Assembly (NCBI RefSeq): GCF_000167195.1 | Contig: NZ_AADV02000003.1 | Coordinates: forward strand, 112,501-176,500 | From: Crocosphaera watsonii WH 8501 | GTDB taxonomy: Bacteria > Cyanobacteriota > Cyanobacteriia > Cyanobacteriales > Microcystaceae | Direction: 5' to 3' | DNA: 64,000 nt | In this document: piece after piece, positions 1-64,000 of the stretch | How the letters are laid out: every line of letters starts with the position of its first letter | Position numbering within the stretch: the first letter of the stretch is position 1 | Translations under genes and position numbers: made by a program | Notes under the pieces: generated by a model | Databases searched by the model: none | What the model was told of the DNA's origin: nothing | Seen by the model: the letters and a program-made list of their open reading frames with translations, nothing else

Positions 1-1149
1 CATGTCATAAGTGCGATCGCCGCTAACCACTAAGTTACCACCTAATTTTACTAAGGGTTCTGTATCTACATCCCAGATCCAAGAAACATCGGTTCCATCA
101 GGAATTCTATCATTTAATACTAATAATGTGGTAGAAGATTGACCAGTTTTTTTAATATCACTAACTGCCCTAATAGTTTCATTCATACCCACTGGGTTTT
201 TAGATAATAAAATGCGAACGTGCTTGCCATTAATGGTCAATTCCTCTGCTCTGCCAAAGGCTGCTTTAAAGTTCTTAACTGTCTTAAAAATTGCAGCTTT
301 TTCGACGTTTAATTCTTGGGCAACCAATCCAGCAGCTAGGGTATTATATTTATTATAAACTCCAATCAAAATTTGTGGCCAGTCTTCACTATTCAAAGCG
401 AGTTTACTTTTTTTGAATCCACATTTTTCGCAAGAATAATCCCCTAGATGAGATAAGTAAACCCCTTGATAATTCAAAGGATGACCACAACTAGGACAGT
501 AAATTGAATCAACAGCGTGGGGAATCTCCTCTAAATACAATTTAGGTTCAGAAAGACCAAAATAACGGACTTTTTGATTTAATTGCTGTCCCAAATAACA
601 AAGGGTTGGATCATCTCCATTCAAAATAATAACGGTATTAGGAGAAAGAGTTGCGATCTCTTTTTGCCAGCGTTGACTAATAGCATCAACTTCACCGTAA
701 CGATCTAGTTGATCCCGAAATAGATTGAGTGCTAAAATAACTCTAGGTTGACAGTCCTTTAATAAAAGTGGCACGATATTTTCATCCACTTCTAAAATCG
801 CATAATCTGCAGTTAAGGTACCAATTAAGTTGGTATTTCCTAATAAAGCTGTGACCAAACCGTTAATTAAGTTAGCACCTGTTTCATTATGGGCAACTTG
901 ATAATTCTGATCTTCTAAAATAGTTCTTAATAGTAGAGATGTGGTGGTTTTCCCATTGGTTCCTACTACCAGGATAACCCCTTGTTTAACCTGTTCACAC
1001 AGTAAGGATAATAGTCTAGGATGAAAACGACGAGAAATAGCCCCAGGTAAGACACTAGCGGCTCCTAAACCCAATAAACGAACCATAGCAGTGATAGCTT
1101 TTGCTACACCTACAGCTAAACCTAAACGAACACGATCAACTACATTCAT
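1..1149 (-). CDS. murT: Lipid II isoglutaminyl synthase subunit MurT (partial, 3' end outside window)
   Basis: Mur-ligase family protein read on the minus strand from ATG at 1147-1149; it stays open to the window edge, so the C terminus is missing. The N-terminal part has a Mur-type P-loop (GTNGKTTT, about residues 66-73). A Cys-rich insertion in the middle contains CGH and CEKCG motifs, as in the zinc-ribbon-like insert of MurT. The later part resembles the MurT C-terminal domain (DUF1727). In known systems MurT with the glutamine amidotransferase GatD amidates the D-Glu of the peptidoglycan stem on lipid II. A gatD partner would be expected downstream, outside this window. Family assignment is from motif recognition. 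Confidence 0.85.
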   Translation of the reverse strand, partial: MNVVDRVRLGLAVGVAKAITAMVRLLGLGAASVLPGAISRRFHPRLLSLLCEQVKQGVILVVGTNGKTTTSLLLRTILEDQNYQVAHNETGANLINGLVTALLGNTNLIGTLTADYAILEVDENIVPLLLKDCQPRVILALNLFRDQLDRYGEVDAISQRWQKEIATLSPNTVIILNGDDPTLCYLGQQLNQKVRYFGLSEPKLYLEEIPHAVDSIYCPSCGHPLNYQGVYLSHLGDYSCEKCGFKKSKLALNSEDWPQILIGVYNKYNTLAAGLVAQELNVEKAAIFKTVKNFKAAFGRAEELTINGKHVRILLSKNPVGMNETIRAVSDIKKTGQSSTTLLVLNDRIPDGTDVSWIWDVDTEPLVKLGGNLVVSGDRTYDM

Positions 1150-1290
1150 AGTTTGGATAGTTTATCCCAGATAACCTTTAAGTTATTTAGAATAACACGA
1201 TTAACTTATTTTTGTTAACTTCCATAGGCGAAAAAACTGTAACTGATGACTGTTAACTGATAACTGCCCAGGAATAACAATTAAACGATA

Positions 1291-1881
1291 TCACCTTTCA
1301 TCTTGAAGTTTTCCATCGAGTGATTTGGGTAGCTTTTGCTGAAGTTCATCAATAGCTTCATTGAGATACAACAAAAATAATTGAGCTAACTTTTCCTGTT
1401 GAAAATTAGTGATATTCACAACTTTATTTTTTCCGATAATTAAAATTTCATAATTGTTATTTATAATAACTAATGATGCTTCTATTTCCGAAGTTTTGAT
1501 CTTATCAATCATTCTATTATCAACAAAGAATTTCAGATAATGCTGAGTAATATAAATATGTTTAACACGACTTAATTGCCAGCCTTGATAAATAAAGATA
1601 CCCAGGACTAAAACTAACTCTAAAATATTACGCCAATGCCAATTAGGTATTAACCATACAAGGGGAGAAGACAAATAGATAATATCATCTTTTCCTCTAA
1701 TGACTGAAATGATATTGTCCAATAATCCTCCTAGCTTGATCATAAACCCACTCATAATAATAATAAAGAGTAAAAACCCAGCTTTCTCAAACAGCATTTT
1801 CAGAAAATTCCAGGTATTTGACCATCGCCATTGGGTATAAATATGTATTTTCTTAGACTTTTTTTGACACTTAACTCCCAC
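1291..1881 (-). CDS. Hypothetical membrane protein, two predicted TM segments
   Basis: I do not recognise this 196-residue protein. A basic, aromatic N terminus is followed by a hydrophobic segment around residues 35-50 and a second around 88-100, then a soluble C-terminal half rich in I, N and K. The length, N-terminal hydrophobic half and polar C-terminal half resemble the next gene upstream (1979-2587), so the two may be distant paralogues. Codon use is AT-rich like the neighbours. The gap to the following gene on the same strand is about 100 bases. Function unknown. Confidence 0.55.
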   Translation of the reverse strand: MGVKCQKKSKKIHIYTQWRWSNTWNFLKMLFEKAGFLLFIIIMSGFMIKLGGLLDNIISVIRGKDDIIYLSSPLVWLIPNWHWRNILELVLVLGIFIYQGWQLSRVKHIYITQHYLKFFVDNRMIDKIKTSEIEASLVIINNNYEILIIGKNKVVNITNFQQEKLAQLFLLYLNEAIDELQQKLPKSLDGKLQDER

Positions 1882-1978
1882 TAAATTCTGATTAATAATA
1901 TTAGCGCAATTTCTGCTCTTTAGTTCCTGTTCAACATAAGAATTATTCCCTTTGCTATGAGTAAAAATAATATCTACT

Positions 1979-2587
1979 TTAAAAATAGTTAGCTAATTTC
2001 TTGGCAGTCAATAGTGATTCGTTTACTATGAGGTTTTCGTCAATAACAAAATGTTTGCCATTAAATAAATAAACTTCTATTTGCCAAACCTCATCTAAAA
2101 CTTCTTGAAAAGCTCCTCCTAATAAGGGCGATTTCTCTATAGCAATGTAACTGACTTCTTGCGGAGAAAAACTGGCGAAAATAGATTGAGTTTGGGTATG
2201 AGGTAAAGATAAACAACAAATTATTTTACTCAGATCAATCTCATAGATAAAAATATCAATTTTATAATTTTTTTGAAAATATTGATATTTTGCAAACCAA
2301 CAGTCTAAGTACCAAATCAAAAAGAAAATAATTAAAATTATTTGAATATAATCCCTCAAATAATAACCTAGAAGAGACAGGAGATAAAAAACAAGAAAAG
2401 CTACTAAGCTCTCGATTTCATTTTCAAGTTGTTTCCCATAAATAAACTCAGACCAAATCAGATGTAGCAAAAATTGATAAATAGCTTGTAGTAGCTTTTT
2501 AACTTCAACTAAAGGGGAAATTATTTTGGCATACCAGTGTTTACTTAAATAAGTTGTTGTTCCTTGAAAAATTAATCTATTAGGCAT
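1979..2587 (-). CDS. Hypothetical membrane protein
   Basis: Unrecognised 202-residue protein. Residues about 60-95 form one or two strongly hydrophobic segments; the C-terminal 100 residues are mostly polar and soluble-looking. Its start overlaps the 3' end of the upstream dehydrogenase gene (2580-3473) by 8 bases, so the two are probably co-transcribed and translationally coupled. It shares general architecture with the protein encoded at 1291-1881. No catalytic motif is visible. Confidence 0.6.
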   Translation of the reverse strand: MPNRLIFQGTTTYLSKHWYAKIISPLVEVKKLLQAIYQFLLHLIWSEFIYGKQLENEIESLVAFLVFYLLSLLGYYLRDYIQIILIIFFLIWYLDCWFAKYQYFQKNYKIDIFIYEIDLSKIICCLSLPHTQTQSIFASFSPQEVSYIAIEKSPLLGGAFQEVLDEVWQIEVYLFNGKHFVIDENLIVNESLLTAKKLANYF

Positions 2588-3473
2588 TTTTCTCCTGATT
2601 ATAATAACGTATCATGGCTTGAGTTCCCTGTTCTTTTCCCTCACCATTATCCAGATTAGCTACCACTTTTAAAAAGTTTTCTGCTAGAGTAACTCCTGGT
2701 AATTGATACTCTGATTGTGCCATAATTTCTTGAACTAACCTTAAATCTTTTAATAGATGTTTAATCGCAAAACCTGGTTCTAAATCTGATTCTGTCATTT
2801 TCGGACCTAAATTACCTAAAGCCCAGGAACCAGCAGCACCAGTGCTACAAACTTCTATCATTAAATTAGGGTCAATATCTTGTTTTTCTGCCATTTTTAA
2901 TGCCTCACACAAGGCAACCATATGAACTGCACATAAGGCTTGATTACACATTTTTACTGCTTGTCCATTGCCTGTAGAACCGCAATATATAATATTTTTT
3001 CCCATAGCTTCAAAGTAAGGTAAGCATTCGTCAAAATCTTTTTTCTCGCCTCCAACCATAATAGTTAAACTTCCTTGTTTAGCACCAATATCTCCCCCGG
3101 AAATTGGGGCATCTAAAAAACGAAATTGTTGCGCTTTTAATTGAGTGCCAATGTCACGTGCTGCTTGGGTTCCAATTGTGCTAAAATCAACGATTAGTGA
3201 CCCAGGTTTAGCATAGTTAATGATACCTTTATCCTCAAAGATAACTTCATTAACATCAGGTACATCTCCGACACAAGTAAAAATAACTTCAGCCTCCCTA
3301 ACCGCAGTTTCAATCGAAGGGCAAATAGTCGCCCCTGCTCCCTGTGCTATGGTAATACCAGGACGGTTTGGGGTACGATTCCAACCGTTGACAGCAAACC
3401 CTTTTTTGGCTAGATTTGCTGCCATAAACCCTCCCATTAAACCGAGTCCAATAAATGCTAGTTTTTCTGTCAT
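2580..3473 (-). CDS. NAD(P)-dependent beta-hydroxyacid dehydrogenase (3-hydroxyisobutyrate / glyoxylate-succinic semialdehyde reductase type)
   Basis: The 297-residue protein has the full architecture of the 6-phosphogluconate dehydrogenase-like beta-hydroxyacid dehydrogenases. The N-terminal Rossmann motif GLGLMGGFMA (from residue 9) is followed by the substrate-binding signature DAPISGGDIGA near residue 120, then the all-alpha C-terminal domain with the catalytic Lys in GNGQAVKMCNQ (near 170). Members reduce small aldehyde acids such as glyoxylate or succinic semialdehyde, or oxidise 3-hydroxyisobutyrate; the substrate cannot be told from sequence alone. Length is normal. It overlaps the following gene by 8 bases. 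Confidence 0.88.
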   Translation of the reverse strand: MTEKLAFIGLGLMGGFMAANLAKKGFAVNGWNRTPNRPGITIAQGAGATICPSIETAVREAEVIFTCVGDVPDVNEVIFEDKGIINYAKPGSLIVDFSTIGTQAARDIGTQLKAQQFRFLDAPISGGDIGAKQGSLTIMVGGEKKDFDECLPYFEAMGKNIIYCGSTGNGQAVKMCNQALCAVHMVALCEALKMAEKQDIDPNLMIEVCSTGAAGSWALGNLGPKMTESDLEPGFAIKHLLKDLRLVQEIMAQSEYQLPGVTLAENFLKVVANLDNGEGKEQGTQAMIRYYNQEKNA

Positions 3474-3701
3474 CAGTGATTTAATAACTTATTACTTGTA
3501 ATTGTTAATACTATTTTAGAATAAAGAGAAATTAGAATAAATATTTTAGTGAAACTTAACGATTGATGATCGAATAATTAAGCCAAGACAACGGTGCGAT
3601 TTCCATAAACCAATACTCGATAATTAGTTAAGCAAGAAAAACTAAGCAAAATAAGATGGTTTGCTTGGTTAGGTTAGGTTGCTGCTTGTGTTTCAGTAGC
3701 G

Positions 3702-4463
3702 ATGTTTTCTTATAATTATAGATGGGCAATTTTAAATAGATTAGGGTTTTCAGCACCTTTAGAAATTTGTAGAGAAGATACAATCAAGATAACCTCTGAC
3801 TATTTTCATAGTGGTGGAAAATTGACAAAAAGTGATGCTCAGAAATGTGGATATTTCTTGCATACTCTAGTTAAAAAAGACAATAAAGATGCACTTAAAT
3901 TATTAATTAATCATGGTGTTGATGTTAATGCGAAAGATGATGATGCTGGCACTCCTCTTCATAATGCAGTTTGGGAGCAAAATAAAGAGATAGTAGAATT
4001 ATTAATTAATCATGGTGCTGATGTTAATGCTAAAAGTAAATCTGAAATGAACCCAACCCCACTTCATAATGCAGTTTGGGAGCAAAATAAAGAGATAGTA
4101 GAATTATTAATTAATCATGGTGCTGATGTTAATGCGAAAAATGATGATGCTGGCACTCCACTTCATGCTGCATCAATGAAAGACAATAAAGAGATAGTAT
4201 AATTATTAATCAATCGCGGTGCTGATATTAATGCTAAATGATATGGATATGACAAATCAACTCCACTCCATCTTGCAGTTTGGGAGCCAAATAAAGAGAT
4301 AGTAGAATTATTAATTAATCATGGTGCTGATGTTAATGCTAAAAGTATATCCGGAACTCCACTTTACGTGGCAAAACAGCTTAAGGCATGTGCTACTTGC
4401 TCAGTAAACAAGGTAAGACTCCAAGAGACTATACAATTACTTAGAAAACACGGTGCAAGATAA
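3702..4463 (+). pseudogene. Ankyrin-repeat protein, interrupted by two in-frame stop codons
   Basis: One reading frame runs from ATG 3702 to TAA 4461-4463 and encodes about five ankyrin repeats ([18 protein letters not shown]), but is broken by TAA at 4200-4202 and TGA at 4239-4241. No frameshift is needed. At the first stop the repeats predict GAA (Glu in EIVELL), so it looks like a G-to-T change. Repeat units near 3958, 4063 and 4279 are nearly identical at DNA level, showing recent internal duplication. Ankyrin proteins mediate protein-protein contacts; no partner is evident. A shortened 166-residue product from the 5' part could still be made. Confidence 0.8.
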
Positions 4464-4525
4464 AATTCTATGGTTATTTATAGTGAACACAAGATAAAAT
4501 TAAAGAATGAATACATATTTAAAAT

Positions 4526-4592
4526 GGTGGGTTACGGCTTCAATAAAACTTGATGATCTTTTCATTAAAATTAGTCCCACACCTAACCCACC
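4526..4592. repeat. 67-bp hairpin element with GGTGGGTTA / TAACCCACC ends
   Basis: Ends are perfect 9-bp inverted repeats, GGTGGGTTA at 4526-4534 and TAACCCACC at 4584-4592. An element of exactly the same length with the same ends lies at 17819-17885, with a different interior. Likely a small non-autonomous repeat or folded RNA element. Confidence 0.7.
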
Positions 4593-4678
4593 CTACCATC
4601 GCTATAGTCCCATCTACCATAATCATAACGACAGCAAAGCCAAAACGTTGAAAAATTCGGCATAATATAATAGGAGCA

Positions 4679-4713
4679 GCAATTATAAGATCCATGTTTG
4701 ATCTTATAATTGC
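4679..4713. repeat. Perfect 14-bp inverted repeat with 7-base loop
   Basis: GCAATTATAAGATC (4679-4692) and its exact reverse complement (4700-4713) flank the loop CATGTTT. It sits just upstream of the 2TM gene starting at 4761 and could be a terminator of upstream transcription, an operator or a leader hairpin. No T-run follows, so a classic terminator is not favoured. Confidence 0.6.
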
Positions 4714-4760
4714 AGCCATTCAACCCCTTTGGTCAGTTCCTATCGAGTTACATAAAATAT

Positions 4761-5258
4761 ATGTCTGCTTCTGAAGTACAACCTCCTCAATCCTACCGTA
4801 AAGAGGAAGTTCAAGAAATTTTACATTTGGCCATTGCTCGCAAAACCGAGGTTGAAGAATTGTCTCGTACTCAACTTTGGGAAATTGCGGCAGAATTAGA
4901 TATTGATGCCGATGTTTTACAAGTGGCCGAAAACGACTGGCTATTACAAAAACAACGCCAAGAAAAAAAAGATGAATTTAATCAATATCGTCAAGGACAA
5001 CTTAAACGAAAAGTTATCCGCTACGCTATCATTAATTCCTTCGCTATGGTGCTGAATTTCTTGGCAGCAGGAAACCTCTCTTGGTCATTATACATCTTGC
5101 TTTTTCTTGGACTTCCCCTAACCTTAGATACATTTAAAACGTTTCAAACAGAAGGAGAAGAATACGAACAAGCTTTTCAACAATGGTATTTAAAAAAGGA
5201 AATAAAAGCCTCAATTTCTAGTGTCTGGAATCGTATTAAAACCGCTTGGGGTTCCTGA
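4761..5258 (+). CDS. 2TM domain-containing protein
   Basis: I chose ATG 4761 (MSASEVQPPQ) over an upstream TTG, because the TTG falls inside the 4679-4713 hairpin. The 165-residue protein begins with a soluble, acidic helical region of about 85 residues, then a charged stretch (QLKRKVIRYA), two closely spaced hydrophobic segments at about 95-130 and a polar tail. This is the layout of the 2TM-domain family found often in cyanobacteria. Function unknown; probably in the inner or thylakoid membrane. Confidence 0.7.
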   Translation: MSASEVQPPQSYRKEEVQEILHLAIARKTEVEELSRTQLWEIAAELDIDADVLQVAENDWLLQKQRQEKKDEFNQYRQGQLKRKVIRYAIINSFAMVLNFLAAGNLSWSLYILLFLGLPLTLDTFKTFQTEGEEYEQAFQQWYLKKEIKASISSVWNRIKTAWGS

Positions 5259-5385
5259 AAAATTCCTGATTATCACTGTAACACAAGCTTGCTTGTGACA
5301 GCTTGGAAAACTTTAAGCTGATTGAAAAATCCCCCCAAAAAGAGTACAATCAAAACAAATAAAATTAGGGAAATTTTGAGGGGAA

Positions 5386-6768
5386 ATGATGAGAGTTAAG
5401 GTAAAAAAACCTATTCTTGTGGCAGGGTTAGGAATTTCTTTCTTATTATGGTTAGGAGAATCTCTCCATGAACAAGCGATCGCTATGGGAGAATGGGGCG
5501 TTTTGAGTCTAATGGCTATAGGTACAGGTGTTTGGTGGTGGCAAAAAAAACAACCACAAAAACCGGTCTATCAACCCCTTTCACCTTTAACAATAACAGA
5601 AGTTAATCAGGCAATTTCTGAGGGACAAAAAATATTAAAAATAGTTAAACAAGAAGATTCTAACTATAATCTAGCAGAATTAGAAACTAGCTGGAAAAAT
5701 TTACCCAAACAACTCAATAATCAATCTGTTTCTTGGGGAATAATTAGCAACTCTAATACAGAGAAAGATAGTTTAAAACAACTCCTAGAACCAGAAAAAA
5801 CACCAGAGAACTTTAATTACCTAGAAGCAGAGAACAGTGAAAATGTCAAGGAAAAACTAGATTTAATTGTTTTCTTGATCAACACAGATTTAACTGAAAC
5901 GCAGTGGCAAACTATACAAAGATGCCATCAGAATAATCAACGGTGTTTAATTAGTTTAAATCAAAGGGAACAATATAACTCAGAAGAACAAGAAATTATT
6001 TTACAAGAAATAAAACAAAGGGTTAAAACTATTATTTCGTCTGATGACGTTATCGGGATTAATTCAGAACCAAAAATTATAAAAGTTCGTCAGTATAAAG
6101 AAGATAAATCCTATGAAGAATGGACTGAAAAGCAACCTCCCAACATTCTTGATTTAACCAAGAGAATAGACTCTATTTTAAACCACGAAAGAGAACAGTT
6201 AATTTTAGGAAAAGTTTGGAGAAATGCACAAGAGATTAAACAACAAGGAAAGCATATTTTAAATAAAATAAGACGGGATCGGGCTTTACCTATGATGGAA
6301 AAATATCAATGGATAGCAGCAGCAGCAGCCTTTGCTAACCCTGTGTCCTCCTTAGACTTATTAGCAACAGCAGCAATTAATGCACAAATGATAGTGGATT
6401 TAAGCAGCATTTATCAACAAAAATTTACCCTATCCCAAGGACAAACCATAGCAGCAACTATCGGTAAATTAATGATAAAATTAGGCTTGGTTGAATTATC
6501 AACCCATGCCATTAGTGGTTTACTAAAGAGTAACGCTATTACTTATGTAGCTGGAGGAGCGACACAAGGTATTAGTGCAGCCTATTTAACCCGTGTAGCT
6601 GGTTTAAGTTTAGTGGAATATTTTAAAGAACAAGATATCAATCTTAACAATCATCAAACCATAGATATAGAAAAGCTTTCCACAAAAATAAAACAAGTGT
6701 TTGAGCAGACAAAACGAACAGAAATATTGCAGAGCTTTGTTAAACAAACCCTTCCTCAACTATCATAG
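5386..6768 (+). CDS. DUF697 family membrane protein
   Basis: A 460-residue protein with two hydrophobic segments at the N terminus (about 8-25 and 33-50), a long soluble middle with GTPase-like secondary structure but no clear P-loop, and a C-terminal part rich in Ala and Gly (about 300-420) that matches the DUF697 pattern of repeated short hydrophobic helices. DUF697 domains often follow GTPase domains (YcjF/era-like). Here the middle looks like a degenerate GTPase, which is inference. It starts after a GAGGGGAAATG ribosome-binding context at 5378-5388. Function unknown. Confidence 0.65.
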   Translation: MMRVKVKKPILVAGLGISFLLWLGESLHEQAIAMGEWGVLSLMAIGTGVWWWQKKQPQKPVYQPLSPLTITEVNQAISEGQKILKIVKQEDSNYNLAELETSWKNLPKQLNNQSVSWGIISNSNTEKDSLKQLLEPEKTPENFNYLEAENSENVKEKLDLIVFLINTDLTETQWQTIQRCHQNNQRCLISLNQREQYNSEEQEIILQEIKQRVKTIISSDDVIGINSEPKIIKVRQYKEDKSYEEWTEKQPPNILDLTKRIDSILNHEREQLILGKVWRNAQEIKQQGKHILNKIRRDRALPMMEKYQWIAAAAAFANPVSSLDLLATAAINAQMIVDLSSIYQQKFTLSQGQTIAATIGKLMIKLGLVELSTHAISGLLKSNAITYVAGGATQGISAAYLTRVAGLSLVEYFKEQDINLNNHQTIDIEKLSTKIKQVFEQTKRTEILQSFVKQTLPQLS

Positions 6769-6831
6769 GTAAGGCTGCTTAATAAACTACTGCCCATTGC
6801 TTAGTGCAGCTAGGAAAAAATTATAACTTTG

Positions 6832-6866
6832 AACTCCTAACTCCTAACTCCTAACTCCTAACTCCG
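6832..6866. repeat. Heptamer tandem repeat, AACTCCT x4 plus AACTCCG
   Basis: Five consecutive 7-bp units between the DUF697 and MFS genes. The same or complementary heptamers recur at 20142, 24741, 25693 and 63173. These are short tandemly repeated sequences of the kind known in cyanobacterial intergenic DNA. Confidence 0.85.
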
Positions 6867-6910
6867 GTTAGTTGACTTTTGTGTGTGTGAAAAAAAATTA
6901 AATGTAAATT

Positions 6911-8356
6911 ATGACTGTTTCAGAATCAGAAACCACCCCAAATCCCACTGATCAAACCCTAGATACTACCAACCAGGAGGAATCTATGGCCCGTTCCAAT
7001 GGCTCGAAGAAGCCCCCCCGTGAAGGGTTTGCTCCGGTGTTGGAGAATCCTCAATTTTTAATTCTTTGGATAGGACAAATATTTTCTCAACTAGCAGACA
7101 AAGTTTATTTGGTGTTGATGATCTCCTTTATTGCAGGGCATTTTCAAGGAGAAAATCAACCCATTAGTGGTTGGGTATCAGCGATCATGATCGCCTTTAC
7201 CATTCCGGCGGTTTTTTGTGGTTCCTTGGCCGGGGTATATGTGGATCGCTGGCCGAAAAAAGGGGTTTTAGTGATCTCTAACTTTATTCGTGCTGCCTTT
7301 GTCTTTATTATTCCCCCCTTACTCTGGTTATCTCAAGGAGATAACATCACCCTACACCTGACTTGGTTACCTCACTGGTTAAGAAGTTGGCAAAATCAAA
7401 CCCAAGAAGCCTTTTTATTACCGTTAGGCTTTGTCATCCTTTTAACATTAACCCTCATAGATTCTACCATTACCCAATTTTTTGCCCCGGCCGAACAAGT
7501 GACTATCCCCCTCTTGGTGAAACGTCGTGATTTATTATCGGCTAATTCTCTGTTTACCACCACCATGATGGCCATGACTATTGTGGGGTTTGCTATTGGA
7601 GATCCTTTACTGGAAGTAGCCTCCCATTTCGCCGAAAATCTCGGTTTTTCTTGGGAAGAAGGGAAAGCGTTTTTGGTGGGAGCATCTTATTTTCTGGCTG
7701 GTTTAGTCCTCCTATTCTTGAAAACAGGGGAAAAACGGCAACCAAAGGAAAAAGAACAACCCCATGTTTTCGAAGATATTAAAGATGGTATTCGTTATCT
7801 CAAGGCTAATCATCGGGTTCGTAACGCCTTAGTTCAATTGGTGATTTTATTTTGTATTTTTGCGGCCTTATCCGTTTTAGCGGTACGCATGGCCGAAACC
7901 ATTCCAGGAATGAAAGCCGAACAATTTGGCTTTTTATTGGCTACTGGTGGCTTAGGAATGGGCTGTGGGGCTGCTCTTATAGGGGGTTGGGGACAACAAT
8001 TTCGTAATAATCAGTTAGGTTTATGGGGAGCGATGGGTATGGCTGTTTCTTTGGTGGGTTTATCCTTATCTACCAAAAGTTTATGGTTAACCCTGCTTAT
8101 GATCACATTTTTGGGACTATTCGCTGCCTTTGTTGGGGTTCCCATGCAAACCATGATCCAGGCGGAAACCCCTGTGGATATGCGGGGTAAAGTCTTCGGC
8201 TTACAAAATAATGCTGTTAATATTGCTTTGTCTTTACCCTTAGCTTTAGCTGGTATCGCCGAAACCTTATTTGGTTTACAACCCGTTTTATTAAGTTTAG
8301 GGGTGATGGCGGTTTTAGGTGGGGTTTTAACAGGGTTGATGGGGATGAAAGATTAG
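6911..8356 (+). CDS. MFS transporter
   Basis: The 481-residue polytopic membrane protein has roughly a dozen hydrophobic segments, a soluble N-terminal 45 residues rich in S, T and N, and the MFS loop signature after TM2 (residues near 105-115, VDRWPKKG). The loop between segments 6 and 7 is charged (GEKRQPKEKEQ). The family is proton-driven efflux or uptake; the substrate cannot be inferred. An internal Met at codon 26 (MARSNG) is preceded by AGGAGGAAT and could be the real start, giving a shorter N terminus. It converges with the small gene at 8353-8538, overlapping by 4 bases. Confidence 0.82.
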   Translation: MTVSESETTPNPTDQTLDTTNQEESMARSNGSKKPPREGFAPVLENPQFLILWIGQIFSQLADKVYLVLMISFIAGHFQGENQPISGWVSAIMIAFTIPAVFCGSLAGVYVDRWPKKGVLVISNFIRAAFVFIIPPLLWLSQGDNITLHLTWLPHWLRSWQNQTQEAFLLPLGFVILLTLTLIDSTITQFFAPAEQVTIPLLVKRRDLLSANSLFTTTMMAMTIVGFAIGDPLLEVASHFAENLGFSWEEGKAFLVGASYFLAGLVLLFLKTGEKRQPKEKEQPHVFEDIKDGIRYLKANHRVRNALVQLVILFCIFAALSVLAVRMAETIPGMKAEQFGFLLATGGLGMGCGAALIGGWGQQFRNNQLGLWGAMGMAVSLVGLSLSTKSLWLTLLMITFLGLFAAFVGVPMQTMIQAETPVDMRGKVFGLQNNAVNIALSLPLALAGIAETLFGLQPVLLSLGVMAVLGGVLTGLMGMKD

Positions 8357-8538
8357 GTAAAACGAATGCGCCCTTCATCCATTTCTGACATCAACAACTC
8401 TAACGCCTCGTAGTCCACATCAGAAATATAACCAGTCCGTGTTAGCTCAAGGTTAATAGCCATCTCGATTTCTGGAGTTAATTGTTTAAGATATAGAGCT
8501 TTTTCGACTAATTGGCGAATTAGAGGGGGGCGGTTCAC
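8353..8538 (-). CDS. Small conserved cyanobacterial protein, unknown function
   Basis: A 61-residue acidic protein without membrane segments, starting MNRPPLIRQL. It is mostly helical in composition, and its size and sequence fit a small cyanobacterial conserved hypothetical. It is convergent with the MFS gene, sharing 4 bases at the stop codons. No function can be proposed. Confidence 0.6.
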   Translation of the reverse strand: MNRPPLIRQLVEKALYLKQLTPEIEMAINLELTRTGYISDVDYEALELLMSEMDEGRIRFT

Positions 8539-9017
8539 AGATTTTTCTCGGCTCTTGACAACAGGGAATTTTCAGCTAAGTTGGTAGATGTAAAGGAGTA
8601 TGCTACTTCAAGAGTGAGCAATGACTAAAAATATTTAGGCTTTTTTAACAACAGTTATTGAGTCCAGTAAACCATTAATCGGGTAGTGAGTTTTGTAGCT
8701 TGCTTAACTTTTTTTTACAAAAAAACTGGTACAATGCTAAACTGTCGTACATTACTTAACAAAGGAAGGGACAGTAAAAACCAAATTATGTTAATTTTGG
8801 GTAAAATCTGGAATATTACTGGACAAAAACCCAGAGTTGACTAAACTAAAACAAAAGTATAGCTCAGTCACGGAAGTTAACCGACTATTAATATAAGGTT
8901 AATTTCTGGCAAAAACATATCAAAAGGTTTAAGACTGAGTCAGTTGACAAAAAAGTGACTATAATTTGGTCATACCATAAGTAAACTAATTTTCAAATAG
9001 AGGATAGATACGAAATT
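8539..9017. promoter_or_regulatory. 479-bp non-coding leader and promoter region upstream of the STAS gene
   Basis: No ORF of note. A TATAAT hexamer lies at 8960-8965, about 50 bases before the STAS start codon. The TTGACA just upstream is only 10 bases away, too close for a standard -35. The region is A-rich, with no strong hairpin that I could see. It divides the divergent small gene (8353-8538) from the STAS gene. Confidence 0.35.
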
Positions 9018-9368
9018 ATGGGTAGTCTTTTGACTGATATAGGAGTGGCTGTTTTTGAACCCAGTGGTTATCTCACTGCAGCCAATGTGGATAGTTTTCA
9101 AGAAGAATTAACAAACTTTGTTACTCATAACCCTTGTAGAGATTTTTTGGTGGATATGCACCAGGTAGAATTTATTGATAGTGCCGGGCTAATGGCTATT
9201 GTATCGGCGTTTCGTTTGGCTCAGCGTTTAAATAAAAAGTTAAGCGTTTGTTGCTTATCACCATCGGTTAGGATTATTTTTGAATTAAGCCAGTTGGATC
9301 AGGCACTAGAAATTTACGAAGGCCGTCAGGCTTATGAGGCTTCCGTTGATGAGAAAATAGCTGCTTAA
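9018..9368 (+). CDS. STAS-domain anti-sigma factor antagonist
   Basis: The 116-residue protein is a single STAS domain. The signature FIDSAGLMAIVSA (about residues 52-64) carries the Ser that a partner kinase phosphorylates in SpoIIAA/RsbV proteins. Two Cys residues after it (SVCCLSP) are unusual but not diagnostic. Such proteins work in partner-switching cascades that release sigma factors or control signalling enzymes. No kinase or phosphatase gene is adjacent, so the partner is unknown. The start follows AGAGGATAG. Confidence 0.85.
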   Translation: MGSLLTDIGVAVFEPSGYLTAANVDSFQEELTNFVTHNPCRDFLVDMHQVEFIDSAGLMAIVSAFRLAQRLNKKLSVCCLSPSVRIIFELSQLDQALEIYEGRQAYEASVDEKIAA

Positions 9369-9453
9369 CAACCTCAAATATTGTCCCAATCCTCCACACT
9401 TCCGATATATTAGAAAAGCATGAGAAAATAAGGGAAGTGCCGGAGGTTTACTT

Positions 9454-12051
9454 GTGACTATTGCGATTGAAAAACTACTGACTCCAGAAATTAATAAACC
9501 TGCCCGTTATTTGGGCAACGAACTAGGGGCTAAACATAAACCTTGGAACCAAGCAAAGGTACGCTGGGTGTTGACCTATCCAGAAGTTTATGAACTGGGG
9601 GCATCCAATTTAGGCCATATCATTCTCTACAATATTATTAATACGCAGCCCCGTCAACTCTGCGATCGCACTTACTTACCAGCACCGGACTTAGCTGAAA
9701 AATTACGAACAACAAAAACCCCCTTATTTGCCCTAGAATCTCGTCGTAACCTAACAGATTTCGATATTTTAGGCTTTAATCTCAGTTACGAACTAGGAGC
9801 CACCAATATCCTAGAAATGCTGGCTTTGGCTCAAATTCCCTTAACCTGGAAGGAAAGACAATCGGACCATTATCCTTTGATTTTTGCCGGGGGACAAACC
9901 GCCACCTCTAACCCCGAACCCTTTGCGGAATTTTTCGATTTTATGGCTTTGGGAGACGGGGAGGAAATATTACCGGAAATAGGTTTAATTATTGAACAAG
10001 GAAAGGAAAATAACTTAAGTAAAGAGGCATTATTATTAGATTTAGCCCAAATTCCAGGGGTTTATGTACCTCGCTTTTATGATGTAACCGAAGCAGGGGC
10101 AGTTATTCCCAACCGGCCTGATGTTCCCACCAGAATTTTACGCCGTGTCTCCCCTCCTATGCCAGCTTATGCTATCGGTTTAGTGCCTTTTATAGAAACC
10201 ATACACGATCGCTTAGTAGTGGAAATAAGACGGGGTTGCACCAGAGGTTGTCGTTTTTGTCAACCCGGAATGTTAACCCGCCCGGCAAGGGATGTACAAC
10301 CAGACGATATTATCGAAACTATCGAACGGGGGATCAGAGAAACTGGCCATAATGAATTTTCTTTATTATCTTTGAGTTGTTCCGACTATTTAGCCCTTCC
10401 TGCGGTGGGAACAGAAATTAAAAACCGTCTCAAAGATGAAAATATTACCCTTTCTTTACCCAGTCAAAGGGTAGACAGGTTTGATAAAAATATCGCCAAT
10501 ATTGTCGGGGGAAACCGCCAGTCTGGGCTGACTTTTGCCCCAGAAGCCGGAACCCAAAGAATGCGAGATGTGATCAATAAAGGGTTAACCAATGAAGAGT
10601 TATTACGAGGGGTAAAAACCGCCGTTGAGGAGGGTTGGGATAAGGTTAAACTCTATTTTATGATCGGTTTGCCAGGAGAAACGGATCTCGATGTCTTGGG
10701 TATTGTGGAGACTGTGCGCTGGTTACGGCAAGAATGTCGTATCAAAGGCCGTAAGCCGTTACAATTTACCATCACAGTGTCTAATTTTACCCCGAAACCC
10801 CATACGCCGTTTCAGTGGCATTCTGTGTCTACGGCAGAGTTTAAACGGAAGCAGGAGTTATTAAGGGAAGCATTTCGTGGACTGAGAGGAGTTAAAGCTA
10901 ATTATACTGATATAAGAATTTCGGCCATGGAAGATTTTATCGGGCGAGGCGATCGCCGTTTAGCCCCTGTCATTCATCGTGCCTGGGAATTAGGGGCCGG
11001 GATGGACTCTTGGTGGGAAAATGCTCAACAAGCTTACGAAGCTTGGGAACAGGCGATCGATGAAGCCGGGTTAAGTTGGAAATATCGTCAGGTGGAAGCA
11101 GGAGAATGGAACGTTTTTGAAACGGTACAACCCCCCTCTACCCCCTCTATCTCCTTATATAAAGCCCCCTTACCTTGGGACCATGTTAATACAGGCATTG
11201 AGAAAAAATGGTTACAAAAGGACTTACAACAAGCCCTAGAAGCAGCAACGGTTCCCGACTGTTCTTTTGACAGTTGTTACCATTGTGGGGTTTGTGGCTT
11301 AGATTTTGGTCATAATGTTGTAGTGCAACCCCCACCAATTCCTGAGTTTAGCGGTCATTTCCAGCCCAAATCAGAACGTTTACAGAGGTTTAGGGTTTAT
11401 TTTGGTAAAATTGGTGAAATGGCTTTAGTTGGCCACCTTGATCTGGTGCGTTTATTCGATCGCACTGTGCGTCGTGCAGCTTTACCCATATCTTTTACAG
11501 GGGGATATCATCCGGGCCCTAGAATTTCTATTGCTAATGCCTTAACTTTGGGTGTTACCAGTAGTGGGGAAATTGTGGATTTTGAGCTAACAAAAGTGAT
11601 GAATATTGATGAGTTTCGTCACGCTTTAGAGCAAGAGTTCCCTTCAGATATGCCTATTTTAAGGGTGGAAGAAGTTCCAGTTAATTCTACTTCAGCGACT
11701 CGGTTATTAGAGGAAGCGGAATATTTAATTACTGTGGGAACTGAGGATATCTTCTCTGAGGAAGTTTGGCAAAATTGGCTTACAACTGTTTTAGAAAGTT
11801 CAGAAATTAACTGGGATAAAACTACTAAGTCAGGTAAAAAGAAAACCGTTAATTTGCGAGAGCGTTTGTCTTATTTATCTCTAGAATCCTATCAAAATAA
11901 TACTGCTATTTTGCGATACATTGGCAGTTGTCGTAATGATGGCACCATGTTACAACCTCAACAGGTTATTTTGATGTTAGAAAAGATATCGGGGATAGAA
12001 TTACAGTTAACTAAAATACATCGTCAACGGTTGATTTTAGCAGCAAGTTAA
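9454..12051 (+). CDS. B12-binding-type radical SAM protein fused to DUF2344 domain (TIGR03960/TIGR03936 type)
   Basis: The 865-residue protein starts with GTG 9454, supported by GGAGG at 9442-9446, 7 bases upstream. The N-terminal part (about 1-200) resembles a cobalamin-binding-like domain. The radical SAM cluster motif CTRGCRFC is near residue 265. The last about 230 residues, from FRVYFGKIGEMALVGHLD, form the DUF2344 domain. Cys residues in the linker (CYHCGVCGLDFGH) could hold another metal centre. This fusion is common in cyanobacteria and other bacteria; its reaction is not established to my knowledge. It is probably monocistronic. Confidence 0.85.
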   Translation: MTIAIEKLLTPEINKPARYLGNELGAKHKPWNQAKVRWVLTYPEVYELGASNLGHIILYNIINTQPRQLCDRTYLPAPDLAEKLRTTKTPLFALESRRNLTDFDILGFNLSYELGATNILEMLALAQIPLTWKERQSDHYPLIFAGGQTATSNPEPFAEFFDFMALGDGEEILPEIGLIIEQGKENNLSKEALLLDLAQIPGVYVPRFYDVTEAGAVIPNRPDVPTRILRRVSPPMPAYAIGLVPFIETIHDRLVVEIRRGCTRGCRFCQPGMLTRPARDVQPDDIIETIERGIRETGHNEFSLLSLSCSDYLALPAVGTEIKNRLKDENITLSLPSQRVDRFDKNIANIVGGNRQSGLTFAPEAGTQRMRDVINKGLTNEELLRGVKTAVEEGWDKVKLYFMIGLPGETDLDVLGIVETVRWLRQECRIKGRKPLQFTITVSNFTPKPHTPFQWHSVSTAEFKRKQELLREAFRGLRGVKANYTDIRISAMEDFIGRGDRRLAPVIHRAWELGAGMDSWWENAQQAYEAWEQAIDEAGLSWKYRQVEAGEWNVFETVQPPSTPSISLYKAPLPWDHVNTGIEKKWLQKDLQQALEAATVPDCSFDSCYHCGVCGLDFGHNVVVQPPPIPEFSGHFQPKSERLQRFRVYFGKIGEMALVGHLDLVRLFDRTVRRAALPISFTGGYHPGPRISIANALTLGVTSSGEIVDFELTKVMNIDEFRHALEQEFPSDMPILRVEEVPVNSTSATRLLEEAEYLITVGTEDIFSEEVWQNWLTTVLESSEINWDKTTKSGKKKTVNLRERLSYLSLESYQNNTAILRYIGSCRNDGTMLQPQQVILMLEKISGIELQLTKIHRQRLILAAS

Positions 12052-12057
12052 TAGTAG

Positions 12058-12074
12058 GGTGGGCATTGCCCACC
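12058..12074. terminator. Hairpin downstream of the radical SAM gene
   Basis: GGTGGGCA and TGCCCACC form a near-perfect palindromic stem immediately after the stop codon at 12051. It shares the GGTGGG end with the repeat elements at 4526, 17819 and 54231. It may act as a terminator between the convergent radical SAM and hsdS genes. Confidence 0.5.
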
Positions 12075-12096
12075 TTATTATAACCTCTTCTATCCC

Positions 12097-13323
12097 TCAT
12101 AATTCCCCCTTAAATGCTTTTTGTAATAACGAATTAAATAAATTTTCTGATTCTTGTAGAGATTTTTGTTTATTGAGAAAACTTCGATTTATTTTTGTCG
12201 TAATATCTAAATACTCTTCTTGCTTATCTTGTGGTGGACAAATAAGCTTTAAACTACTTAATTCTTGAATATTAATGTTGTAATTTCCTGCCGTTGTTCG
12301 AGCTTCTCTTATTAAAAAACTACGAAAAGTAGGGAAGGCGATTATATCACGAATAAAAGCGGGATGAAAATCACAAATACTTTTAAGTCGTCCACGAATT
12401 AGATAAGAAGCATATACAGCTTTTCTATTACTTTCCTCTTCAAATATAGCACATCTACCTATATAGTCAGGATTACCATTTGACCTCACAAATAATAAGT
12501 CACCATTTTTCAAAAGTAATTTTGATATTTCTTTGGAGTCTAAATTAGTATATTTAAGATCATTCCAAGATATTTTCTCATTATCAATATTAGGTATTCT
12601 TAAAACAGCGATATTGTTATTTTTTTGTAATTCACTACATTTTGAATTAGTACCATATTTAAGTTCTTTAATTTGTGAACCTAATGTTTTCACCTCCCAA
12701 CCTTTAGGATTAATTACTGGATCGCCAAACATATCTAAAAAAGTTGACCGAAGTAATTCATCAGTTAAGCGGATTGATTCTTTACGTTTGCGTCTAATTT
12801 CATCAGCTTTATCTAATATTTTAGCAATTCTTTTTTGTTCTTCTAGGGGTGGTAAGGGGATAAGTAAATTTCTCAAAACTTTAAGAGATACAAATTTTTG
12901 TGTTCCCCCTCGTTGTTCAAAATCTAATTGTCTGGAAATAATAGAACTATCAAGTAAATACTTAAAATACTCCGGATAAATATTACTTTTACTAAGTTTA
13001 AATAACGCTACATTTTTAATTGAAAATTCTTTTTCTATATCTACAATAACAGGATTTCCTATTGTCCCAATCATTGCTAGTAAAATATCCCCTTTATCAA
13101 CTTTTGAACGTTTACTAATTTCTTTGTGATCTGCTTCAGAAATATATGAAACATTAGAAAAATCAATCCCCGATGTTTTTAGGTTTTTAGATGTTATTAC
13201 AGGATATCCAGAACTAACATATTTAGGTGTATCATGTGTTCCATCTCTAACGTCAATAACTTCCTGACATTTTGACCATTTCCAATATTGAGGTAAATTA
13301 ATATTCATTCCTGCAACTAGCAT
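12097..13323 (-). CDS. hsdS: Type I restriction-modification specificity subunit HsdS, orphan
   Basis: The 408-residue protein has two target-recognition domains separated by a helical conserved region. Each half carries the HsdS pattern: IPLPPLEEQKRIAKILDKAD near residue 160, and LICPPQDKQEEYLD near 370. The first half begins with the typical WKWSKCQEVIDVRDGTHD. HsdS sets the DNA sequence recognised by the HsdM methylase and HsdR nuclease. Neither hsdM nor hsdR is in this window, so this is an orphan unless they lie elsewhere. Base use is more AT-rich than the neighbours, which suggests transfer. Confidence 0.85.
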   Translation of the reverse strand: MLVAGMNINLPQYWKWSKCQEVIDVRDGTHDTPKYVSSGYPVITSKNLKTSGIDFSNVSYISEADHKEISKRSKVDKGDILLAMIGTIGNPVIVDIEKEFSIKNVALFKLSKSNIYPEYFKYLLDSSIISRQLDFEQRGGTQKFVSLKVLRNLLIPLPPLEEQKRIAKILDKADEIRRKRKESIRLTDELLRSTFLDMFGDPVINPKGWEVKTLGSQIKELKYGTNSKCSELQKNNNIAVLRIPNIDNEKISWNDLKYTNLDSKEISKLLLKNGDLLFVRSNGNPDYIGRCAIFEEESNRKAVYASYLIRGRLKSICDFHPAFIRDIIAFPTFRSFLIREARTTAGNYNINIQELSSLKLICPPQDKQEEYLDITTKINRSFLNKQKSLQESENLFNSLLQKAFKGEL

Positions 13324-13418
13324 AAAATCTCAATAAAAATAACAATATTGACAATAATAGAAAAAAGAGACAAAGAAAGAGAAGAGATATAAAAATTATA
13401 AATTATCTATCCATCTCC

Positions 13419-13446
13419 GTAGGGGTCAACGGCCGTTGACCCCTAC
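13419..13446. repeat. Perfect 28-bp palindrome (half-site GTAGGGGTCAACGG)
   Basis: Each half is GTAGGGGTCAACGG; the centre is CGGCCG. Identical copies lie at 16208-16235 and 57399-57426, with a 24-bp variant at 61654-61677. All are intergenic. Confidence 0.9.
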
Positions 13447-13604
13447 AATATCAGTATAATAAAACAAAGCTTTAACCGTACGCCTCCCTTCCCCTCCTTC
13501 CTCTTACCTGATCTCTTCGAGATCGCCTTTGTACCTCACAAGTATGGAAACTGCTATAATAACATTGATAGCAAGTAAAAAAATTCAACCCATAGACATA
13601 GTAC

Positions 13605-13814
13605 ATGAAACTCAGCATAAGTGATGAAAAAACGAAGGAACTTTTAACCGAAGTTATGATTGAACTAATTAAAACAAGACGAGATATATTTCATGAAATT
13701 ATTATAGAAGCATTAGAAGAAGTTGGTTTCGCTAATGCCATCACTGAAGGAAGAAAAAATGATTTTGTTCCCCAAGAAAACATATTTTCTCTACTTGATG
13801 AAGAACCAAAATGA
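13605..13814 (+). CDS. Small antitoxin-like protein
   Basis: A 69-residue acidic protein beginning MKLSISDEKTKELLTEVMIE, with helical, charged composition like short cyanobacterial antitoxins. The inference that it is an antitoxin rests mainly on context: the next ORF overlaps by ATGA (13811-13814) and begins like a RelE/ParE-family toxin, but is broken. A TATAAT box at 13555-13560 lies about 45 bases upstream. No DNA-binding fold could be identified with confidence. If the toxin is dead, this gene is an orphan. Confidence 0.6.
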   Translation: MKLSISDEKTKELLTEVMIELIKTRRDIFHEIIIEALEEVGFANAITEGRKNDFVPQENIFSLLDEEPK

Positions 13815-13867
13815 AAGTAAAATTTTAATCTAGTTTTGAAAAGGATTTAAAATCATTCAACAATTGA
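13811..13867 (+). pseudogene. Remnant of a RelE/ParE-type toxin
   Basis: ATG 13811 overlaps the antitoxin stop (ATGA), the usual layout of toxin-antitoxin pairs. The frame reads MKVKF, then TAA at 13826-13828, then SSFEKDLKSFNN and another stop. The FEKDLK stretch is typical of RelE/ParE toxin N termini. The rest of the gene cannot be found, so the toxin has a nonsense codon and is truncated. The match is short, so the family call is tentative. Confidence 0.5.
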
Positions 13868-14006
13868 CAATGAAAAATGGACAACAGAAAAGATATTTAT
13901 AAGTTCTTCCCTTAATGATACGATCGCTATAACACTGAGTTATTTTTTGAACGCATACCGAATTCCTATATAATTAAAGATTAGTCTGATAAAAAGAACT
14001 TTAACC

Positions 14007-14486
14007 ATGAATATTCGCATCGGTAACGGTTATGATATCCATCGTTTAGTCCCCGATCGCCCCTTAATTTTAGGGGGTGTCAACATTCCCCATGACTTGG
14101 GATTATTAGGACACAGCGACGCTGATGCGCTCACCCATGCCATTATGGATGCTATGTTAGGAGCATTAAGTTTAGGGGATATTGGTCACTATTTCCCACC
14201 CTCCGATCCCAAATGGGCAGGGGCTGATAGTTTATTATTATTACAACAGGTAGACCAGTTAATAAAAGCCCGAGGTTGGCACACTGGTAATATTGATTCT
14301 GTTATTGTTGCCGAAAAACCCAAAATGAAACCCCACTTAGGGGCCATGCAAGAAAAAATTGCTCGCACCCTACAGATTAATCGTGATCACATAGGAATAA
14401 AAGCAACTACTAATGAAAAATTAGGACCCGTCGGACGACAAGAAGGGATTGCAGTTTATGCAGTGGTTTTACTATTTAGGGGGTGA
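14007..14486 (+). CDS. ispF: 2-C-methyl-D-erythritol 2,4-cyclodiphosphate synthase
   Basis: The 159-residue protein has all IspF signatures: GYDIHRL at residue 8 with the zinc-binding Asp and His, [13 protein letters not shown] near 38 with a further metal His, and the C-terminal [16 protein letters not shown]. IspF converts the CDP-methylerythritol 2-phosphate intermediate to the cyclic diphosphate in the MEP pathway, which supplies carotenoid, phytol and quinone side chains. Length is normal. It converges with the ferredoxin-domain gene, overlapping by 11 bases at the 3' ends. Confidence 0.97.
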
Positions 14487-15033
14487 AATGTTTAGTCAAT
14501 AATTCCCCCACTTCACCGGGTTTGATTTGGGAATAACGGGCTTTATGGGGCATAACTACCACGTTTGGTCCCTTTTTGCACTGTTTTAAACAACCTGTTA
14601 ACTTAATCTTAATGCGATCGCTTAGTCCCTGTTTTTCTAACTCTTTTTCTAACCGTTGACAGACACTCTGTCCACCCCGTTTCCAACAACTGGATTTTTG
14701 GCAAACTAGAATTTTTCCAACAGAAGTTGACTCTGGCTCTGAAACGATCACGGCACAAGGAATGTCAGGGTTTGATAACAATTTAACCCGACTGGCCTCC
14801 AGTTCAAAGAAGCCCTTTTTCTGCTTAAGTTCTCGATTTCCTGTGATTTCTAGCCAGGTTCCAGGAAAAAGATTAATATCGATCTCTGAACGTAATTTTT
14901 TGGGGATTTTCAACCAGTATTCCCTTTCTTCGACTTTGAGTCGTAGATATTTAATTTTGTCACCTTTTTTAATGACAAAACTTTCTAGTTGCCCCACCAT
15001 CCGAAATTGTGATGTTGTAGTGGTTTTTGACAT
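14476..15033 (-). CDS. (2Fe-2S) ferredoxin domain-containing protein (thioredoxin-like ferredoxin)
   Basis: The 185-residue protein has an N-terminal domain of about 90 residues with no recognised motif, then a C-terminal thioredoxin-like [2Fe-2S] ferredoxin domain. The four likely cluster ligands are in [12 protein letters not shown] (about 109-120) and [11 protein letters not shown] (about 150-160), as in shethna-type and NuoE-like proteins. The role is presumably electron transfer; the partner is unknown. Convergent with ispF. Confidence 0.78.
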
Positions 15034-15075
15034 TATTTTTTATTTAAAATTTTTTTAAATTGATGATTTGATAAA

Positions 15076-15339
15076 TTAGCGTTTGTTAAAATTCCAGCAA
15101 TCCTTAAGCCAGTCGACTAATTCCTGACGGGAGGCTGAGTATTGTTTGGTCACACTCCACAGTTGGATCATGGCTGTGGGGTTGGATACTTGGACTTCCA
15201 GGGGTTTGTGGGTTTCACAAATACAAGGGATGTCCAGTTGTTGAAGACGATGGTAGACAATCCAGCGATCGCAGGAATCGACTTCCACAACGTGCCTGGG
15301 TTCAAAAGGGAGATTTGTTAAATTCATGGACTCAAGCAA
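15076..15339 (-). CDS. Conserved small cyanobacterial protein (Asr1131-like)
   Basis: An 87-residue soluble protein with several Cys and Trp residues (SCDRWIVYHRLQ, IPCICETHKPL). The sequence type is familiar from cyanobacterial genomes, where it is annotated only as conserved hypothetical. It lies 42 bases upstream of the ferredoxin-domain gene on the same strand and may be its operon partner. The Cys-rich N-terminal half could bind metal; that is speculation. Confidence 0.6.
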   Translation of the reverse strand: MLESMNLTNLPFEPRHVVEVDSCDRWIVYHRLQQLDIPCICETHKPLEVQVSNPTAMIQLWSVTKQYSASRQELVDWLKDCWNFNKR

Positions 15340-15573
15340 CTGAAGATAATTGTCATTGTTTCTTCACCTAGTGTACCAGATAAATGCAAGAAATTATCAA
15401 TTATTTTCAAAAAAATTTTCAGCTTAACCCAGACCAGAAGGGAGGGAAGACTTTCCCTCGTTGGGGTTTACCAAAGTTAAAATTTTCTAGATGGTTTTCT
15501 ATAGTTTTGATAAACTATTGCTAAAGTGAGTTATTTTAATGATAGAAGTGTCGTTAAAAAGGGAATTACAGAC

Positions 15574-16128
15574 ATGGCAACTGTTCAACAAGGCTTACTC
15601 CAATCTTTTGGGGATGTAAAAGAAAATCCAGTTTTATTAGATAAGAGTATTACTGTTCCTGTTTGCGAAGGGTTAAACATTCTCATCGCTAGTTTCCAAG
15701 GGTTGTTCTTACAGTATGAAAAACACCATTTTGTGGTTGAAGGTTCAGAATTCCTCTCTCTACACGAATATTTTAATGAAAGCTACGAAAAAGTTCGCGG
15801 TCATGTTCATGATCTAGCGGAACGTTTGAACGGGTTAGGTGGCATTCCTGTGGCCAGTTTCAGCAAACTAGCCGAACTATGCTGCTTTACACCTGAAGCA
15901 GATGGGATGTACGACTGTCGGACAATGGTTCAAAATGACCTAGCTGCAGAACAAGAAATTATCAAAATGTTACGGAGACTTACTGCCCAAGCTGACAGCT
16001 TAGGGGATAGAGGCACCCGTTATCAACTTGAAAAAATATTACTAGAAACTGAAGAGAGAGCTTATCATTTAGATCATTTCTTGGTCCATGATAGCTTAAC
16101 CATTCCTTTTGTTAGTAACGCAAACTAA
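15574..16128 (+). CDS. dps: Dps/ferritin-like DNA-protection protein
   Basis: Start taken at ATG 15574 (MATVQQG), preceded by a GGGA ribosome-binding site; a GTG at 15526 would add 16 residues. The 184-residue four-helix protein shows the Dps pattern. The first helix has [23 protein letters not shown], then [22 protein letters not shown]; the His and acidic residues fit the inter-subunit ferroxidase site. Dps dodecamers oxidise Fe(II) with H2O2 and store iron. A promoter TATAGT...TAAACT-like region precedes it. Probably monocistronic and stress- or iron-regulated, but no operator was seen. Confidence 0.88.
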
Positions 16129-16207
16129 CTTAAAAACCATCTGAAGATAATTGATATTTAGCTAGTGATTGGGATAAGTCACTAGCTGTTTTATTCGACA
16201 CATTCAG

Positions 16208-16235
16208 GTAGGGGTCAACGGCCGTTGACCCCTAC
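16208..16235. repeat. Perfect 28-bp palindrome, second copy
   Basis: Identical in sequence to 13419-13446. It lies between the convergent dps and RlpA-like genes, where it could act as a bidirectional terminator. Confidence 0.9.
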
Positions 16236-16250
16236 ACCCTTAAATTTTTC

Positions 16251-16577
16251 TTAATTTAATACTTTAATTTTAACAGGAATTCTCCCCGATTTTAAGGAAC
16301 CAATGGCTCTAAAGGCACTTTGAGACAAATCTAGACTACAACGACAGCGATCTACAATACGAACAATAACACTTTTTCCTGTTTTCCGATTGGTCACTTT
16401 AACTTTTGTGCCAAAGGGCAAACTGCTATGGGCTGCCATCATGGCATTATTATTAAAGCGTACCCCTGATGCTGTTTTCTGTCCCTGATAATGAGAAGCA
16501 TAATAAGTTGCTGTTTGTGCCTGTGCAGGGACGGAGGCTAAGGCTATCATCAATATAGATAATGATAATTTTTTCAC
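16251..16577 (-). CDS. RlpA-like double-psi beta-barrel protein, secreted
   Basis: The 108-residue precursor has a signal peptide (MKKLSLSILMIALASVPAQA, cleavage after AQA) and a single double-psi beta-barrel domain. Motifs typical of RlpA are present: YYASHYQG, TASGVRFN, HSSLPFGTKVKVTNRKTGKSV and the catalytic-type Asp in VDRCRC. RlpA is a septal lytic transglycosylase acting on denuded glycan; this short form lacks the SPOR domain, so its targeting may differ. It is convergent with dps. Confidence 0.85.
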   Translation of the reverse strand: MKKLSLSILMIALASVPAQAQTATYYASHYQGQKTASGVRFNNNAMMAAHSSLPFGTKVKVTNRKTGKSVIVRIVDRCRCSLDLSQSAFRAIGSLKSGRIPVKIKVLN

Positions 16578-16731
16578 GGTCTACTATTCCTCACCACAGG
16601 ATATACTTCTAAGCTAATATACCTAGTTATTTTTAATCTGTCTAGTTGACAAATTGTAGCTTTTATGGTAAGCAATCAAATTGGGATCAAGTTTCATTCA
16701 AACCCCTTTTAAAAAAAGATAATTTAGTTCA

Positions 16732-17478
16732 ATGTTTAATTATTTGGGTCAATTTGCCAGATATTGCCTTTTTTCTTCTGTATACACTTTAAAAACCAGA
16801 AATTCGTTGTTTTATTTATGTTCATTGTTGCTGATAAGTTTGACAATGGGTTGTAATCCATCTTCTTCAGTTCCCATTAAAACCTCTGCCTTGACGGTGG
16901 ATACTGTAGAAATGGTGCAGCAGGGCATTGAAAAAAGCCGTCGAGGGAATTATCAGGGAGCTTTAAAGGATTTTAATCAAGTTATTGCCGAAAATCCTCA
17001 AGATATTCATGCTTATTTTAATCGGGGTTATGCTCATAGCAGTTTAGGCCAGTTTGAGCAAGCATTGGCAGACTTCACCATCGCTTTGAAGTTAGATCCC
17101 CAGATGGTTGAAGCTTATGTTAACCGAGGTAATGTTTATCTACAATTGGGAGAAGATGAAAAGGCAATCGCTGATTATGAAAAGGCTTTAGAAATCAATC
17201 CTAACGATGCTTTTGCTCAAAATAACTTAGGATTGGCTCATCTTAACTCAGGAAGCCCAGGGTTGGCAAAAATTGACTTTACTGAAGCGGTGATGATTGA
17301 TCCCTTGTATGGAGAGGCTTATTATAATCGAGGGTTAGCGTTGCTTGATCTCGGTGAAAGAGAAAACGCGATCGCTGATTTCCAAAAAGCTGCTGATATT
17401 TGGGAAGAAATGGGGGAAAAAATAGCGGCTCAGACTGCTTTAGCAGAGATTGATACTTTAAAAAAAGCGAGTCAATAA
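16732..17478 (+). CDS. TPR-repeat lipoprotein
   Basis: The 248-residue precursor has a hydrophobic segment and lipobox (LLLISLTMGC, Cys about 41), indicating lipid anchoring. At least five tetratricopeptide repeats follow from about residue 60 (for example DIHAYFNRGYAHSSLGQFEQ, then AYVNRGNVYLQLGEDEKAI). TPR lipoproteins are scaffolds for envelope assemblies; no partner is apparent nearby. The start ATG 16732 gives a long 40-residue pre-sequence, so a shorter start (codon 36 region) is possible. Confidence 0.85.
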   Translation: MFNYLGQFARYCLFSSVYTLKTRNSLFYLCSLLLISLTMGCNPSSSVPIKTSALTVDTVEMVQQGIEKSRRGNYQGALKDFNQVIAENPQDIHAYFNRGYAHSSLGQFEQALADFTIALKLDPQMVEAYVNRGNVYLQLGEDEKAIADYEKALEINPNDAFAQNNLGLAHLNSGSPGLAKIDFTEAVMIDPLYGEAYYNRGLALLDLGERENAIADFQKAADIWEEMGEKIAAQTALAEIDTLKKASQ

Positions 17479-17572
17479 CTATCAGTCAAAACAAACTTTT
17501 TGTTAAAAAATCGCAGCTTGAGCCTTTGTAAAATTATAATCAAAGAGTCAAATTATCTTCAATTAATTGATT

Positions 17573-17770
17573 ATGACTATTACTTTAAAAGTTCCTAGTA
17601 TTGCCTGTGGTGGTTGTGGTGATACCATTACCAAAGCCATCACAGGGCAAAAACCAGAAGCAAAGGTTTCTGTTGATGTTGAGGGGAAAGTGGTAACTGT
17701 AGATAGTGATGCTTCTACAGAAATTATCAAAGAAATTATTACCGAAGCTGGTCATACAGTAGAGGATTAA
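17573..17770 (+). CDS. Atx1-like copper chaperone (HMA domain)
   Basis: ATG 17573 (MTITLKVPS) was preferred to TTG 17567. The 65-residue single HMA domain has its CxxC metal site in SIACGGCGDT (about 10-19) and ends with the usual ITEAGH loop. In cyanobacteria, proteins of this form (Atx1) carry Cu(I) between the import and thylakoid P-type ATPases. Family knowledge supports copper; zinc cannot be excluded from sequence. No ATPase gene is adjacent. Confidence 0.85.
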   Translation: MTITLKVPSIACGGCGDTITKAITGQKPEAKVSVDVEGKVVTVDSDASTEIIKEIITEAGHTVED

Positions 17771-17818
17771 TTCATGTTTATTTAATTAGATAATAGTAAT
17801 TAATCAATGAGATGGGAC

Positions 17819-17885
17819 GGTGGGTTACAGTGCGGATAAAAACTTATAATGTTTTTATCCGAATAAAATCCGCACCTAACCCACC
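17819..17885. repeat. 67-bp hairpin element, second copy type
   Basis: The same 9-bp inverted ends (GGTGGGTTA / TAACCCACC) and the same 67-bp length as 4526-4592. Here the interior also pairs (GTGCGGAT with ATCCGCAC, and ATAAAAAC with GTTTTTAT), so the whole unit can fold into one long stem. Confidence 0.75.
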
Positions 17886-17919
17886 CTACGATCTACGAGC
17901 TTAGTAAAACTCTTGCTTA

Positions 17920-18010
17920 TTAGCTAAACAAATAACATTTTGTAGGGTGCATTAGGCTCATATTTTTATGTTATAGTCAAGCAAATTTTTAATGATGCCG
18001 TAATGCACCA
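17920..18010. repeat. Direct repeat, copy A
   Basis: Begins TTAGCTAAACAAATAACATT and continues with TGCATTAGGCTCATATTTTT. A diverged second copy follows at 18055-18139. Its own ends, TAGGGTGCATTA and TAATGCACCA, are inverted repeats, so each unit may be a hairpin element. Confidence 0.7.
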
Positions 18011-18054
18011 CACCTAAAATAAAAAAATAACAAGCATCCTGCTTGCAGTTCATC

Positions 18055-18139
18055 TTAGCTAAACAAATAACATTTTGTAGCGCGCATTAGGCTAATATTT
18101 TCATGTCATAATAGACAAAATTGTTAATAATGTCGTAAA
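18055..18139. repeat. Direct repeat, copy B (diverged)
   Basis: Shares TTAGCTAAACAAATAACATT and most of the following 60 bases with copy A, but has lost the inverted end (TGTCGTAAAT in place of TGCCGTAATG). It runs up to the stop codon of the DUF4870 gene. Confidence 0.65.
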
Positions 18140-18140
18140 T

Positions 18141-18479
18141 CTATAAAACTCTCAAAATAAAAGGATAGCGAAACACTTTATTAGGATTGGTTAACACTTT
18201 AACAATAGCAATAATCGGCATAAATACGGTAACAATGCCTAAAGTTCCTAATAATAACCAACCAATCAGAACTAGGGTTAAAATTCCGAAAATAATACCA
18301 TATAGCCAAACATTAAGATGAAAATTCAAAGCCTCTTTCGCGTTATTTTGGACTGTTTCATCATCGGATATAAAAAGAATAACAATGGGAACCCCAATAC
18401 AGACAAAAGTAGCACTAAAAAAGATTGATCCGTGACAAATACCGGACAATAATTTTCTTTTGGCAATTTCGTTACTCAT
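18141..18479 (-). CDS. DUF4870 domain-containing membrane protein
   Basis: Start taken at MSNEIAKRK (18479), not 24 bases upstream. The 112-residue protein has three hydrophobic stretches. The family signature lies between them: residues ETVQNNAKEALNFHLNVWLY near 40-60, followed by IIAIVKVLTNPNKVFRYPF at the C terminus. DUF4870 proteins (Tic20-like fold) are small membrane proteins of unknown role. The upstream region has no evident operator. Confidence 0.82.
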   Translation of the reverse strand: MSNEIAKRKLLSGICHGSIFFSATFVCIGVPIVILFISDDETVQNNAKEALNFHLNVWLYGIIFGILTLVLIGWLLLGTLGIVTVFMPIIAIVKVLTNPNKVFRYPFILRVL

Positions 18480-18636
18480 ACAATGGCTTCCTCCTCTCGT
18501 CACTAATTAAGATAACAAAACTAACATTATTTTTGGATCGGTTACAAGTATACTGCTTGCTGTTTTTCTCATTACTACGATTACTAATTAAGATAACAAG
18601 AGTTCGCTAAACAATTAACGTCCCCTTGTTTCTATT

Positions 18637-19905
18637 TTAATTAACCGCAGCAGCGCAAACCTCACTAATAGCTGTTTCTAATTTTTCGGCAGCTTCATTA
18701 ATTTCTTCTTCTGTGACAATTAAAGGAGGAACAAAACGCAATACCTTGGGTCCGGCCGGAGCTAATAATAACCCTTCATCCATGGCTGCTTTAACGATAT
18801 CAATGGAAGTAATAGACATTTCCTCGTTAATTTCAATACCATTAATTAAGCCCCAACCACGCACATCAATAAATAGGGTGGGATCTTTTTGTGCGATCGC
18901 CCGTAAGCGAGTACGTAACTGTTCCCCTCTGGCCTGGACATTTTGTAAGATATTATCTTCTTCGATGGTTTTAAGCACTGTCAAAGCAGCAGCGGACGCT
19001 AAGGGGTTGCCTCCGAAGGTACTAGCGTGGGTTCCAGGGGTCAAAACATTACAAAACTCTTTGCACATCATTGCCCCAATGGGAACCCCTCCGGCTAACC
19101 CTTTGGCACTGGTTAAAACATCTGGTTCAACCCCTAAGTTTTCGTAACCCCACAGTTTACCACTGCGGCCTACACCCACTTGAACCTCATCAAACACCAA
19201 GAGAATATTGTTTTCGTCACAAATCTTTCTTAAACGGAGAAAATAGTCGATTTCTCCTGGTCTTACCCCTCCTTCTCCCTGTAGGGGTTCCAACATAATA
19301 GCCGCAACCCGACGGTTTCCTTCATCCATATCTGCGATCGCGTGTTCAACGGCTTTGATATCGTTGTAGGGAATATAGGCAAACCCGGGCATCAAGGGCT
19401 CAAAGTCTTGTTGATATTTAGGTTGTCCCGTAGCGGTAATAGTGGCTAGAGTACGTCCGTGAAAACTGGCTTTAGCGGTTAAGATAACGGGTTGTTCTAA
19501 AAAGTCGAGAACGGTATGGGCGTATTTGCGAATAAGTTTTATAGCTGCTTCGTTGGCTTCTGCCCCAGAATTACAGAAAAATACTTTATCAGCACAAGAA
19601 TTCTCAATCATCCACTGTGCTAGTTCTCCTTGTTGGGGAATGTAGTATAAATTGGAAACATGATGCAGGGAGCGAATTTGTTCGCTGACGCTTTTGACTA
19701 AAGCAGGATGGCCATGGCCAAGGGTACAAGTGGCAATACCGGCTACAAAGTCAAGATATTCCTTGCCGTTGGTATCCCAGAGACGACACCCTTCTCCCCG
19801 TTCGATGGCGATGGGAAACCGTCCATAAGTGTGCATCACATAGGTATCAAAGTGTTGCGGATCAAAGGATTGAGTGGGCTTTTCTGGTAGGATGGTATGG
19901 GTCAC
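18637..19905 (-). CDS. argD: Acetylornithine aminotransferase
   Basis: The 422-residue class III aminotransferase has YVMHTYGRFPIAIERGEG at the N terminus, the phosphate-binding FCNSGAEANEAAIK near 115, DEVQVGVGRSGK near 235 and the PLP Lys in TSAKGLAGGVPIGA near 268. ArgD converts N-acetylglutamate semialdehyde and glutamate to N-acetylornithine in arginine synthesis. The length is slightly long from an N-terminal extension, as in other cyanobacteria. Related ornithine- or succinylornithine-type enzymes share these motifs, so the substrate is inferred. Confidence 0.92.
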   Translation of the reverse strand: MTHTILPEKPTQSFDPQHFDTYVMHTYGRFPIAIERGEGCRLWDTNGKEYLDFVAGIATCTLGHGHPALVKSVSEQIRSLHHVSNLYYIPQQGELAQWMIENSCADKVFFCNSGAEANEAAIKLIRKYAHTVLDFLEQPVILTAKASFHGRTLATITATGQPKYQQDFEPLMPGFAYIPYNDIKAVEHAIADMDEGNRRVAAIMLEPLQGEGGVRPGEIDYFLRLRKICDENNILLVFDEVQVGVGRSGKLWGYENLGVEPDVLTSAKGLAGGVPIGAMMCKEFCNVLTPGTHASTFGGNPLASAAALTVLKTIEEDNILQNVQARGEQLRTRLRAIAQKDPTLFIDVRGWGLINGIEINEEMSITSIDIVKAAMDEGLLLAPAGPKVLRFVPPLIVTEEEINEAAEKLETAISEVCAAAVN

Positions 19906-20298
19906 GATTGGCTCCTGAAAAAGTCGCGTTACGCTTACTTAGGCAATTGTAGTCAATCTGGAGGGCAAAGTTAGAGTTTGTTTATATTTTTCCCAGATTT
20001 GCTCATTATTTAATTGTAAATTATTTATAATAGTGATCATAGCTTTGAAATTTTAGACGTTAATCAGTTTCAAGCAATAGCGATCGCAAAAGGAAAAGAC
20101 AACCCAGAATATAAGACACAAGACTTTGTTTTCTAGTTTTAGGAGTTCGGAGTTCGGAGTTCGGAGTTCGGAGTTCGGAGGCTCGATATTAGGTGTACAT
20201 ATTGAGTCCGAGAAACGCTAGAAAAGTCAGCAATAATTCATTATATATGTTTTTTTCTCAATAGTTTATAATTTTATAGGTATCTAGTTTTTTTCTTT
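19906..20298. other. 393-bp divergent intergenic region between argD and tsaB, with heptamer repeat
   Basis: Contains one HIP1-like octamer (near 20081), the heptamer repeat at 20142-20180 and AT-rich DNA before tsaB. No ORF above background and no clear regulatory motif were found. Confidence 0.5.
20142..20180. repeat. Heptamer tandem repeat, GGAGTTC x5
   Basis: About five and a half units of GGAGTTC in the argD-tsaB intergenic region; the same heptamer family recurs at 24741 and, inverted, at 63173. Confidence 0.9.
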
Positions 20299-20937
20299 AT
20301 GACCTCTTTTTATTCTTCTATTTATGGTTTCGCATTACATACCACCAGTTCACAATTAGGACTAAGTTTAAGTGATTTTAGTACAGAAACTTATACAAAA
20401 ACTTGGGATTTAGATCGACAATTATCTAATTATTTACATCAACATTTACAAGAATTTATTCAACCAAAAAATTGGCAAGATTTTCATTTTCTTGCTGTAG
20501 CAAAAGGACCAGGAAGTTTTACCAGTAATCGCATTGGTATGGTAGCAGCTAGAACTTTAGCCCAACAATTAAACATTCCTTTATTTGGTATTTCTAGTTT
20601 AGCTGCTTTTGCTTGGTTTAACCAGAAAAATTATACAATTAATGAGCCTATTTTTGTACAGATGAAAGCTTCAAGAGGTCAACTTTATGGAGCCATTTAT
20701 TACAAAAATAAACAAGAAAATGGCTTAGATATTATTGTCAATGATGCGGTAATGATGCCCGAAGACTGGGAGAAAACTTTACAAGATTTAAACCTATCTT
20801 GTCAACCCTTAATTACCCCATCAAAACTAGGAATGACAGCTAGTTCAATCTTAGAATTGGCTTATTATCAATGGCAACAAGGAAAACGTCCCCATTGGTC
20901 AGAAGTTATTCCTTTTTATGGAATGTCTGTTGTTTAA
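20299..20937 (+). CDS. tsaB: tRNA threonylcarbamoyladenosine biosynthesis protein TsaB
   Basis: The 212-residue ASKHA-fold protein contains the conserved TsaB block VAKGPGSFTSNRIGMVAARTLAQ (about residues 67-90), where most relatives have GPGSFTGLR. With TsaD and TsaE it transfers the threonylcarbamoyl group to A37 of ANN-decoding tRNAs; TsaB is the non-catalytic platform. The N terminus (YGFALHTTSSQLGLSL) fits the first strands of the fold. The gene stands alone. Confidence 0.88.
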   Translation: MTSFYSSIYGFALHTTSSQLGLSLSDFSTETYTKTWDLDRQLSNYLHQHLQEFIQPKNWQDFHFLAVAKGPGSFTSNRIGMVAARTLAQQLNIPLFGISSLAAFAWFNQKNYTINEPIFVQMKASRGQLYGAIYYKNKQENGLDIIVNDAVMMPEDWEKTLQDLNLSCQPLITPSKLGMTASSILELAYYQWQQGKRPHWSEVIPFYGMSVV

Positions 20938-20964
20938 CACATTCCCTAAAAAGGTGGGTTAGCA

Positions 20965-21048
20965 ATTAACGAAGTCAGAAGTCAGAAGTCAGAAGTCAGA
21001 AGTCAGAAGTTGTTTTTGAAACAGAGATTTATGCTCTGCTTCAAAAAC
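20965..21048. repeat. Dispersed repeat: GAAGTCA heptamers plus 15-bp hairpin
   Basis: Five GAAGTCA-type heptamers (20971-21010) are followed by a stem of 15 bases (21012-21026 with 21034-21048, one mismatch) around the loop ATTTATG. Part of the unit (ATTAACGAAGTCAGAAG ... TTTTTGAAACAG ... ATTTATG) recurs at 63124-63172, so it is a mobile or dispersed repeat. Confidence 0.75.
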
Positions 21049-21052
21049 TATG

Positions 21053-21074
21053 CGCCTTAAAAGGCGGGGTTTTA
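21053..21074 (+). terminator. Probable rho-independent terminator after tsaB
   Basis: CGCCTT-AA-AAGGCG stem at 21053-21066, followed by GGGTTTTAG. It lies about 115 bases after the tsaB stop and before the convergent sphX-like gene. Confidence 0.5.
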
Positions 21075-21138
21075 GACCCAACTATTTTCGATAATTAATA
21101 ATTATTAATTGCTGAACATAACTACGGGAGAGCAAAAT

Positions 21139-22176
21139 TTAAAACGTTGTTGGTTGACGCATCAAATCACTAATAGTTAAACCAACTTGAGGACTACCTT
21201 TAAAAACACTACCCACATCAAACTGTTGTAAATGAACTTTAGCAATATGATAAACATCTTCTGGCAAAGGAATATAACCTGCTTCTGCTACTAATTCCGG
21301 AGCCTTATTTAAATAGTATTCCACAAAAATCTCTAAAGCAGGATTTTCTTGGGCCCGTTTAGCGTTAACGTAGAGAAACAAAGGACGGGATAAAGGAGCA
21401 TATTCTTCATTTTCTACGGTATCGGGAGAGGGAAGCACCCCACCATTCCCATTATCGATGGCAACAGCTTTGAGTTTATCTTGGTGTTGCTGATAATAAC
21501 CATAGCCAAAATAAGCAATGGCGTTAGGATCTTGAGAAAACCTGGTTACTAATACCTCATCATCCATGCTTTTTACATAGTCTTGACGACTGGCTCCAGT
21601 TTCTCCCACGATCGCTTTGGTAAAATAGTCGTAGGTTCCTGAAAGTTGATCTGGCCCGTACAAGGTTAAGGGACGATCTGGATAACTGCTATCCACTTGA
21701 TTCCATTGGCCAACCTGATTTTCTGCTGCTGGTTCCCAGAGGGTTTTTAGTTGCTCAACTGTTAAAGTTTCGGACCAATTATTATTCGGGTTCACTACAA
21801 CGGTAATGGCATCAAAGGCAATAGGAAGCTCTATATAACTAATTTCATTATTTTTACAAGTTGCCATTTCCTCCTGAGAAATGGGGCGAGACGCTGCACT
21901 GATATCTGTTTCCCCTGCACAAAATTTCTGAAAACCTCCCCCTGTTCCTGAAAATTCCCCTTCTATCTTAAGCTCTTTAATAGATTGGTTGGCAGCTTCG
22001 CTTTTATAGGTTTCCAAAACAATCTCCGTGATGGGAAAAACCGTACTAGAGCCATCAATCTTAATGGGTTTAACGGCTGATTCAGGAACGGAACCACAAG
22101 CTGCTAATAAGGTGGAAGAGGCCACAGCCATGCCCCAAGTTCTGCCCTTGAAAATTTTGTGAATATTCGTTATCAT
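21139..22176 (-). CDS. sphX: Phosphate-binding lipoprotein, SphX-type PstS homologue
   Basis: The 345-residue precursor has a lipobox (STLLAACGS, Cys about 27). The mature protein shows the phosphate-binding pattern of PstS-type proteins: KIDGSSTVFPITE near 39, EFSGTGGGFQKFCAGETDISAASRPI near 73-100 and the ligand-loop YGPDQLSGTYDYF near 172. Cyanobacteria commonly have this SphX type beside a second PstS, as here. It is divergent from pstS, and the gap holds Pho-box-like repeats. SphX is an assignment by relatedness and context; a general PstS paralogue is the alternative. Confidence 0.75.
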   Translation of the reverse strand: MITNIHKIFKGRTWGMAVASSTLLAACGSVPESAVKPIKIDGSSTVFPITEIVLETYKSEAANQSIKELKIEGEFSGTGGGFQKFCAGETDISAASRPISQEEMATCKNNEISYIELPIAFDAITVVVNPNNNWSETLTVEQLKTLWEPAAENQVGQWNQVDSSYPDRPLTLYGPDQLSGTYDYFTKAIVGETGASRQDYVKSMDDEVLVTRFSQDPNAIAYFGYGYYQQHQDKLKAVAIDNGNGGVLPSPDTVENEEYAPLSRPLFLYVNAKRAQENPALEIFVEYYLNKAPELVAEAGYIPLPEDVYHIAKVHLQQFDVGSVFKGSPQVGLTISDLMRQPTTF

Positions 22177-22250
22177 CTGTAGTTTTACCTTTTTAAAATA
22201 ACAGCTATTAGGGTTGAGTGTAGAAAACTAACTTAACTCTAATTGTAAAG

Positions 22251-22280
22251 ATTAACCTCTCCTTAGCCATTCCTTATTGC
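22251..22280 (+). promoter_or_regulatory. Pho-box-like triplet, proximal to sphX
   Basis: ATTAACCT-CTC-CTTAGCCA-TTC-CTTATTGC gives three 8-mers with 3-base spacers, the layout of the cyanobacterial SphR/PhoB-type Pho box. The second and third units are degenerate. Orientation is that of the pstS strand, so a role for sphX is uncertain. Confidence 0.4.
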
Positions 22281-22430
22281 CAATTTTTCCTAAACAAAGG
22301 TTACTCTTACCTAAGAATAAGCCAATAATAATCGTTGATTGCCCCTCATTTCCCAAAAATTAATCTTTTCTTTATCAACGTCTTTTTAAGAATAGAAAAA
22401 AAGTCTTAAATTTTCATGTTTTATAACTTT

Positions 22431-22460
22431 CTTAACCTAATGTTTACCAAAAATTGTTAG
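22431..22460 (+). promoter_or_regulatory. Pho-box-like triplet upstream of pstS
   Basis: CTTAACCT-AAT-GTTTACCA-AAA-ATTGTTAG: three 8-mers at 11-base spacing, starting with a perfect CTTAACCT, 50-80 bases before the pstS start. This matches the known cyanobacterial Pho box arrangement and predicts induction under phosphate limitation. Confidence 0.6.
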
Positions 22461-22509
22461 ATTCTGCTTTAAGATTTATTTTAGTTTACCCAATTAGCAA
22501 AAAAGACCT

Positions 22510-23658
22510 ATGTTCACAACTGTGAAATCAAGTAAACGCACCATAATAACATCCCTATCAATTCTGAGTTTAGCGGTCAGTTTGGGAGCTTGTGGTGGCG
22601 GTTCTTCTGATACTGGCACTGCCCCTAGTGGTGGTGGTAACCAAGGCACAACTACAGCTTTAAACCCTCCCCTAGATGGTGATGTGGCTTTAACTGGTGC
22701 CGGTGCCTCTTTCCCAGCCCCCCTATATCAAAACTGGTTTGTGCAACTCAACACAGCAGTCCCCAAATTAAAAGTTAACTATCAGTCCGTTGGTAGTGGT
22801 GCTGGTGTGGAACAGTTTACCCAAGGAACCGTTGACTTTGGGGCTAGTGATGTGGCCATGACAGACGAAGAAATTGGCAAAATCGAAAGAGGAACAATTT
22901 TACTCCCCGTCACTGCTGGTAGTATCGTGATGGCTTATAACTTACCTGGATTAGAGGGACTGAAACTCTCAAGAGACGCTTACGTTGGTATTTTCAAAGG
23001 GGATATTACCAACTGGAATGATCCCAAAATTGCTGAAGCTAACCCTGATTTAGAACTACCAAATCAACCAATCACCGTAGTTCACCGTTCCGATGGTAGT
23101 GGTACCACTGGGGTATTTACCAAGCATCTCAGTTCTATCAGCCCAGAATGGGAAGCTTCCATTGGTCAAGGTAAAAGTGTGGAATGGCCTACAAACAAAG
23201 GTAAATTTATTGGTGGTAAAGGAAACGAAGGGGTAACCGCTTCTATTCAACAGAATCAAGGTTCTATTGGCTACATTGAGTATGGTTACGCCAAACAAAA
23301 TAGTATCCCTGTAGCAACCCTACAAAATTCCTCTGGTAACTTTATTGTTCCTACCGATGACAGTGCTTCGGCAACTTTAGACGCTGTTACCCTACCTGAG
23401 AATTTACGGGCATTTATCACCGATCCCGAAGGAGATAATTCTTATCCCATCGTTACCTACACTTGGATTTTAGCCTACGAAAACTACGACGACCCCCAAA
23501 AGGCGATCGCAGTAGAAAGCATGATCCAATACGCTTTAACCGAAGGACAAGAACAAAGCAAGGCATTAGGTTATGTTCCCTTACCTCCTAGTGTGAGAGA
23601 AAAAGTAGCTGCTGCTGCTGATGTCATTAGTCCTGATTATGAAATTAAATTGAACTAA
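22510..23658 (+). CDS. pstS: Phosphate ABC transporter substrate-binding protein PstS
   Basis: The 382-residue lipoprotein precursor has its lipobox at SLGACGG (Cys about 28) and a Gly/Ser/Thr-rich linker to residue 55. The mature domain begins with the PstS hallmark GAGASFPAPLYQNWF and has the phosphate-loop residues VHRSDGSGTTGVF near 195 and the TQGTVDFGASDVAM block near 112. It captures phosphate for the PstCAB permease encoded directly downstream. Complete and of normal length; a Pho-box-like triplet precedes it. Confidence 0.95.
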   Translation: MFTTVKSSKRTIITSLSILSLAVSLGACGGGSSDTGTAPSGGGNQGTTTALNPPLDGDVALTGAGASFPAPLYQNWFVQLNTAVPKLKVNYQSVGSGAGVEQFTQGTVDFGASDVAMTDEEIGKIERGTILLPVTAGSIVMAYNLPGLEGLKLSRDAYVGIFKGDITNWNDPKIAEANPDLELPNQPITVVHRSDGSGTTGVFTKHLSSISPEWEASIGQGKSVEWPTNKGKFIGGKGNEGVTASIQQNQGSIGYIEYGYAKQNSIPVATLQNSSGNFIVPTDDSASATLDAVTLPENLRAFITDPEGDNSYPIVTYTWILAYENYDDPQKAIAVESMIQYALTEGQEQSKALGYVPLPPSVREKVAAAADVISPDYEIKLN

Positions 23659-23767
23659 TTAATGACATAATTAAGTTGTTAATTTTTCCTCATACTCAAA
23701 TACTTTCGTTCTTTACTCCCTTTTTTTACTGTTGTTTTCGCCAGCAATATAACTTGCTTGATTCATC

Positions 23768-24733
23768 GTGACTGCATCATCTTCTAGACGACAAACAGGC
23801 GTGGGCTCTCGCTCTACAATTGAGAAAACCGTTGATAATTGGTTTATTTGGGTAACTTTAGGCTTTGCCCTTGGTATTGGTTTAATTCTCTTTTCCATAG
23901 CTTGTATCATCACCTGGCGTGCTTGGCCAGCTATTCAAGAATACGGTTTAGGTTTTCTCTTTAATAGTTCTTGGAACCCGGTTAAAGGCCGAGAATCTTA
24001 CGGAGCATTACCTGTTATTTACGGAACCTTAGTTAGTTCTTTAATTACTCTAATTATTGCAGTTCCTTTAGGCATTGGAACAGCTATATTTTTAACTGAA
24101 AACTTTATCCCATTAAAATTTCGTACACCCTTAGTTTTTTTAGTAGAACTATTAGCAGCCATTCCTAGTGTAGTTTATGGACTATGGGGGATTTTCGTTT
24201 TAATTCCTTTGGTTCAACCCTTTTCTCAGTTTCTCCATAATACTTTTGGTTGGATACCTTTTTTTAGTACCCCTCCGGCTGGTGGGCCAGGAATGTTTCC
24301 TGCTGGGATTGTACTTTCAATCATGATTTTACCGATTATTACGGCTATTTCCCGTGACTCTTTAGCTTCTTTACCCCCTGAGTTACGACAAGCTTCTTTA
24401 GGGTTAGGGGCAACTCGTTGGGAAACTATTTTCAGAGTCTTAATTCCGGCTGCCTTTTCGGGTATTGTTGGGGGTATTATGTTAGCTTTGGGTAGGGCAA
24501 TGGGAGAAACCATGGCTGTTACCATGATTATCGGGAATGTCAATAGAATTACCCGGATTTCTATCTTAGAACCTGCTAATACCATCTCATCTTTAATCGC
24601 TAACCAGTTCGCAGAAGCTTCAGGAATGCAGGTTGCTGCCCTTATGTATGCAGGGTTAGTGTTAATGCTATTAACCTTAGTTGTCAATGTGGCTGCGGAT
24701 TATATCGTTAGTCAGGTTCGGGCAAAATATTAG
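23768..24733 (+). CDS. pstC: Phosphate ABC transporter permease PstC
   Basis: The 321-residue inner-membrane protein starts with GTG 23768. It has six hydrophobic segments and the ABC permease EAA loop, visible as ELRQASLGLGATRWETIFRVLIPAA near 200. The first segments frame a periplasmic loop with FNSSWNPVKGRESYGALP. It pairs with PstA as the translocation channel. The gap to pstA holds a heptamer repeat tract. No defect is seen. Confidence 0.93.
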   Translation: MTASSSRRQTGVGSRSTIEKTVDNWFIWVTLGFALGIGLILFSIACIITWRAWPAIQEYGLGFLFNSSWNPVKGRESYGALPVIYGTLVSSLITLIIAVPLGIGTAIFLTENFIPLKFRTPLVFLVELLAAIPSVVYGLWGIFVLIPLVQPFSQFLHNTFGWIPFFSTPPAGGPGMFPAGIVLSIMILPIITAISRDSLASLPPELRQASLGLGATRWETIFRVLIPAAFSGIVGGIMLALGRAMGETMAVTMIIGNVNRITRISILEPANTISSLIANQFAEASGMQVAALMYAGLVLMLLTLVVNVAADYIVSQVRAKY

Positions 24734-24740
24734 TAATAAG

Positions 24741-24782
24741 AGTTCGGAGTTCGGAGTTCGGAGTTCGGAGTTCGGAGTTCGG
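24741..24782. repeat. Heptamer tandem repeat, AGTTCGG x6, in the pst operon
   Basis: Six AGTTCGG units fill most of the pstC-pstA gap. The sequence matches the 20142 tract and is the inverse of the 63173 tract. Confidence 0.9.
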
Positions 24783-24806
24783 TAATCAACTATTAGTTAT
24801 ATAATT

Positions 24807-25689
24807 ATGGAAAGTCAAGGATTAAGTCTGAAAAAAAAGCCTACTTCTCCCCGTTCCTTATTTGATAGTTTCTGGACGGGTGTGGCTTCGTTATGTATGA
24901 TTATCACCCTAATTCCTTTATTTGCGGTGTTAGCTTTCGTTACAGTCCAAGGGGCTTCTCAAATCAATTTAGACCTATTTACTAAGTTACCACCTCCTCC
25001 TGGTCTTTCGGATGGGGGTATTGCTAATGCTATTATTGGGACCTTAGTTACAGTATCTATCGCTACCTTAATTGCTGCTCCTTTTGGAGTCATAAGCTGC
25101 GGATAACCTCTCAGAATTTAGCGGTGATAACCAGGTTGCCAAATGGGTACGGTTTGCTACTAATGTATTAAGTGGGGTTCCTTCTATTATTACTGGAGTC
25201 TTTGCCTACGGTTTATTAGTGGCTACGGGAATTGTGGGATTTTCTGCGATCGCAGGTGGTGTTGCTTTATCGGTGTTGATGTTACCCACCATTGTCAGAA
25301 CGACTGATGAAGCTTTACAGATTGTTCCCCAAAATGTACGCTGGGCGGCCTTTGGTATCGGGGCTTATAATTACCAAACGGTGTTAAAAGTGGTCTTACC
25401 TGCTGCCATTCCTTCTATTTTAACAGGGGTAACTTTAGCCATTGCTCGTGCTGCTGGAGAAACAGCCCCGCTTATTTTTACGGCACTTTACTCCAATTTC
25501 TGGCCAAGTGCGCCACCAAAAGGACTTCTAGAACCTATTGCCACTTTATCAGTGTTGGTTTATAACTATGCTATTGTACCGTTTAAACCTCAACAAGAAT
25601 TAGCTTGGGCAGGGTCTTTAATTTTAGTGTTATTGGTGTTAGTTACCAGTGTTGCAGCACGTTTAGCTACTCGTCAGAAAACCTATTAA
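24807..25689 (+). pseudogene. pstA: Phosphate ABC transporter permease PstA, frameshifted
   Basis: Two overlapping pieces (24807-25106 and the rest to 25689) together encode an almost complete PstA of about 294 residues. The span is 883 bases, one more than a multiple of three. The break lies at about 25090-25100: the 5' frame reads PFGVISCG and stops, whereas the next frame continues AADNLSEFSGDNQVAKWVRF. The rest keeps the permease EAA loop (NVRWAAFGIGAYNYQTVLKVVLPAA). One extra base near CATAAGC explains it. The rest of the operon is intact, so a sequencing error is as likely as true loss. Confidence 0.85.
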
Positions 25690-25692
25690 TCT

Positions 25693-25713
25693 GAGTTAGG
25701 AGTTAGGAGTTCA
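25693..25713. repeat. Short heptamer repeat, GAGTTAG x2.5
   Basis: GAGTTAGGAGTTAGGAGTTC between pstA and pstB; part of the same heptamer family as at 6832 and 20142. Confidence 0.7.
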
Positions 25714-25734
25714 GTAATTTTCGAGGACAAGATT

Positions 25735-26553
25735 ATGATGGAAAATATGGAACAAGATAAGGTGCCAGCAGAAAACCTAGAGACTGTTTTTTCAGTGGAT
25801 CACGTCGATATTTTTTATGGAAATTATCGGGCTGTTCGTGATGTTACTTTTACCATTCCTAAAAACAAGGTAACTGCTTTTATTGGTCCTTCTGGCTGCG
25901 GAAAAAGTACCATTTTACGCTGTTTTAATCGACTTAACGATCTAATCGAAATCTTTAGCTTAAAAGGAAAGATAAACTATCACGGACAAGATTTATACGC
26001 CCCTGATATCGATCCCATTGAGGTAAGAAAACGGATCGGTATGGTTTTTCAAAAACCCAATCCTTTCCCAAAAACTATCTATGATAATATTGTCTACGGT
26101 GCTAGGGTTAATAACTACAAAGGAGATTTAGATGAGTTAGTAGAAACCTCCTTAAGACGGGCAGTTTTATGGGATGAAGTTAAGGATAAATTGGGAGAAA
26201 GTGGCTTTTCCTTATCAGGGGGACAACAACAAAGATTGTGTATTGCTCGTACAGTTGCTGCTCAACCAGAAGTAGTTTTAATGGATGAACCTTGTTCCGC
26301 ATTAGATCCAATTTCTACCCTAAAAATTGAAGAATTAATGCACGAATTAAAGGAAAATTATACCATTGTAATTGTTACCCACAATATGCAGCAAGCGACA
26401 CGGGTAGCTGATTATACCGCATTTTTTAACGCAGAAGCTACGGATAAGGGTAGTAAAGTGGGTTTTCTAGTTGAATACGATCAAACAGAGAACATTTTTG
26501 GTAATCCCAAACATCAAGACACTAAAGATTATGTTAGTGGACGTTTTGGTTAA
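25735..26553 (+). CDS. pstB: Phosphate ABC transporter ATP-binding protein PstB (first copy)
   Basis: The 272-residue ATPase has Walker [10 protein letters not shown] near 52, the ABC signature [16 protein letters not shown] near 161-175 and Walker [14 protein letters not shown] near 182. The N-terminal extension of about 20 residues is acidic. It energises PstC/PstA. The second pstB directly follows (42-base gap) and is about 70 percent similar by eye, so the pair arose by tandem duplication; both copies keep all catalytic residues. Confidence 0.95.
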
Positions 26554-26595
26554 TTTTTAGAAATTTATTTTGACTTAATTATTGAGGTAAAAGGC

Positions 26596-27390
26596 ATGAT
26601 GACTGATGTGGCAACAGACACCGTATTAAAAATAGAAAACTTAAATGTTTTCTATGGTTCCAATTTAGCAGTTAAAGAGGTAAGTTTAGATATTCCTCTC
26701 AATAAGGTTGTGGCGTTTATCGGTCCTTCTGGATGTGGAAAAAGTACAGTTTTACGCTGTTTAAATCGGATGAATGATCTCATTCCCTCTGCTAGAATTG
26801 ATGGAAAAATAACCTTTCATGGTAACGATATTTACGCTAAACAAGTTGATCCCGTAGACTTACGTTGTCGCGTTGGGATGGTGTTCCAACAACCTAATCC
26901 TTTCCCGAAATCTATTTATGAAAATATCGCTTTTGGGGCTAGATTAAATGGGTTTAAAGGAGATATGGCGGAGTTAGTAGAAACCTCTCTCAGAAAGGCA
27001 TCTGTATGGGATGAAACCAAAGACAAATTACATCAAAGTGGGTTAGCTTTGTCTGGGGGACAGCAACAAAGATTATGTATTGCTCGTACCATCGCAGTTA
27101 AACCAGATGTTATCTTAATGGACGAACCTTGTGCCGCATTAGATCCAATTTCTACCCTAAAAATTGAAGAATTAATCCACGAATTAAAAAAAGAATATAC
27201 CATTGTTATTGTTACCCATAATATGCAGCAAGCATCACGGGTATCAGATTTAACCGCATTTTATAACGCAGAAGCTACCGATAAGGGGAGTAAGGTAGGT
27301 TATTTAGTAGAATATGACAAAACTGAGGTAGTGTTCCAAAATCCCGCTCAAAAAGCTACTAGAGACTATGTTAGTGGAAGGTTTGGGTAA
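26596..27390 (+). CDS. pstB: Phosphate ABC transporter ATP-binding protein PstB (second copy)
   Basis: The 264-residue protein is a close paralogue of the preceding gene, with Walker [10 protein letters not shown], signature [16 protein letters not shown] and Walker [15 protein letters not shown] tandem pstB pair is known from other cyanobacterial pst operons. Whether the two form heterodimers is unknown. The downstream 275 bases hold a dispersed repeat and no gene. Confidence 0.95.
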
Positions 27391-27420
27391 ATAATTAACA
27401 ATTAACAGTTAACAATTAAT

Positions 27421-27455
27421 AATTGTCATTGGTGAGGAACGAAGAATCTCCTTAA
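27421..27455. repeat. Dispersed repeat (AATTGTCATT ... GAGGAACGAAGAATCTCC), copy 1
   Basis: AATTGTCATT, GAGGAAC and GAATCTCCTTAAC follow in order here and, with small changes, at 63820-63855. Both copies are in gene-free DNA. Confidence 0.65.
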
Positions 27456-27665
27456 CTTCCTAAGCATAATTATTGTCTCTGTACTGAGGTTAGTGAGCAG
27501 GATGCTCACACTCCCCATAACCCAATCACCCAGTCACCCTTGACTTATTGGGAAACATAGGATAAGGTTTCGTCAGTAAACCGTCTTACTCCTATTAGAA
27601 CTTTCCTAAATTCCTAGCTATATTTTTGAGTAAACAAGTGAGGTAGTGAAGGAAACATTAGAATT

Positions 27666-28595
27666 ATGCGCTTAAATCGTTCTTGGCTCCCAACTTTAGC
27701 TATTTTCGTCACTACATCTTTAACTGGAATTAATTCTAGTTTCGCTAACGAATTACAACCCCTTTTTGATAATCCTGAACCTATTTCCGTTCCAGAGGAA
27801 CCGTTCTCCGTTCCCAACCAAGGTATTCCTGTCCCAGATGGCCCTATCGAAATTTATGTTCCCCCCCCAGAAAATAATAATTCTGGAACTTGTGCAGCTT
27901 TAATTAAACCAGCTATTGATAGTGTTATTAGTCCTCACCAAAAACATTGGGGAGTTTTAGTAGAAAAATTAGAGGATGGGACACTTTTATACACCCACAA
28001 TGCGGATAGACATTTTATCCCTGCTTCTAATACTAAAATCTTTACCACGGCCGCTGCCTTACAATTAAAAAGTCCTCAATCGAAAATTCGCTCAAAGTCT
28101 CTACAATCTTGGGTTAATGTTACCAATATTAGAAGTAATAACTATTATGCTGACATCCTTCTCCGTCATATTGGGGGACAACAAGCAGTTAAAAGTGCTT
28201 TAGGAAAATTAGGGGTTGACCCCAGTGATTTTCGTCAGGTGGATGGCTCGGGGTTATCTCGTCGTAATGTGGCTACTCCTCGCTCTTTGGTAACCACTTT
28301 ACGAGCGATGTACTATACACCCCAACGAGACGTATTTTACGCATCTTTACCCGTTGCAGGATCAACGGGAACCCTTCGCAACCGTATGAAGGGTACACCT
28401 GCACAGGGAACCGTTTATGCTAAAACGGGTACATTACGGGGGGTAAGAGCCTTATCTGGCTACATGAAACATCCTCATTTCGGAATGGTAGTCTTTAGTA
28501 TCTTAGCCAATAATCCCAATGTTTCCGGTTCCTCTTTGATCCGTTCCATTGATAAAATTGTTCTGCAACTGAGTACCATCCGTCCTTGCGATTGA
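27666..28595 (+). CDS. dacB: D-alanyl-D-alanine carboxypeptidase, peptidase S13 family, internally shortened
   Basis: The 309-residue precursor has a signal peptide (cleavage near SSFA) and a Pro-rich linker. The S13 penicillin-binding motifs are SNTK (SxxK, near 125) in PASNTKIFTTAA, SNN (SxN, near 160) in RSNNYYADILLRH, and KTG (near 258) in YAKTGTLRG. In typical family members about 240 residues of inserted domains separate SxxK from SxN; here fewer than 40 do. The sequence passes without a break from AALQ to LKSPQSKIRSK, as if an in-frame deletion removed domains II/III. It may be non-functional or a minimal enzyme. Confidence 0.8.
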   Translation: MRLNRSWLPTLAIFVTTSLTGINSSFANELQPLFDNPEPISVPEEPFSVPNQGIPVPDGPIEIYVPPPENNNSGTCAALIKPAIDSVISPHQKHWGVLVEKLEDGTLLYTHNADRHFIPASNTKIFTTAAALQLKSPQSKIRSKSLQSWVNVTNIRSNNYYADILLRHIGGQQAVKSALGKLGVDPSDFRQVDGSGLSRRNVATPRSLVTTLRAMYYTPQRDVFYASLPVAGSTGTLRNRMKGTPAQGTVYAKTGTLRGVRALSGYMKHPHFGMVVFSILANNPNVSGSSLIRSIDKIVLQLSTIRPCD

Positions 28596-28709
28596 GAAAT
28601 CTTAAGAAAATCTGTTGCTAACTGTTGTCAATAAGCAAGAATTGTTGCAAATTGTCCTCAAAAAAGACTATAATATTTAATTAATAGTATTAGTATAGAG
28701 CAATTTGCT

Positions 28710-29249
28710 ATGTCTTCCTATACAACGAATTCCCTGAAAGCCGAGTTAAATGCTAGAGGTTGGCGTTTGACTCCCCAAAGGGAAAAGATACTGCACGTCT
28801 TCCAAAATCTCCCTAGGGGGAATCATTTGAGTGCTGAGGAATTGTTTGAATTACTGGAGGAAAGGGGAGAAACAATTAGTTTATCCACTATTTATCGCAG
28901 TGTTAAGTTGATGTCTCGTATGGGAATTTTGCGAGAGTTAGAATTAGCAGAGGGACATAAACATTATGAATTAAACCATCCTCATCCAAATCATCATCAT
29001 CACATGGTTTGTATTCAATGTAATCGCACCATTGAATTTAAAAATGATTCTATTCTTAAACAGAGCTTGAAACAGTGCGAAAAAGAGGGTTTTCAATTGA
29101 TCGATTGTCAGTTAACCGTAATGACTATTTGTCCCGAAGCAATACGCATGGGTTGGCCGTCTTCTCTTCCCAGTAATTGGATGTGTACTCGCACTATTTC
29201 TGATGAACATAGTCATGATTCCCATGATCATGCCCATGAGACAGAATAA
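28710..29249 (+). CDS. furA: Ferric uptake regulator, FurA type
   Basis: The 179-residue protein is very close in pattern to cyanobacterial FurA. The winged-helix half (SLKAELNARGWRLTPQREKIL) is followed by the metal-binding stretch HPHPNHHHHMVCIQC near 90-105. The C-terminal tail is rich in His, Asp and Ser (SHDSHDHAHETE), longer than in the smallest FurA proteins. FurA represses iron-acquisition genes with Fe(II). The PerR- and Zur-type paralogues look different around the His cluster. Confidence 0.9.
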   Translation: MSSYTTNSLKAELNARGWRLTPQREKILHVFQNLPRGNHLSAEELFELLEERGETISLSTIYRSVKLMSRMGILRELELAEGHKHYELNHPHPNHHHHMVCIQCNRTIEFKNDSILKQSLKQCEKEGFQLIDCQLTVMTICPEAIRMGWPSSLPSNWMCTRTISDEHSHDSHDHAHETE

Positions 29250-29254
29250 GAAGA

Positions 29255-29695
29255 CTAAGCTGATGTTCCCCATTGAAAGGCTAAAGCTTTCTTTTTCATC
29301 ATTTGAAATATATTATAAAAGCCATTGGCACGGGATGGTGTTAAGCTAACATTAAGTCCTGTTTCTTCGATAAAATCAGGGGTAACTTCTATGATCTCAT
29401 TAGGAGTTAACCCATTTAATCCTTCAATTAAAAAAGCAACTAAACCTTTCACTAATTGAGCGTCGGAGTCGCCTTTGTACCAAATTTTACCGTCTTTCAA
29501 GTCTGCTGTAATGTAAACTTGAGAGACACATCCTTGAACCTTATTCTCTTCTACTTTGCTATCTTCTGGCATTGCTTCTAACTTTTTACCATACCAAAGT
29601 AATTGTTCATAGCGTTTTTTGGGATCTGAACGCTTTTTGAATTTTTCGACAATGCGGGCTAAGTTAGGGGGTAAAGTGTTCTCTGATGATGACAT
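29255..29695 (-). CDS. sufE: Cysteine desulfuration protein SufE
   Basis: The 146-residue SufE-fold protein has the sulfur-accepting Cys in KVQGCVSQVYI near residue 52 and the closing motif LTPSRANGFYNIFQMMKKKA. SufE takes persulfide from SufS and passes it to the SUF scaffold. It is convergent with furA, 5 bases apart, which may be chance. The start codon region is clear. Confidence 0.93.
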   Translation of the reverse strand: MSSSENTLPPNLARIVEKFKKRSDPKKRYEQLLWYGKKLEAMPEDSKVEENKVQGCVSQVYITADLKDGKIWYKGDSDAQLVKGLVAFLIEGLNGLTPNEIIEVTPDFIEETGLNVSLTPSRANGFYNIFQMMKKKALAFQWGTSA

Positions 29696-29872
29696 AGATC
29701 AATAATAAAAACTGGGAATAGATGATTTTTAACTCAACATTAATTCTAGCAAATTTTTCTTGTCAATATCAAGGGATTAGCAGATGAGTCAGTGATTATT
29801 CATAAAATATTAATGATGACTTCGTTATTTGTACTAAGGTATTCTTAGATTTTCTGGTACAATTAAAGGACG

Positions 29873-30847
29873 ATGATTAATCAAGTCAAACCTCAGCAAA
29901 TTAAGCAACTATCTATTTTAGAAGATGATAATTATCAAGATGGTTTAAAACCGTCTCCTGTACTAAAATGGGCGGGTGGCAAAACTCAACTATTACCAGA
30001 AATAAAAAAACAGTACCCTCAACAACTTCAACAAGGGAAAATTAAAACCTACATAGAGCCTTTTTTTGGTGGTGGTGCGGTATTTTTTGATATTTATCAT
30101 AACTTTGAAATTGAACAAGCTTATCTGTTTGACAAAAATATAGAGTTAATCATTCTTTATAAAGTAATACAAAATGATGTTAATGCTCTGATTGAAGAAT
30201 TATCAATTTTAGAAAGTAAATATCTTACTTTGGATACTGAGAACAGAAAAGAGTTTTATTATCAATTGAGAGATGATTATAATACTTTTGATAAACAAAC
30301 TGATGCTAATAATTATAGACAAGAATGGATAAACCGAGCAGCTTATACAATCTTTCTGAATAAAACTTGTTTTAATGGGTTGTATAGAGTAAACAGTAAG
30401 GGATATTTTAATGTGCCAATGGGTCGTTATAAAAAGCCTAAGATACTGAATCAAGATAATTTAATTGCTGTTCATGAGTCGTTTAAAATTGTTGAAATTC
30501 AACACACAGATTTTGCAGAAGTTCTGAATTATGCTGATGAATCTACCTTTATTTATTACGATCCTCCCTATCGTCCCATTAGTGAAACTTCAAATTTTAA
30601 TTCTTATAGTTCCTTAGAATTTAATGATGATGAACAAAAAAGATTAAGAGATGTTTTTACAAAGACATCAAAACAAGGTGCATTACAAATATTGAGTAAT
30701 TCCGATCCCACTAATTATATTGACGATCCTTTCTTTGATGAATTATATCAGGATTTTAATATTAGTCGTATTTTAGCATCAAGGATGATTAATTCTAAGG
30801 GTAAGAAGCGTGGGAAAATTAGAGAAATTTTAGTTAACAATTACTAA
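29873..30847 (+). CDS. DNA adenine methylase, Dam/M.DpnII type (GATC)
   Basis: The 324-residue alpha-class N6-adenine methyltransferase has the FxGxG-type SAM motif in KWAGGKTQLL and EPFFGGGAVFFD (near 30 and 62), and the catalytic DPPY in YYDPPYRP near 230. The order is as in Dam and M.DpnII, whose target is GATC; the specificity here is inferred from family. Four bases after its stop begins a gene whose first 60 residues look like DpnII endonuclease, so this was probably the modification half of a restriction-modification system. Confidence 0.88.
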   Translation: MINQVKPQQIKQLSILEDDNYQDGLKPSPVLKWAGGKTQLLPEIKKQYPQQLQQGKIKTYIEPFFGGGAVFFDIYHNFEIEQAYLFDKNIELIILYKVIQNDVNALIEELSILESKYLTLDTENRKEFYYQLRDDYNTFDKQTDANNYRQEWINRAAYTIFLNKTCFNGLYRVNSKGYFNVPMGRYKKPKILNQDNLIAVHESFKIVEIQHTDFAEVLNYADESTFIYYDPPYRPISETSNFNSYSSLEFNDDEQKRLRDVFTKTSKQGALQILSNSDPTNYIDDPFFDELYQDFNISRILASRMINSKGKKRGKIREILVNNY

Positions 30848-30851
30848 AAAA

Positions 30852-31031
30852 ATGAAATATAGTTCTATTTTTTCTGATATCATTGATTGTGGTAATTCTG
30901 AACAAGTATTTGATTATCTTATTCAGACTCTAAAGGAATCTATTGTAAAATGGAATTATTTTATCAACTGGGAAAAAGTCAATGATAACTTTCGAGATAT
31001 AGAAATTAGTCTGAATTTATTAAACTACTTA
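30852..31031 (+). pseudogene. DpnII-family restriction endonuclease, truncated to 60 codons by an IS
   Basis: ATG 30852 starts 4 bases after the methylase stop. The first 60 residues (MKYSSIFSDIIDCGN ... SLNLLNYL) resemble the N terminus of DpnII/MboI-type endonucleases, which are about 290 residues long. After codon 60 the DNA becomes the IS terminal inverted repeat (31032), and the frame reads IS DNA for 22 codons before stopping. I found no 3' remnant beyond the IS. The endonuclease is therefore inactive. Confidence 0.75.
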
Positions 31032-32721
31032 GGGTTTGCTGAAAAAGTTTCTCCAAAATTTATGCCACTTTTGACCAAAAATTTTCTGACAAATCAATAA
31101 GTTTTAGTACATAAAAATTGTTGAAAGTATAATCAAAATTAATGAAAGGCGGTTTGATGAGTTCCCCTGTTCTATTATTAGTAAATAAGGACAAAAAAAG
31201 CGACAAAAACTGCCTCAGAAGTTTAGAAAGATTGACAACTAAAAATGTAATAGCAATAGATGTAATGGAGGTTTCAGGGAGTTTTGTCATCACGAGATTT
31301 AGGCTAAATCTTCGTTTAGCTTGTCCAAACTTTCCCTCAATAGCATTACGGAAGCATTCATCGGAGTGGGCTTGTTTCTTTTCTTCTTCACTGACATTTT
31401 TCGGAGGTCTTCCTAACTTCGGACCACTGATTCTTATCCCTCTTTCCTTACACCAATTTCTGTTTTCCCTAGTTCGATAAATTTTATCTACATGGACGGA
31501 TTCGGGATAATAGCCAAACGTTTCTTTATACTTTTCTACTTGTTCTTTTAAATGACAAGATTCATTGAAGTTTTCCCAACTTATTTTGTCTAGAAACACA
31601 TAGTTATCTACACAGCTTACTGAGAGTTTAGCTCCAAACTCTATTGGTTTTCCTGCTTTTCCCCTCACTATTGGACGAATATGCGGTTGAGTTAAACTTA
31701 CAATTCTTTGAGGAACACTCTGGGTCTTATTCTCCCACATTGACTGTTGTTGTTCATAAACTTTTTTGATAGTCTCTAGACAATTTTTCTGTCTTTTACT
31801 CAGATTTTCCAGGGAAGCCCCAGCTTGAATTAAGTCTTCTATATTTCCTAAATTTTTCTTAAGGTATTTTAACTGTTTCCCGATAGCTTTTCTTCTTTCT
31901 TGATAAGATATTTTTCGTTTTTAGCTACTTTTAAGTATTCCTTTCTAGCAATTATTCTAGAAGTTCTCGGCTTTTTTCTCAATTTTACTCTTAATGGTTT
32001 ATAAAGATTATCTATTATTCTTTCTGTCTCAATTCTGGCTTGATTTAATATGCCTAAATCCGTTGGGTATTTGATGTCTGCTGGCGCACAAGTCGCATCT
32101 AAAATTAGTTTACCTTTATTTTTTATTTTTTCTCCTTTTTATTGGAGACAATCCTTTTTTTTTACTTCTTTATCACTCTTGTCTATTTCTCTTTTTACTA
32201 TTTTTTTATTGATTTTGTTTATCAATTCTCCATCAATTCTTTTCCTAAAATGAACTAGCATTGAAGATTCCAGTGGTGGCTCTTGTTGATAACAATTTAA
32301 ACCTATAAAGTATTGTAGATAGGGATTTTCTCTAATCTGTTCTATAGTTTCTCTATCACTTGTTCCTAATTTTTCCTTAATAATTAATGTCCCTAATGCC
32401 ATTCTAAATAGTTTGGCTGGCGCACCTTTTTCTGCTGAAAAAAGTTTAGCATATTCTTCCTCAAAATCATCCCAAGGTATCAACTCTGCCATGATTACCC
32501 AACGATTATTGGGGGACAATTTGCCCTCGAAAGGTAATTCAAATTTTTCTGGGGGCGGTAAAGGTTGCTCCTCTTTTCGATACATTTGTTCTTGACCAAC
32601 AACTGGGAGGTGTTTCTACCAATTATAGCGGTTTGTAGCCGACAAAGCTGATCTTTTTTGCGATCGCGAATATGGGTGTAACCTTTTAAAGAATAGGGTT
32701 TTGCTTTTATTCAGCAAACCC
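31032..32721 (-). mobile_element. Degenerate IS5/IS1182-type insertion sequence
   Basis: The 12-bp ends are perfect inverted repeats: GGGTTTGCTGAA at 31032-31043 and its complement TTCAGCAAACCC at 32710-32721. The element is about 1690 bp. The transposase is on the minus strand and broken. No obvious target duplication flanks the ends, so the insertion may be old or the duplication short. It disrupted the DpnII-type endonuclease gene. Confidence 0.8.
31060..32585 (-). pseudogene. Transposase (InsH N-terminal / DDE_Tnp_1-type), multiple frameshifts
   Basis: The N-terminal piece (32585-32139) holds the DUF772/InsH-type domain (LRxLIIKEKLGTSDRETIEQIRENPYLQYFIGL pattern). The C-terminal piece (31740-31060) continues after a middle stretch in other frames, with a DDE-domain end (VHVDKIYRTRENRNWCKERGIRISGP). 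At least two frameshifts are needed: near the T-run at 32150-32160 and near 31919. The element therefore cannot move by itself. Confidence 0.82.
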
Positions 32722-32762
32722 CAATTAGGAATTTTAGAAGCATTAATTCTAGATAAAAATCT

Positions 32763-32793
32763 AAATAAAAAAAGAGAGGTTACTAAACCCCTC
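32763..32793 (-). terminator. Rho-independent terminator of ndhH
   Basis: Read on the minus strand, an 8-bp stem (32774-32781 with 32786-32793, one mismatch) is followed by seven Ts. It lies 30 bases after the ndhH stop. Confidence 0.65.
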
Positions 32794-32822
32794 AAAAATT
32801 AATAATTATGGATAGTAAAACC

Positions 32823-34007
32823 TTAACGATCTACAGAACCCATAATGACATCAATACTACCTAAAATTGCCATAATATCAGCAACTTTTACCCCTTTGAG
32901 TAAGTGAGGTAAAATTTGTAAATTATTAAAGTCAGGGGCGCGAATTTTCCAACGCCAGGGGAAGGGATCATTACTACCCACAATAAAGATTCCTAGTTCC
33001 CCTTTACCGCTTTCCATGCGTACATAATGTTCCCCTTCAGGAATTTTAAAAGTCGGAGCAACTTTTTTAGCTATATGTTGATAATCAAAACTATTCCATT
33101 CGGACTTTTTCCCTTCCATCATGCGCTTAGCTTCCAGGTTTTCATAGGGACCCCCTGGAATAGCTTTTAACGCCTGACGAACAATTTTAACCGACTCACG
33201 CATTTCCCGAATACGGATCAAATAACGGGCGAAACAGTCTCCGGCGGTTTCCCATTGTACTTCCCAGTCGAAGTCATCGTAACATTCGTAATGGTCCACC
33301 TTCCGCAGATCCCATTGAACCCCGGAACCCCGTAACATTGGGCCAGACAGTCCCCAGTTAATCGCTTCTTCGCGAGTAATGGTTCCTATCCCTTCCACAC
33401 GACGGCGGAAAATAGGGTTATTGGTGATCAACTTCTCGTATTCATCCACTTTGGGGTCAAAATGGTCACAGAAGTCTTCACACTTATCGATCCAACCGTA
33501 GGGTAAATCTACAGCTACCCCACCAATGCGGAAATAATTGTTATTAATTAAGCGCATTCCCGAGGCTGCTTCCCAAAGATCATAAATCATTTCCCGTTCA
33601 CGGAAAATGTAGAAAAAGGGAGTTTGTGCGCCAACATCAGCCAAAAAGGGGCCTAACCACAGTAAATGGTTAGCAATGCGGTTGAGTTCCAACATAATGA
33701 CCCGAATATATTGGGCCCGTTTAGGAACTTTGACATCCGCTAATTGTTCGGGGGCGTTAACGGTGATCGCCTCGTTGAACATTCCTGCTGCATAGTCCCA
33801 ACGACTAACATAGGGAACGTACATAACGTTGGTGCGATTTTCCGCAATTTTTTCCATCCCTCGATGAAGATACCCGATCACGGGTTCACAGTCTACCACG
33901 TCTTCTCCGTCTAAAGTGACGATTAGACGTAATACCCCGTGCATTGAGGGATGATGAGGTCCCATGTTCAAAACCATGGGTTCGGTTCTAGTTTCTATTT
34001 TCGACAT
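32823..34007 (-). CDS. ndhH: NAD(P)H-quinone oxidoreductase subunit H
   Basis: The 394-residue protein matches the 49-kDa subunit of complex I as found in cyanobacteria and plastids: [17 protein letters not shown] at residue 12, [23 protein letters not shown] near 115 and [18 protein letters not shown] at the C terminus. It contributes to the quinone-binding site of the NDH-1 complex in thylakoid membranes, which carries respiratory and cyclic electron flow. It is intact, and lies 84 bases downstream of kaiC3 on the same strand. Confidence 0.97.
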
Positions 34008-34091
34008 AGGGTGATCACTTAACCGTCATCTTTATTACATAGGATAACGTCTTTTGAGCAAGTTCACAGCAATAAAGAAGTGATAGTTGTC

Positions 34092-35606
34092 TTATTCTTC
34101 AAATAAATTGCTTAATCTTTCCACTTCGCTTTGTGCGGTGTACATAGGGGAACCGGATAAAATACCAGTTACATTACGGAAAGGTTTACCTATGTGCATT
34201 CCTTTATCATCAATAGAAAATTCTCGAATATCTTTATCGTGCATAGAACCGCGCATTTTTAAAACAGTGACACCCCGACGCATTTCCCCGTACATTTCCA
34301 CGTAACGCAGGAGAATAATTGAATCTGTGATGGTAGAAATATGAGCCTCGGTAATAGAAGATCCCCCCAATAAAGTCGGGGTGGTAGAAGTGAATAAACC
34401 TCCGATTTCTTGTTGTTTAATAAAAGAAGTTAAACCAATGATAAACTCACGAAACCCTTTTAAAGTAGAAACCCGTTCTAAAGCGGATAAACTATCCACC
34501 GCAACACGGTTCGGCTTAAAGCTTTCGATAGTTTCCTTCATATTGATCAAATGATTTTCTAACCCTGTGGTTTCCGGGTAACGGCAGACTACCTTTAACT
34601 TACCTTCCTTTTCCATTTGTTGAAAATCTACACCCCAACCGATGGCATTACGAAATAGTTGTTCTCGGCTTTCTTCAAAAGCAAAAATTAAACATCGTTC
34701 CTCATTGATAACCCCACCGGCCATAAATTCCGTCACCATTAAGGTTTTTCCGGTTCCTGTGGCCCCTGAAACTAAAATAATGGAGTCTCGGAAAAATCCG
34801 CCCCCACACATACGATCCAACTCTTCACTACCGGAAGTGATGCGAATGTTAGAGGATTTTTGTTCTAATTCGATGGCAGATAAGGGAATAATGACCACAC
34901 CACGACCAGGAACAATAGTAAAGGGATATTCTCCTTTTTGGTGATCTGTCCCCCGATATTTCAAAATTTCGATGGTACGACGGCGTTTTTCATCCGCTAA
35001 GACATTGCGTAAGATGACCACATTATCGGCCACAAATTCTTCCACCCCAAAACGACTAATATCCCCATATTCTTCCGTTCTTTCCGCCGTCATAATCGCA
35101 GTTACACCTAATTCCCGTAAAGCGGAGGCCATACGAAAAAGATCGCTTCTAACTTCTGCGCTATCGCTTAAATGGCTAAAAATTGCCCCTAAAGAGTCCA
35201 GAGACACCCGTTGGGCGTTATATTTACGAATAGCAAACTCGATACGGGCAATTAAGGCACCGAGATCGTAGTCTCCTGTCACCATCATCCGTTCTCCGGG
35301 TTGAGGAGAGGCATCCACAAAAGCCCATTTTCTCTCCATTTCCCATTCAGCAATATTCCAGCCAAACCCTCGCATATTGCGGCGTAAAGCTTTGGGTGGT
35401 TCCTCAAAAGTTACAAAAACCCCATTTTCCCCTCGTTTAATCCCTTCTGCTAAAAACTGACAAGCAAAAACGGTTTTAGAACTTCCGGCGGTTCCGGCAA
35501 CTAAGGTGGCCCGTCCTTTGGGGAGTCCCCCTTCAGACAAAAAATCAAACCCTGGAATGGAGGTTTCTAATTTCTCAATATAGTCTAGTTCGTTTTCTGG
35601 TGTCAT
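34092..35606 (-). CDS. kaiC3: KaiC3-type circadian ATPase/kinase homologue
   Basis: The 504-residue protein has two KaiC/RecA domains. The first has P-loop GTAGSSKT (canonical KaiC has GTSGTGKT); the second has GATGTGKT near 290. Both keep the catalytic Glu pair: FEEPPKAL in the first and FEESREQL in the second. The adjacent Ser-Thr autophosphorylation pair is retained in EAHISTITDS near 430. It is 15 residues shorter than KaiC of the locus at 45696, mainly at the C terminus, where KaiA docks in the canonical clock. It follows kaiA3 and kaiB3, so it is called KaiC3. Confidence 0.88.
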   Translation of the reverse strand: MTPENELDYIEKLETSIPGFDFLSEGGLPKGRATLVAGTAGSSKTVFACQFLAEGIKRGENGVFVTFEEPPKALRRNMRGFGWNIAEWEMERKWAFVDASPQPGERMMVTGDYDLGALIARIEFAIRKYNAQRVSLDSLGAIFSHLSDSAEVRSDLFRMASALRELGVTAIMTAERTEEYGDISRFGVEEFVADNVVILRNVLADEKRRRTIEILKYRGTDHQKGEYPFTIVPGRGVVIIPLSAIELEQKSSNIRITSGSEELDRMCGGGFFRDSIILVSGATGTGKTLMVTEFMAGGVINEERCLIFAFEESREQLFRNAIGWGVDFQQMEKEGKLKVVCRYPETTGLENHLINMKETIESFKPNRVAVDSLSALERVSTLKGFREFIIGLTSFIKQQEIGGLFTSTTPTLLGGSSITEAHISTITDSIILLRYVEMYGEMRRGVTVLKMRGSMHDKDIREFSIDDKGMHIGKPFRNVTGILSGSPMYTAQSEVERLSNLFEE

Positions 35607-35722
35607 TCGTGTTTTTGTTGGGAATAGAGGGTTAGAGTGGAAGTCAGGAGTTGACTGACATTTTTGTTAATTGTTCATTGTTTATTTTGCCTGTTTGTTT
35701 GTCTATTGCCAAGAAATATTAG

Positions 35723-36007
35723 TTAGTTTTTATCTTCTGAGACTAAATCTAACCCTAAGAGGACTTTTTGCGTGTTGGACATATCCCCGATAATACGTTG
35801 TAAGGGTGGAGGTAACTGTTTAATTAGGGTTGGGGTAACTAAAATTTTTTCTTTCTCGGCGGTTTGGGGTTGTTCAAGGACATCGATGATTTCTATGGTG
35901 TATTGATCTTGCAACTCTTCATGACAGATACGAAATAAGTTGGCGATCGCCCGTTGAGAGTTAATAGTGTTACCTGTAATGTAGAGTCTGAGTAGATATT
36001 TGTTCAT
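35723..36007 (-). CDS. kaiB3: KaiB3-type protein
   Basis: The 94-residue thioredoxin-like protein has the KaiB pattern YLLRLYITGNTINSQRAI at the N terminus and TPTLIKQLPPPLQRIIGD in the middle, which are residues of the metamorphic fold-switching region. It is shorter at the C terminus than KaiB at 45273, and NSQRA replaces NSVRA. It starts 5 bases after kaiA3 and ends 116 bases before kaiC3, so the three are probably one operon. Confidence 0.88.
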   Translation of the reverse strand: MNKYLLRLYITGNTINSQRAIANLFRICHEELQDQYTIEIIDVLEQPQTAEKEKILVTPTLIKQLPPPLQRIIGDMSNTQKVLLGLDLVSEDKN

Positions 36008-36012
36008 GCTGC

Positions 36013-36897
36013 TTATGGATAATCTTTTCTGGAGGAAAGGTTAATATTACTCAACCCTATATAATATTTGCGATAAAAAGAAGCTAAATACCCCATTAAT
36101 TCTAATATCATTAGTCTTCCTTCTACAACATAAGCTTGAGCTTTAGCCACAGAAGCGTCTTTACTTTTTTCTTTTAAAACTTTTGTATGAATTTCGATGG
36201 TATCTCTAGGACTTGCTTTGAGAAAACCCATTTTGTCCCCTAAACTTCGGAGTTGTTCGGAGATATTATGATCTACTTTATAGATTCTTTGCTCTAGAGA
36301 TAATTCTAATAATTTACCGTAGGTTTCTACTAATTCATCAAAAACATCAGGTAAGCTTTCTTGTAGGGGATATGATCCAAATAATCGGGCAGTGACACTG
36401 GTTTGTCCACTGGATTTAATCAGAGCATCAAGATCGGCAAACTCCTGCGCTTGATTGATTTTTTGTTCTTGCTGGTTTATTTTGACACGATATTTTTGTC
36501 GTTCAATACCTAAGCGAATCTCATAGATTAAGAGATTACTATCGAGGTTTTTGATTTGTAAATAACCATCAGCACCTAACTGAAAAGACTTTACAACTGC
36601 CCCCTCCCCTTGCCCATCCATTTTTACAATAATCGGAGTGTTGCTTACTTCTTCTCTCAGTTTGATTAGGGTGTGTAACCCCCGACTATCTGGCAAGTCT
36701 AGGTCTAGTAAAATTACATCAAACTGGTGAGCTTCTAAGAAAGTTAAACTTTCCTTTAAAGTCTTAGCACAAGTTACGGGAAAAGTCAAGCCTTTTGCTA
36801 GGGAACTATGTTGACTTTTAGAGAATAAATCCTGCAATAGTTCAATACTTTCTAATTTATCTTCTATTAATAAGACACGACAAATATCATTGGCCAT
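36013..36897 (-). CDS. kaiA3: KaiA3-type protein: receiver domain plus KaiA-like C-terminal domain
   Basis: The 294-residue protein begins with a true response-regulator receiver domain: acidic pair E12-D13, phospho-acceptor D65 in DVILLDLDLPDSRG, and the GYLQIKNLD segment with the conserved Lys. The usual conserved Thr/Ser position is Lys-Met (IIVKMDG). A coiled linker (residues 130-150) leads to a helical C-terminal half with the KaiA-like segment ILELMGYLASFYRKY near 270, equivalent to KaiA's HLGEMYRR. Canonical KaiA has only a pseudo-receiver. This is the architecture reported for non-standard KaiA3. Confidence 0.8.
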   Translation of the reverse strand: MANDICRVLLIEDKLESIELLQDLFSKSQHSSLAKGLTFPVTCAKTLKESLTFLEAHQFDVILLDLDLPDSRGLHTLIKLREEVSNTPIIVKMDGQGEGAVVKSFQLGADGYLQIKNLDSNLLIYEIRLGIERQKYRVKINQQEQKINQAQEFADLDALIKSSGQTSVTARLFGSYPLQESLPDVFDELVETYGKLLELSLEQRIYKVDHNISEQLRSLGDKMGFLKASPRDTIEIHTKVLKEKSKDASVAKAQAYVVEGRLMILELMGYLASFYRKYYIGLSNINLSSRKDYP

Positions 36898-37103
36898 TGT
36901 TAAGGATAAGTTTTTCTGTCAACTTTTTGCTTAGGAGACCTATTGGTGAGTTAATCCGCTCAGGTTACCTTAGTTTCGTGTTAGGAGTTGGGAGCAGAGG
37001 CCAATAAATTTGCTTATATCGAACTTAGCTGAGATCCTCTCCTACCACGATCATAGTCGATTTTGGCTTAATTCATCAACTACGTGCCGAATCAAGCTAG
37101 TTA

Positions 37104-37349
37104 TCAATTCTTTTTAGTCAGAAAAATAATTGATAGTCCGATAACAACAATGCCAATCAAATTGGAAGATTCTGGTATTTCGGGTGCAGATTCCGGTTCA
37201 TCTGATTGAGCGATTATGTAGAAATCGGTACTATCGGAATTAATCCTTAGTAGATCATCTGTTGCCCGTGGTGGAGTAACCAAAACCTGAATCAGTAAGC
37301 TAGTCATCAGAATCATGACTGGTTTACATGGAAATATTTTTCTTAACAT
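37104..37349 (-). CDS. Small secreted protein with PEP-CTERM-like tail
   Basis: The 81-residue protein has a hydrophobic N-terminal segment (residues 10-25), a short polar middle and a C terminus reading PEIPESSNLIGIVVIGLSIIFLTKKN-like: a Pro-Glu-rich motif, a transmembrane helix and a basic end. This is the layout of PEP-CTERM sorting signals, somewhat degenerate (PEIPES for VPEPS). The processing exosortase is not in this window. Function unknown; length is short for the class. Confidence 0.55.
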   Translation of the reverse strand: MLRKIFPCKPVMILMTSLLIQVLVTPPRATDDLLRINSDSTDFYIIAQSDEPESAPEIPESSNLIGIVVIGLSIIFLTKKN

Positions 37350-37495
37350 TTTTTTCAGTTATTCCCAAATCGACAACTTTATTAATATCAATCTTATCTT
37401 GCCGCAAATTGTCTTAAAAATTAGTTAAATAGGGTAAATTTCCGTAATAATACGCTATTGTGGCCAGAGAAAGTACAAAAATTTGCGAGTATACT

Positions 37496-37591
37496 ATGAC
37501 TGTTGACCAACTACTATTACTGATTGCTTTATTAAGCCCAGGAATTTTATTATCTGCCTTAGTAATGGGAAGCTTTGCTAAAGGTGGCTAA
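37496..37591 (+). CDS. 31-residue single-TM protein candidate
   Basis: ATG 37496 to TAA 37591 encodes MTVDQLLLLIALLSPGILLS and then ALVMGSFAKGG: one transmembrane helix and a short basic Gly tail. Size and shape are those of small photosystem, cytochrome b6f or NDH subunits, but I do not recognise it as any of them. A strong hairpin follows directly at 37607-37645, as expected for the end of a transcript. No strong Shine-Dalgarno sequence is visible. Confidence 0.5.
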   Translation: MTVDQLLLLIALLSPGILLSALVMGSFAKGG

Positions 37592-37606
37592 GCCCCTAAC
37601 AGGAGG

Positions 37607-37645
37607 TATCAGAGGGCAAGATTGCTGAATCTTCTCCCTCTGATA
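37607..37645 (+). terminator. Strong hairpin with 10-bp perfect outer stem
   Basis: TATCAGAGGG (37607-37616) pairs with CCCTCTGATA (37636-37645), and an inner AAGATT/AATCTT stem (37618-37633) extends it. It is between the small TM ORF (plus) and the convergent DUF760 gene. Confidence 0.7.
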
Positions 37646-37662
37646 AGATACCCTCGTTACCC

Positions 37663-38022
37663 TCAATCTTCTTCTGTTTGTTCATGGGATTGATTGGGGG
37701 AAATAGAATCGACGTTGGATAAGTTAGCTTCGAGATTCTTCCGTTGTTCCATTTGACTGAGAAAATATCCAGTCATCATAGCTGAAGCGAGAAGATTAGC
37801 TAAATTTTCGCGATCGGTGGTCACTTGAATGTTGAACTCTTCCAAGGGGAGCATTCCCACCAAGCCTTCTACATTCTGGGTAATGATTTGCTGAATCTCA
37901 GGACTAGCGGATTGAGCAATACGAGAGAGGGTATCAGGATGTTGTTGTTGTAGATATTGAATGAGGGTGTTTACGTTTTGTTCTTCTGGCTCGGAAGCGA
38001 AAAAATCAAAGTTGAATACCAT
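37663..38022 (-). CDS. DUF760 family protein
   Basis: The 119-residue soluble protein carries the DUF760 signature in two parts: VEGLVGMLPLEEFNIQVTTDRENL (around residues 50-75), then ASAMMTGYFLSQMEQRKNLE. The family is found in cyanobacteria and plastids. Some plant members affect plastid processes, but no function is settled to my knowledge. The N terminus and acidic C-terminal tail look disordered. Upstream are two small non-coding tracts and the 32-bp palindrome. Confidence 0.8.
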   Translation of the reverse strand: MVFNFDFFASEPEEQNVNTLIQYLQQQHPDTLSRIAQSASPEIQQIITQNVEGLVGMLPLEEFNIQVTTDRENLANLLASAMMTGYFLSQMEQRKNLEANLSNVDSISPNQSHEQTEED

Positions 38023-38253
38023 TAGAACTCCAAAATTGGGGTTGACTTATGTTCCAATTATATACCCATACTTTTTTACCGAAATGATACGGGAGCATCA
38101 AAGCCATAGTGCCGCTACGGGTCAGTCAAAAGGCACTCATGCACTCATGCAAAAAGATGGATTGGCAAGGATTTCAGGATTTTGTTACCGAAAATAATTG
38201 GGTCTAAACCCGCATTTCTCACAAACTGATCAGTAATCAGCTAGAGGTTAGAT

Positions 38254-38285
38254 GTGCCATTTTAAGCGATCGCTTAAAATGGCAC
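38254..38285. repeat. 32-bp perfect palindrome centred on a HIP1 octamer
   Basis: Half-site GTGCCATTTTAAGCGA; the central 8 bases are GCGATCGC. It lies between the DUF760 promoter region and the desaturase 3' end. It may be a terminator or protein-binding site. It is unrelated to the 28-bp palindromes. Confidence 0.8.
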
Positions 38286-38387
38286 ACTGTTATTTTTTAC
38301 TCGCCCCTCAAATCAAGGTTTAACTCAGACTACATAATGGTTTGAGTTTTATAGCAATTATCTTCTTGACTTAGCTAGATTACAGTT

Positions 38388-39482
38388 TCAGGTTTTCAAA
38401 ATCGCCTCAGTCGATTGACGAAAGGATGAGATCGAAACCAAACGGTTTGAGTCAGCACTCCATAAAAGGAACTGGGAACAGTCCGCCAAATCTCTCATTC
38501 GTAGGGTCTTCACATCTGAGAGCAGATGACTATTTTCACGATGACAGGCTGCAAGATGATAATTGGGAATTCTTTCACAAAGATGATGAATATTGTGATA
38601 GCCGATGTCGGCAGTAAACCATCTGAGAATAGCGGGTAATTCTAAATAACTGCTGCCCTGAACTGCACCTAGAATATAGTTCCAGTCGGCTGTTTTGTGA
38701 GCATAAGCTCCCTCAAAAATGTGCTGTACGAAAAAGAGCCAGATGAAAATCGTCGCAGAACAACTGAGTGTAATGGAGTAAATACTCCAAAACAACCCAA
38801 CTCCCCATAAATGGCTCAGAAAAATCCAGCTACCAACCACACAAATATTGTTGAGCAGGAGATCCCAAAATTCAGTAGCCGACTGCCAATGTTTGGATTG
38901 GTGGGCAGATATCGTCTGTGCTAAGTTAAACTCTGAACCTTTCTTGAAATCAGTGAATATATGCTGGATAAACTCATAAACTTCCATTATTAAAATGAGC
39001 CTGGGCTTGATGGCAAGGTAGAAAAAGCCGCCAGGAATCGCCATTAATGGATGTGGCAGGAGTTCATATAGTCTTTGATTGAACGGATCGAGCTTAGAAA
39101 ACTCTTCAGTAGATAAAAAATCGGCAACGCCTCGATATCGTTCCCAGTCGCCATTGGTTTTGTGATGGTAGGCATGATCTCTAGACCAGCCATATTGGGG
39201 AATTGCATTGATTACACCTAGCACGAACCCAAAAATACGGTTAGCCGATTTTGACTGAAAGAGAGAATAATGTCCGCAATCGTGCATCAAAGAGAAACAG
39301 CGAAGTGAAAAGAGAATCAGCAGAACAATGATCGGGGGGAGAAGCCATAGAGAAATAGACGCTACTTTTACCGCTAAAATCCATAAAAGAACATAAGGCA
39401 CAACGGTATTGAGAATTTGATAAGTTGCCCGCAGGTTACTGCTGTTGATGTAGGTGGTCAAAACGAACTCAGCTTTATTCAT
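38388..39482 (-). CDS. Fatty acid desaturase family protein
   Basis: The 364-residue membrane protein has the three His boxes of di-iron desaturases: HDCGH near 68 (LMHDCGHYSLF), HAYHH near 104 and HNIHH near 297. About four hydrophobic segments lie between. Family members insert double bonds or hydroxyl groups into acyl chains or carotenoids. The substrate is not evident; the sequence does not clearly match DesA, DesB, DesC or DesD as I know them. It overlaps the upstream 73-residue ORF by 8 bases, and GC is slightly higher than its neighbours. Confidence 0.85.
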   Translation of the reverse strand: MNKAEFVLTTYINSSNLRATYQILNTVVPYVLLWILAVKVASISLWLLPPIIVLLILFSLRCFSLMHDCGHYSLFQSKSANRIFGFVLGVINAIPQYGWSRDHAYHHKTNGDWERYRGVADFLSTEEFSKLDPFNQRLYELLPHPLMAIPGGFFYLAIKPRLILIMEVYEFIQHIFTDFKKGSEFNLAQTISAHQSKHWQSATEFWDLLLNNICVVGSWIFLSHLWGVGLFWSIYSITLSCSATIFIWLFFVQHIFEGAYAHKTADWNYILGAVQGSSYLELPAILRWFTADIGYHNIHHLCERIPNYHLAACHRENSHLLSDVKTLRMRDLADCSQFLLWSADSNRLVSISSFRQSTEAILKT

Positions 39483-39696
39483 GAGTGCCTCTTTGGGGGG
39501 TTAAGTTAGGTTGAAACTCTGCCCAACGGTGTTGCACCTGCGCATAACAGCCGGCAGGAGAAATCTTGAGGTTTTTTAGCAGGTTAATATAGACAACACC
39601 ATTACCAAGCACCAGAAGCACAATCGCCTGAGTTGGGACATAGGTGTTAATTGCATTTAGCAATGTTGTGACGACTTCTGGTTGCAGTTCCAGCAC
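39475..39696 (-). CDS. Small protein co-transcribed with the desaturase
   Basis: A 73-residue ORF with one hydrophobic segment near residues 20-38 (TQAIVLLVLGNGVVYINLL). Its 3' end overlaps the desaturase start by 8 bases, which suggests translational coupling. I do not recognise the family. A 27-base Pro/Arg-coding tail near the overlap is polar. It could be a membrane adapter or the remnant of a larger gene. Confidence 0.45.
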   Translation of the reverse strand: MLELQPEVVTTLLNAINTYVPTQAIVLLVLGNGVVYINLLKNLKISPAGCYAQVQHRWAEFQPNLTPQRGTHE

Positions 39697-39809
39697 TTGC
39701 AGGTACGCTTCTAGGTGATTTCTGATAAAGGAGATCCCTTACCATCCCCCCTAACCCCCCTTTTTAAGGGGGGAATAATTGGAAAAGCAGGTATATTCAA
39801 GTGTGGAAA

Positions 39810-40052
39810 TCACCCTACTTGCGCTTGTGGAATGAATACTTGATCATAGGTCAAAGTATCCACCTCCCAGTCAATGCAGGAAGGGATGGTATCGACAACA
39901 GTGCATACGACCATTCCCCTGCCTGTGTTTAGATAACCGTTCCAAGCAATGTATCCGATCAATAAAAAATTTTGTTGGATGAATTGCTTTTGCCAATAGC
40001 CAAAACATCCCTGCCAGACACTATCGTGGGGTTGCATCATCCCTATCTTCAT
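39810..40052 (-). CDS. Hypothetical protein, 80 residues
   Basis: The ORF begins MKIGMMQPHDSVWQGCFGYW and is rich in Trp, Tyr and Gln, with no membrane segment. It ends IPQAQVG. A few Cys residues (3) are spaced widely. I do not recognise it. Codon use is plausible, but the start lacks a strong ribosome-binding site, so it may be a gene or a fragment. The adjoining 39740-39775 DNA contains a short CCCCCCTTTTTAAGGGGGG hairpin. Confidence 0.4.
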   Translation of the reverse strand: MKIGMMQPHDSVWQGCFGYWQKQFIQQNFLLIGYIAWNGYLNTGRGMVVCTVVDTIPSCIDWEVDTLTYDQVFIPQAQVG

Positions 40053-40157
40053 GATTTTTTCCAGTTATAAATTTTGATAATTGATCGATAAATCAATCTC
40101 TCCTTGAACTTTTCGGGTTGCTTATACCATATTTTTTAACCTAGTAATCACTTCCTC

Positions 40158-40286
40158 TTAAGAAGAGTAATCTGACTGAGACGAAGTTCCCAGTCCCATC
40201 ACAATGCCCCAAGTCAAAGATTCCCAATTTTGAAGAAAGGAGCGAATAATAAAGCCATAAAGTTGATTAGCTAAGCGGATCGCCAT
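40158..40286 (-). CDS. 42-residue ORF candidate
   Basis: ATG at 40286 to TAA at 40158. The sequence begins MAIRLANQLYGFIIRSFLQN, followed by WESLTWGIVMGLGTSS; one short hydrophobic stretch. Codon use is like the neighbours, but no ribosome-binding site or homologue is recognised. It could be a small membrane peptide or a remnant of a longer gene. Confidence 0.3.
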   Translation of the reverse strand: MAIRLANQLYGFIIRSFLQNWESLTWGIVMGLGTSSQSDYSS

Positions 40287-40340
40287 GACACAGGTTAAGG
40301 GACTTCCAGAGAATCAATTCCTCAGCACAAGCTTTTAGTG

Positions 40341-40808
40341 CTACTGTGGAAACTGATCAATTTCAAAATACTGATGAAATTTATTGGTAACTTCGAGAAG
40401 ATAAGAACGTCCGCTCTCTTGACGACGTTTACGCACAAAACCCATCTCAACTAATTCCTGAACGTGCTGATAGGCTGTACTTCCCCTTAGTTCGATTAAT
40501 TCGGTCTGAACAATTGGATTTTTCAGGGCAATGGCCGCTAAGGTTCTTAAAGCACCTTTTCCGAGTTCTGCCGGAATAATATCATCGGTGAGATCATCAA
40601 AAACTGAGCGCAATTGTAGACTGTAACCTGTTTCAGTTTCTACTACTTCTAAGGCACTGTCACGATAAGCATAATCAGAAATTAACTCCATCATCGCTTC
40701 TTGTGCTGTATCTACTTCACATTCGGCACATTGAGCAATATCCATTAAGCTTAGGGGTTGACCTTTGAGATAAAGAATCGCTTCTATTTTCGTCGCTAGT
40801 TTCATCAT
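40341..40808 (-). CDS. scpB: Segregation and condensation protein B
   Basis: The 155-residue protein has the ScpB winged-helix pattern: KIEAILYLKGQPLSLMDIA at the N terminus and ELGKGALRTLAAIALKNPIVQTELIELRGS near 80-110. It ends in the second winged helix, VRKRRQESGRSYLLE. ScpB with ScpA and SMC forms the bacterial condensin that compacts and segregates the chromosome. The family is usually 160-200 residues, so this is at the short end. It is preceded by the unknown gene at 40823 with a 14-base gap. Confidence 0.9.
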   Translation of the reverse strand: MMKLATKIEAILYLKGQPLSLMDIAQCAECEVDTAQEAMMELISDYAYRDSALEVVETETGYSLQLRSVFDDLTDDIIPAELGKGALRTLAAIALKNPIVQTELIELRGSTAYQHVQELVEMGFVRKRRQESGRSYLLEVTNKFHQYFEIDQFPQ

Positions 40809-40822
40809 AATCTATTCTATCT

Positions 40823-41302
40823 CTAATCAGAGAAAATATCGATTTCAGTAGGGTTTAGATTTAGTTCTATAGAGTGACCATATTCAATAAAATCAAGGGG
40901 TTGGGTTAAAATTTCTAGGGTTGAGTCGTCTTGAAAATGGTTCGGTTTCGTTTCAGGATGAGGATAATAAATTAGTCCAGTATATTTGCCTTTGTTGTAA
41001 ATAACCTGACAAAAAGAAAATGAAAAAGTTTCTGCTGGTGAGCCAAGATTCCATTTTACAAGTTCAAAAGTATATTGAGGATTACACAGTTTAAACTTAT
41101 AAGGACTAATCTTAACGTTTAAAGTTCCTGGGAAAAAAGAAGAAATGTCTAATCCTCGCTGTTTAAAGAAAGGAGTTTGCATTTCAATGGTTCCTTGAGA
41201 ATAAGGACTATCTTTTGCTATTCCTGAAGCAACTTGATGGCCTTCCCTAATAGTGCCTTTAATGGTTATCCATTCTGGGGTCATGGCTGTTGGTTTGTCC
41301 AA
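40823..41302 (-). CDS. Hypothetical protein, 159 residues
   Basis: A soluble beta-rich protein. The segment FFPGTLNVKISPYKFKL near 58-74 recalls the GTLNVKL motif of archaeal-type (DUF120) riboflavin kinases, but the rest cannot be aligned by eye and the Mg/CTP residues are not evident. Its stop is 14 bases from scpB, so it may be co-transcribed. No other motif was seen. The assignment stays open. Confidence 0.6.
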   Translation of the reverse strand: MDKPTAMTPEWITIKGTIREGHQVASGIAKDSPYSQGTIEMQTPFFKQRGLDISSFFPGTLNVKISPYKFKLCNPQYTFELVKWNLGSPAETFSFSFCQVIYNKGKYTGLIYYPHPETKPNHFQDDSTLEILTQPLDFIEYGHSIELNLNPTEIDIFSD

Positions 41303-41398
41303 ATTCCTCTTTAAGTGTTATATTACCATAGATAATAATTTTTGATTATATTTGTTGATAAAATTTACCATACTAACTTTTTGAATAATAGTTTAATT

Positions 41399-42466
41399 AT
41401 GGATGTTAGAACCTGCGGAATCAATTTAAACCATTGGTATGTGGTGGCACAAAGTAGAGAAATTACCACAAAACCCATAGAAGTTAAGCTATGGTATCGC
41501 TCCATTGTCCTTTATCGAGATAGTACGGGAAAAATTCATGGTTTAGATAATCGTTGTCCTCATCGTCAGGTTAAACTCAGTGAGGGTAAAGTGGTTGGAA
41601 ATTCTCTGGAATGTGCTTATCATGGTTGGCAATTTAATGGCCAAGGAAGTTGTACTTTTATCCCTTATTTAAACTCGAATCTTAATGGAAAGTTTTCCAA
41701 GAATCAAGCTTTACCAAGGAGTCAGATTGAGAGTTACCCTGTCCAAGAAGACGATGGTTTTGTCTGGATATTTTTAGGAGAAAAACACCTATTAGAGTCT
41801 AAACAAGTTCAACCAATGAGTATTCCTGAATGGCAGCATCTTAATTATATTGGGACAGTTTCTGTAATCGATTGTCAGGCTCATTTTTCTTTTCTTATTG
41901 AAAATTTAATGGATATGTATCATGGACATCTTCATGATGATTATCAAGCTTGGACAGATGCCAAATTAAAAGAATTACTCACTACTGAAGAAGGAGTTAA
42001 GGGATTATACGAAGCACAAAGTTATTATAAAATTGATAAGATTTGGTCAATTTCTCAGCTATTCTTTCCTCGCTTTCGTTCTTTACATCCCGAACCTTTA
42101 ATGGTTAATTATTGTTATCCTCACTGGCAATCGACTTTAGGGAAAGATTTTACAATATATTGTTTATTTTGTCCCATTAGTCTTACTCATACCAAAGCTT
42201 ACTTAATTCATTTTACCTCTTTAAATGCTTTTTGGCGGTTACATAAACTACCAAAATGGTTTAGACAGTTTATCAAGGATAGACTCTATGGAACAGCACA
42301 AACCATGTTAGATGGATTGGTTGAGCAAGATATCATTATGATAGAACAAGAACAACAAGCTTATGACCAACAACTCCGAGAACCAACCTATGAAATAAAC
42401 CCCACTATTCCTGCTGTTCAAAAATTTATCAAAAAACAAGCAGAAAAAGAATCAATCATAATTTAG
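41399..42466 (+). CDS. Rieske [2Fe-2S] oxygenase (PaO-like)
   Basis: Start at ATG 41399 (MDVRTCG), not the upstream in-frame ATG/TTG in AT-rich DNA. The 355-residue protein has an N-terminal Rieske domain (CPHRQVKLSEG ... CAYHGWQF near 55-80) and a C-terminal mononuclear-iron domain with DMYHGHLHDDY near 178, giving the His ligands. It resembles pheophorbide a oxygenase and other cyanobacterial ring hydroxylases. Substrate unknown. Not adjacent to other pigment genes. Confidence 0.82.
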   Translation: MDVRTCGINLNHWYVVAQSREITTKPIEVKLWYRSIVLYRDSTGKIHGLDNRCPHRQVKLSEGKVVGNSLECAYHGWQFNGQGSCTFIPYLNSNLNGKFSKNQALPRSQIESYPVQEDDGFVWIFLGEKHLLESKQVQPMSIPEWQHLNYIGTVSVIDCQAHFSFLIENLMDMYHGHLHDDYQAWTDAKLKELLTTEEGVKGLYEAQSYYKIDKIWSISQLFFPRFRSLHPEPLMVNYCYPHWQSTLGKDFTIYCLFCPISLTHTKAYLIHFTSLNAFWRLHKLPKWFRQFIKDRLYGTAQTMLDGLVEQDIIMIEQEQQAYDQQLREPTYEINPTIPAVQKFIKKQAEKESIII

Positions 42467-42600
42467 AATTTAGAATTACCCTAGAGACTTGAAACTATTT
42501 TTTTGTGTCATTTTTGGCAAAATGTACATCAAGAGCAAAATCAAATAAAGGAAGATGGTATAATCCACAAAGATAACCAATATGACGATTATAACCAACG

Positions 42601-43239
42601 ATGGAAAATGCCACTCCTAGTTTTATTTCTCCTCAAGTATCTAGGGAAGAATTGATATTAGAGATCCCATTAAAATTAGGTGTATTAGCATCAGGAAGTG
42701 GGACTAACTTTGAAGCGATCGCTAATGCTATCAATCAACAACAATTAAACGCGACAATTCCCCTCTTAATTTACAATAATCCTCAAGCTAAAGTCAAGGA
42801 AAAAGCAACAGCTTTAAACATTGAGTCCAAACTCCTCAATCATCGAGAATTTAAGGGACGAGAAGACTTAGATCAAGCTATTGTAGATTTGTTCAAATCT
42901 TATCAGGTTGATTGGGTAATTATGGCAGGTTGGATGAGAATTGTTACCCCAGTGTTATTAGAAGCATTTCCCAATCATGTTATCAATATTCATCCTAGTT
43001 TGTTACCTAGTTTCAAAGGAATTAAGGCAATAGAACAAGCTTTAGAAGCAAAAGTTAAAATTACAGGATGTACAGTTCATCTTGCCAGTTTAGAGGTGGA
43101 TAGTGGACCGATTTTATTACAAGCAGCAGTCCCTATCTTACCTAACGATACCCTAGAGACCTTACACAATAGAATTCAAATAGAAGAACATAAAATTTTT
43201 CCCCTTGCTATTGCCTTAGCTGCTAAACTATACTATTAA
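42601..43239 (+). CDS. purN: Phosphoribosylglycinamide formyltransferase
   Basis: The 212-residue protein shows the GAR transformylase motifs: ASGSGTNFEAI (phosphate loop), MAGWMRIVTP, INIHPSLLPSFKGIKA with the catalytic His, and VDSGPILLQ with the catalytic Asp. It uses 10-formyl-THF in purine synthesis. An N-terminal tail of about 25 residues precedes the core. It lies 16 bases upstream of the hydrolase gene and may be in one transcript with it. Confidence 0.95.
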   Translation: MENATPSFISPQVSREELILEIPLKLGVLASGSGTNFEAIANAINQQQLNATIPLLIYNNPQAKVKEKATALNIESKLLNHREFKGREDLDQAIVDLFKSYQVDWVIMAGWMRIVTPVLLEAFPNHVINIHPSLLPSFKGIKAIEQALEAKVKITGCTVHLASLEVDSGPILLQAAVPILPNDTLETLHNRIQIEEHKIFPLAIALAAKLYY

Positions 43240-43255
43240 GATAAACCAATAAACT

Positions 43256-44173
43256 ATGAATTATCGTCCAGATTTTATACTATTTGCTCAACATGGATGG
43301 GCTGATACGAACGAAGAAATAAGGAAATTAGCCACTAAATTAGCCAATGATAAAACCCTGATTATTAGCCCCAATTTAGGTTGCCTAAAAACTTGGTTAA
43401 GTATGGAACCATTAATTGAGAAGGTCACTGAACAAGCTGAAGAAATTAGCCAAAAATATCCCCAAACCCCGTGGCGAATTATGGGTCACTCCATGGGGGG
43501 CTTAATTTGGCTAGAAATTCTCCATCAAAATCCCCAATGGTGGGGAAAAATTCATTCTTTGGTCTTAATTGGATCTCCCGTTGGGGGGGCAGATTTAGCC
43601 AGAATTATTGACCCATTATCCATTGGCGTTGGTGTTGCTGCCGACTTAGGAAAAAACCGCCGTTTGCAAGCAGATAGAATCACAAAAATTGTGCCAACAT
43701 TAGTGATTGCCGGTAACAGTGATAATGGTAGCGACGGTACTATTCCCATTTCATCAACCAAATTAACCTATAGTTATTTTGTCTGCTTACCCAATATTTC
43801 CCATAGTCAATTAAAAAACCATCCTACCTTAGTAGATGTTATTGAAAAATTTTGGGAAACTTCTCCAACCCCGGCCTTATTTGAAAAGGATTTTCCTACA
43901 GTTTTGATCGAAAGACTACAATTAATTCCAGGGATGACCGATGCCCATTCTAGAGACTTTGAAAAAGCCAAAGCTTACCTTAATTTTGAAAGAGGAATTT
44001 CTATTAAATTGTGGAAAAATCCTTTAAACGTTCTTCATGTTTTTGTGTCCAGTGAACAAGAACAATGTTTATATGCCGGGTTTGTGGGGTGGATACATTC
44101 AGACGGATTATATCAAGGGTTAGAAGCTATTCATCAAGACTATTATGAGTTAGTCATTCACGGACTTGATTAA
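43256..44173 (+). CDS. Alpha/beta hydrolase
   Basis: The 305-residue protein has an alpha/beta hydrolase N-terminal domain with nucleophile motif GHSMGG near 75, the oxyanion region FAQHGWADTNEE near 10 and a possible catalytic His in NISHSQLKNH near 185. The C-terminal 90 residues lack a recognised fold. It sits between purN and kaiA, 69 bases before kaiA. Hydrolases next to kaiA occur in related cyanobacteria, but no functional link is established. Confidence 0.78.
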   Translation: MNYRPDFILFAQHGWADTNEEIRKLATKLANDKTLIISPNLGCLKTWLSMEPLIEKVTEQAEEISQKYPQTPWRIMGHSMGGLIWLEILHQNPQWWGKIHSLVLIGSPVGGADLARIIDPLSIGVGVAADLGKNRRLQADRITKIVPTLVIAGNSDNGSDGTIPISSTKLTYSYFVCLPNISHSQLKNHPTLVDVIEKFWETSPTPALFEKDFPTVLIERLQLIPGMTDAHSRDFEKAKAYLNFERGISIKLWKNPLNVLHVFVSSEQEQCLYAGFVGWIHSDGLYQGLEAIHQDYYELVIHGLD

Positions 44174-44242
44174 TTTTCTCTGTGCATAACAAACCAGAGA
44201 CTTTTATGGTAACTTCTTAGAGGGGAGTTTTACTCTCACTAT

Positions 44243-45172
44243 TTGTGTTTATCTATCCACAGACCATTGCAGACGCGACTATCCATTTGTCTTTGTAGCA
44301 GTGATAAACCTTTCACTCAGTTATTGGCCAATCATCTGAGTGGCGATCGCTATCGTCTACATATCATCGATCAAGTAGAAGAGTTAATACCTTTCTTAAA
44401 GGCTCATAGTGAAACTATAGATTGTTTAATTGTCAGAGAGGAAGCATCTATTCTGCCCTTATTCAACCAACTGTATGAAAGAGGAACCCTCTTACCAGTT
44501 ATTATTGTCGAGAAGGGGGAAGATCCATCCATAGCTTTGGCTAATGTAGAATCACCCACTTTTCTCTACCATAGTGCTGAGGTGCGTCATGGGGTGAGCC
44601 AGTTGGGGGATGTTCAGATGACTATTGATCGTGCCATCACCAAGTTTTTGCACTTGGGGCCTAGTTGTTGTCTTGCTGATCGCTCCCTGTCTGCTCAAGG
44701 AGATATTGATACAGAAAAACATCAGAGTTTTTTACTGTTACAACAGCGTCGTCTAGCGGAAAAACTCAAAGAAAGATTAGGTTATTTAGGAGTATATTAT
44801 AAGCGAAATCCTCAATATTTTTATCGCAATCTTTCCCCAGAAGATAAACAAGCCTTACTGAAAGAATTAATGACTAATTATCGAGAGATAATTTTAAATT
44901 ATTTTGGCGAAGATGCCGACATTAATCAAGCTATTGATCAATTTGTCAATCAAGCTTTCTTTGCTGATATTTCTGTGTCCCGTGTCTTAGAACTGCACAT
45001 GGAACTGATGGACGAATTCTCACAACAACTCAAATTAGAAGGACGCAGTGAAGAAATTCTGCTAGACTATCGCCTAACCATTATTGACATTTTGGCCCAT
45101 TTGGGAGAAATGTATCGTCGTTGCATTCCTAGAGGAGATTTACTTTTTGATTTATTAAATCAAATGGATTAA
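44243..45172 (+). CDS. kaiA: Circadian clock protein KaiA
   Basis: The protein of about 309 residues has an N-terminal pseudo-receiver domain with no phospho-acceptor Asp, and a C-terminal four-helix domain with the conserved KaiA segments ERLGYLGVYYKRNPQYFYRNL near 178 and EEILLDYRLTIIDILAHLGEMYRR near 270. KaiA dimers bind the KaiC C-terminal tail and stimulate its autophosphorylation. The start codon is uncertain: the frame opens with TTG 44243, with another TTG at 44267. GAGGGGAG at 44220-44227 may be a distant ribosome-binding site. Confidence 0.9.
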   Translation: MCLSIHRPLQTRLSICLCSSDKPFTQLLANHLSGDRYRLHIIDQVEELIPFLKAHSETIDCLIVREEASILPLFNQLYERGTLLPVIIVEKGEDPSIALANVESPTFLYHSAEVRHGVSQLGDVQMTIDRAITKFLHLGPSCCLADRSLSAQGDIDTEKHQSFLLLQQRRLAEKLKERLGYLGVYYKRNPQYFYRNLSPEDKQALLKELMTNYREIILNYFGEDADINQAIDQFVNQAFFADISVSRVLELHMELMDEFSQQLKLEGRSEEILLDYRLTIIDILAHLGEMYRRCIPRGDLLFDLLNQMD

Positions 45173-45272
45173 AGTAGTGAAGGACGAGAAAACTCTACTA
45201 AAATAATTCTTATTGTTCCCTAAACCTGTAAAATTTGTCTAATGATTTTTCTTGCTCTATCAATATGTGGCC

Positions 45273-45587
45273 ATGATTGACTTCAAAAAAACCTATGTTC
45301 TCAAACTCTACGTCGCTGGTAATACCCCCAACTCAGTGAGGGCTTTAAAAACTTTAAAAAATATCCTCGAAGACGAATTTAAGGGAGTTTACGCATTGAA
45401 AGTTATTGATGTTTTGAAAAATCCACAATTAGCCGAAGAAGATAAAATTTTGGCAACACCAACCTTGGCGAAAATTTTACCACCTCCTGTACGTAAAATT
45501 ATTGGGGATCTTTCCGATAGGGAGAAAGTTTTAATTGGTTTGGATCTTCTCTATGAGGAGATTCGGGAACGGGAGAATGATCCATAA
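45273..45587 (+). CDS. kaiB: Circadian clock protein KaiB
   Basis: Start at ATG 45273 ([21 protein letters not shown]); the longer TTG start at 45252 adds 7 unlike residues. The 104-residue protein has [54 protein letters not shown], and the acidic C-terminal tail of KaiB. It switches fold, binds the KaiC CI ring and sequesters KaiA. The kaiA-kaiB gap is 100 bases; kaiB-kaiC is 108. Confidence 0.96.
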
Positions 45588-45695
45588 ATACCTAGTTTTT
45601 AACGACAGTGTTTAAATTAGATTTTTTTCCATATTACCCTTGCATTTTTTTATAACCTTTCATACTTTCACTTATAAAACTATTATAAATAGGTC

Positions 45696-47255
45696 ATGAA
45701 TCAGCCGCTAAAGAGTGAAAATCAACCACAACAATTAACCCCTAAAGGGGTTCGTAAAATTCGGACAATGATCGAAGGCTTAGATGAGATTACCCACGGT
45801 GGTTTACCCCTGGGAAGAACGACTTTAGCCAGTGGGACATCGGGAACAGGAAAGACCCTTTTGGCGGTACAATTTCTTTGTCATGGTATTAAGTATTTCG
45901 ATTATCCGGGGCTATTTGTTACTTTTGAAGAGTCTCCCCGTGATATTATTGAAAACGCCTATAGTTTTGGTTGGGACTTACAACAATTGATCGATGAAGG
46001 TCAATTATTTATTTTAGATGCTTCCCCCGATCCCGAAGGTCAAGAAGTGGTGGGAAGTTTTGATTTATCTGCTTTGATCGAACGCATACAATACGCTATT
46101 AATAAGTACAACGCTAAGTTAGTTTCCATCGATTCGGTTACTGCAGTCTTTCAACAATACGATGCAGCTTCTGTGGTGAGACGGGAGATTTTTCGCTTAG
46201 TTGCCCGTTTAAAACAGTTAGGGGTGACTTCTATTTTAACCACGGAAAGGGTGGACGAATATGGACAAATTGCCCGTTTTGGGGTCGAAGAATTTGTTTC
46301 TGATAATGTTATTATTGTTCGGAATGTTTTGGAAGGGGAACGTCGTCGCCGTACCATTGAAATTCTCAAATTACGGGGAACAACCCACATGAAAGGAGAA
46401 TATCCTTTTACTATTACCAATGACGGTATTAATATCTTCCCATTGGGGGCTATGAGATTGACACAAAGATCATCTAATGCGCGCAGTTCTTCTGGTGTTA
46501 AAACCCTAGATCAAATGTGTGGTGGCGGGTTCTTTAAAGACTCCATTATCCTCGCTACAGGGGCAACCGGAACGGGCAAAACCTTACTGGTTAGTAAATT
46601 CTTAGAAGAGGGTTGTCGTCAAGGAGAAAGGGCGATTTTATTCGCCTACGAAGAGTCTCGGGCCCAGTTATCTCGTAATGCTTTTTCTTGGGGTATTGAC
46701 TTTGAAGAAATGGAACAAAAAGGACTCTTAAAACTGTTATGTACCTATCCAGAATCTGCTGGTTTAGAAGACCATTTACAAATTATTAAATCAGAAATTT
46801 CTGAATTTAAACCTTCAAGAATTGCTATTGACTCTTTATCAGCATTAGCTAGGGGTGTTACTAATAATGCTTTCCGTCAATTTGTGATCGGAGTTACGGG
46901 GTATGCTAAACAGGAAGAAATTACGGGTTTCTTTACCAATACCACCGATCAATTTATGGGGGCCCATTCCATTACGGAATCTCATATTTCTACTATTACC
47001 GACACTATTTTAATGTTGCAATATGTAGAAATTCGGGGAGAAATGTCACGGGCCATTAATGTCTTTAAAATGAGGGGTTCATGGCACGATAAAGGTATCC
47101 GAGAATACATGATCAATCAAGATGGGCCTATTATCCAAGACTCCTTCCGAAATTACGAACGGATTATTAGTGGTTCTCCCAGTCGTATTAGTGTGGATGA
47201 AAAAACCGAATTATCTCGTATTGTTCGGGGTGTGAAAGATAAGACAGAGGAGTAA
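45696..47255 (+). CDS. kaiC: Circadian clock ATPase/kinase KaiC
   Basis: The 519-residue protein is the same length as KaiC of the model unicellular clock. CI has P-loop GTSGTGKTLLA and FEESPRDI; CII has GATGTGKTLLV and YEESRAQL. The phosphorylation pair Ser-Thr is in SHISTITDT near 431-432. The C-terminal A-loop and tail continue through SGSPSRISVDEKTELSRIVRG, which KaiA binds. All core clock residues appear intact, so this locus can probably oscillate. Confidence 0.97.
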   Translation: MNQPLKSENQPQQLTPKGVRKIRTMIEGLDEITHGGLPLGRTTLASGTSGTGKTLLAVQFLCHGIKYFDYPGLFVTFEESPRDIIENAYSFGWDLQQLIDEGQLFILDASPDPEGQEVVGSFDLSALIERIQYAINKYNAKLVSIDSVTAVFQQYDAASVVRREIFRLVARLKQLGVTSILTTERVDEYGQIARFGVEEFVSDNVIIVRNVLEGERRRRTIEILKLRGTTHMKGEYPFTITNDGINIFPLGAMRLTQRSSNARSSSGVKTLDQMCGGGFFKDSIILATGATGTGKTLLVSKFLEEGCRQGERAILFAYEESRAQLSRNAFSWGIDFEEMEQKGLLKLLCTYPESAGLEDHLQIIKSEISEFKPSRIAIDSLSALARGVTNNAFRQFVIGVTGYAKQEEITGFFTNTTDQFMGAHSITESHISTITDTILMLQYVEIRGEMSRAINVFKMRGSWHDKGIREYMINQDGPIIQDSFRNYERIISGSPSRISVDEKTELSRIVRGVKDKTEE

Positions 47256-47556
47256 TATCCAATAAAGTTCTAATACCTTCGTTTAAACAGATACCCTTAG
47301 AAATTAACAAGGAGATTTCAGCAATTAATAATGAATAATTAATAATTAATAATTACCCCTTCTTTAAAGAAGGGGATTGGCTAAGGGGAGAATCATACAG
47401 TAACAAAACAAATAATTCAAAACTATGAACGGATGAACAGATAACTCACATTTTAAGTTGATTTAGGCTTTAAGAGAAAAAATTTTCTCTGAGATGGTAA
47501 TTTTGAGGGCGGTTCTGGGAACAATAAGCACGTAAGCAGCCTATGATTACTGCCTT
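47256..47556. other. 301-bp gap between kaiC and pilB, with a palindromic terminator
   Basis: The gap holds a run of TAATAAT-type repeats, the hairpin at 47356-47375 and AT-rich DNA that presumably contains the pilB promoter. I see no ORF of note and no recognised operator. Confidence 0.45.
47356..47375 (+). terminator. 20-bp palindrome after kaiC
   Basis: CCCCTTCTTT/AAAGAAGGGG is perfect. It lies 100 bases after the kaiC stop; no strong T-run follows, so the role as terminator is inferred. Confidence 0.45.
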
Positions 47557-49590
47557 ATGTCATCTTTGTCTACCTCAAACTTAACCGCTTCCAAGCGCAA
47601 CCGAGCAGTTGCGCTACGTAATTATTTTTCACCCTTTGGCAACAAACTGATCGAGGCCGGATACGCCGGGCCAGATCAGATGAAACAGGCCCTTGTGGAA
47701 ACTCGTAAAACCGGTCGTCCCTTAACCGATGTGTTACAGGTGATGACTGGGGAACCCTTATCTCCAGATTTAATACGACAATATAAAAAACACCATTTAT
47801 TTGAACTAAAAATCCTCTATGGTGTAGACTCCATCGATCCCGAAGTCTCTCCTGTTGCGGATCTCCAGATGGCTGAATTAATTAATTCCTTAATCTCTTT
47901 TGATATTTGTCGTCGTCATAAAATCTTACCCTTATCTCGACACGAAGGAGATCCTCCTTCTGTTTTGGTGGCCATGGTTGACCCCGATAACCTTGCGGCA
48001 CAAGACGACTTGAACCGCATCTTGAGGGCGAGAAACCTAGACCTACGGCGTATGGTCATAACCCAAGAAGATTATGACAGCTTATTAGAACAGTATCATG
48101 AAATTCAACAGGAGCTTGATGTAGAGAAAGAACGCATCTCTAAAGAAGAAGCCCTCAATAAAATGGGGGATCTCACCGACATTGTGGGTAATCTCGATGC
48201 AAACATAAGTGAAGAAGAAGATGAGAGCCACGATGCCCTAGATGCTAACGATGCTGGTCAGGCACCGGTCATTAATTTAGTCAACAAAATCCTCGCTAAA
48301 GCCCTCCAGGAAGGCACTTCCGATATTCATGTTGAACCCCAAGAAGAAACCCTTGGCGTTCGTTTCCGTAAAGATGGGGTACTCCAACAGGCTTTTGATC
48401 CCCTACCACGTAAAGTCACTGCGGCGGTGGTAGCACGGTTCAAAATTATGGCGGATCTCGATATTGCTGAACGTCGTCTTCCTCAAGATGGTAAGATTCG
48501 ACGCATTTATCAAGGTCGAAAAGTGGATTTTCGGGTTAATACCTTACCCAGTCGTTACGGGGAAAAAGTTTGTTTACGGATCTTAGATAACTCTGCGACT
48601 CAGTTAGGGTTAGATAAACGAATTACTAACCAGGAAACCCTAGATATTGTCCGAGACTTGGCTAGTCGTCCCTTTGGCTTATTTTTGGTTACGGGGCCAA
48701 CCGGTTCGGGTAAATCTACCAGTTTATATTCAGTTTTAGCCGAAAGAAATAATCCTGGGGTAAATATTAGTACCGCCGAAGATCCCATCGAATACTCTTT
48801 ACCCGGCATTACCCAAGTTCAGGTTATTCGCGAAAAAGGGATGAACTTTGCCTCTATTTTACGGGCATTTATGCGACAAGATCCCGACGTTATTCTGGTG
48901 GGGGAAACTCGGGACGTAGAAACGGCAAAAACTGCGATCTAAGCAGCCTTAACCGGTCACTTAGTTTTAACCACCCTGCACACCAACGATGCCCCTGGGG
49001 CAGTTGCTCGTCTGGATGAAATGGGGGTTGAACCTTTTATGATTTCTGGGGCGTTATTAGGGGTACTGGCGCAACGGTTAATGCGTCGGGTGTGTAGTGA
49101 ATGTCGAGTGCCTTACAAACCAACCAAAGAAGAATTAGCCCGTTTTGGTTTATCTGCTTCTAATGATGAGGAAATGACCATCTATAAGGCTAATAAATTG
49201 ACCTCAGAGGAAATAGCCGAAGCCAAAGAAAATGGCTCTATCTGTCCAAAATGTGGGGGTAGTGGCTACAAGGGACGGGTTGGGGTTTATGAGGTAATGC
49301 GCAATACTGAACGCATTCAAAGCCTGATTAACGAAGGAGCCACCACCGATCGCCTCAAAGAAGCTGCCGTGGAAGAAGGGATGATCACCATCCTTGCCTA
49401 TAGTTTACAACTGGTCCAAGAAGGTTACACCACCCTTGAAGAAGTGGAACGGGTAACGTTTACGGATACGGGACTTGAGGCGGAATTAAAAGCAAAGCGC
49501 AAGAGTTCTCTGGAGTGCAAAACCTGTTCTGCGATACTCGAACCGGAGTGGATGGACTGTCCTTATTGTATGACTCCCAGATTTACTTAA
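47557..49590 (+). pseudogene. pilB: Type IV pilus assembly ATPase PilB, with in-frame stop codon
   Basis: The frame is continuous for 678 codons except for TAA at 48940-48942, where the family consensus TAKTAIEAALTGHLVLTTLHTNDAP predicts GAA. Before it are the N-terminal GspE domain, Walker A GPTGSGKST near 384 and Walker B (RQDPDVILVGETRDVETA). After it are the His box and the zinc motif CSECRVP ... CPKCGGSG. PilB powers pilus extension. Truncation at residue 461 removes the His box and zinc site. Both halves have normal codon use. Confidence 0.92.
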
Positions 49591-49653
49591 TTTCAACCCC
49601 GTCTTTAACAACGGAATCTTATAACCTAATTTAATTTTAAGGAGAAAAATGCT

Positions 49654-50760
49654 ATGGAAATGATGATTGAAGACTTGATGGAACAACTTGTGGAAATGGG
49701 GGGTTCTGATATGCACATTCAAGCTGGTGCGCCCATTTATTTTCGTGCTAGTGGTAAATTAGCCCCCATTGACGATGAACCTCTTTCTCCTCAAGAAAGT
49801 CAAAAGTTGATTTTCAGTATGCTCAATAATAGTCAAAGAAAAGAGTTAGAGCAAAACTGGGAATTGGATTGTTCTTATGGGGTTAAAGGGTTGGCACGTT
49901 TTCGGGTCAATGTTTATAAGGAACGGGGTTGTTATGCTGCTTGTTTACGGGCTTTATCTTCCAAAATTCCTAATTTTGAACAGTTAGGATTGCCCAATAT
50001 TGTACGAGAAATGGCTGAACGTCCACGGGGTATGGTGTTAGTAACTGGTCAAACGGGATCGGGTAAAACGACTACTTTGGCAGCGATTTTAGACTTAATT
50101 AATAGCACTAGACAAGAACATATTTTAACAGTGGAATATCCTATTGAGTATGTTTTTCCTAATGTTAAAAGTCTCTTTCATCAACGACAAAAAGGAGAAG
50201 ATACAAAGTCCTTTGCTAATGCCTTAAAAGCCTCGTTACGGGAAGATCCTGACATCATTCTGGTGGGGGAAATGCGGGACTGGGAAACCATTGGTTTAGC
50301 TATCACCGCAGCAGAAACGGGACACTTAGTTTTTGGGACTTTACATACTAATTCAGCCGCCGGTACTATTGACCGTATTGTTGATGTATTTCCAGCGAAT
50401 CAACAGGCACAAATTAGGGCGATGTTATCTAACTCTTTGATTGCAGTGTTTAGTCAATGTTTAGTTAAGAAACATAAACCCAAACCTGGAGAATTTGGTC
50501 GGGCAATGGCTCAAGAAATTATGATTGTTACCCCAGCGATCGCTAACCTGATGCGAGAAGGAAAGGCTGGTCAAGTTTATTCAGCTATTCAAACAGGAAT
50601 GAAACTGGGAATGCAAACCATGGAACAAGCTTTGGCTAGTTTAGTGGTTAGTGGTTCAGTTTCCTTTGAGGAGGCGGTTTCTAAAAGTGGTAAACCCGAT
50701 GAGTTACAACGCTTAATTGGTGGCGCAAACATGAGAGCAAAAACGAAATCTCGTCGTTAA
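49654..50760 (+). CDS. pilT: Type IV pilus retraction ATPase PilT
   Basis: The intact 368-residue protein has GGSDMHIQAGAP near 20, Walker A GQTGSGKTTTLAAI near 133, the Asp and His boxes, Walker B SLREDPDIILVGEMRD near 197 and the C-terminal MKLGMQTMEQALASLV. PilT depolymerises pili and powers twitching and DNA uptake. The preceding pilB and following pilC are interrupted, so without them PilT has no pilus to retract unless they are read through or mis-sequenced. Confidence 0.95.
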   Translation: MEMMIEDLMEQLVEMGGSDMHIQAGAPIYFRASGKLAPIDDEPLSPQESQKLIFSMLNNSQRKELEQNWELDCSYGVKGLARFRVNVYKERGCYAACLRALSSKIPNFEQLGLPNIVREMAERPRGMVLVTGQTGSGKTTTLAAILDLINSTRQEHILTVEYPIEYVFPNVKSLFHQRQKGEDTKSFANALKASLREDPDIILVGEMRDWETIGLAITAAETGHLVFGTLHTNSAAGTIDRIVDVFPANQQAQIRAMLSNSLIAVFSQCLVKKHKPKPGEFGRAMAQEIMIVTPAIANLMREGKAGQVYSAIQTGMKLGMQTMEQALASLVVSGSVSFEEAVSKSGKPDELQRLIGGANMRAKTKSRR

Positions 50761-50776
50761 TTAACATCTTTAAAGG

Positions 50777-50804
50777 CCCCATCGTTAAGTTAAGGACGGG
50801 GTTT
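50777..50804 (+). terminator. Hairpin after pilT
   Basis: CCCC-(ATC)... GAC-GGGG stem at 50777-50801, followed by TTTAAA, between pilT and pilC; partial terminator or attenuator. Confidence 0.4.
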
Positions 50805-50833
50805 AAATCACTGTTTATTATATATGAAAGAAA

Positions 50834-52047
50834 ATGCCTACTTATATAGTTCAAGTCAAGAACACAAAAGGAAAAGTCTCTAAAGAAAAAGTTGAAGCAA
50901 CCTCACCGGCTCAGTCCAGAGCAATGCTTAGACAGCAATATCCTGCTATTGGAAAAGTTAGTGAAGCAGGAATGCAATTTGATTTTTCAGGGATCGAAGG
51001 AGCTTTAAGTAAAGTTAGTGTTAAGGATAAAGCTGTCTTTTCCCGTCAATTTTCTGTAATGATTAATGCTGGGGTTGCTATTGTTCGTTGTTTGGGAGTT
51101 TTGTCCGATCAAGCTACCAATCCTAAAATGAAAAAGGCTTTATCAGCTATTAGTGCTGAGGTACAACAAGGGATTAGTTTATCTGATGCTTTAGACAAAC
51201 ATCCTGACTGTTTTGATCAACTGTATGTCAGCATGGTAGAAGCCGGAGAAATGGGGGGGGACTCGATGAAGTATTAAACCGTTTGGCTAAACTTCTCGAA
51301 GATATGGCCCGACTACAAAACCAAATTAAATCTGCTATGGCTTATCCGGTTACAGTGGGTATTTTAGCGGTAATTGTTTTCTTTGCTATGACCATCTTTT
51401 TAATCCCTGTTTTTGCAGGAATTTTTGAAAGTTTGGGGGCAGAATTACCTGCGTTAACCAAATTTATGCTTTATTTAAGTGGCATAATGAGAAGCTGGAA
51501 AATTCTTATTCCTATTGTGGGTTTTTCTGGTTTAGTTTTTGGTATTAAACAATACTATAAAACCCCTATTGGACGTTTACACATTGATAAATTTTTACTG
51601 AAAATGCCTCTGTTTGGTGACTTGAATGAAAAGTCTGCTGTGGCACGTTTTTGTCGGGTTTTTGGGAAGTTAACTCGTTCTGGTGTTCCTATTCTTACCT
51701 CTTTAGAAATTGTTTGTAACACGGTGGGAAATAAGGTGATTGCTAACGCAGTTGCTGGGGCCCAATCAGAAATTCAGCAGGGTGGAATGATGAGTTTAGC
51801 CCTACAAAATGCCAATGTTTTTCCTCAGTTAGCTATTCAAATGATTTGTATTGGCGAAGAAACAGGGGAACTGGATGCTATGATGATGAAAGTAGCTGAT
51901 TTTTACGAGGATGAAGTAGAACAAGCGGTGAAAGCTTTAACCAGTGTTATTGAACCTTTAATGATGGTTTTGATCGCTGGTATGGTAGGGGTTATCCTCT
52001 TATCTATGTATTTACCTATGTTCGCAATTTTCGACCAAGTGGTATAA
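50834..52047 (+). pseudogene. pilC: Type IV pilus inner-membrane platform protein PilC, frameshifted
   Basis: Together the pieces encode a full PilC of about 404 residues with the two repeated GspF domains: RQFSVMINAGVAIVRCLGVL near 75, and LTRSGVPILTSLEIV in the second half. The break is at 51252-51259, where a run of eight Gs shifts the frame after VEAGEMGG; nine (or six) Gs restore LDEVLNRLAKLLEDMARLQ. The whole span lacks one base of being a multiple of three. Membrane segments are intact in each piece. Confidence 0.9.
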
Positions 52048-52069
52048 AATATTTTTCAATGCTTCCCAC

Positions 52070-52111
52070 TAATAGAGACGTTTTTTCTAACGTCTCTATT
52101 ATATTTTTTGA
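52070..52111 (+). terminator. Strong rho-independent terminator after pilC
   Basis: A perfect 13-bp stem (TAATAGAGACGTT, 52070-52082, with 52089-52101), loop TTTTCT, and a T-rich tail TATTTTTTG. It closes the pil cluster 23 bases after pilC. Confidence 0.85.
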
Positions 52112-52135
52112 GTCTATTTTATTATTAATTTTCTT

Positions 52136-52717
52136 ATGTCGATTAAACCATCTCACTATGAACAACTTTTATGCGAATATAGCGATCGCTTAGGGGCTAT
52201 TTCCCTCTTAAAACAGCATCGTTCCTATTTAGAAATGCTCCCTAGTTTACGTCGTCCCGAAGAAAGTCTGATTACTCTTCCTCTGCCAGTGGTTAAAGTT
52301 CGTCAACCACAACCTTTAAGCGAAAGTCGTTTGGGTTCTCCCAATATTCAAGAAGCGATTCAGTTACCTTGTGATTTAGCTATTATTATGTGTGACCCAG
52401 AATGGAAAATTAAGTTAGGGTCAGATATTATTGTTTTTATTCATCGTCCTCACGAATATTTTTCCCATTTATTGGGGCGTTGGCGACAAACTCAAATTCA
52501 TTTAGATAAAGATTATGAATGGTTAATGCCCATGAAAGAAGCTCATATGTTGAGTGAAGGAGGAGAGAAAGTGTATCCTTTCTTTGTTGTCTTTGAACAT
52601 AGCTTGGAGAGAATCAAAAAAGGATTAAAAGGTGCTTGTTTACCCTATATTATTCAACAGTCTATTCCAGAAGAAAGCGAGAATATTTTAGAATCTATTT
52701 CAGAATCACAACTCTAG
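52136..52717 (+). CDS. Hypothetical protein, 193 residues
   Basis: An unrecognised soluble protein. The N terminus (MSIKPSHYEQLLCEY) is helical; a Pro-rich stretch (residues 50-75) separates it from a beta-rich part with LAIIMCDPEWKIKLGSDIIVFIHRPHEYFSHLLG. The C terminus is acidic. It lies after the pilC terminator and is presumably transcribed alone. No catalytic motif is evident. Confidence 0.65.
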   Translation: MSIKPSHYEQLLCEYSDRLGAISLLKQHRSYLEMLPSLRRPEESLITLPLPVVKVRQPQPLSESRLGSPNIQEAIQLPCDLAIIMCDPEWKIKLGSDIIVFIHRPHEYFSHLLGRWRQTQIHLDKDYEWLMPMKEAHMLSEGGEKVYPFFVVFEHSLERIKKGLKGACLPYIIQQSIPEESENILESISESQL

Positions 52718-52796
52718 TAATGTCGGTTCAATATTTAATAATATCTGGACAAGCATCTAATAAAATTAAATAATTATTAATAAAAATTATTTAATT

Positions 52797-54012
52797 TTAT
52801 CTCCCATTTTCTTCACTTTTACACAAATCTAAATTCCTATTTTCTTCTGTCATCCCACTAGAAGATTCTCTTAAAATTTCTGCAATGCGACGCGCTTCTA
52901 GACGATCAACTCTCAGAAAATTACCAAAACGTCCTTCTGTAATTAATCCTTGATCGAATGCTTCTATGGCTAAATGTTGATAGTGAATAGGGGTTAAATC
53001 ATTCCTTGATTCACGATCTTTCAGTCCTATTTCTTGTTGTGCTTTTCTCACTTTAAAACCCCTATTTTTTAAGCGTTTCCAAGTTCCTGATGGCATTAAT
53101 TTCATTTCTTCTAAACGATAAGTTAATGCTTGAACCGATACACCATAATAATGAGCTAAGGTTAATAAATTTGTTGGGGTAAACTTCCCATGAGTTTGAT
53201 ACATATCATTAAATTGTTTCAATAAACTACTGGTTGGCATTAGAAAATATTTAGGAAACGCCTCTGCTAACTGTTCACTAATGGGCATTCTTTGACATTG
53301 GTTCTCATAATCAATAACTGGTTTATATCGATGGGCTAAAAAGTGAAGATAACCATGTGCCAATGACCAAAGTTGTCGTTCTTTGGGATGATAAGCATTG
53401 ATAGCTAAACATCCCCCCCATTTGTTCGTTATAACTATACATTTCTGAACACTTAGATTTTGCTGGCATCACTAAATAAAAGATGCGTAATCCAACTTCT
53501 TGTTCTAAAATATCCCTTAATAGAGGAATGGGGCGATCGCCTAATCCTAACCGTTGTCTTTCTGTATTGGCAATACTTTCAGCAGCACTCTCTAACGGCA
53601 TATTTTCCAGATGATATTCTGGTGGATAATTTCGAGTAAGAGGAGCATCCATTATTTTCTCTAATTCGAGATAGTTTTGACACAAGTTTTCAAACTCTAA
53701 AATAACGGGTTTGATTTCTGTCTCGATGGTTTCACCACGACTATAAGCTTTACGAAACTGTACGTCAAACGATTCTGCAACGGGAGTCTCTTTGACAAAA
53801 TCACTGACATTCCGTCCATAAGCACGGGCGAGTTTTATCAATTCAGAGGACTTTAAACGACGTTCTCCCTTTTCAATAGCGACGATGGTAGTACGGGCAA
53901 CTTTAATGATTTTAGCTGCCTCTGCTTGGGTCATTCCGCACTGTTTTCGAGCTTGTTGGAGTCGTTCTCCCAATTGATTGAGATTGATTTTGTTAAGGAC
54001 ATTATTAGCCAT
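52797..54012 (-). pseudogene. XRE-family regulator with ImmA/IrrE-type domain, frameshifted
   Basis: The N-terminal piece (from MANNVLNK, 54012) has an XRE helix-turn-helix (MTQAEAAKIIKVARTTIVAIEKGER). A run of seven Gs (53403-53409, minus strand) shifts the frame after YNEQMGG; six would read GGCLAINAYHPKERQLWSLAHGYLHFLAHRYK into the second piece. The zinc motif is HGYLH, so the catalytic Glu of HExxH in ImmA/IrrE-type proteases is Gly. Such proteins act as repressors with metalloprotease domains in mobile elements and stress control. Confidence 0.82.
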
Positions 54013-54230
54013 TACAGTTTCCTCAACTTTGTTGCAAGATAACACAAGATTTTGATGTTACCACTTGATTGTTAACTTTCGGTAGGAGACTTGTTTTAAG
54101 TTGAGATTCTACAGTTTGCCATTCGTTGACATAAGTTGAATAAAATTGATAATGTCAGTCATAAGTTTTAATGATTGACTTAACGCTATTTTCTAAGAAA
54201 TGATTTCTAAATGACATCTTAAGATAATAA

Positions 54231-54289
54231 GGTGGGCAAGTAAGAAACTTATTTGCAAGGGATTATAATAGTTAAAAGACTTGCCCACC
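54231..54289. repeat. 59-bp hairpin element with GGTGGGCAAG / CTTGCCCACC ends
   Basis: Perfect 10-bp inverted ends (54231-54240 and 54280-54289). It resembles the elements at 4526 and 17819 in its GGTGGG end. The rest of the 54046-54346 gap is AT-rich with no ORF. Confidence 0.75.
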
Positions 54290-54376
54290 CTACGAAATTG
54301 GTTGCTACGAAATTGGTTGCTATAGTATCATATTTCTCTTAGGGTCTTGTTATTGTTTTCTAGAGAAGTTTTACCC

Positions 54377-54970
54377 ATGAAACGATTGTTATCTATGTTA
54401 TTGATGAGTGCTGTTATTACGGTTACTAATACAGCATTAAGCATTCCTCTATCACCCTCTTTGCTACCGTCTCAGCAAAACAAAGAAGAACAAATTACAC
54501 GAGAAATTCAAGTTGCTTTTCCTGATTTTGTGGTTGTTTCATTGAAGTCAGGAAATAGGGTTACAGGGAACTTTCTTGATTTGAATAACCTTAGTTTAAT
54601 TATTAGTTTTAAAGATTACGTTGCAGGTATTCCCTTAAGTGATATTCAATCGATTGAGTTTAAGGATCAAGTGTTGATTCCTGCTAATCAAAGCGTTATA
54701 TGTCAACAAAGCAATAATCAATGTCGTCGAGTTCCTTTGAGTCAGAATCAAGAACAAGAACCAACAATTATGGAGAGTATTCCTCTGGCTAGTTTGAGCT
54801 TATTTCGAGGTTCAAAAACTGCTTTATTAACGATTACTGAACCATTGCAATACGACGAAAACGAAAACCTCAATTATTTATCGAATAAGAATATTCATAT
54901 CATTAACTCTCTAGAAATAGACGAATCAGGAGAACTAATAACCCTAAGCTTTATTCCCAGTAAGCGTTAA
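54377..54970 (+). CDS. Secreted hypothetical protein
   Basis: Start at ATG 54377 (MKRLLSMLLMSAV), since the upstream TTG gives a charged pre-sequence. A signal peptide of about 25 residues (to LSIPLS) is followed by a soluble region rich in S, N and Q with an internal SLKSGNRVTGNFLDLNNLSL segment. A Cys pair (ICQQSNNQCRR) may form a disulphide. No family was recognised. It lies upstream of rqcH, 78 bases from its start. Confidence 0.65.
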   Translation: MKRLLSMLLMSAVITVTNTALSIPLSPSLLPSQQNKEEQITREIQVAFPDFVVVSLKSGNRVTGNFLDLNNLSLIISFKDYVAGIPLSDIQSIEFKDQVLIPANQSVICQQSNNQCRRVPLSQNQEQEPTIMESIPLASLSLFRGSKTALLTITEPLQYDENENLNYLSNKNIHIINSLEIDESGELITLSFIPSKR

Positions 54971-55048
54971 TCAAAACAAGAGAATGCTGCTTTTCATTTT
55001 AGCTAAAATTTGCGAAAATAGAAAAGTATCAGTTATCAATTAACTACC

Positions 55049-56785
55049 ATGCAGTCCGTCGACGTTACCACCTTAACCGCCATTTGTCATGATTTACAAA
55101 GCCATTGGCTACCTGCTAAAGTTGAACAGGTTTATCAAAAAGATCCCTACACCATTTCTATCGCTTTGCGTACCCTAAAAAAACGCAGTTGGTTAACCAT
55201 TTCTTGGCATCCCCAAGCTGCTAGATTATGTATAGGAGATCCCCCACCAAGAACTCCCGATACTTTCACTTTTAGCGATCAATTACGTCATCAATTAAAT
55301 GGCTTTGCACTGGTCAATTTAAAGATGATTTCTCCTTGGGAAAGGGTGGTTAATTTACAATTTGCTAAACGCCCAGGAGATGAAACAGTTTGGCATCTTT
55401 ATGTAGAAATCATGGGTAAATATAGCAATGTTATTTTAACGGATAATAAACAACAAATCGTTACTGTTGCTCATCAAGTTAACGCCAATCAATCTACTGT
55501 TAGGACAGTACAAACAGGAAGAAGTTATGAACTTCCACCAACTTTAACAGGGACATTCCCAAAATCAGAAGAATCCCAAGAAAGATGGCAAGAAAGGGTT
55601 AGTTTAATTCCTGGTTCTATCAAAGAACAATTATTAAACAGTTATCGAGGTTTAAGTCCTGTTGTTGCTGCTTCTCTGATTAAAAAAGCTGGATTAAAAA
55701 CAGAACAGTCTACAGAAAATTTAACAGTAGCTGAGTGGAATGAATTATATAAATTATGGCAGGTATGGTTAAAAAGTTTTCAAAATCAAAATTTTCAACC
55801 CGGCTATACTGAAAACGGTTATACTGTTTTAGGTTGGGGAATAATTGAGCCAAAGATTAATATTCAAACCTTGATAGATAATTATTATACTAAGGAAATT
55901 AATCAAGAAAAATTTAAACAATTAAAACACCAACTACAACAAAAACTCAAATCATGTCTTAAAAAACTATATAACAAAGCCAATAATTTTCAGCAAAAAA
56001 TGGAGCAATCTTCAGAAGCAGAGGAATATCGTCAAAAAGGGGATTTATTAATGGCTCATTCTTACCAGTGGGAACCAGGAATGAATTCTATGACTTTGAA
56101 GGATTTTGAAACAGATAAACCCATAAAAATCCCTTTAAACCCAGAAAAAAATGCCATACAAAATGCCCAAAACTTGTATAAAAAACATCAAAAATTAAAA
56201 CGGGCAAAAGGTGCTGTAGAGCCATTATTAAAGGAAGTTCAAGAAGAAATTAATTATTTAGAACAAGTAGAAGACAGCTTACAACAAATAGATAATTATA
56301 ATTCCCCAGAAGACTTACAAACCCTACAAGAAATCAAAGAAGAATTAATACAACAAAATTATTTAACCTCTCGAACCCAACAAACTCAGAATATTCCCGA
56401 TGAGTCCCAACCCTATCAACACAAAACTCCATCGGGGTTTGAAGTGTGGATCGGTCGTAATAACCGACAAAACGATCGCCTCACCTTTCGTACTGCCGGG
56501 GACTATGATTTATGGTTTCATACCCAAGAAAGTGCTGGCAGTCATGTATTATTGAGACTTGAACCGGGGGCCAAACCCAATGAGGCTGATCTTAACTGTG
56601 CTGCTGACTGGGCTGCTTATCATAGTCGGGCCCGTCAAAGCGAACAAGTTCCCGTGGTCTATACAGAACCCAAATACGTCTATAAGCCCAAAGGAGCCAA
56701 ACCAGGGATGGTTATCTATAAACGAGAAAAGGTGCTTTGGGGAAAACCACATAAGATCCAATACTATCTAAAAAATCAAGGTTAA
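55049..56785 (+). CDS. rqcH: Rqc2 homologue RqcH (NFACT family)
   Basis: The 578-residue protein has the NFACT-N domain, whose Asp-Arg pair is here Glu-Arg (SPWERVVNLQF, near 95). MGKYSNVIL is near 129, followed by an HhH-like GLSPVVAASLIKKAGL near 205, a coiled-coil region (about 300-430) and the NFACT-R domain, from SGFEVWIGRNNRQNDRLTFR to YKREKVLWGKP. RqcH recruits tRNA-Ala to stalled 50S subunits and adds alanine tails. The D-to-E change in the DR motif is conservative; whether it affects tailing is unknown. Confidence 0.88.
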   Translation: MQSVDVTTLTAICHDLQSHWLPAKVEQVYQKDPYTISIALRTLKKRSWLTISWHPQAARLCIGDPPPRTPDTFTFSDQLRHQLNGFALVNLKMISPWERVVNLQFAKRPGDETVWHLYVEIMGKYSNVILTDNKQQIVTVAHQVNANQSTVRTVQTGRSYELPPTLTGTFPKSEESQERWQERVSLIPGSIKEQLLNSYRGLSPVVAASLIKKAGLKTEQSTENLTVAEWNELYKLWQVWLKSFQNQNFQPGYTENGYTVLGWGIIEPKINIQTLIDNYYTKEINQEKFKQLKHQLQQKLKSCLKKLYNKANNFQQKMEQSSEAEEYRQKGDLLMAHSYQWEPGMNSMTLKDFETDKPIKIPLNPEKNAIQNAQNLYKKHQKLKRAKGAVEPLLKEVQEEINYLEQVEDSLQQIDNYNSPEDLQTLQEIKEELIQQNYLTSRTQQTQNIPDESQPYQHKTPSGFEVWIGRNNRQNDRLTFRTAGDYDLWFHTQESAGSHVLLRLEPGAKPNEADLNCAADWAAYHSRARQSEQVPVVYTEPKYVYKPKGAKPGMVIYKREKVLWGKPHKIQYYLKNQG

Positions 56786-56909
56786 GACAAATATTTTAAA
56801 TATTGTTTACAAAAATTCGTGTCTGATGTTACAATTCGTTTATAGAAATCGATGGTTAGCAAATTTGGGAATGCGCCAACTGATTTCCTCGAAGAACAAC
56901 AACAATTTG

Positions 56910-56936
56910 AACCCTGTCCTTAGCGACGGGGTTTTA
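56910..56936 (+). terminator. Rho-independent terminator after rqcH
   Basis: AACCCTGTC-CTTAGC-GACGGGGTT, then TTTAGG: a 9-bp stem with one G-T pair. It lies about 130 bases after the rqcH stop. Confidence 0.6.
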
Positions 56937-56940
56937 GGCT

Positions 56941-57390
56941 TTCCAGGGACTGCGAGCGCTGGTTTTTAACCCCCCTGGCGAGAAATCCCCGATTGAGGAA
57001 CGAAAATCGAGGGATGAGAGCCAGGACAGAATTTTTGTGATAGACTAAAGGCGGCCGTAAGGTATGTACCTGAATTGTAGCCGAACTTGGAATGTATCCA
57101 TCCAAGATGAGAGTGAAAGGTAGTCATTGACGGAACCTCCAGAGCTTGGGAAATACGAGAAAAATTGCATAAATCTGATAAAGTACCCAGGGGCTCTGGG
57201 AAACGAAAACGCCTGATTAGTCGTTCTGTCAGGGAACCAACAGTGGGAGATGTACTCATCATTCGTACCAATGTGTTCTAGATAAGTGGCGAAACCTCGT
57301 ATCAACGAGAATAACCAGGAATGCCCTATCGTGAGCTAGGGAGGTTCCCCGCACAAAACGTAGTGGCGTGCGTGGGAGGATGTCACTAGG
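56941..57390. other. GC-rich, gene-free tract of unknown nature
   Basis: About 450 bases with clearly higher GC than the surrounding AT-rich DNA. Minus-strand frames of 61-101 codons occur but have no recognisable product, and a plus-strand frame near 57130-57280 is basic and short. Motif fragments such as GTGGCGAAACCTC and GGAATGCCC recall structured-RNA or intron cores, but nothing diagnostic (no domain V, no RNase P P4, no tmRNA tag) is seen. Possibly a structured RNA or an intron/IS relic. Confidence 0.4.
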
Positions 57391-57398
57391 AGTTTCTC

Positions 57399-57426
57399 GT
57401 AGGGGTCAACGGCCGTTGACCCCTAC
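57399..57426. repeat. Perfect 28-bp palindrome, third copy
   Basis: Identical to 13419-13446 and 16208-16235; located between the GC-rich tract and the peptidase gene at 57558. Confidence 0.9.
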
Positions 57427-57557
57427 AACCTGAAAATATTTAGTTTTCCTTAAATAATGAACTTTTTTTATTTAAGGTTGAACTATGATTGACAGAGTAG
57501 GCTATATTCTCTCTGCTTAATGCCTTTGAGGTTCAAAAGTAAATAAAAAGAATTGAG

Positions 57558-58166
57558 ATGAAGAAACAGGTTGTTAGCAGCATAATTGCTCTGTCTCTGG
57601 GTTTATTTCCCTTTCAACCCTTGCAAGCAGCATGGGACCGGCCAACTATAGCGGCCGTTAGCGATGGTCTGGACGCTTTTTGGGGGGAAGTTTTACTGCG
57701 TTTAGGGGTTAAGTATCGCTATCCTCTTGTCTATTCCCACCGAAATATCCAGTCAACTCCCTGTGGTCCTGCGATGTTAGCCCACTATTGCGCCAATTCT
57801 AACACCATTCATCTAAATATGGCACAGATGGATAGATTAGTGGGACAAGTTGGTGACTCTGCCGGTTATTTTGCCCTAGCTCATGAGTATGGTCATTCTG
57901 TCCAGAGACACCTAGGTATTCTCAACAAAAACCTTCCTATTGTGAAGATCGAGTTGCAGGCCGACTGTTTAGCAGGGACATTTTTTGCAGTTAGTGAGGA
58001 AGTCGGAATATTAGAACCGGGTGACTTACAAGAAGGCACAATGACTGCCATGATGGTAGGGGACTATGACTATGAACACACCAATCATCATGGAACCCCC
58101 GAACAGCGAGGAAGAGCATTTTTGAGTGGTTTTAATGACCCTCGATCTTGTTTTGAAAAGTATTAA
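57558..58166 (+). CDS. Secreted neutral zinc metallopeptidase (YpfJ-like)
   Basis: The 202-residue precursor has a signal peptide (cleavage near LQA), then the PF04228-type pattern: YCANSNTIHLNMAQMDRLV near 77 and the zinc site AHEYGHSVQRHLGI near 108-121 (HExxH). The third ligand is probably in ELQADCLAGTFF, followed by RGRAFLSGFND at the end. The family function is a putative extracytoplasmic protease. A short AGAATTGAGATG start context is present. Confidence 0.85.
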   Translation: MKKQVVSSIIALSLGLFPFQPLQAAWDRPTIAAVSDGLDAFWGEVLLRLGVKYRYPLVYSHRNIQSTPCGPAMLAHYCANSNTIHLNMAQMDRLVGQVGDSAGYFALAHEYGHSVQRHLGILNKNLPIVKIELQADCLAGTFFAVSEEVGILEPGDLQEGTMTAMMVGDYDYEHTNHHGTPEQRGRAFLSGFNDPRSCFEKY

Positions 58167-58186
58167 AACCCTTATTAAATTGTGTT

Positions 58187-59401
58187 TTATTGATCAGGTA
58201 ACTGATATTGGGACACAATTTTTTTTGCATAATTAGGCACATGATTTTCTAACTTTTTTGGGTGATTGCGTTTCAGGTATAAATAGTTACGGGTGAAATG
58301 GGAATCAATGGAAAAACGGGCATATTCTAAGCCTTTTGGTCCCACTCTTTCGATGACAACCCCCATCAATTTAGCAGCCCACATGGGCAATGTTACCCCT
58401 TGATCGTAAGCTGGAATACTTTGTTGAACCGCTTGTTTTCTATTTCCATGAGAAATAACAGGTTTGGTGTTAATTTGATCCTCTATTAAACCTAACATTT
58501 CTTTTCCTGTTTCATTACGAACCATAATCCATTGCCAACCAAACTCTGCCCCCATATAACCCACAACTAAATCAGCTAAAGAGTTAACATAATCAAAACA
58601 ACTCATACAAGAAGGGGCAAAAACATCCTTTAATTTGTTAGTTTTTAAGCCAAAGAAGGGTACTTTTTCAACAGAACCATCTTCGTGTTTAAAATGCACC
58701 CGAAAATCCTGCATAAACTCATAATGAACTACAGTATCAGGGGAGCGGCTGGTGGTTTCTAAGAATTTTTGCAAACCTTCACGGGAAACATTATCTACAC
58801 AGGGGGTTCCTAATACATAAAGTTTCTCTAAACCTAATTCCTTTTCTACTGCTCGTAAAGCTTGAATTTGACAGCCAACCCCAATCACTAAAAGGCGTTT
58901 TAAGTTAGATTTTTCGATTTGTTCTAAGATAGATAGATTAGGAGATAAAGTAGGTTTATTTACCCTAGCAGCCAAAACTTCCTCAGAAGTTCTAGCGATC
59001 ACTGGCATAGGATCAAACCGATCTTCCTTAGTATTTTGTACACAAACCACTCCTTCTACTAACCCCCTTTCTAACATTTCGCAAGCAAGGGTACTAACAA
59101 TTCCTGTCCATTGTGCGCCTTCAATGGGTACTTTTTTTCTGGCTGATATCATCTCTTGATGAACGCCAAAATAGCACTCATTTTCGTTATCTAAATTACG
59201 ACTTTTTCCGTGAATACTTGTTTCTAATTCAGTAATTTGTTGATTAATAAAAGCACAAGCTTTCCTGACATAATGAATATAATATGTATCACATAATCCA
59301 CAATCACTACAAAGTTCTTTTGCAGGACGACGACTACCACGTTTTAGACCTCTTGCTTTGCTGTGAGCTTTTGGTTTTCTGTGAGATTGAATAGATGTCA
59401 T
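58187..59401 (-). CDS. bciB: Ferredoxin-dependent 3,8-divinyl (proto)chlorophyllide a 8-vinyl reductase, BciB type
   Basis: The 404-residue FrhB/F420-hydrogenase beta-like protein has an N-terminal iron-sulfur motif CSDCGLCDTYYIHYVRKAC (near 32-50). A flavin-binding core follows, with VIGVGCQIQALRAVEK and GTPCVDNVSREGLQKF, and further Cys in FAPSCMSCFDY. In many cyanobacteria this family (slr1923-type) reduces the 8-vinyl group in chlorophyll synthesis; close relatives such as 7-hydroxymethyl chlorophyll a reductase are an alternative. Complete and apparently functional, so chlorophyll synthesis is maintained. Confidence 0.85.
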   Translation of the reverse strand: MTSIQSHRKPKAHSKARGLKRGSRRPAKELCSDCGLCDTYYIHYVRKACAFINQQITELETSIHGKSRNLDNENECYFGVHQEMISARKKVPIEGAQWTGIVSTLACEMLERGLVEGVVCVQNTKEDRFDPMPVIARTSEEVLAARVNKPTLSPNLSILEQIEKSNLKRLLVIGVGCQIQALRAVEKELGLEKLYVLGTPCVDNVSREGLQKFLETTSRSPDTVVHYEFMQDFRVHFKHEDGSVEKVPFFGLKTNKLKDVFAPSCMSCFDYVNSLADLVVGYMGAEFGWQWIMVRNETGKEMLGLIEDQINTKPVISHGNRKQAVQQSIPAYDQGVTLPMWAAKLMGVVIERVGPKGLEYARFSIDSHFTRNYLYLKRNHPKKLENHVPNYAKKIVSQYQLPDQ

Positions 59402-59629
59402 AGAGTAAAGTCTTTCTTAAACGACGGAGTTTAAATAACATAGTTTAGATTACGCTATTATGGCCAGCAATTGTTATCTTCGTAAACTAATGTAACAAAA
59501 TCTATTATTTTTACTATTTTATATTTAGGCTGTAAAAAGTAGCAGAACCGTCCAGATTGTGAGCAGTATATTGATAGATTTTTCAAGAATAATTAGAGCA
59601 GAACCAGATTATTTAGACCCCATAAAATC

Positions 59630-60189
59630 ATGATAGAAACTTCTTCTAAATCCATTACTTTAAAAGATTTTTTGGACTTACCAGAAACAAAACCAGCGAA
59701 GGAATATATTAAGGGAAAAATCATTCAGAAACCCATGCCGAAGGGAAAACATAGTACAATTCAAACCGAATTATCTACAGCAATTAATATTACTCTAAAT
59801 CAAATAAAGTTGCTCGTGCTTTTTCCGAGTTAAGATGTACTTTTAGCGATCGCTCAATTATTCCTGATATTAGTATCTTAAGATGGAATAATATTCCTCG
59901 TGATAATAATGGTGAAATTGCAGACTCATTTTATATAGCACCAGATTGGGTAATTGAGATTTTATCACCAGAACAAAGTCAAACAAAAGTAGTGAAAAAT
60001 ATTCTCTATTGTTTAGATAACGGAACAGAAATAGGATGGTTAATCGATCCTAATGATAAGTCTGTATTTATTTATTTTGCTCAACAAAAAACCTTGCTTT
60101 TTGAAGCAGAAAATGACATTTTATCTGTCCCTGATTTTGCCAAATCCTTTAATTTAACTGTAGGAGAATTATGGGCTTTTTTACTGTAG
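59630..60189 (+). pseudogene. Uma2-family (DUF820) PD-(D/E)XK nuclease, frameshifted
   Basis: The first piece (to 59833) reads LKDFLDLPETKPAKEYIKGKIIQKPMPKG, and the second frame from about 59806 continues KVARAFSELRCTFSDRSIIPDISILRW ... PDWVIEILSPEQSQTK. Together they give the Uma2 fold with the PDI and ExLSP motifs near 85-115. One A missing in the run near 59800 explains the shift (560 bases, one short of a multiple of three). Uma2 proteins are abundant in cyanobacteria; function is unknown. Confidence 0.8.
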
Positions 60190-60212
60190 TAGGGAACAGC
60201 CAATAGTCAACA

Positions 60213-60764
60213 TTAACGAGTACGTAACTCAATGGTATCTTCCTTAATCATGACATCATAATGACCATAAAAAGTCTGTCCCAACAGTCCGATAGGTAAA
60301 GAAGGATTAATAGCCACCTGAAGATCAGAAGAAGTTAGTTCCCCTGCTTTAACCGAAGACACCGTACTCAAACTAATAGGAACAACACCCTCGGCCGTTT
60401 GGGAAAATGCCTGTCCTTCAGCTTTTAAACCCATAGACTCCGCCATATCCGTGCTAACAGTAATACCACTCGCTCCAGTATCAAAGAGCATTTCAAAAGT
60501 ATGTTGTTCATTGAAGGTGACATCCACCACAGGAATACCAGAGTCTCTGCGTTTGATGGGAACGGTAAAAACTCCCGTTTTCCCAGAAGCATTAGGTTGA
60601 GAGGTATTAGAACTACCATTGCCACAAAGATGACCAAGATCGATATGTTGACCATTGGCTCCTTCTAAAAAACAAGATTGTTGAGCTTGAGTGGGTAGTA
60701 AAGAGGAACCTAAAACCATTCCTGTGACAATAATAGTGCTACTAATAAATTGTTTCATAGCCAT
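60213..60764 (-). CDS. Retropepsin-like aspartic protease, secreted
   Basis: The 183-residue protein has a signal peptide (cleavage near TQA), a Cys-containing linker and a single retropepsin-like domain. The catalytic LFDTGASGITV is near residue 92, and the second strand ends in GLLGQTFYGHYDV. TIGR02281-like proteins of this form occur in bacteria and are probably homodimeric proteases. Target unknown. Confidence 0.82.
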   Translation of the reverse strand: MAMKQFISSTIIVTGMVLGSSLLPTQAQQSCFLEGANGQHIDLGHLCGNGSSNTSQPNASGKTGVFTVPIKRRDSGIPVVDVTFNEQHTFEMLFDTGASGITVSTDMAESMGLKAEGQAFSQTAEGVVPISLSTVSSVKAGELTSSDLQVAINPSLPIGLLGQTFYGHYDVMIKEDTIELRTR

Positions 60765-60972
60765 GATGATAAATAATTGCTAAAGGGGATTATAGTTTAA
60801 TTTGCCCAAAACGAAGATGATAATCAACAGAATCCCTTATCTTATAGTAATTGTTTAACCGTGATGCGTATCACATTTAACCAGTGATTATGATCACTTT
60901 GTTTATAGCAATTTTTCACAGACATTTGGGAATACTGATTATAAAATCTATTGTAAAATTTTTATAAAAGAA

Positions 60973-61569
60973 ATGAAAATTACTCTTACTCTTTTGACAG
61001 CCCTTGTTTCCGGTGGTTTAGCCATGGCGGTTCCCGTAGCAGCACAAGATTATTCCCGTAGCAGTTCCCGTAATGGTGGTAACTGTGATTATGGTAGTTA
61101 TCTAGTCAATAATAATGGTGGTTGTGTAGATTTATCAGGGGATGATTCCAACCGTTACAATTTTTATGAAGCAAAATTTTTGACAGCTTTAAAAAAAGCC
61201 GGAATTTCCATTAGTTATGAAAGTTGCCAAGCAGGTATTTTAGGGTATTATCAGCCCCACTATAATAGAATGACCATGTGTCAAAATAATCGGCAAGATT
61301 TTAACCTTTATATCGAAACCTTAGCCCATGAAACTTGGCACGTTGTTCAAGATTGTGCCGCCGGATTAGATAATGGAGCAATTGTTCCGATTATGAATAC
61401 TGATGCTTCTAGCTTTCGTTCTATTTTAGCTAGTTTAGGTTCAGCAGATTGGCGAAGTTTAAACCTCTACGATCCTCAAGATTTACCCTACGAAGGAGAG
61501 GCATTTCTCATGGAAAAACATCCCGATAAGGTTTTACAAGCGTTAAATGCTTGTACGAATCGTCGTTAA
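60973..61569 (+). CDS. Secreted protein with HETWH zinc-protease-like motif
   Basis: The 198-residue precursor has a signal peptide (cleavage near VAA), an Asn/Ser/Gly-rich N terminus with a Cys pair and a helical C-terminal domain. The motif LAHETWHVVQDC (near 115) has HExxH spacing; a later Glu in YEGEAFLMEKHP could be the third ligand. I do not recognise the family by name. It is divergent from the retropepsin gene at 60213. Confidence 0.65.
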   Translation: MKITLTLLTALVSGGLAMAVPVAAQDYSRSSSRNGGNCDYGSYLVNNNGGCVDLSGDDSNRYNFYEAKFLTALKKAGISISYESCQAGILGYYQPHYNRMTMCQNNRQDFNLYIETLAHETWHVVQDCAAGLDNGAIVPIMNTDASSFRSILASLGSADWRSLNLYDPQDLPYEGEAFLMEKHPDKVLQALNACTNRR

Positions 61570-61653
61570 TACCAGGGTTATTAGTCGTAGCCATCGCCCT
61601 CTTAATTTTTCTTTCCATTTTCCTTACCTAATATTTAGGAATTATTTTTATTG

Positions 61654-61677
61654 AAGGGTCAACGATCGTTGACCCTT
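61654..61677. repeat. 24-bp palindrome, variant of the 28-bp repeat
   Basis: Half-site AAGGGTCAACGA, centre CGATCG. It matches the 28-bp family at GGGTCAACG...CGTTGACCC, but with AAGGG ends and AT at the centre. Confidence 0.75.
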
Positions 61678-61800
61678 ACTTTAATATCAAGTGCTATAAT
61701 AATGAGGGCGGGTGCAGTTCATAAAGGATACTTGGTAGGTTAATATTTTCTTAAAAAAAGGAAAACCAAGCTAGAGAAAGTATAGGGGAAAAATCTATAA

Positions 61801-61863
61801 ATGAGTTCTAGAGATCCTTATGTACACCTCCAAAAACAACGAGAATTTGTTGAAAAGTTCTGA
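61801..61863 (+). other. 20-codon ORF, possible relic
   Basis: ATG 61801 opens MSSRDPYVHLQKQREFVEKF and stops at TGA. The 3' flanking DNA in other frames (DKKESSFLDEAGIERQACLG) looks coding-like. It may be a broken gene upstream of the DUF389 protein or a leader peptide. Confidence 0.3.
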
Positions 61864-61975
61864 TGGCTTATCGGTAAACACCTGTGGACAAGAAAGAATC
61901 GTCTTTTTTGGATGAAGCAGGAATTGAACGTCAAGCCTGTCTAGGTTTGTATAGGTTTCATGAAGCAGGTTGTTA

Positions 61976-63127
61976 ATGTTAATCCCCATTAGGCAATGGT
62001 TCAAACGAAAAATTCCCAAAGTTCCCCCAGATATCCGAAAACAGTTACAACAAGAATTGTTAAACGAAGCCGAGCTTGATACAGAGTTTCTCTTCTTAAC
62101 TGTTAGTTCTTGCATTATTGCCAGTCTCGGACTTTTAATGAATAGTGCTGCGGTTATTATTGGTGCGATGTTGATTGCTCCTTTGATGTTACCGTTGCGA
62201 GGTTTAGCTTTAGGGATGTTAGATACCGATCGCTTCTTAGTTAAAAGTAGTCTTTTGACTCTGCTTACGGGGACTATGACGGCGATCGTTATTTCTGGTA
62301 TGGTTGGAGTATTTTTTGCCCTGCCAGAAGCTTCTTTTGGTCCAGAAATTTTAGGGAGAACTCAACCGAATTTAGCTGATTTAGGGGTGGCTGTAGCTGC
62401 CGGGGCTATTAGTGGCTTTGCTAAAATTCGCCGTAAACTGAGCGATGCTTTAGCCGGGACAGCTATTTCTGTGGCTTTGATGCCTCCTTTATGTGTTGTT
62501 GCTATCGCCCTATCTCAAAACGCTTTACCCTTAGCCAGTGGGGCATTTTTGTTATATTTAACTAACTTCTTAGGTATTACTTTATCCTGTATTATTATTT
62601 TTATCTTTGGGGGTTATTACATCAATTATGGTCAAACCAGTCAGGCTGTGAGTGGTTTTACAATCTTAACAGGAATCTTAGTTTTTCCTTTGTTTATTAG
62701 TTTTGGTAATCTTCTTCAACAGGAAAGATTTGAAGGGAAAATTATTACCCTCTTAAGAAATAAAACTGTCACCGTCGGTCAACAAAGTGAGTTAGTAGCT
62801 TTAAATGTTCAATGGCCAACCTTTCCCTGGAGTAAAGAGTATCCCATCATCTTAGTGACGGTTCAGGAAAATATTAACAATCCTATCACCCCTACCCAGG
62901 TTAGTTTAGTTGAACAGTTGATTAAGAGAGAGTTGGGAAGACAGTTTAAACTGGTTTTCAGAGTTAGTCAACTAAGAGAAGTTGTAGCTGACTATGAACA
63001 ACCTTTATCTACTCCTGATTTATTTGGACCAGTTACTCCTCCCCCCGTTTCTCCCTTACCTCAACAAGAATCAATACCTTCTTCATCTGACAAGAGAGAG
63101 TCGGAGAGAGACGGGGGGCAGTATTAA
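61976..63127 (+). CDS. DUF389 domain membrane protein (TIGR00341-like)
   Basis: Start at ATG 61976 (MLIPIRQWFKRK); the TTG at 61970 would add two residues. The 383-residue protein has five or six hydrophobic segments. The family motif LLMNSAAVIIGAMLIAPLM lies near 55, and ISGFAKIRRKLSDALAGTAISVALMPPL near 145 is typical of DUF389. The C-terminal 110 residues are soluble and end in a Pro/Ser-rich tail. Function is not established. Confidence 0.85.
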   Translation: MLIPIRQWFKRKIPKVPPDIRKQLQQELLNEAELDTEFLFLTVSSCIIASLGLLMNSAAVIIGAMLIAPLMLPLRGLALGMLDTDRFLVKSSLLTLLTGTMTAIVISGMVGVFFALPEASFGPEILGRTQPNLADLGVAVAAGAISGFAKIRRKLSDALAGTAISVALMPPLCVVAIALSQNALPLASGAFLLYLTNFLGITLSCIIIFIFGGYYINYGQTSQAVSGFTILTGILVFPLFISFGNLLQQERFEGKIITLLRNKTVTVGQQSELVALNVQWPTFPWSKEYPIILVTVQENINNPITPTQVSLVEQLIKRELGRQFKLVFRVSQLREVVADYEQPLSTPDLFGPVTPPPVSPLPQQESIPSSSDKRESERDGGQY

Positions 63128-63172
63128 CGAAGTCAGAAGTTAGAAGTTGTTTTTGAAACAGATATTTATGCC
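63124..63172. repeat. Dispersed repeat copy, shorter
   Basis: ATTAACGAAGTCAGAAG, TTAGAAGTTG, TTTTTGAAACAGATATTTATG: the same order as 20965-21033 with fewer heptamers. Located just after the DUF389 stop. Confidence 0.7.
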
Positions 63173-63211
63173 AACTCCGAACTCCGAACTCCGAACTCCG
63201 AACTCCGAACT
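63173..63211. repeat. Heptamer tandem repeat, AACTCCG x5
   Basis: Five or more AACTCCG units, the reverse complement of the 20142 and 24741 tracts, between the DUF389 gene and msrA. Confidence 0.9.
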
Positions 63212-63218
63212 CAGTTTA

Positions 63219-63755
63219 TTAGGCTAATGCTTTCTCAGGAAAATACTTCTTAAGTTTGCTTAGTTTAGGAGGAATACTAAACAAACAATAGGGTTGCATA
63301 GGATTCCTTTTGAAATAGTTTTGATGGTATTGTTCAGCCTTATAATAGTCAGTGAGTTCTTTTAATTCTGTGACAATTTTTCCACTAAAAACATTATCAG
63401 TATTGAGCTTATCAATAACTGTTTTAGCAGTTTCTAATTGTTGTTCTGAGTTCCAGAGAATAATAGAACGGTATTGGGTTCCCACATCGTTTCCTTGTCG
63501 GTTTAATGTGGTAGGATCGTGACTGGCAATGAAGAATACTTCTAATATTTCGGTTAAGGAAACTTTTGCAGGATCAAAAGTAACTTTAACAACTTCTGCG
63601 TGTCCAGTCCTTCCCGTACAAATTTGCTCATAAGTGGGGTTGTCTGTGTTTCCTCCAGCATAACCAGATTCAACTGCTTCTACCCCTCCCACATTTTGAT
63701 AAACCGATTCGACGCACCAAAAACAGCCGCCACCTAATACAATTGTTTCTGACAT
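63219..63755 (-). CDS. msrA: Peptide methionine sulfoxide reductase MsrA
   Basis: Start at MSETIVLGGGCFWC (63755), not the upstream Met codons in AT-rich DNA. The 178-residue protein has the catalytic GCFWC, then GVEAVESGYAGG, HDPTTLNRQGNDVGTQYRS and the C-terminal AEQYHQNYF segment. It reduces methionine-S-sulfoxide in proteins. A full-length MsrA lacking a fused MsrB. Intact. Confidence 0.95.
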   Translation of the reverse strand: MSETIVLGGGCFWCVESVYQNVGGVEAVESGYAGGNTDNPTYEQICTGRTGHAEVVKVTFDPAKVSLTEILEVFFIASHDPTTLNRQGNDVGTQYRSIILWNSEQQLETAKTVIDKLNTDNVFSGKIVTELKELTDYYKAEQYHQNYFKRNPMQPYCLFSIPPKLSKLKKYFPEKALA

Positions 63756-63819
63756 TTTATTATTTTCGTTATTAAATATAGTCTTTACAATTATTAATAT
63801 AACATTTTTGGTCTGTTTA

Positions 63820-63855
63820 ATTGTCATTCCGAGGAACAAGGAATCTCCTTAACAG
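63820..63855. repeat. Dispersed repeat, copy 2
   Basis: AATTGTCATTCCGAGGAACA followed by AGGAATCTCCTTAAC; corresponds to 27421-27455, with a few differences. Confidence 0.65.
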
Positions 63856-63956
63856 ACTAACTATAATGATCTGAGTTCGATATAAGGAAATTTATAGACA
63901 ACTGCTTTTTCATCAAGAGTCTTAGAGACTGTTTGTAAAGTAAATCTAAAAAAACT

Positions 63957-63987
63957 GTAGGGTGTATTACGCTACGCTAATACACCA
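63957..63987. repeat. Inverted-repeat unit at the right window edge
   Basis: GTAGGGTGTATTACGCTACG followed by CTAATACACC; GGTGTATTA pairs with TAATACACC. Similar in form to the 17920-18010 element; the window ends 13 bases later. Confidence 0.6.
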
Positions 63988-64000
63988 AAAAGCAAGTTTT

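Follow-up and report, generated by a model that had tools for sequence, protein, structure and literature searches.

The 64,000-nucleotide stretch of the Crocosphaera watsonii WH 8501 genome analysed here (the window) carries, beside the canonical KaiABC clock, a second kai gene set that belongs to the published KaiA3B3C3 system and is thus of a known kind. We consider it fairly likely that this set works as a KaiA3B3C3 oscillator next to KaiABC, that its input domain is a pseudo-receiver whose linkage to a kinase has been lost, and that the two sets came to lie close together only recently. The features concerned are the following.

32774..32793, minus strand: terminator-like hairpin past ndhH, a consensus match only
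32823..34007, minus strand: gene for the complex I 49 kDa subunit, which we take to be ndhH, 84 bp 3′ of kaiC3
34092..35606, minus strand: kaiC3, with CI P-loop GTAGSSKT and CII P-loop GATGTGKT
35723..36007, minus strand: kaiB3, open frame with Pfam family
36013..36897, minus strand: kaiA3, receiver-like N-terminal domain (about residues 8-124) and KaiA-like C-terminal helical domain (about 165-290)
36505..36876, minus strand: receiver-like domain of KaiA3, residues 8-131, with E12, D13 and D65 kept, M93 and I115
36898..37662, no strand: junction of the kaiA3 context with the kaiABC context, the rearrangement lying within, from neighbour comparison
44243..45172, plus strand: canonical kaiA, KaiA_N pseudo-receiver and KaiA C-terminal domain; its TTG start was set mechanically, as the longest
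45252..45587, plus strand: canonical kaiB; likelier start at the internal ATG 45273
45696..47255, plus strand: canonical kaiC, open frame with Pfam family

As an earlier note on this DNA had claimed, the six genes of two complete kai sets are open at these coordinates and can be assigned to Pfam families, KaiB and KaiC lying far above the cut-off in both sets. The canonical genes follow in the order kaiA-kaiB-kaiC (44243-47255), with KaiA_N, KaiA, KaiB and KaiC all over their cut-offs; KaiA_N is the pseudo-receiver of canonical KaiA and is not known to have a phospho-acceptor. The later kaiB start is preferred because the KaiB of a relative has 104 aa. The kaiA3-kaiB3-kaiC3 set (34092-36897) lies 7.3 kb away on the opposite strand. 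Both proteins of the genome with two KaiC domains, KaiC and KaiC3, are encoded in the window, and a 541-aa protein with one KaiC-domain match is encoded outside it.

The KaiC3 phylogeny suggested in the earlier note places the second set clearly: in a quick tree the window's protein falls within the KaiC3 clade, and all 32 cyanobacterial KaiC3 sequences group together with a support of 100, apart from canonical KaiC. The nearness of the two sets could be taken to mean that the second is a copy of kaiABC, duplicated locally within this lineage, which we hold to be hardly credible. The KaiC3 tree contradicts it, and KaiC3 shares 55% identity with the adjacent KaiC, as against 65-97% with other cyanobacterial KaiC3 and up to 75% with those of Chloroflexota. 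The two sets do share the A-B-C order, a KaiA-like C-terminal fold, a pseudo-receiver-like N-terminus and a two-ATPase KaiC. However, the N-terminus of canonical KaiA forms the separate Pfam family KaiA_N, whereas that of KaiA3 belongs to Response_reg.

The membership of the second set in the KaiA3B3C3 system is also seen in its gene order and in its proteins. As described for Synechocystis sp. PCC 6803 in the available part of Koebler et al. 2024 (PMC11372060), KaiA3 is chimeric, kaiB3 lies directly downstream of kaiA3, and KaiC3 has both Glu pairs and the Ser-Thr site, the latter two in agreement with the earlier note. Unlike in that strain, kaiC3 here follows kaiB3, and kaiABC is only 7.3 kb off. 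The altered CI P-loop of KaiC3 is present as claimed (canonical KaiC of the window has GTSGTGKT), but it is no local peculiarity: the change occurs in 51 of 63 KaiC3-type sequences, 23 of 25 among the cyanobacterial ones. A literature search on the KaiC3 Walker A motif returned nothing.

On the minus strand, kaiA3 and kaiB3 are separated by 5 bp and kaiB3 and kaiC3 by 116 bp. A consensus scan listed no terminator-like site in the gaps between kaiA3, kaiB3, kaiC3 and ndhH, and two weak ones on the same strand inside the kaiC3 frame. The gene for the complex I 49 kDa subunit also adjoins kaiC3 in six Crocosphaera-type loci (L067-L072). The compact three-gene operon had been regarded as unusual, a view that did not survive a survey of loci (80 of 94 relatives kept, with search patterns derived from cyanobacterial sequences): the genes are contiguous in 26 of 38 cyanobacterial and 34 of 42 non-cyanobacterial loci, two of the latter (L112 and L129) being counted there without a phylum name. 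The three-gene cluster is the usual layout according to the part of Koebler et al. 2024 available, and evidently also the older one; a quick tree indicates that a detached kaiC3 is a derived state, reached at least three separate times.

The closeness of the two sets had been offered as a clue to the origin of the second system. It is seen in two of nine genomes of the genus, that of the window and the metagenome-assembled genome MO_202.B2; of the other seven, six carry their two KaiC genes on different contigs, and a single KaiC match was obtained in the last. In the stretches compared from other genomes of the genus, each kai set has its own, different neighbours. The proximity looks like a recent rearrangement, and is for this reason uninformative on how the second system arose. 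The recurrence of the layout in MO_202.B2 renders an assembly artefact improbable: an arrangement found in two genomes is not the assembly accident of one. That sharing could also mean that selection keeps both sets together because they are linked in function, for instance by co-regulation or shared dosage, and a Cyanothece ATCC 51142 gene called kaiB3 (cce_0435), identified by name alone in the available part of PMC3854555, lies 11 locus tags from kaiA (cce_0424). We nevertheless judge such a link improbable, in view of the separate contigs and different neighbours elsewhere in the genus, and of the opposite strands and unrelated genes in between.

The KaiA-like C-terminal domain of KaiA3, whose structural alignability with KaiA had been set as a refutation test, passed it weakly. 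Among the 50 matches listed of 1741 to a model of whole KaiA3, Foldseek gave no KaiA; since receivers filled that list, the C-terminal domain was folded and searched alone. The six top-ranking PDB matches of its model (pLDDT 88.8) are KaiA C-terminal domains (E 0.03-0.21), a weak fold match that nevertheless ranks first. The sequence likeness to KaiA is weak: the Pfam KaiA family stays below cut-off (E 0.018), a PDB sequence profile matches KaiA with E 0.011, and a profile-profile comparison gives a probability of 24% and E 8e-4.

The N-terminal half is a receiver by fold. Response_reg matches residues 8-124 (E 1e-12), the strands of the model end at residues 65, 93 and 114, and receiver proteins make up most of the PDB matches listed for the complete model. 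The claim of a true receiver holds for the acidic pair E12 and D13 and for D65, but fails for the Thr/Ser position, which is M93, and for the Lys, which is I115. By the definition in the available text of PMC12632262, a true receiver has five residues (DD, D, T/S and K) and a pseudo-receiver misses any one of them, so that KaiA3, with two missing, is a pseudo-receiver. Because these two catalytic residues are absent, the phospho-switch probably no longer works here; D65 phosphorylation may still occur, as a receiver that has lost the Lys may accept phosphate and this one retains D65 and the acidic pair. The Lys is absent from all 13 sequences of the window's KaiA3 clade (SH-aLRT 93), Synechocystis salina included, and from five Synechocystis genomes searched, among which PCC 6803 was not identified; these five have Ser or Thr where the window has Met. 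After 11 duplicates and seven receiver-less sequences were dropped (some near-identical ones from Microcystis and Roseiflexus remain), the Lys is present in 20 of 49 cyanobacterial KaiA3, the window included, and in 28 of 35 non-cyanobacterial ones; all five residues are kept in 15 and 23, respectively.

The receiver part is under purifying selection, with dN/dS of 0.08-0.24 against five relatives. That selection is not clearly relaxed: dN/dS is low, and the receiver/C-domain dN ratios of six Crocosphaera pairs (1.6-3.4) overlap those of eight intact-site pairs (0.9-2.4), some being higher; the ratio is 2.9 in one further pair, formed with L029, which does not have an intact site. Cyanobacterial kinases are often unlinked, and an orphan histidine kinase might phosphorylate D65, the lost Thr and Lys being compensated. 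The purifying selection and the retention of D65 and the acidic pair in all eight Crocosphaera-type sequences (window, L067-L073) speak for such a working phospho-input. We think it unlikely, given the Met and Ile of the window's protein and the Asn or Ser at the D65 position in near relatives (G105, L074, L075 and Microcystis), which fits poorly with a clade-wide phospho-switch.

Reading the domain as a pseudo-receiver, we can outline the second clock by analogy with Synechocystis, where KaiA3 stimulates KaiC3 and phosphorylation is rhythmic with KaiA3 and KaiB3 (PMC11372060, available part). KaiA3 would dimerise through its C-terminal helical domain, bind the KaiC3 tail and stimulate KaiC3 autophosphorylation; KaiB3 would then bind KaiC3 and take KaiA3 away, a sequestration that is putative in Synechocystis too, and KaiC3 phosphorylation would cycle and couple to KaiABC. 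The N-terminal domain would keep the receiver fold for another role, in structure or in partner or ligand binding.

What feeds into the KaiA3B3C3 clock is the question at stake. A 2026 review (PMC13421787, available part) calls the Synechocystis KaiA3 receiver ‘genuine’ and deduces a possible cognate kinase, which our residue survey makes doubtful for the whole clade. The link to a sensor kinase drawn in the earlier note finds no support here, with two of five active-site residues lost and no histidine kinase in a profile search of the window's ORFs of at least 70 aa. The operon has a histidine kinase gene no more than 500 bp away in 26 of 42 non-cyanobacterial loci versus 2 of 38 cyanobacterial ones (20 of the 26 were examined with Pfam and confirmed), over a background, among other ORFs of at least 200 aa more than 3 kb off, of 13/161 and 1/174. 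These kinase-adjoining operons, found here in Chloroflexota, Chromatiaceae, Planctomycetota and others, mostly share the gene order and KaiA3 architecture of the window. KaiA3 is already published from five non-cyanobacterial genera. In the part of the literature that was covered we found no report of its Lys loss or of adjacent kinases; for KaiA, Roseiflexus and histidine kinase Koebler 2024 alone was found, for KaiA in Chromatiaceae and Chloroflexi nothing, and for diatom endosymbionts and kaiC nothing useful.

Linked kinase and intact receiver are loosely associated. Among non-cyanobacterial sequences with a receiver, all five residues occur in 17 of 22 near a kinase versus 6 of 13 without one. 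These six intact sequences, L127 and L141 (Lys absent, yet an adjacent kinase) and L099, L103 and L112 (one other residue absent, kinase present) depart from the pattern. A tree test took 48 of 102 KaiA3 sequences, L127 and L141, which count against the association, not among them, and left out six with short flanks. An Asn in the acidic pair or an Ala in place of Thr still counted as intact. Of the 42 sequences used, 17 had a kinase and were all intact, and those lacking a kinase comprised 8 intact and 17 not intact ones; the test was not significant, with 3 independent pairs on branches of good support and a median p of 0.25.

The non-cyanobacterial relatives probably have real phospho-inputs, fed by the histidine kinase encoded beside the operon, and kinase linkage and catalytic residues would have disappeared in the descent of this lineage, in an order deduced by us. 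In our reading, an ancestral kinase-gated input was dismantled here while the domain stayed under purifying selection. A broader proposal, which we believe and doubt in about equal measure, is that the KaiA3 clock began as a two-component-gated timer, in which an adjacent sensor histidine kinase, by phosphorylating the receiver of KaiA3, tuned the strength of the KaiC3 drive; in unicellular cyanobacteria, and likewise in some Chromatiaceae, the adjoining kinase disappeared and the receiver became a pseudo-receiver, independently of KaiA. If so, the studied Synechocystis oscillator would be a derived remnant that has shed its kinase, and kinase control would best be sought in Chloroflexota and purple sulphur bacteria. 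Since kinase and intact receiver occur together in some organisms, the question of kinase input is directly testable there. In some non-cyanobacterial KaiA3, a PAS domain replaces the receiver or follows it.

The earlier note had placed two complete kai sets in the window, and both stand, in position and in Pfam family. The features of this region are:

44243-47255, plus strand: canonical kaiA-kaiB-kaiC
34092-36897, minus strand: kaiA3-kaiB3-kaiC3
within 32823-36897, minus strand (as kaiC3): complex I 49 kDa subunit gene, 84 bp downstream of kaiC3
31060-32585: two transposase-type ORFs, candidates for a part in rearrangement

Across the whole genome (6.24 Mb; the window is part of a contig of 347 kb), these two sets alone encode proteins with a pair of KaiC domains. 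Among named relatives the Crocosphaera MAG MO_202.B2 is closest, with a KaiA3 identity of 85%, and by this kinship the organism is Crocosphaera-like. Two kaiA-kaiB-kaiC-like sets also occur in tandem in a Calditrichia MAG (locus L130, 6465-12938), more tightly spaced than those of the window; extra kaiB genes stand beside them, all inside 6.5 kb.

The compact three-gene cluster turns out to be common: in a named sample, 26 of 38 cyanobacterial and 34 of 42 non-cyanobacterial loci have the three genes side by side, both lower bounds owing to contig ends. The separation of kaiC3 from kaiA3-kaiB3 in Synechocystis had been correctly stated, and is presented, together with Microcystis, as an exception to the usual order, in which kaiC3 comes after kaiA3B3 (Koebler et al. 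2024, PMC11372060). Of 22 genomes with both KaiA3 and KaiC3 in a first sample, 6 had the two side by side and 16 had them at a distance or on separate contigs, because the sample is dominated by genera g2 and g3, which contain the Synechocystis and Microcystis records, and by family f8, a separated case absent from the published exceptions. The contiguity in the named sample, together with three changes to the separated state on a quick KaiC3 tree, therefore makes contiguity probably the older state.

The receiver of KaiA3 had been taken for a true one, and that of Synechocystis is named a genuine receiver in a 2026 review (PMC13421787). A pseudo-receiver is any receiver without one of five residues (Bourret et al. 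2025, PMC12632262), and of these E12, D13 and D65 are indeed present in the window, whereas Met93 occupies the Thr/Ser position and Ile115 that of Lys; in the model, the strand ends fall on residues 65, 93 and 114, the expected active-site places. D65 is named in the published KaiA3 account, from whose main text the word “lysine” is absent (Koebler et al. 2024, PMC11372060). On a KaiA3 tree of the C-terminal domain alone, hence independent of the receiver columns, Lys is kept in 33 of 48 rows, with three changes, and is missing from all 13 rows of the clade round the window (SH-aLRT 93). The Synechocystis-like genus carries Leu at this position (5/5 genomes), and position 65 is Asn in a genome of the neighbouring genus (G105) and Ser in Microcystis and Roseofilum. 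Since comparisons of the window with five relatives give the receiver part dN/dS values of 0.08-0.24, we read it as a kept pseudo-receiver, not as decay; it would no longer transmit phosphate.

The proposed tie to a sensor kinase was followed with a histidine kinase profile built for this analysis, which placed a kinase within 500 bp of the operon in 26 of 42 non-cyanobacterial and 2 of 38 cyanobacterial loci, compared with 13/161 and 1/174 control ORFs (at least 200 aa, more than 3 kb off, same loci). Ten of those 26 lie within 50 bp upstream or overlap. Pfam confirmed all 20 tested among the 26 (L120 solely through its ATPase domain) and both cyanobacterial ones; the kinases of L117, L119, L133, L134 (a short fragment), L135 and L144 were called by the profile only. 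Among non-cyanobacterial rows having a receiver, all five residues are present in 17 of the 22 that have a kinase nearby versus 6 of the 13 that lack one, and four kinase-linked loci have no receiver. Within Chromatiaceae, a damaged site goes with the absence of a near kinase in L118, L121, L136, L143 and L128 (the last at a contig end), and an intact site with its presence in L116, L119, L125, L133 and L134. Counter-examples, with a kinase and a site that is not intact, are L127, L141, L099, L103 and L112, and on the tree the association has a median p of 0.25, with too few independent pairs. We infer that the ancestral KaiA3 clock would be kinase-gated. A hybrid histidine kinase bearing a KaiB domain at its N-terminus is also encoded at locus L112 (12909-15101), 215 bp after kaiC3; it is a candidate for a SasA-like output kinase in linkage with a KaiA3 clock.

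Other input domains occur. PAS, or a receiver plus PAS, precedes KaiA3-like C-terminal domains in L126, L127, L132, L137-L140, L144 and L145, so the input part has been swapped between lineages. In one family (L037-L041; genomes G240, G321, G325, G236 and G077), such domains are joined to PAS in four cases and to a receiver in one (weak match, E 1e-6); these five genomes gave no Photo_RC matches, no KaiB and no KaiC3 at E 1e-20, and their weaker KaiC-family matches appear by size to be RecA-type proteins. Two 3 Mb genomes, G183 and G268 (L052, L053), which are probably diatom endosymbionts and whose psbA-type genes are not intact, hold degenerate kaiA3 remains adjoining the gene next to kaiA3 in genome G143. 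No KaiC3 was found in either, canonical KaiA and KaiC matches are present, and the second clock seems to have been lost before the canonical one.

The altered P-loop of KaiC3 is present but is no peculiarity, since the last Gly of the CI loop is Ala or Ser in 51 of 63 KaiC3-type rows (23/25 cyanobacterial); Synechocystis KaiC3 hydrolyses ATP (PMC6989803). According to Schmelling et al. 2017 (PMC5520375), Synechococcus KaiA does not affect KaiC3 from Microcystis or from Cyanothece PCC 7424, which is in line with KaiC3 having its own partner. In Synechocystis, KaiA3 boosts KaiC3 phosphorylation, with a damped rhythm in vitro (PMC11372060), and the second system is reported as coupled to KaiABC. 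Our direct results comprise gene content, order, fold resemblance, residue loss and kinase linkage elsewhere; by analogy, the KaiA3 action, rhythm and coupling of Synechocystis would hold in the window's organism.

The complex I 49 kDa gene adjoins kaiC3 in six further Crocosphaera-type loci (L067-L072), and the terminator-like site of the 32823-36897 stretch, a consensus match, follows this gene only. The four genes could possibly form one unit joining the second clock and respiration.

The neighbouring position of the two kai sets is, judging from gene order, recent. Among nine genomes of the genus, both KaiC genes share a contig, 8-10 kb apart, in the window's and in that of MO_202.B2 (G388); they lie on different contigs in six, and one has a single KaiC match. 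In five other Crocosphaera-type genomes (L068, L071, L072/L162, L160, L161), the ORFs ahead of kaiA3 are ~208, 640 and 700 aa long and were assigned by Pfam, in L072 alone, to a pseudouridine synthase, a PAS-GGDEF-EAL protein and a Na/H exchanger, the last of which is on another contig in the window's genome. DUF760, scpB, Rieske protein, purN and hydrolase genes precede kaiABC in L155, L157, L158 and L159, and the same set does so in G105, from another genus. The kaiA3 and kaiABC contexts join in the window at 36898-37662. For Cyanothece ATCC 51142, a published table gives kaiA as cce_0424, kaiB3 as cce_0435 and kaiB2-kaiC2 as cce_4715-4716, in a naming that may differ (PMC3854555).

A perfect 15-pair palindrome centred on GCGATCGC (38253-38286) stands between the DUF760 gene and a desaturase gene. 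After kaiC, the pilus-assembly-type genes at 47557-49590 and 50834-52047 each read as two shorter ORFs, either truly split or through sequencing error, and as single longer ORFs in the relative L155.
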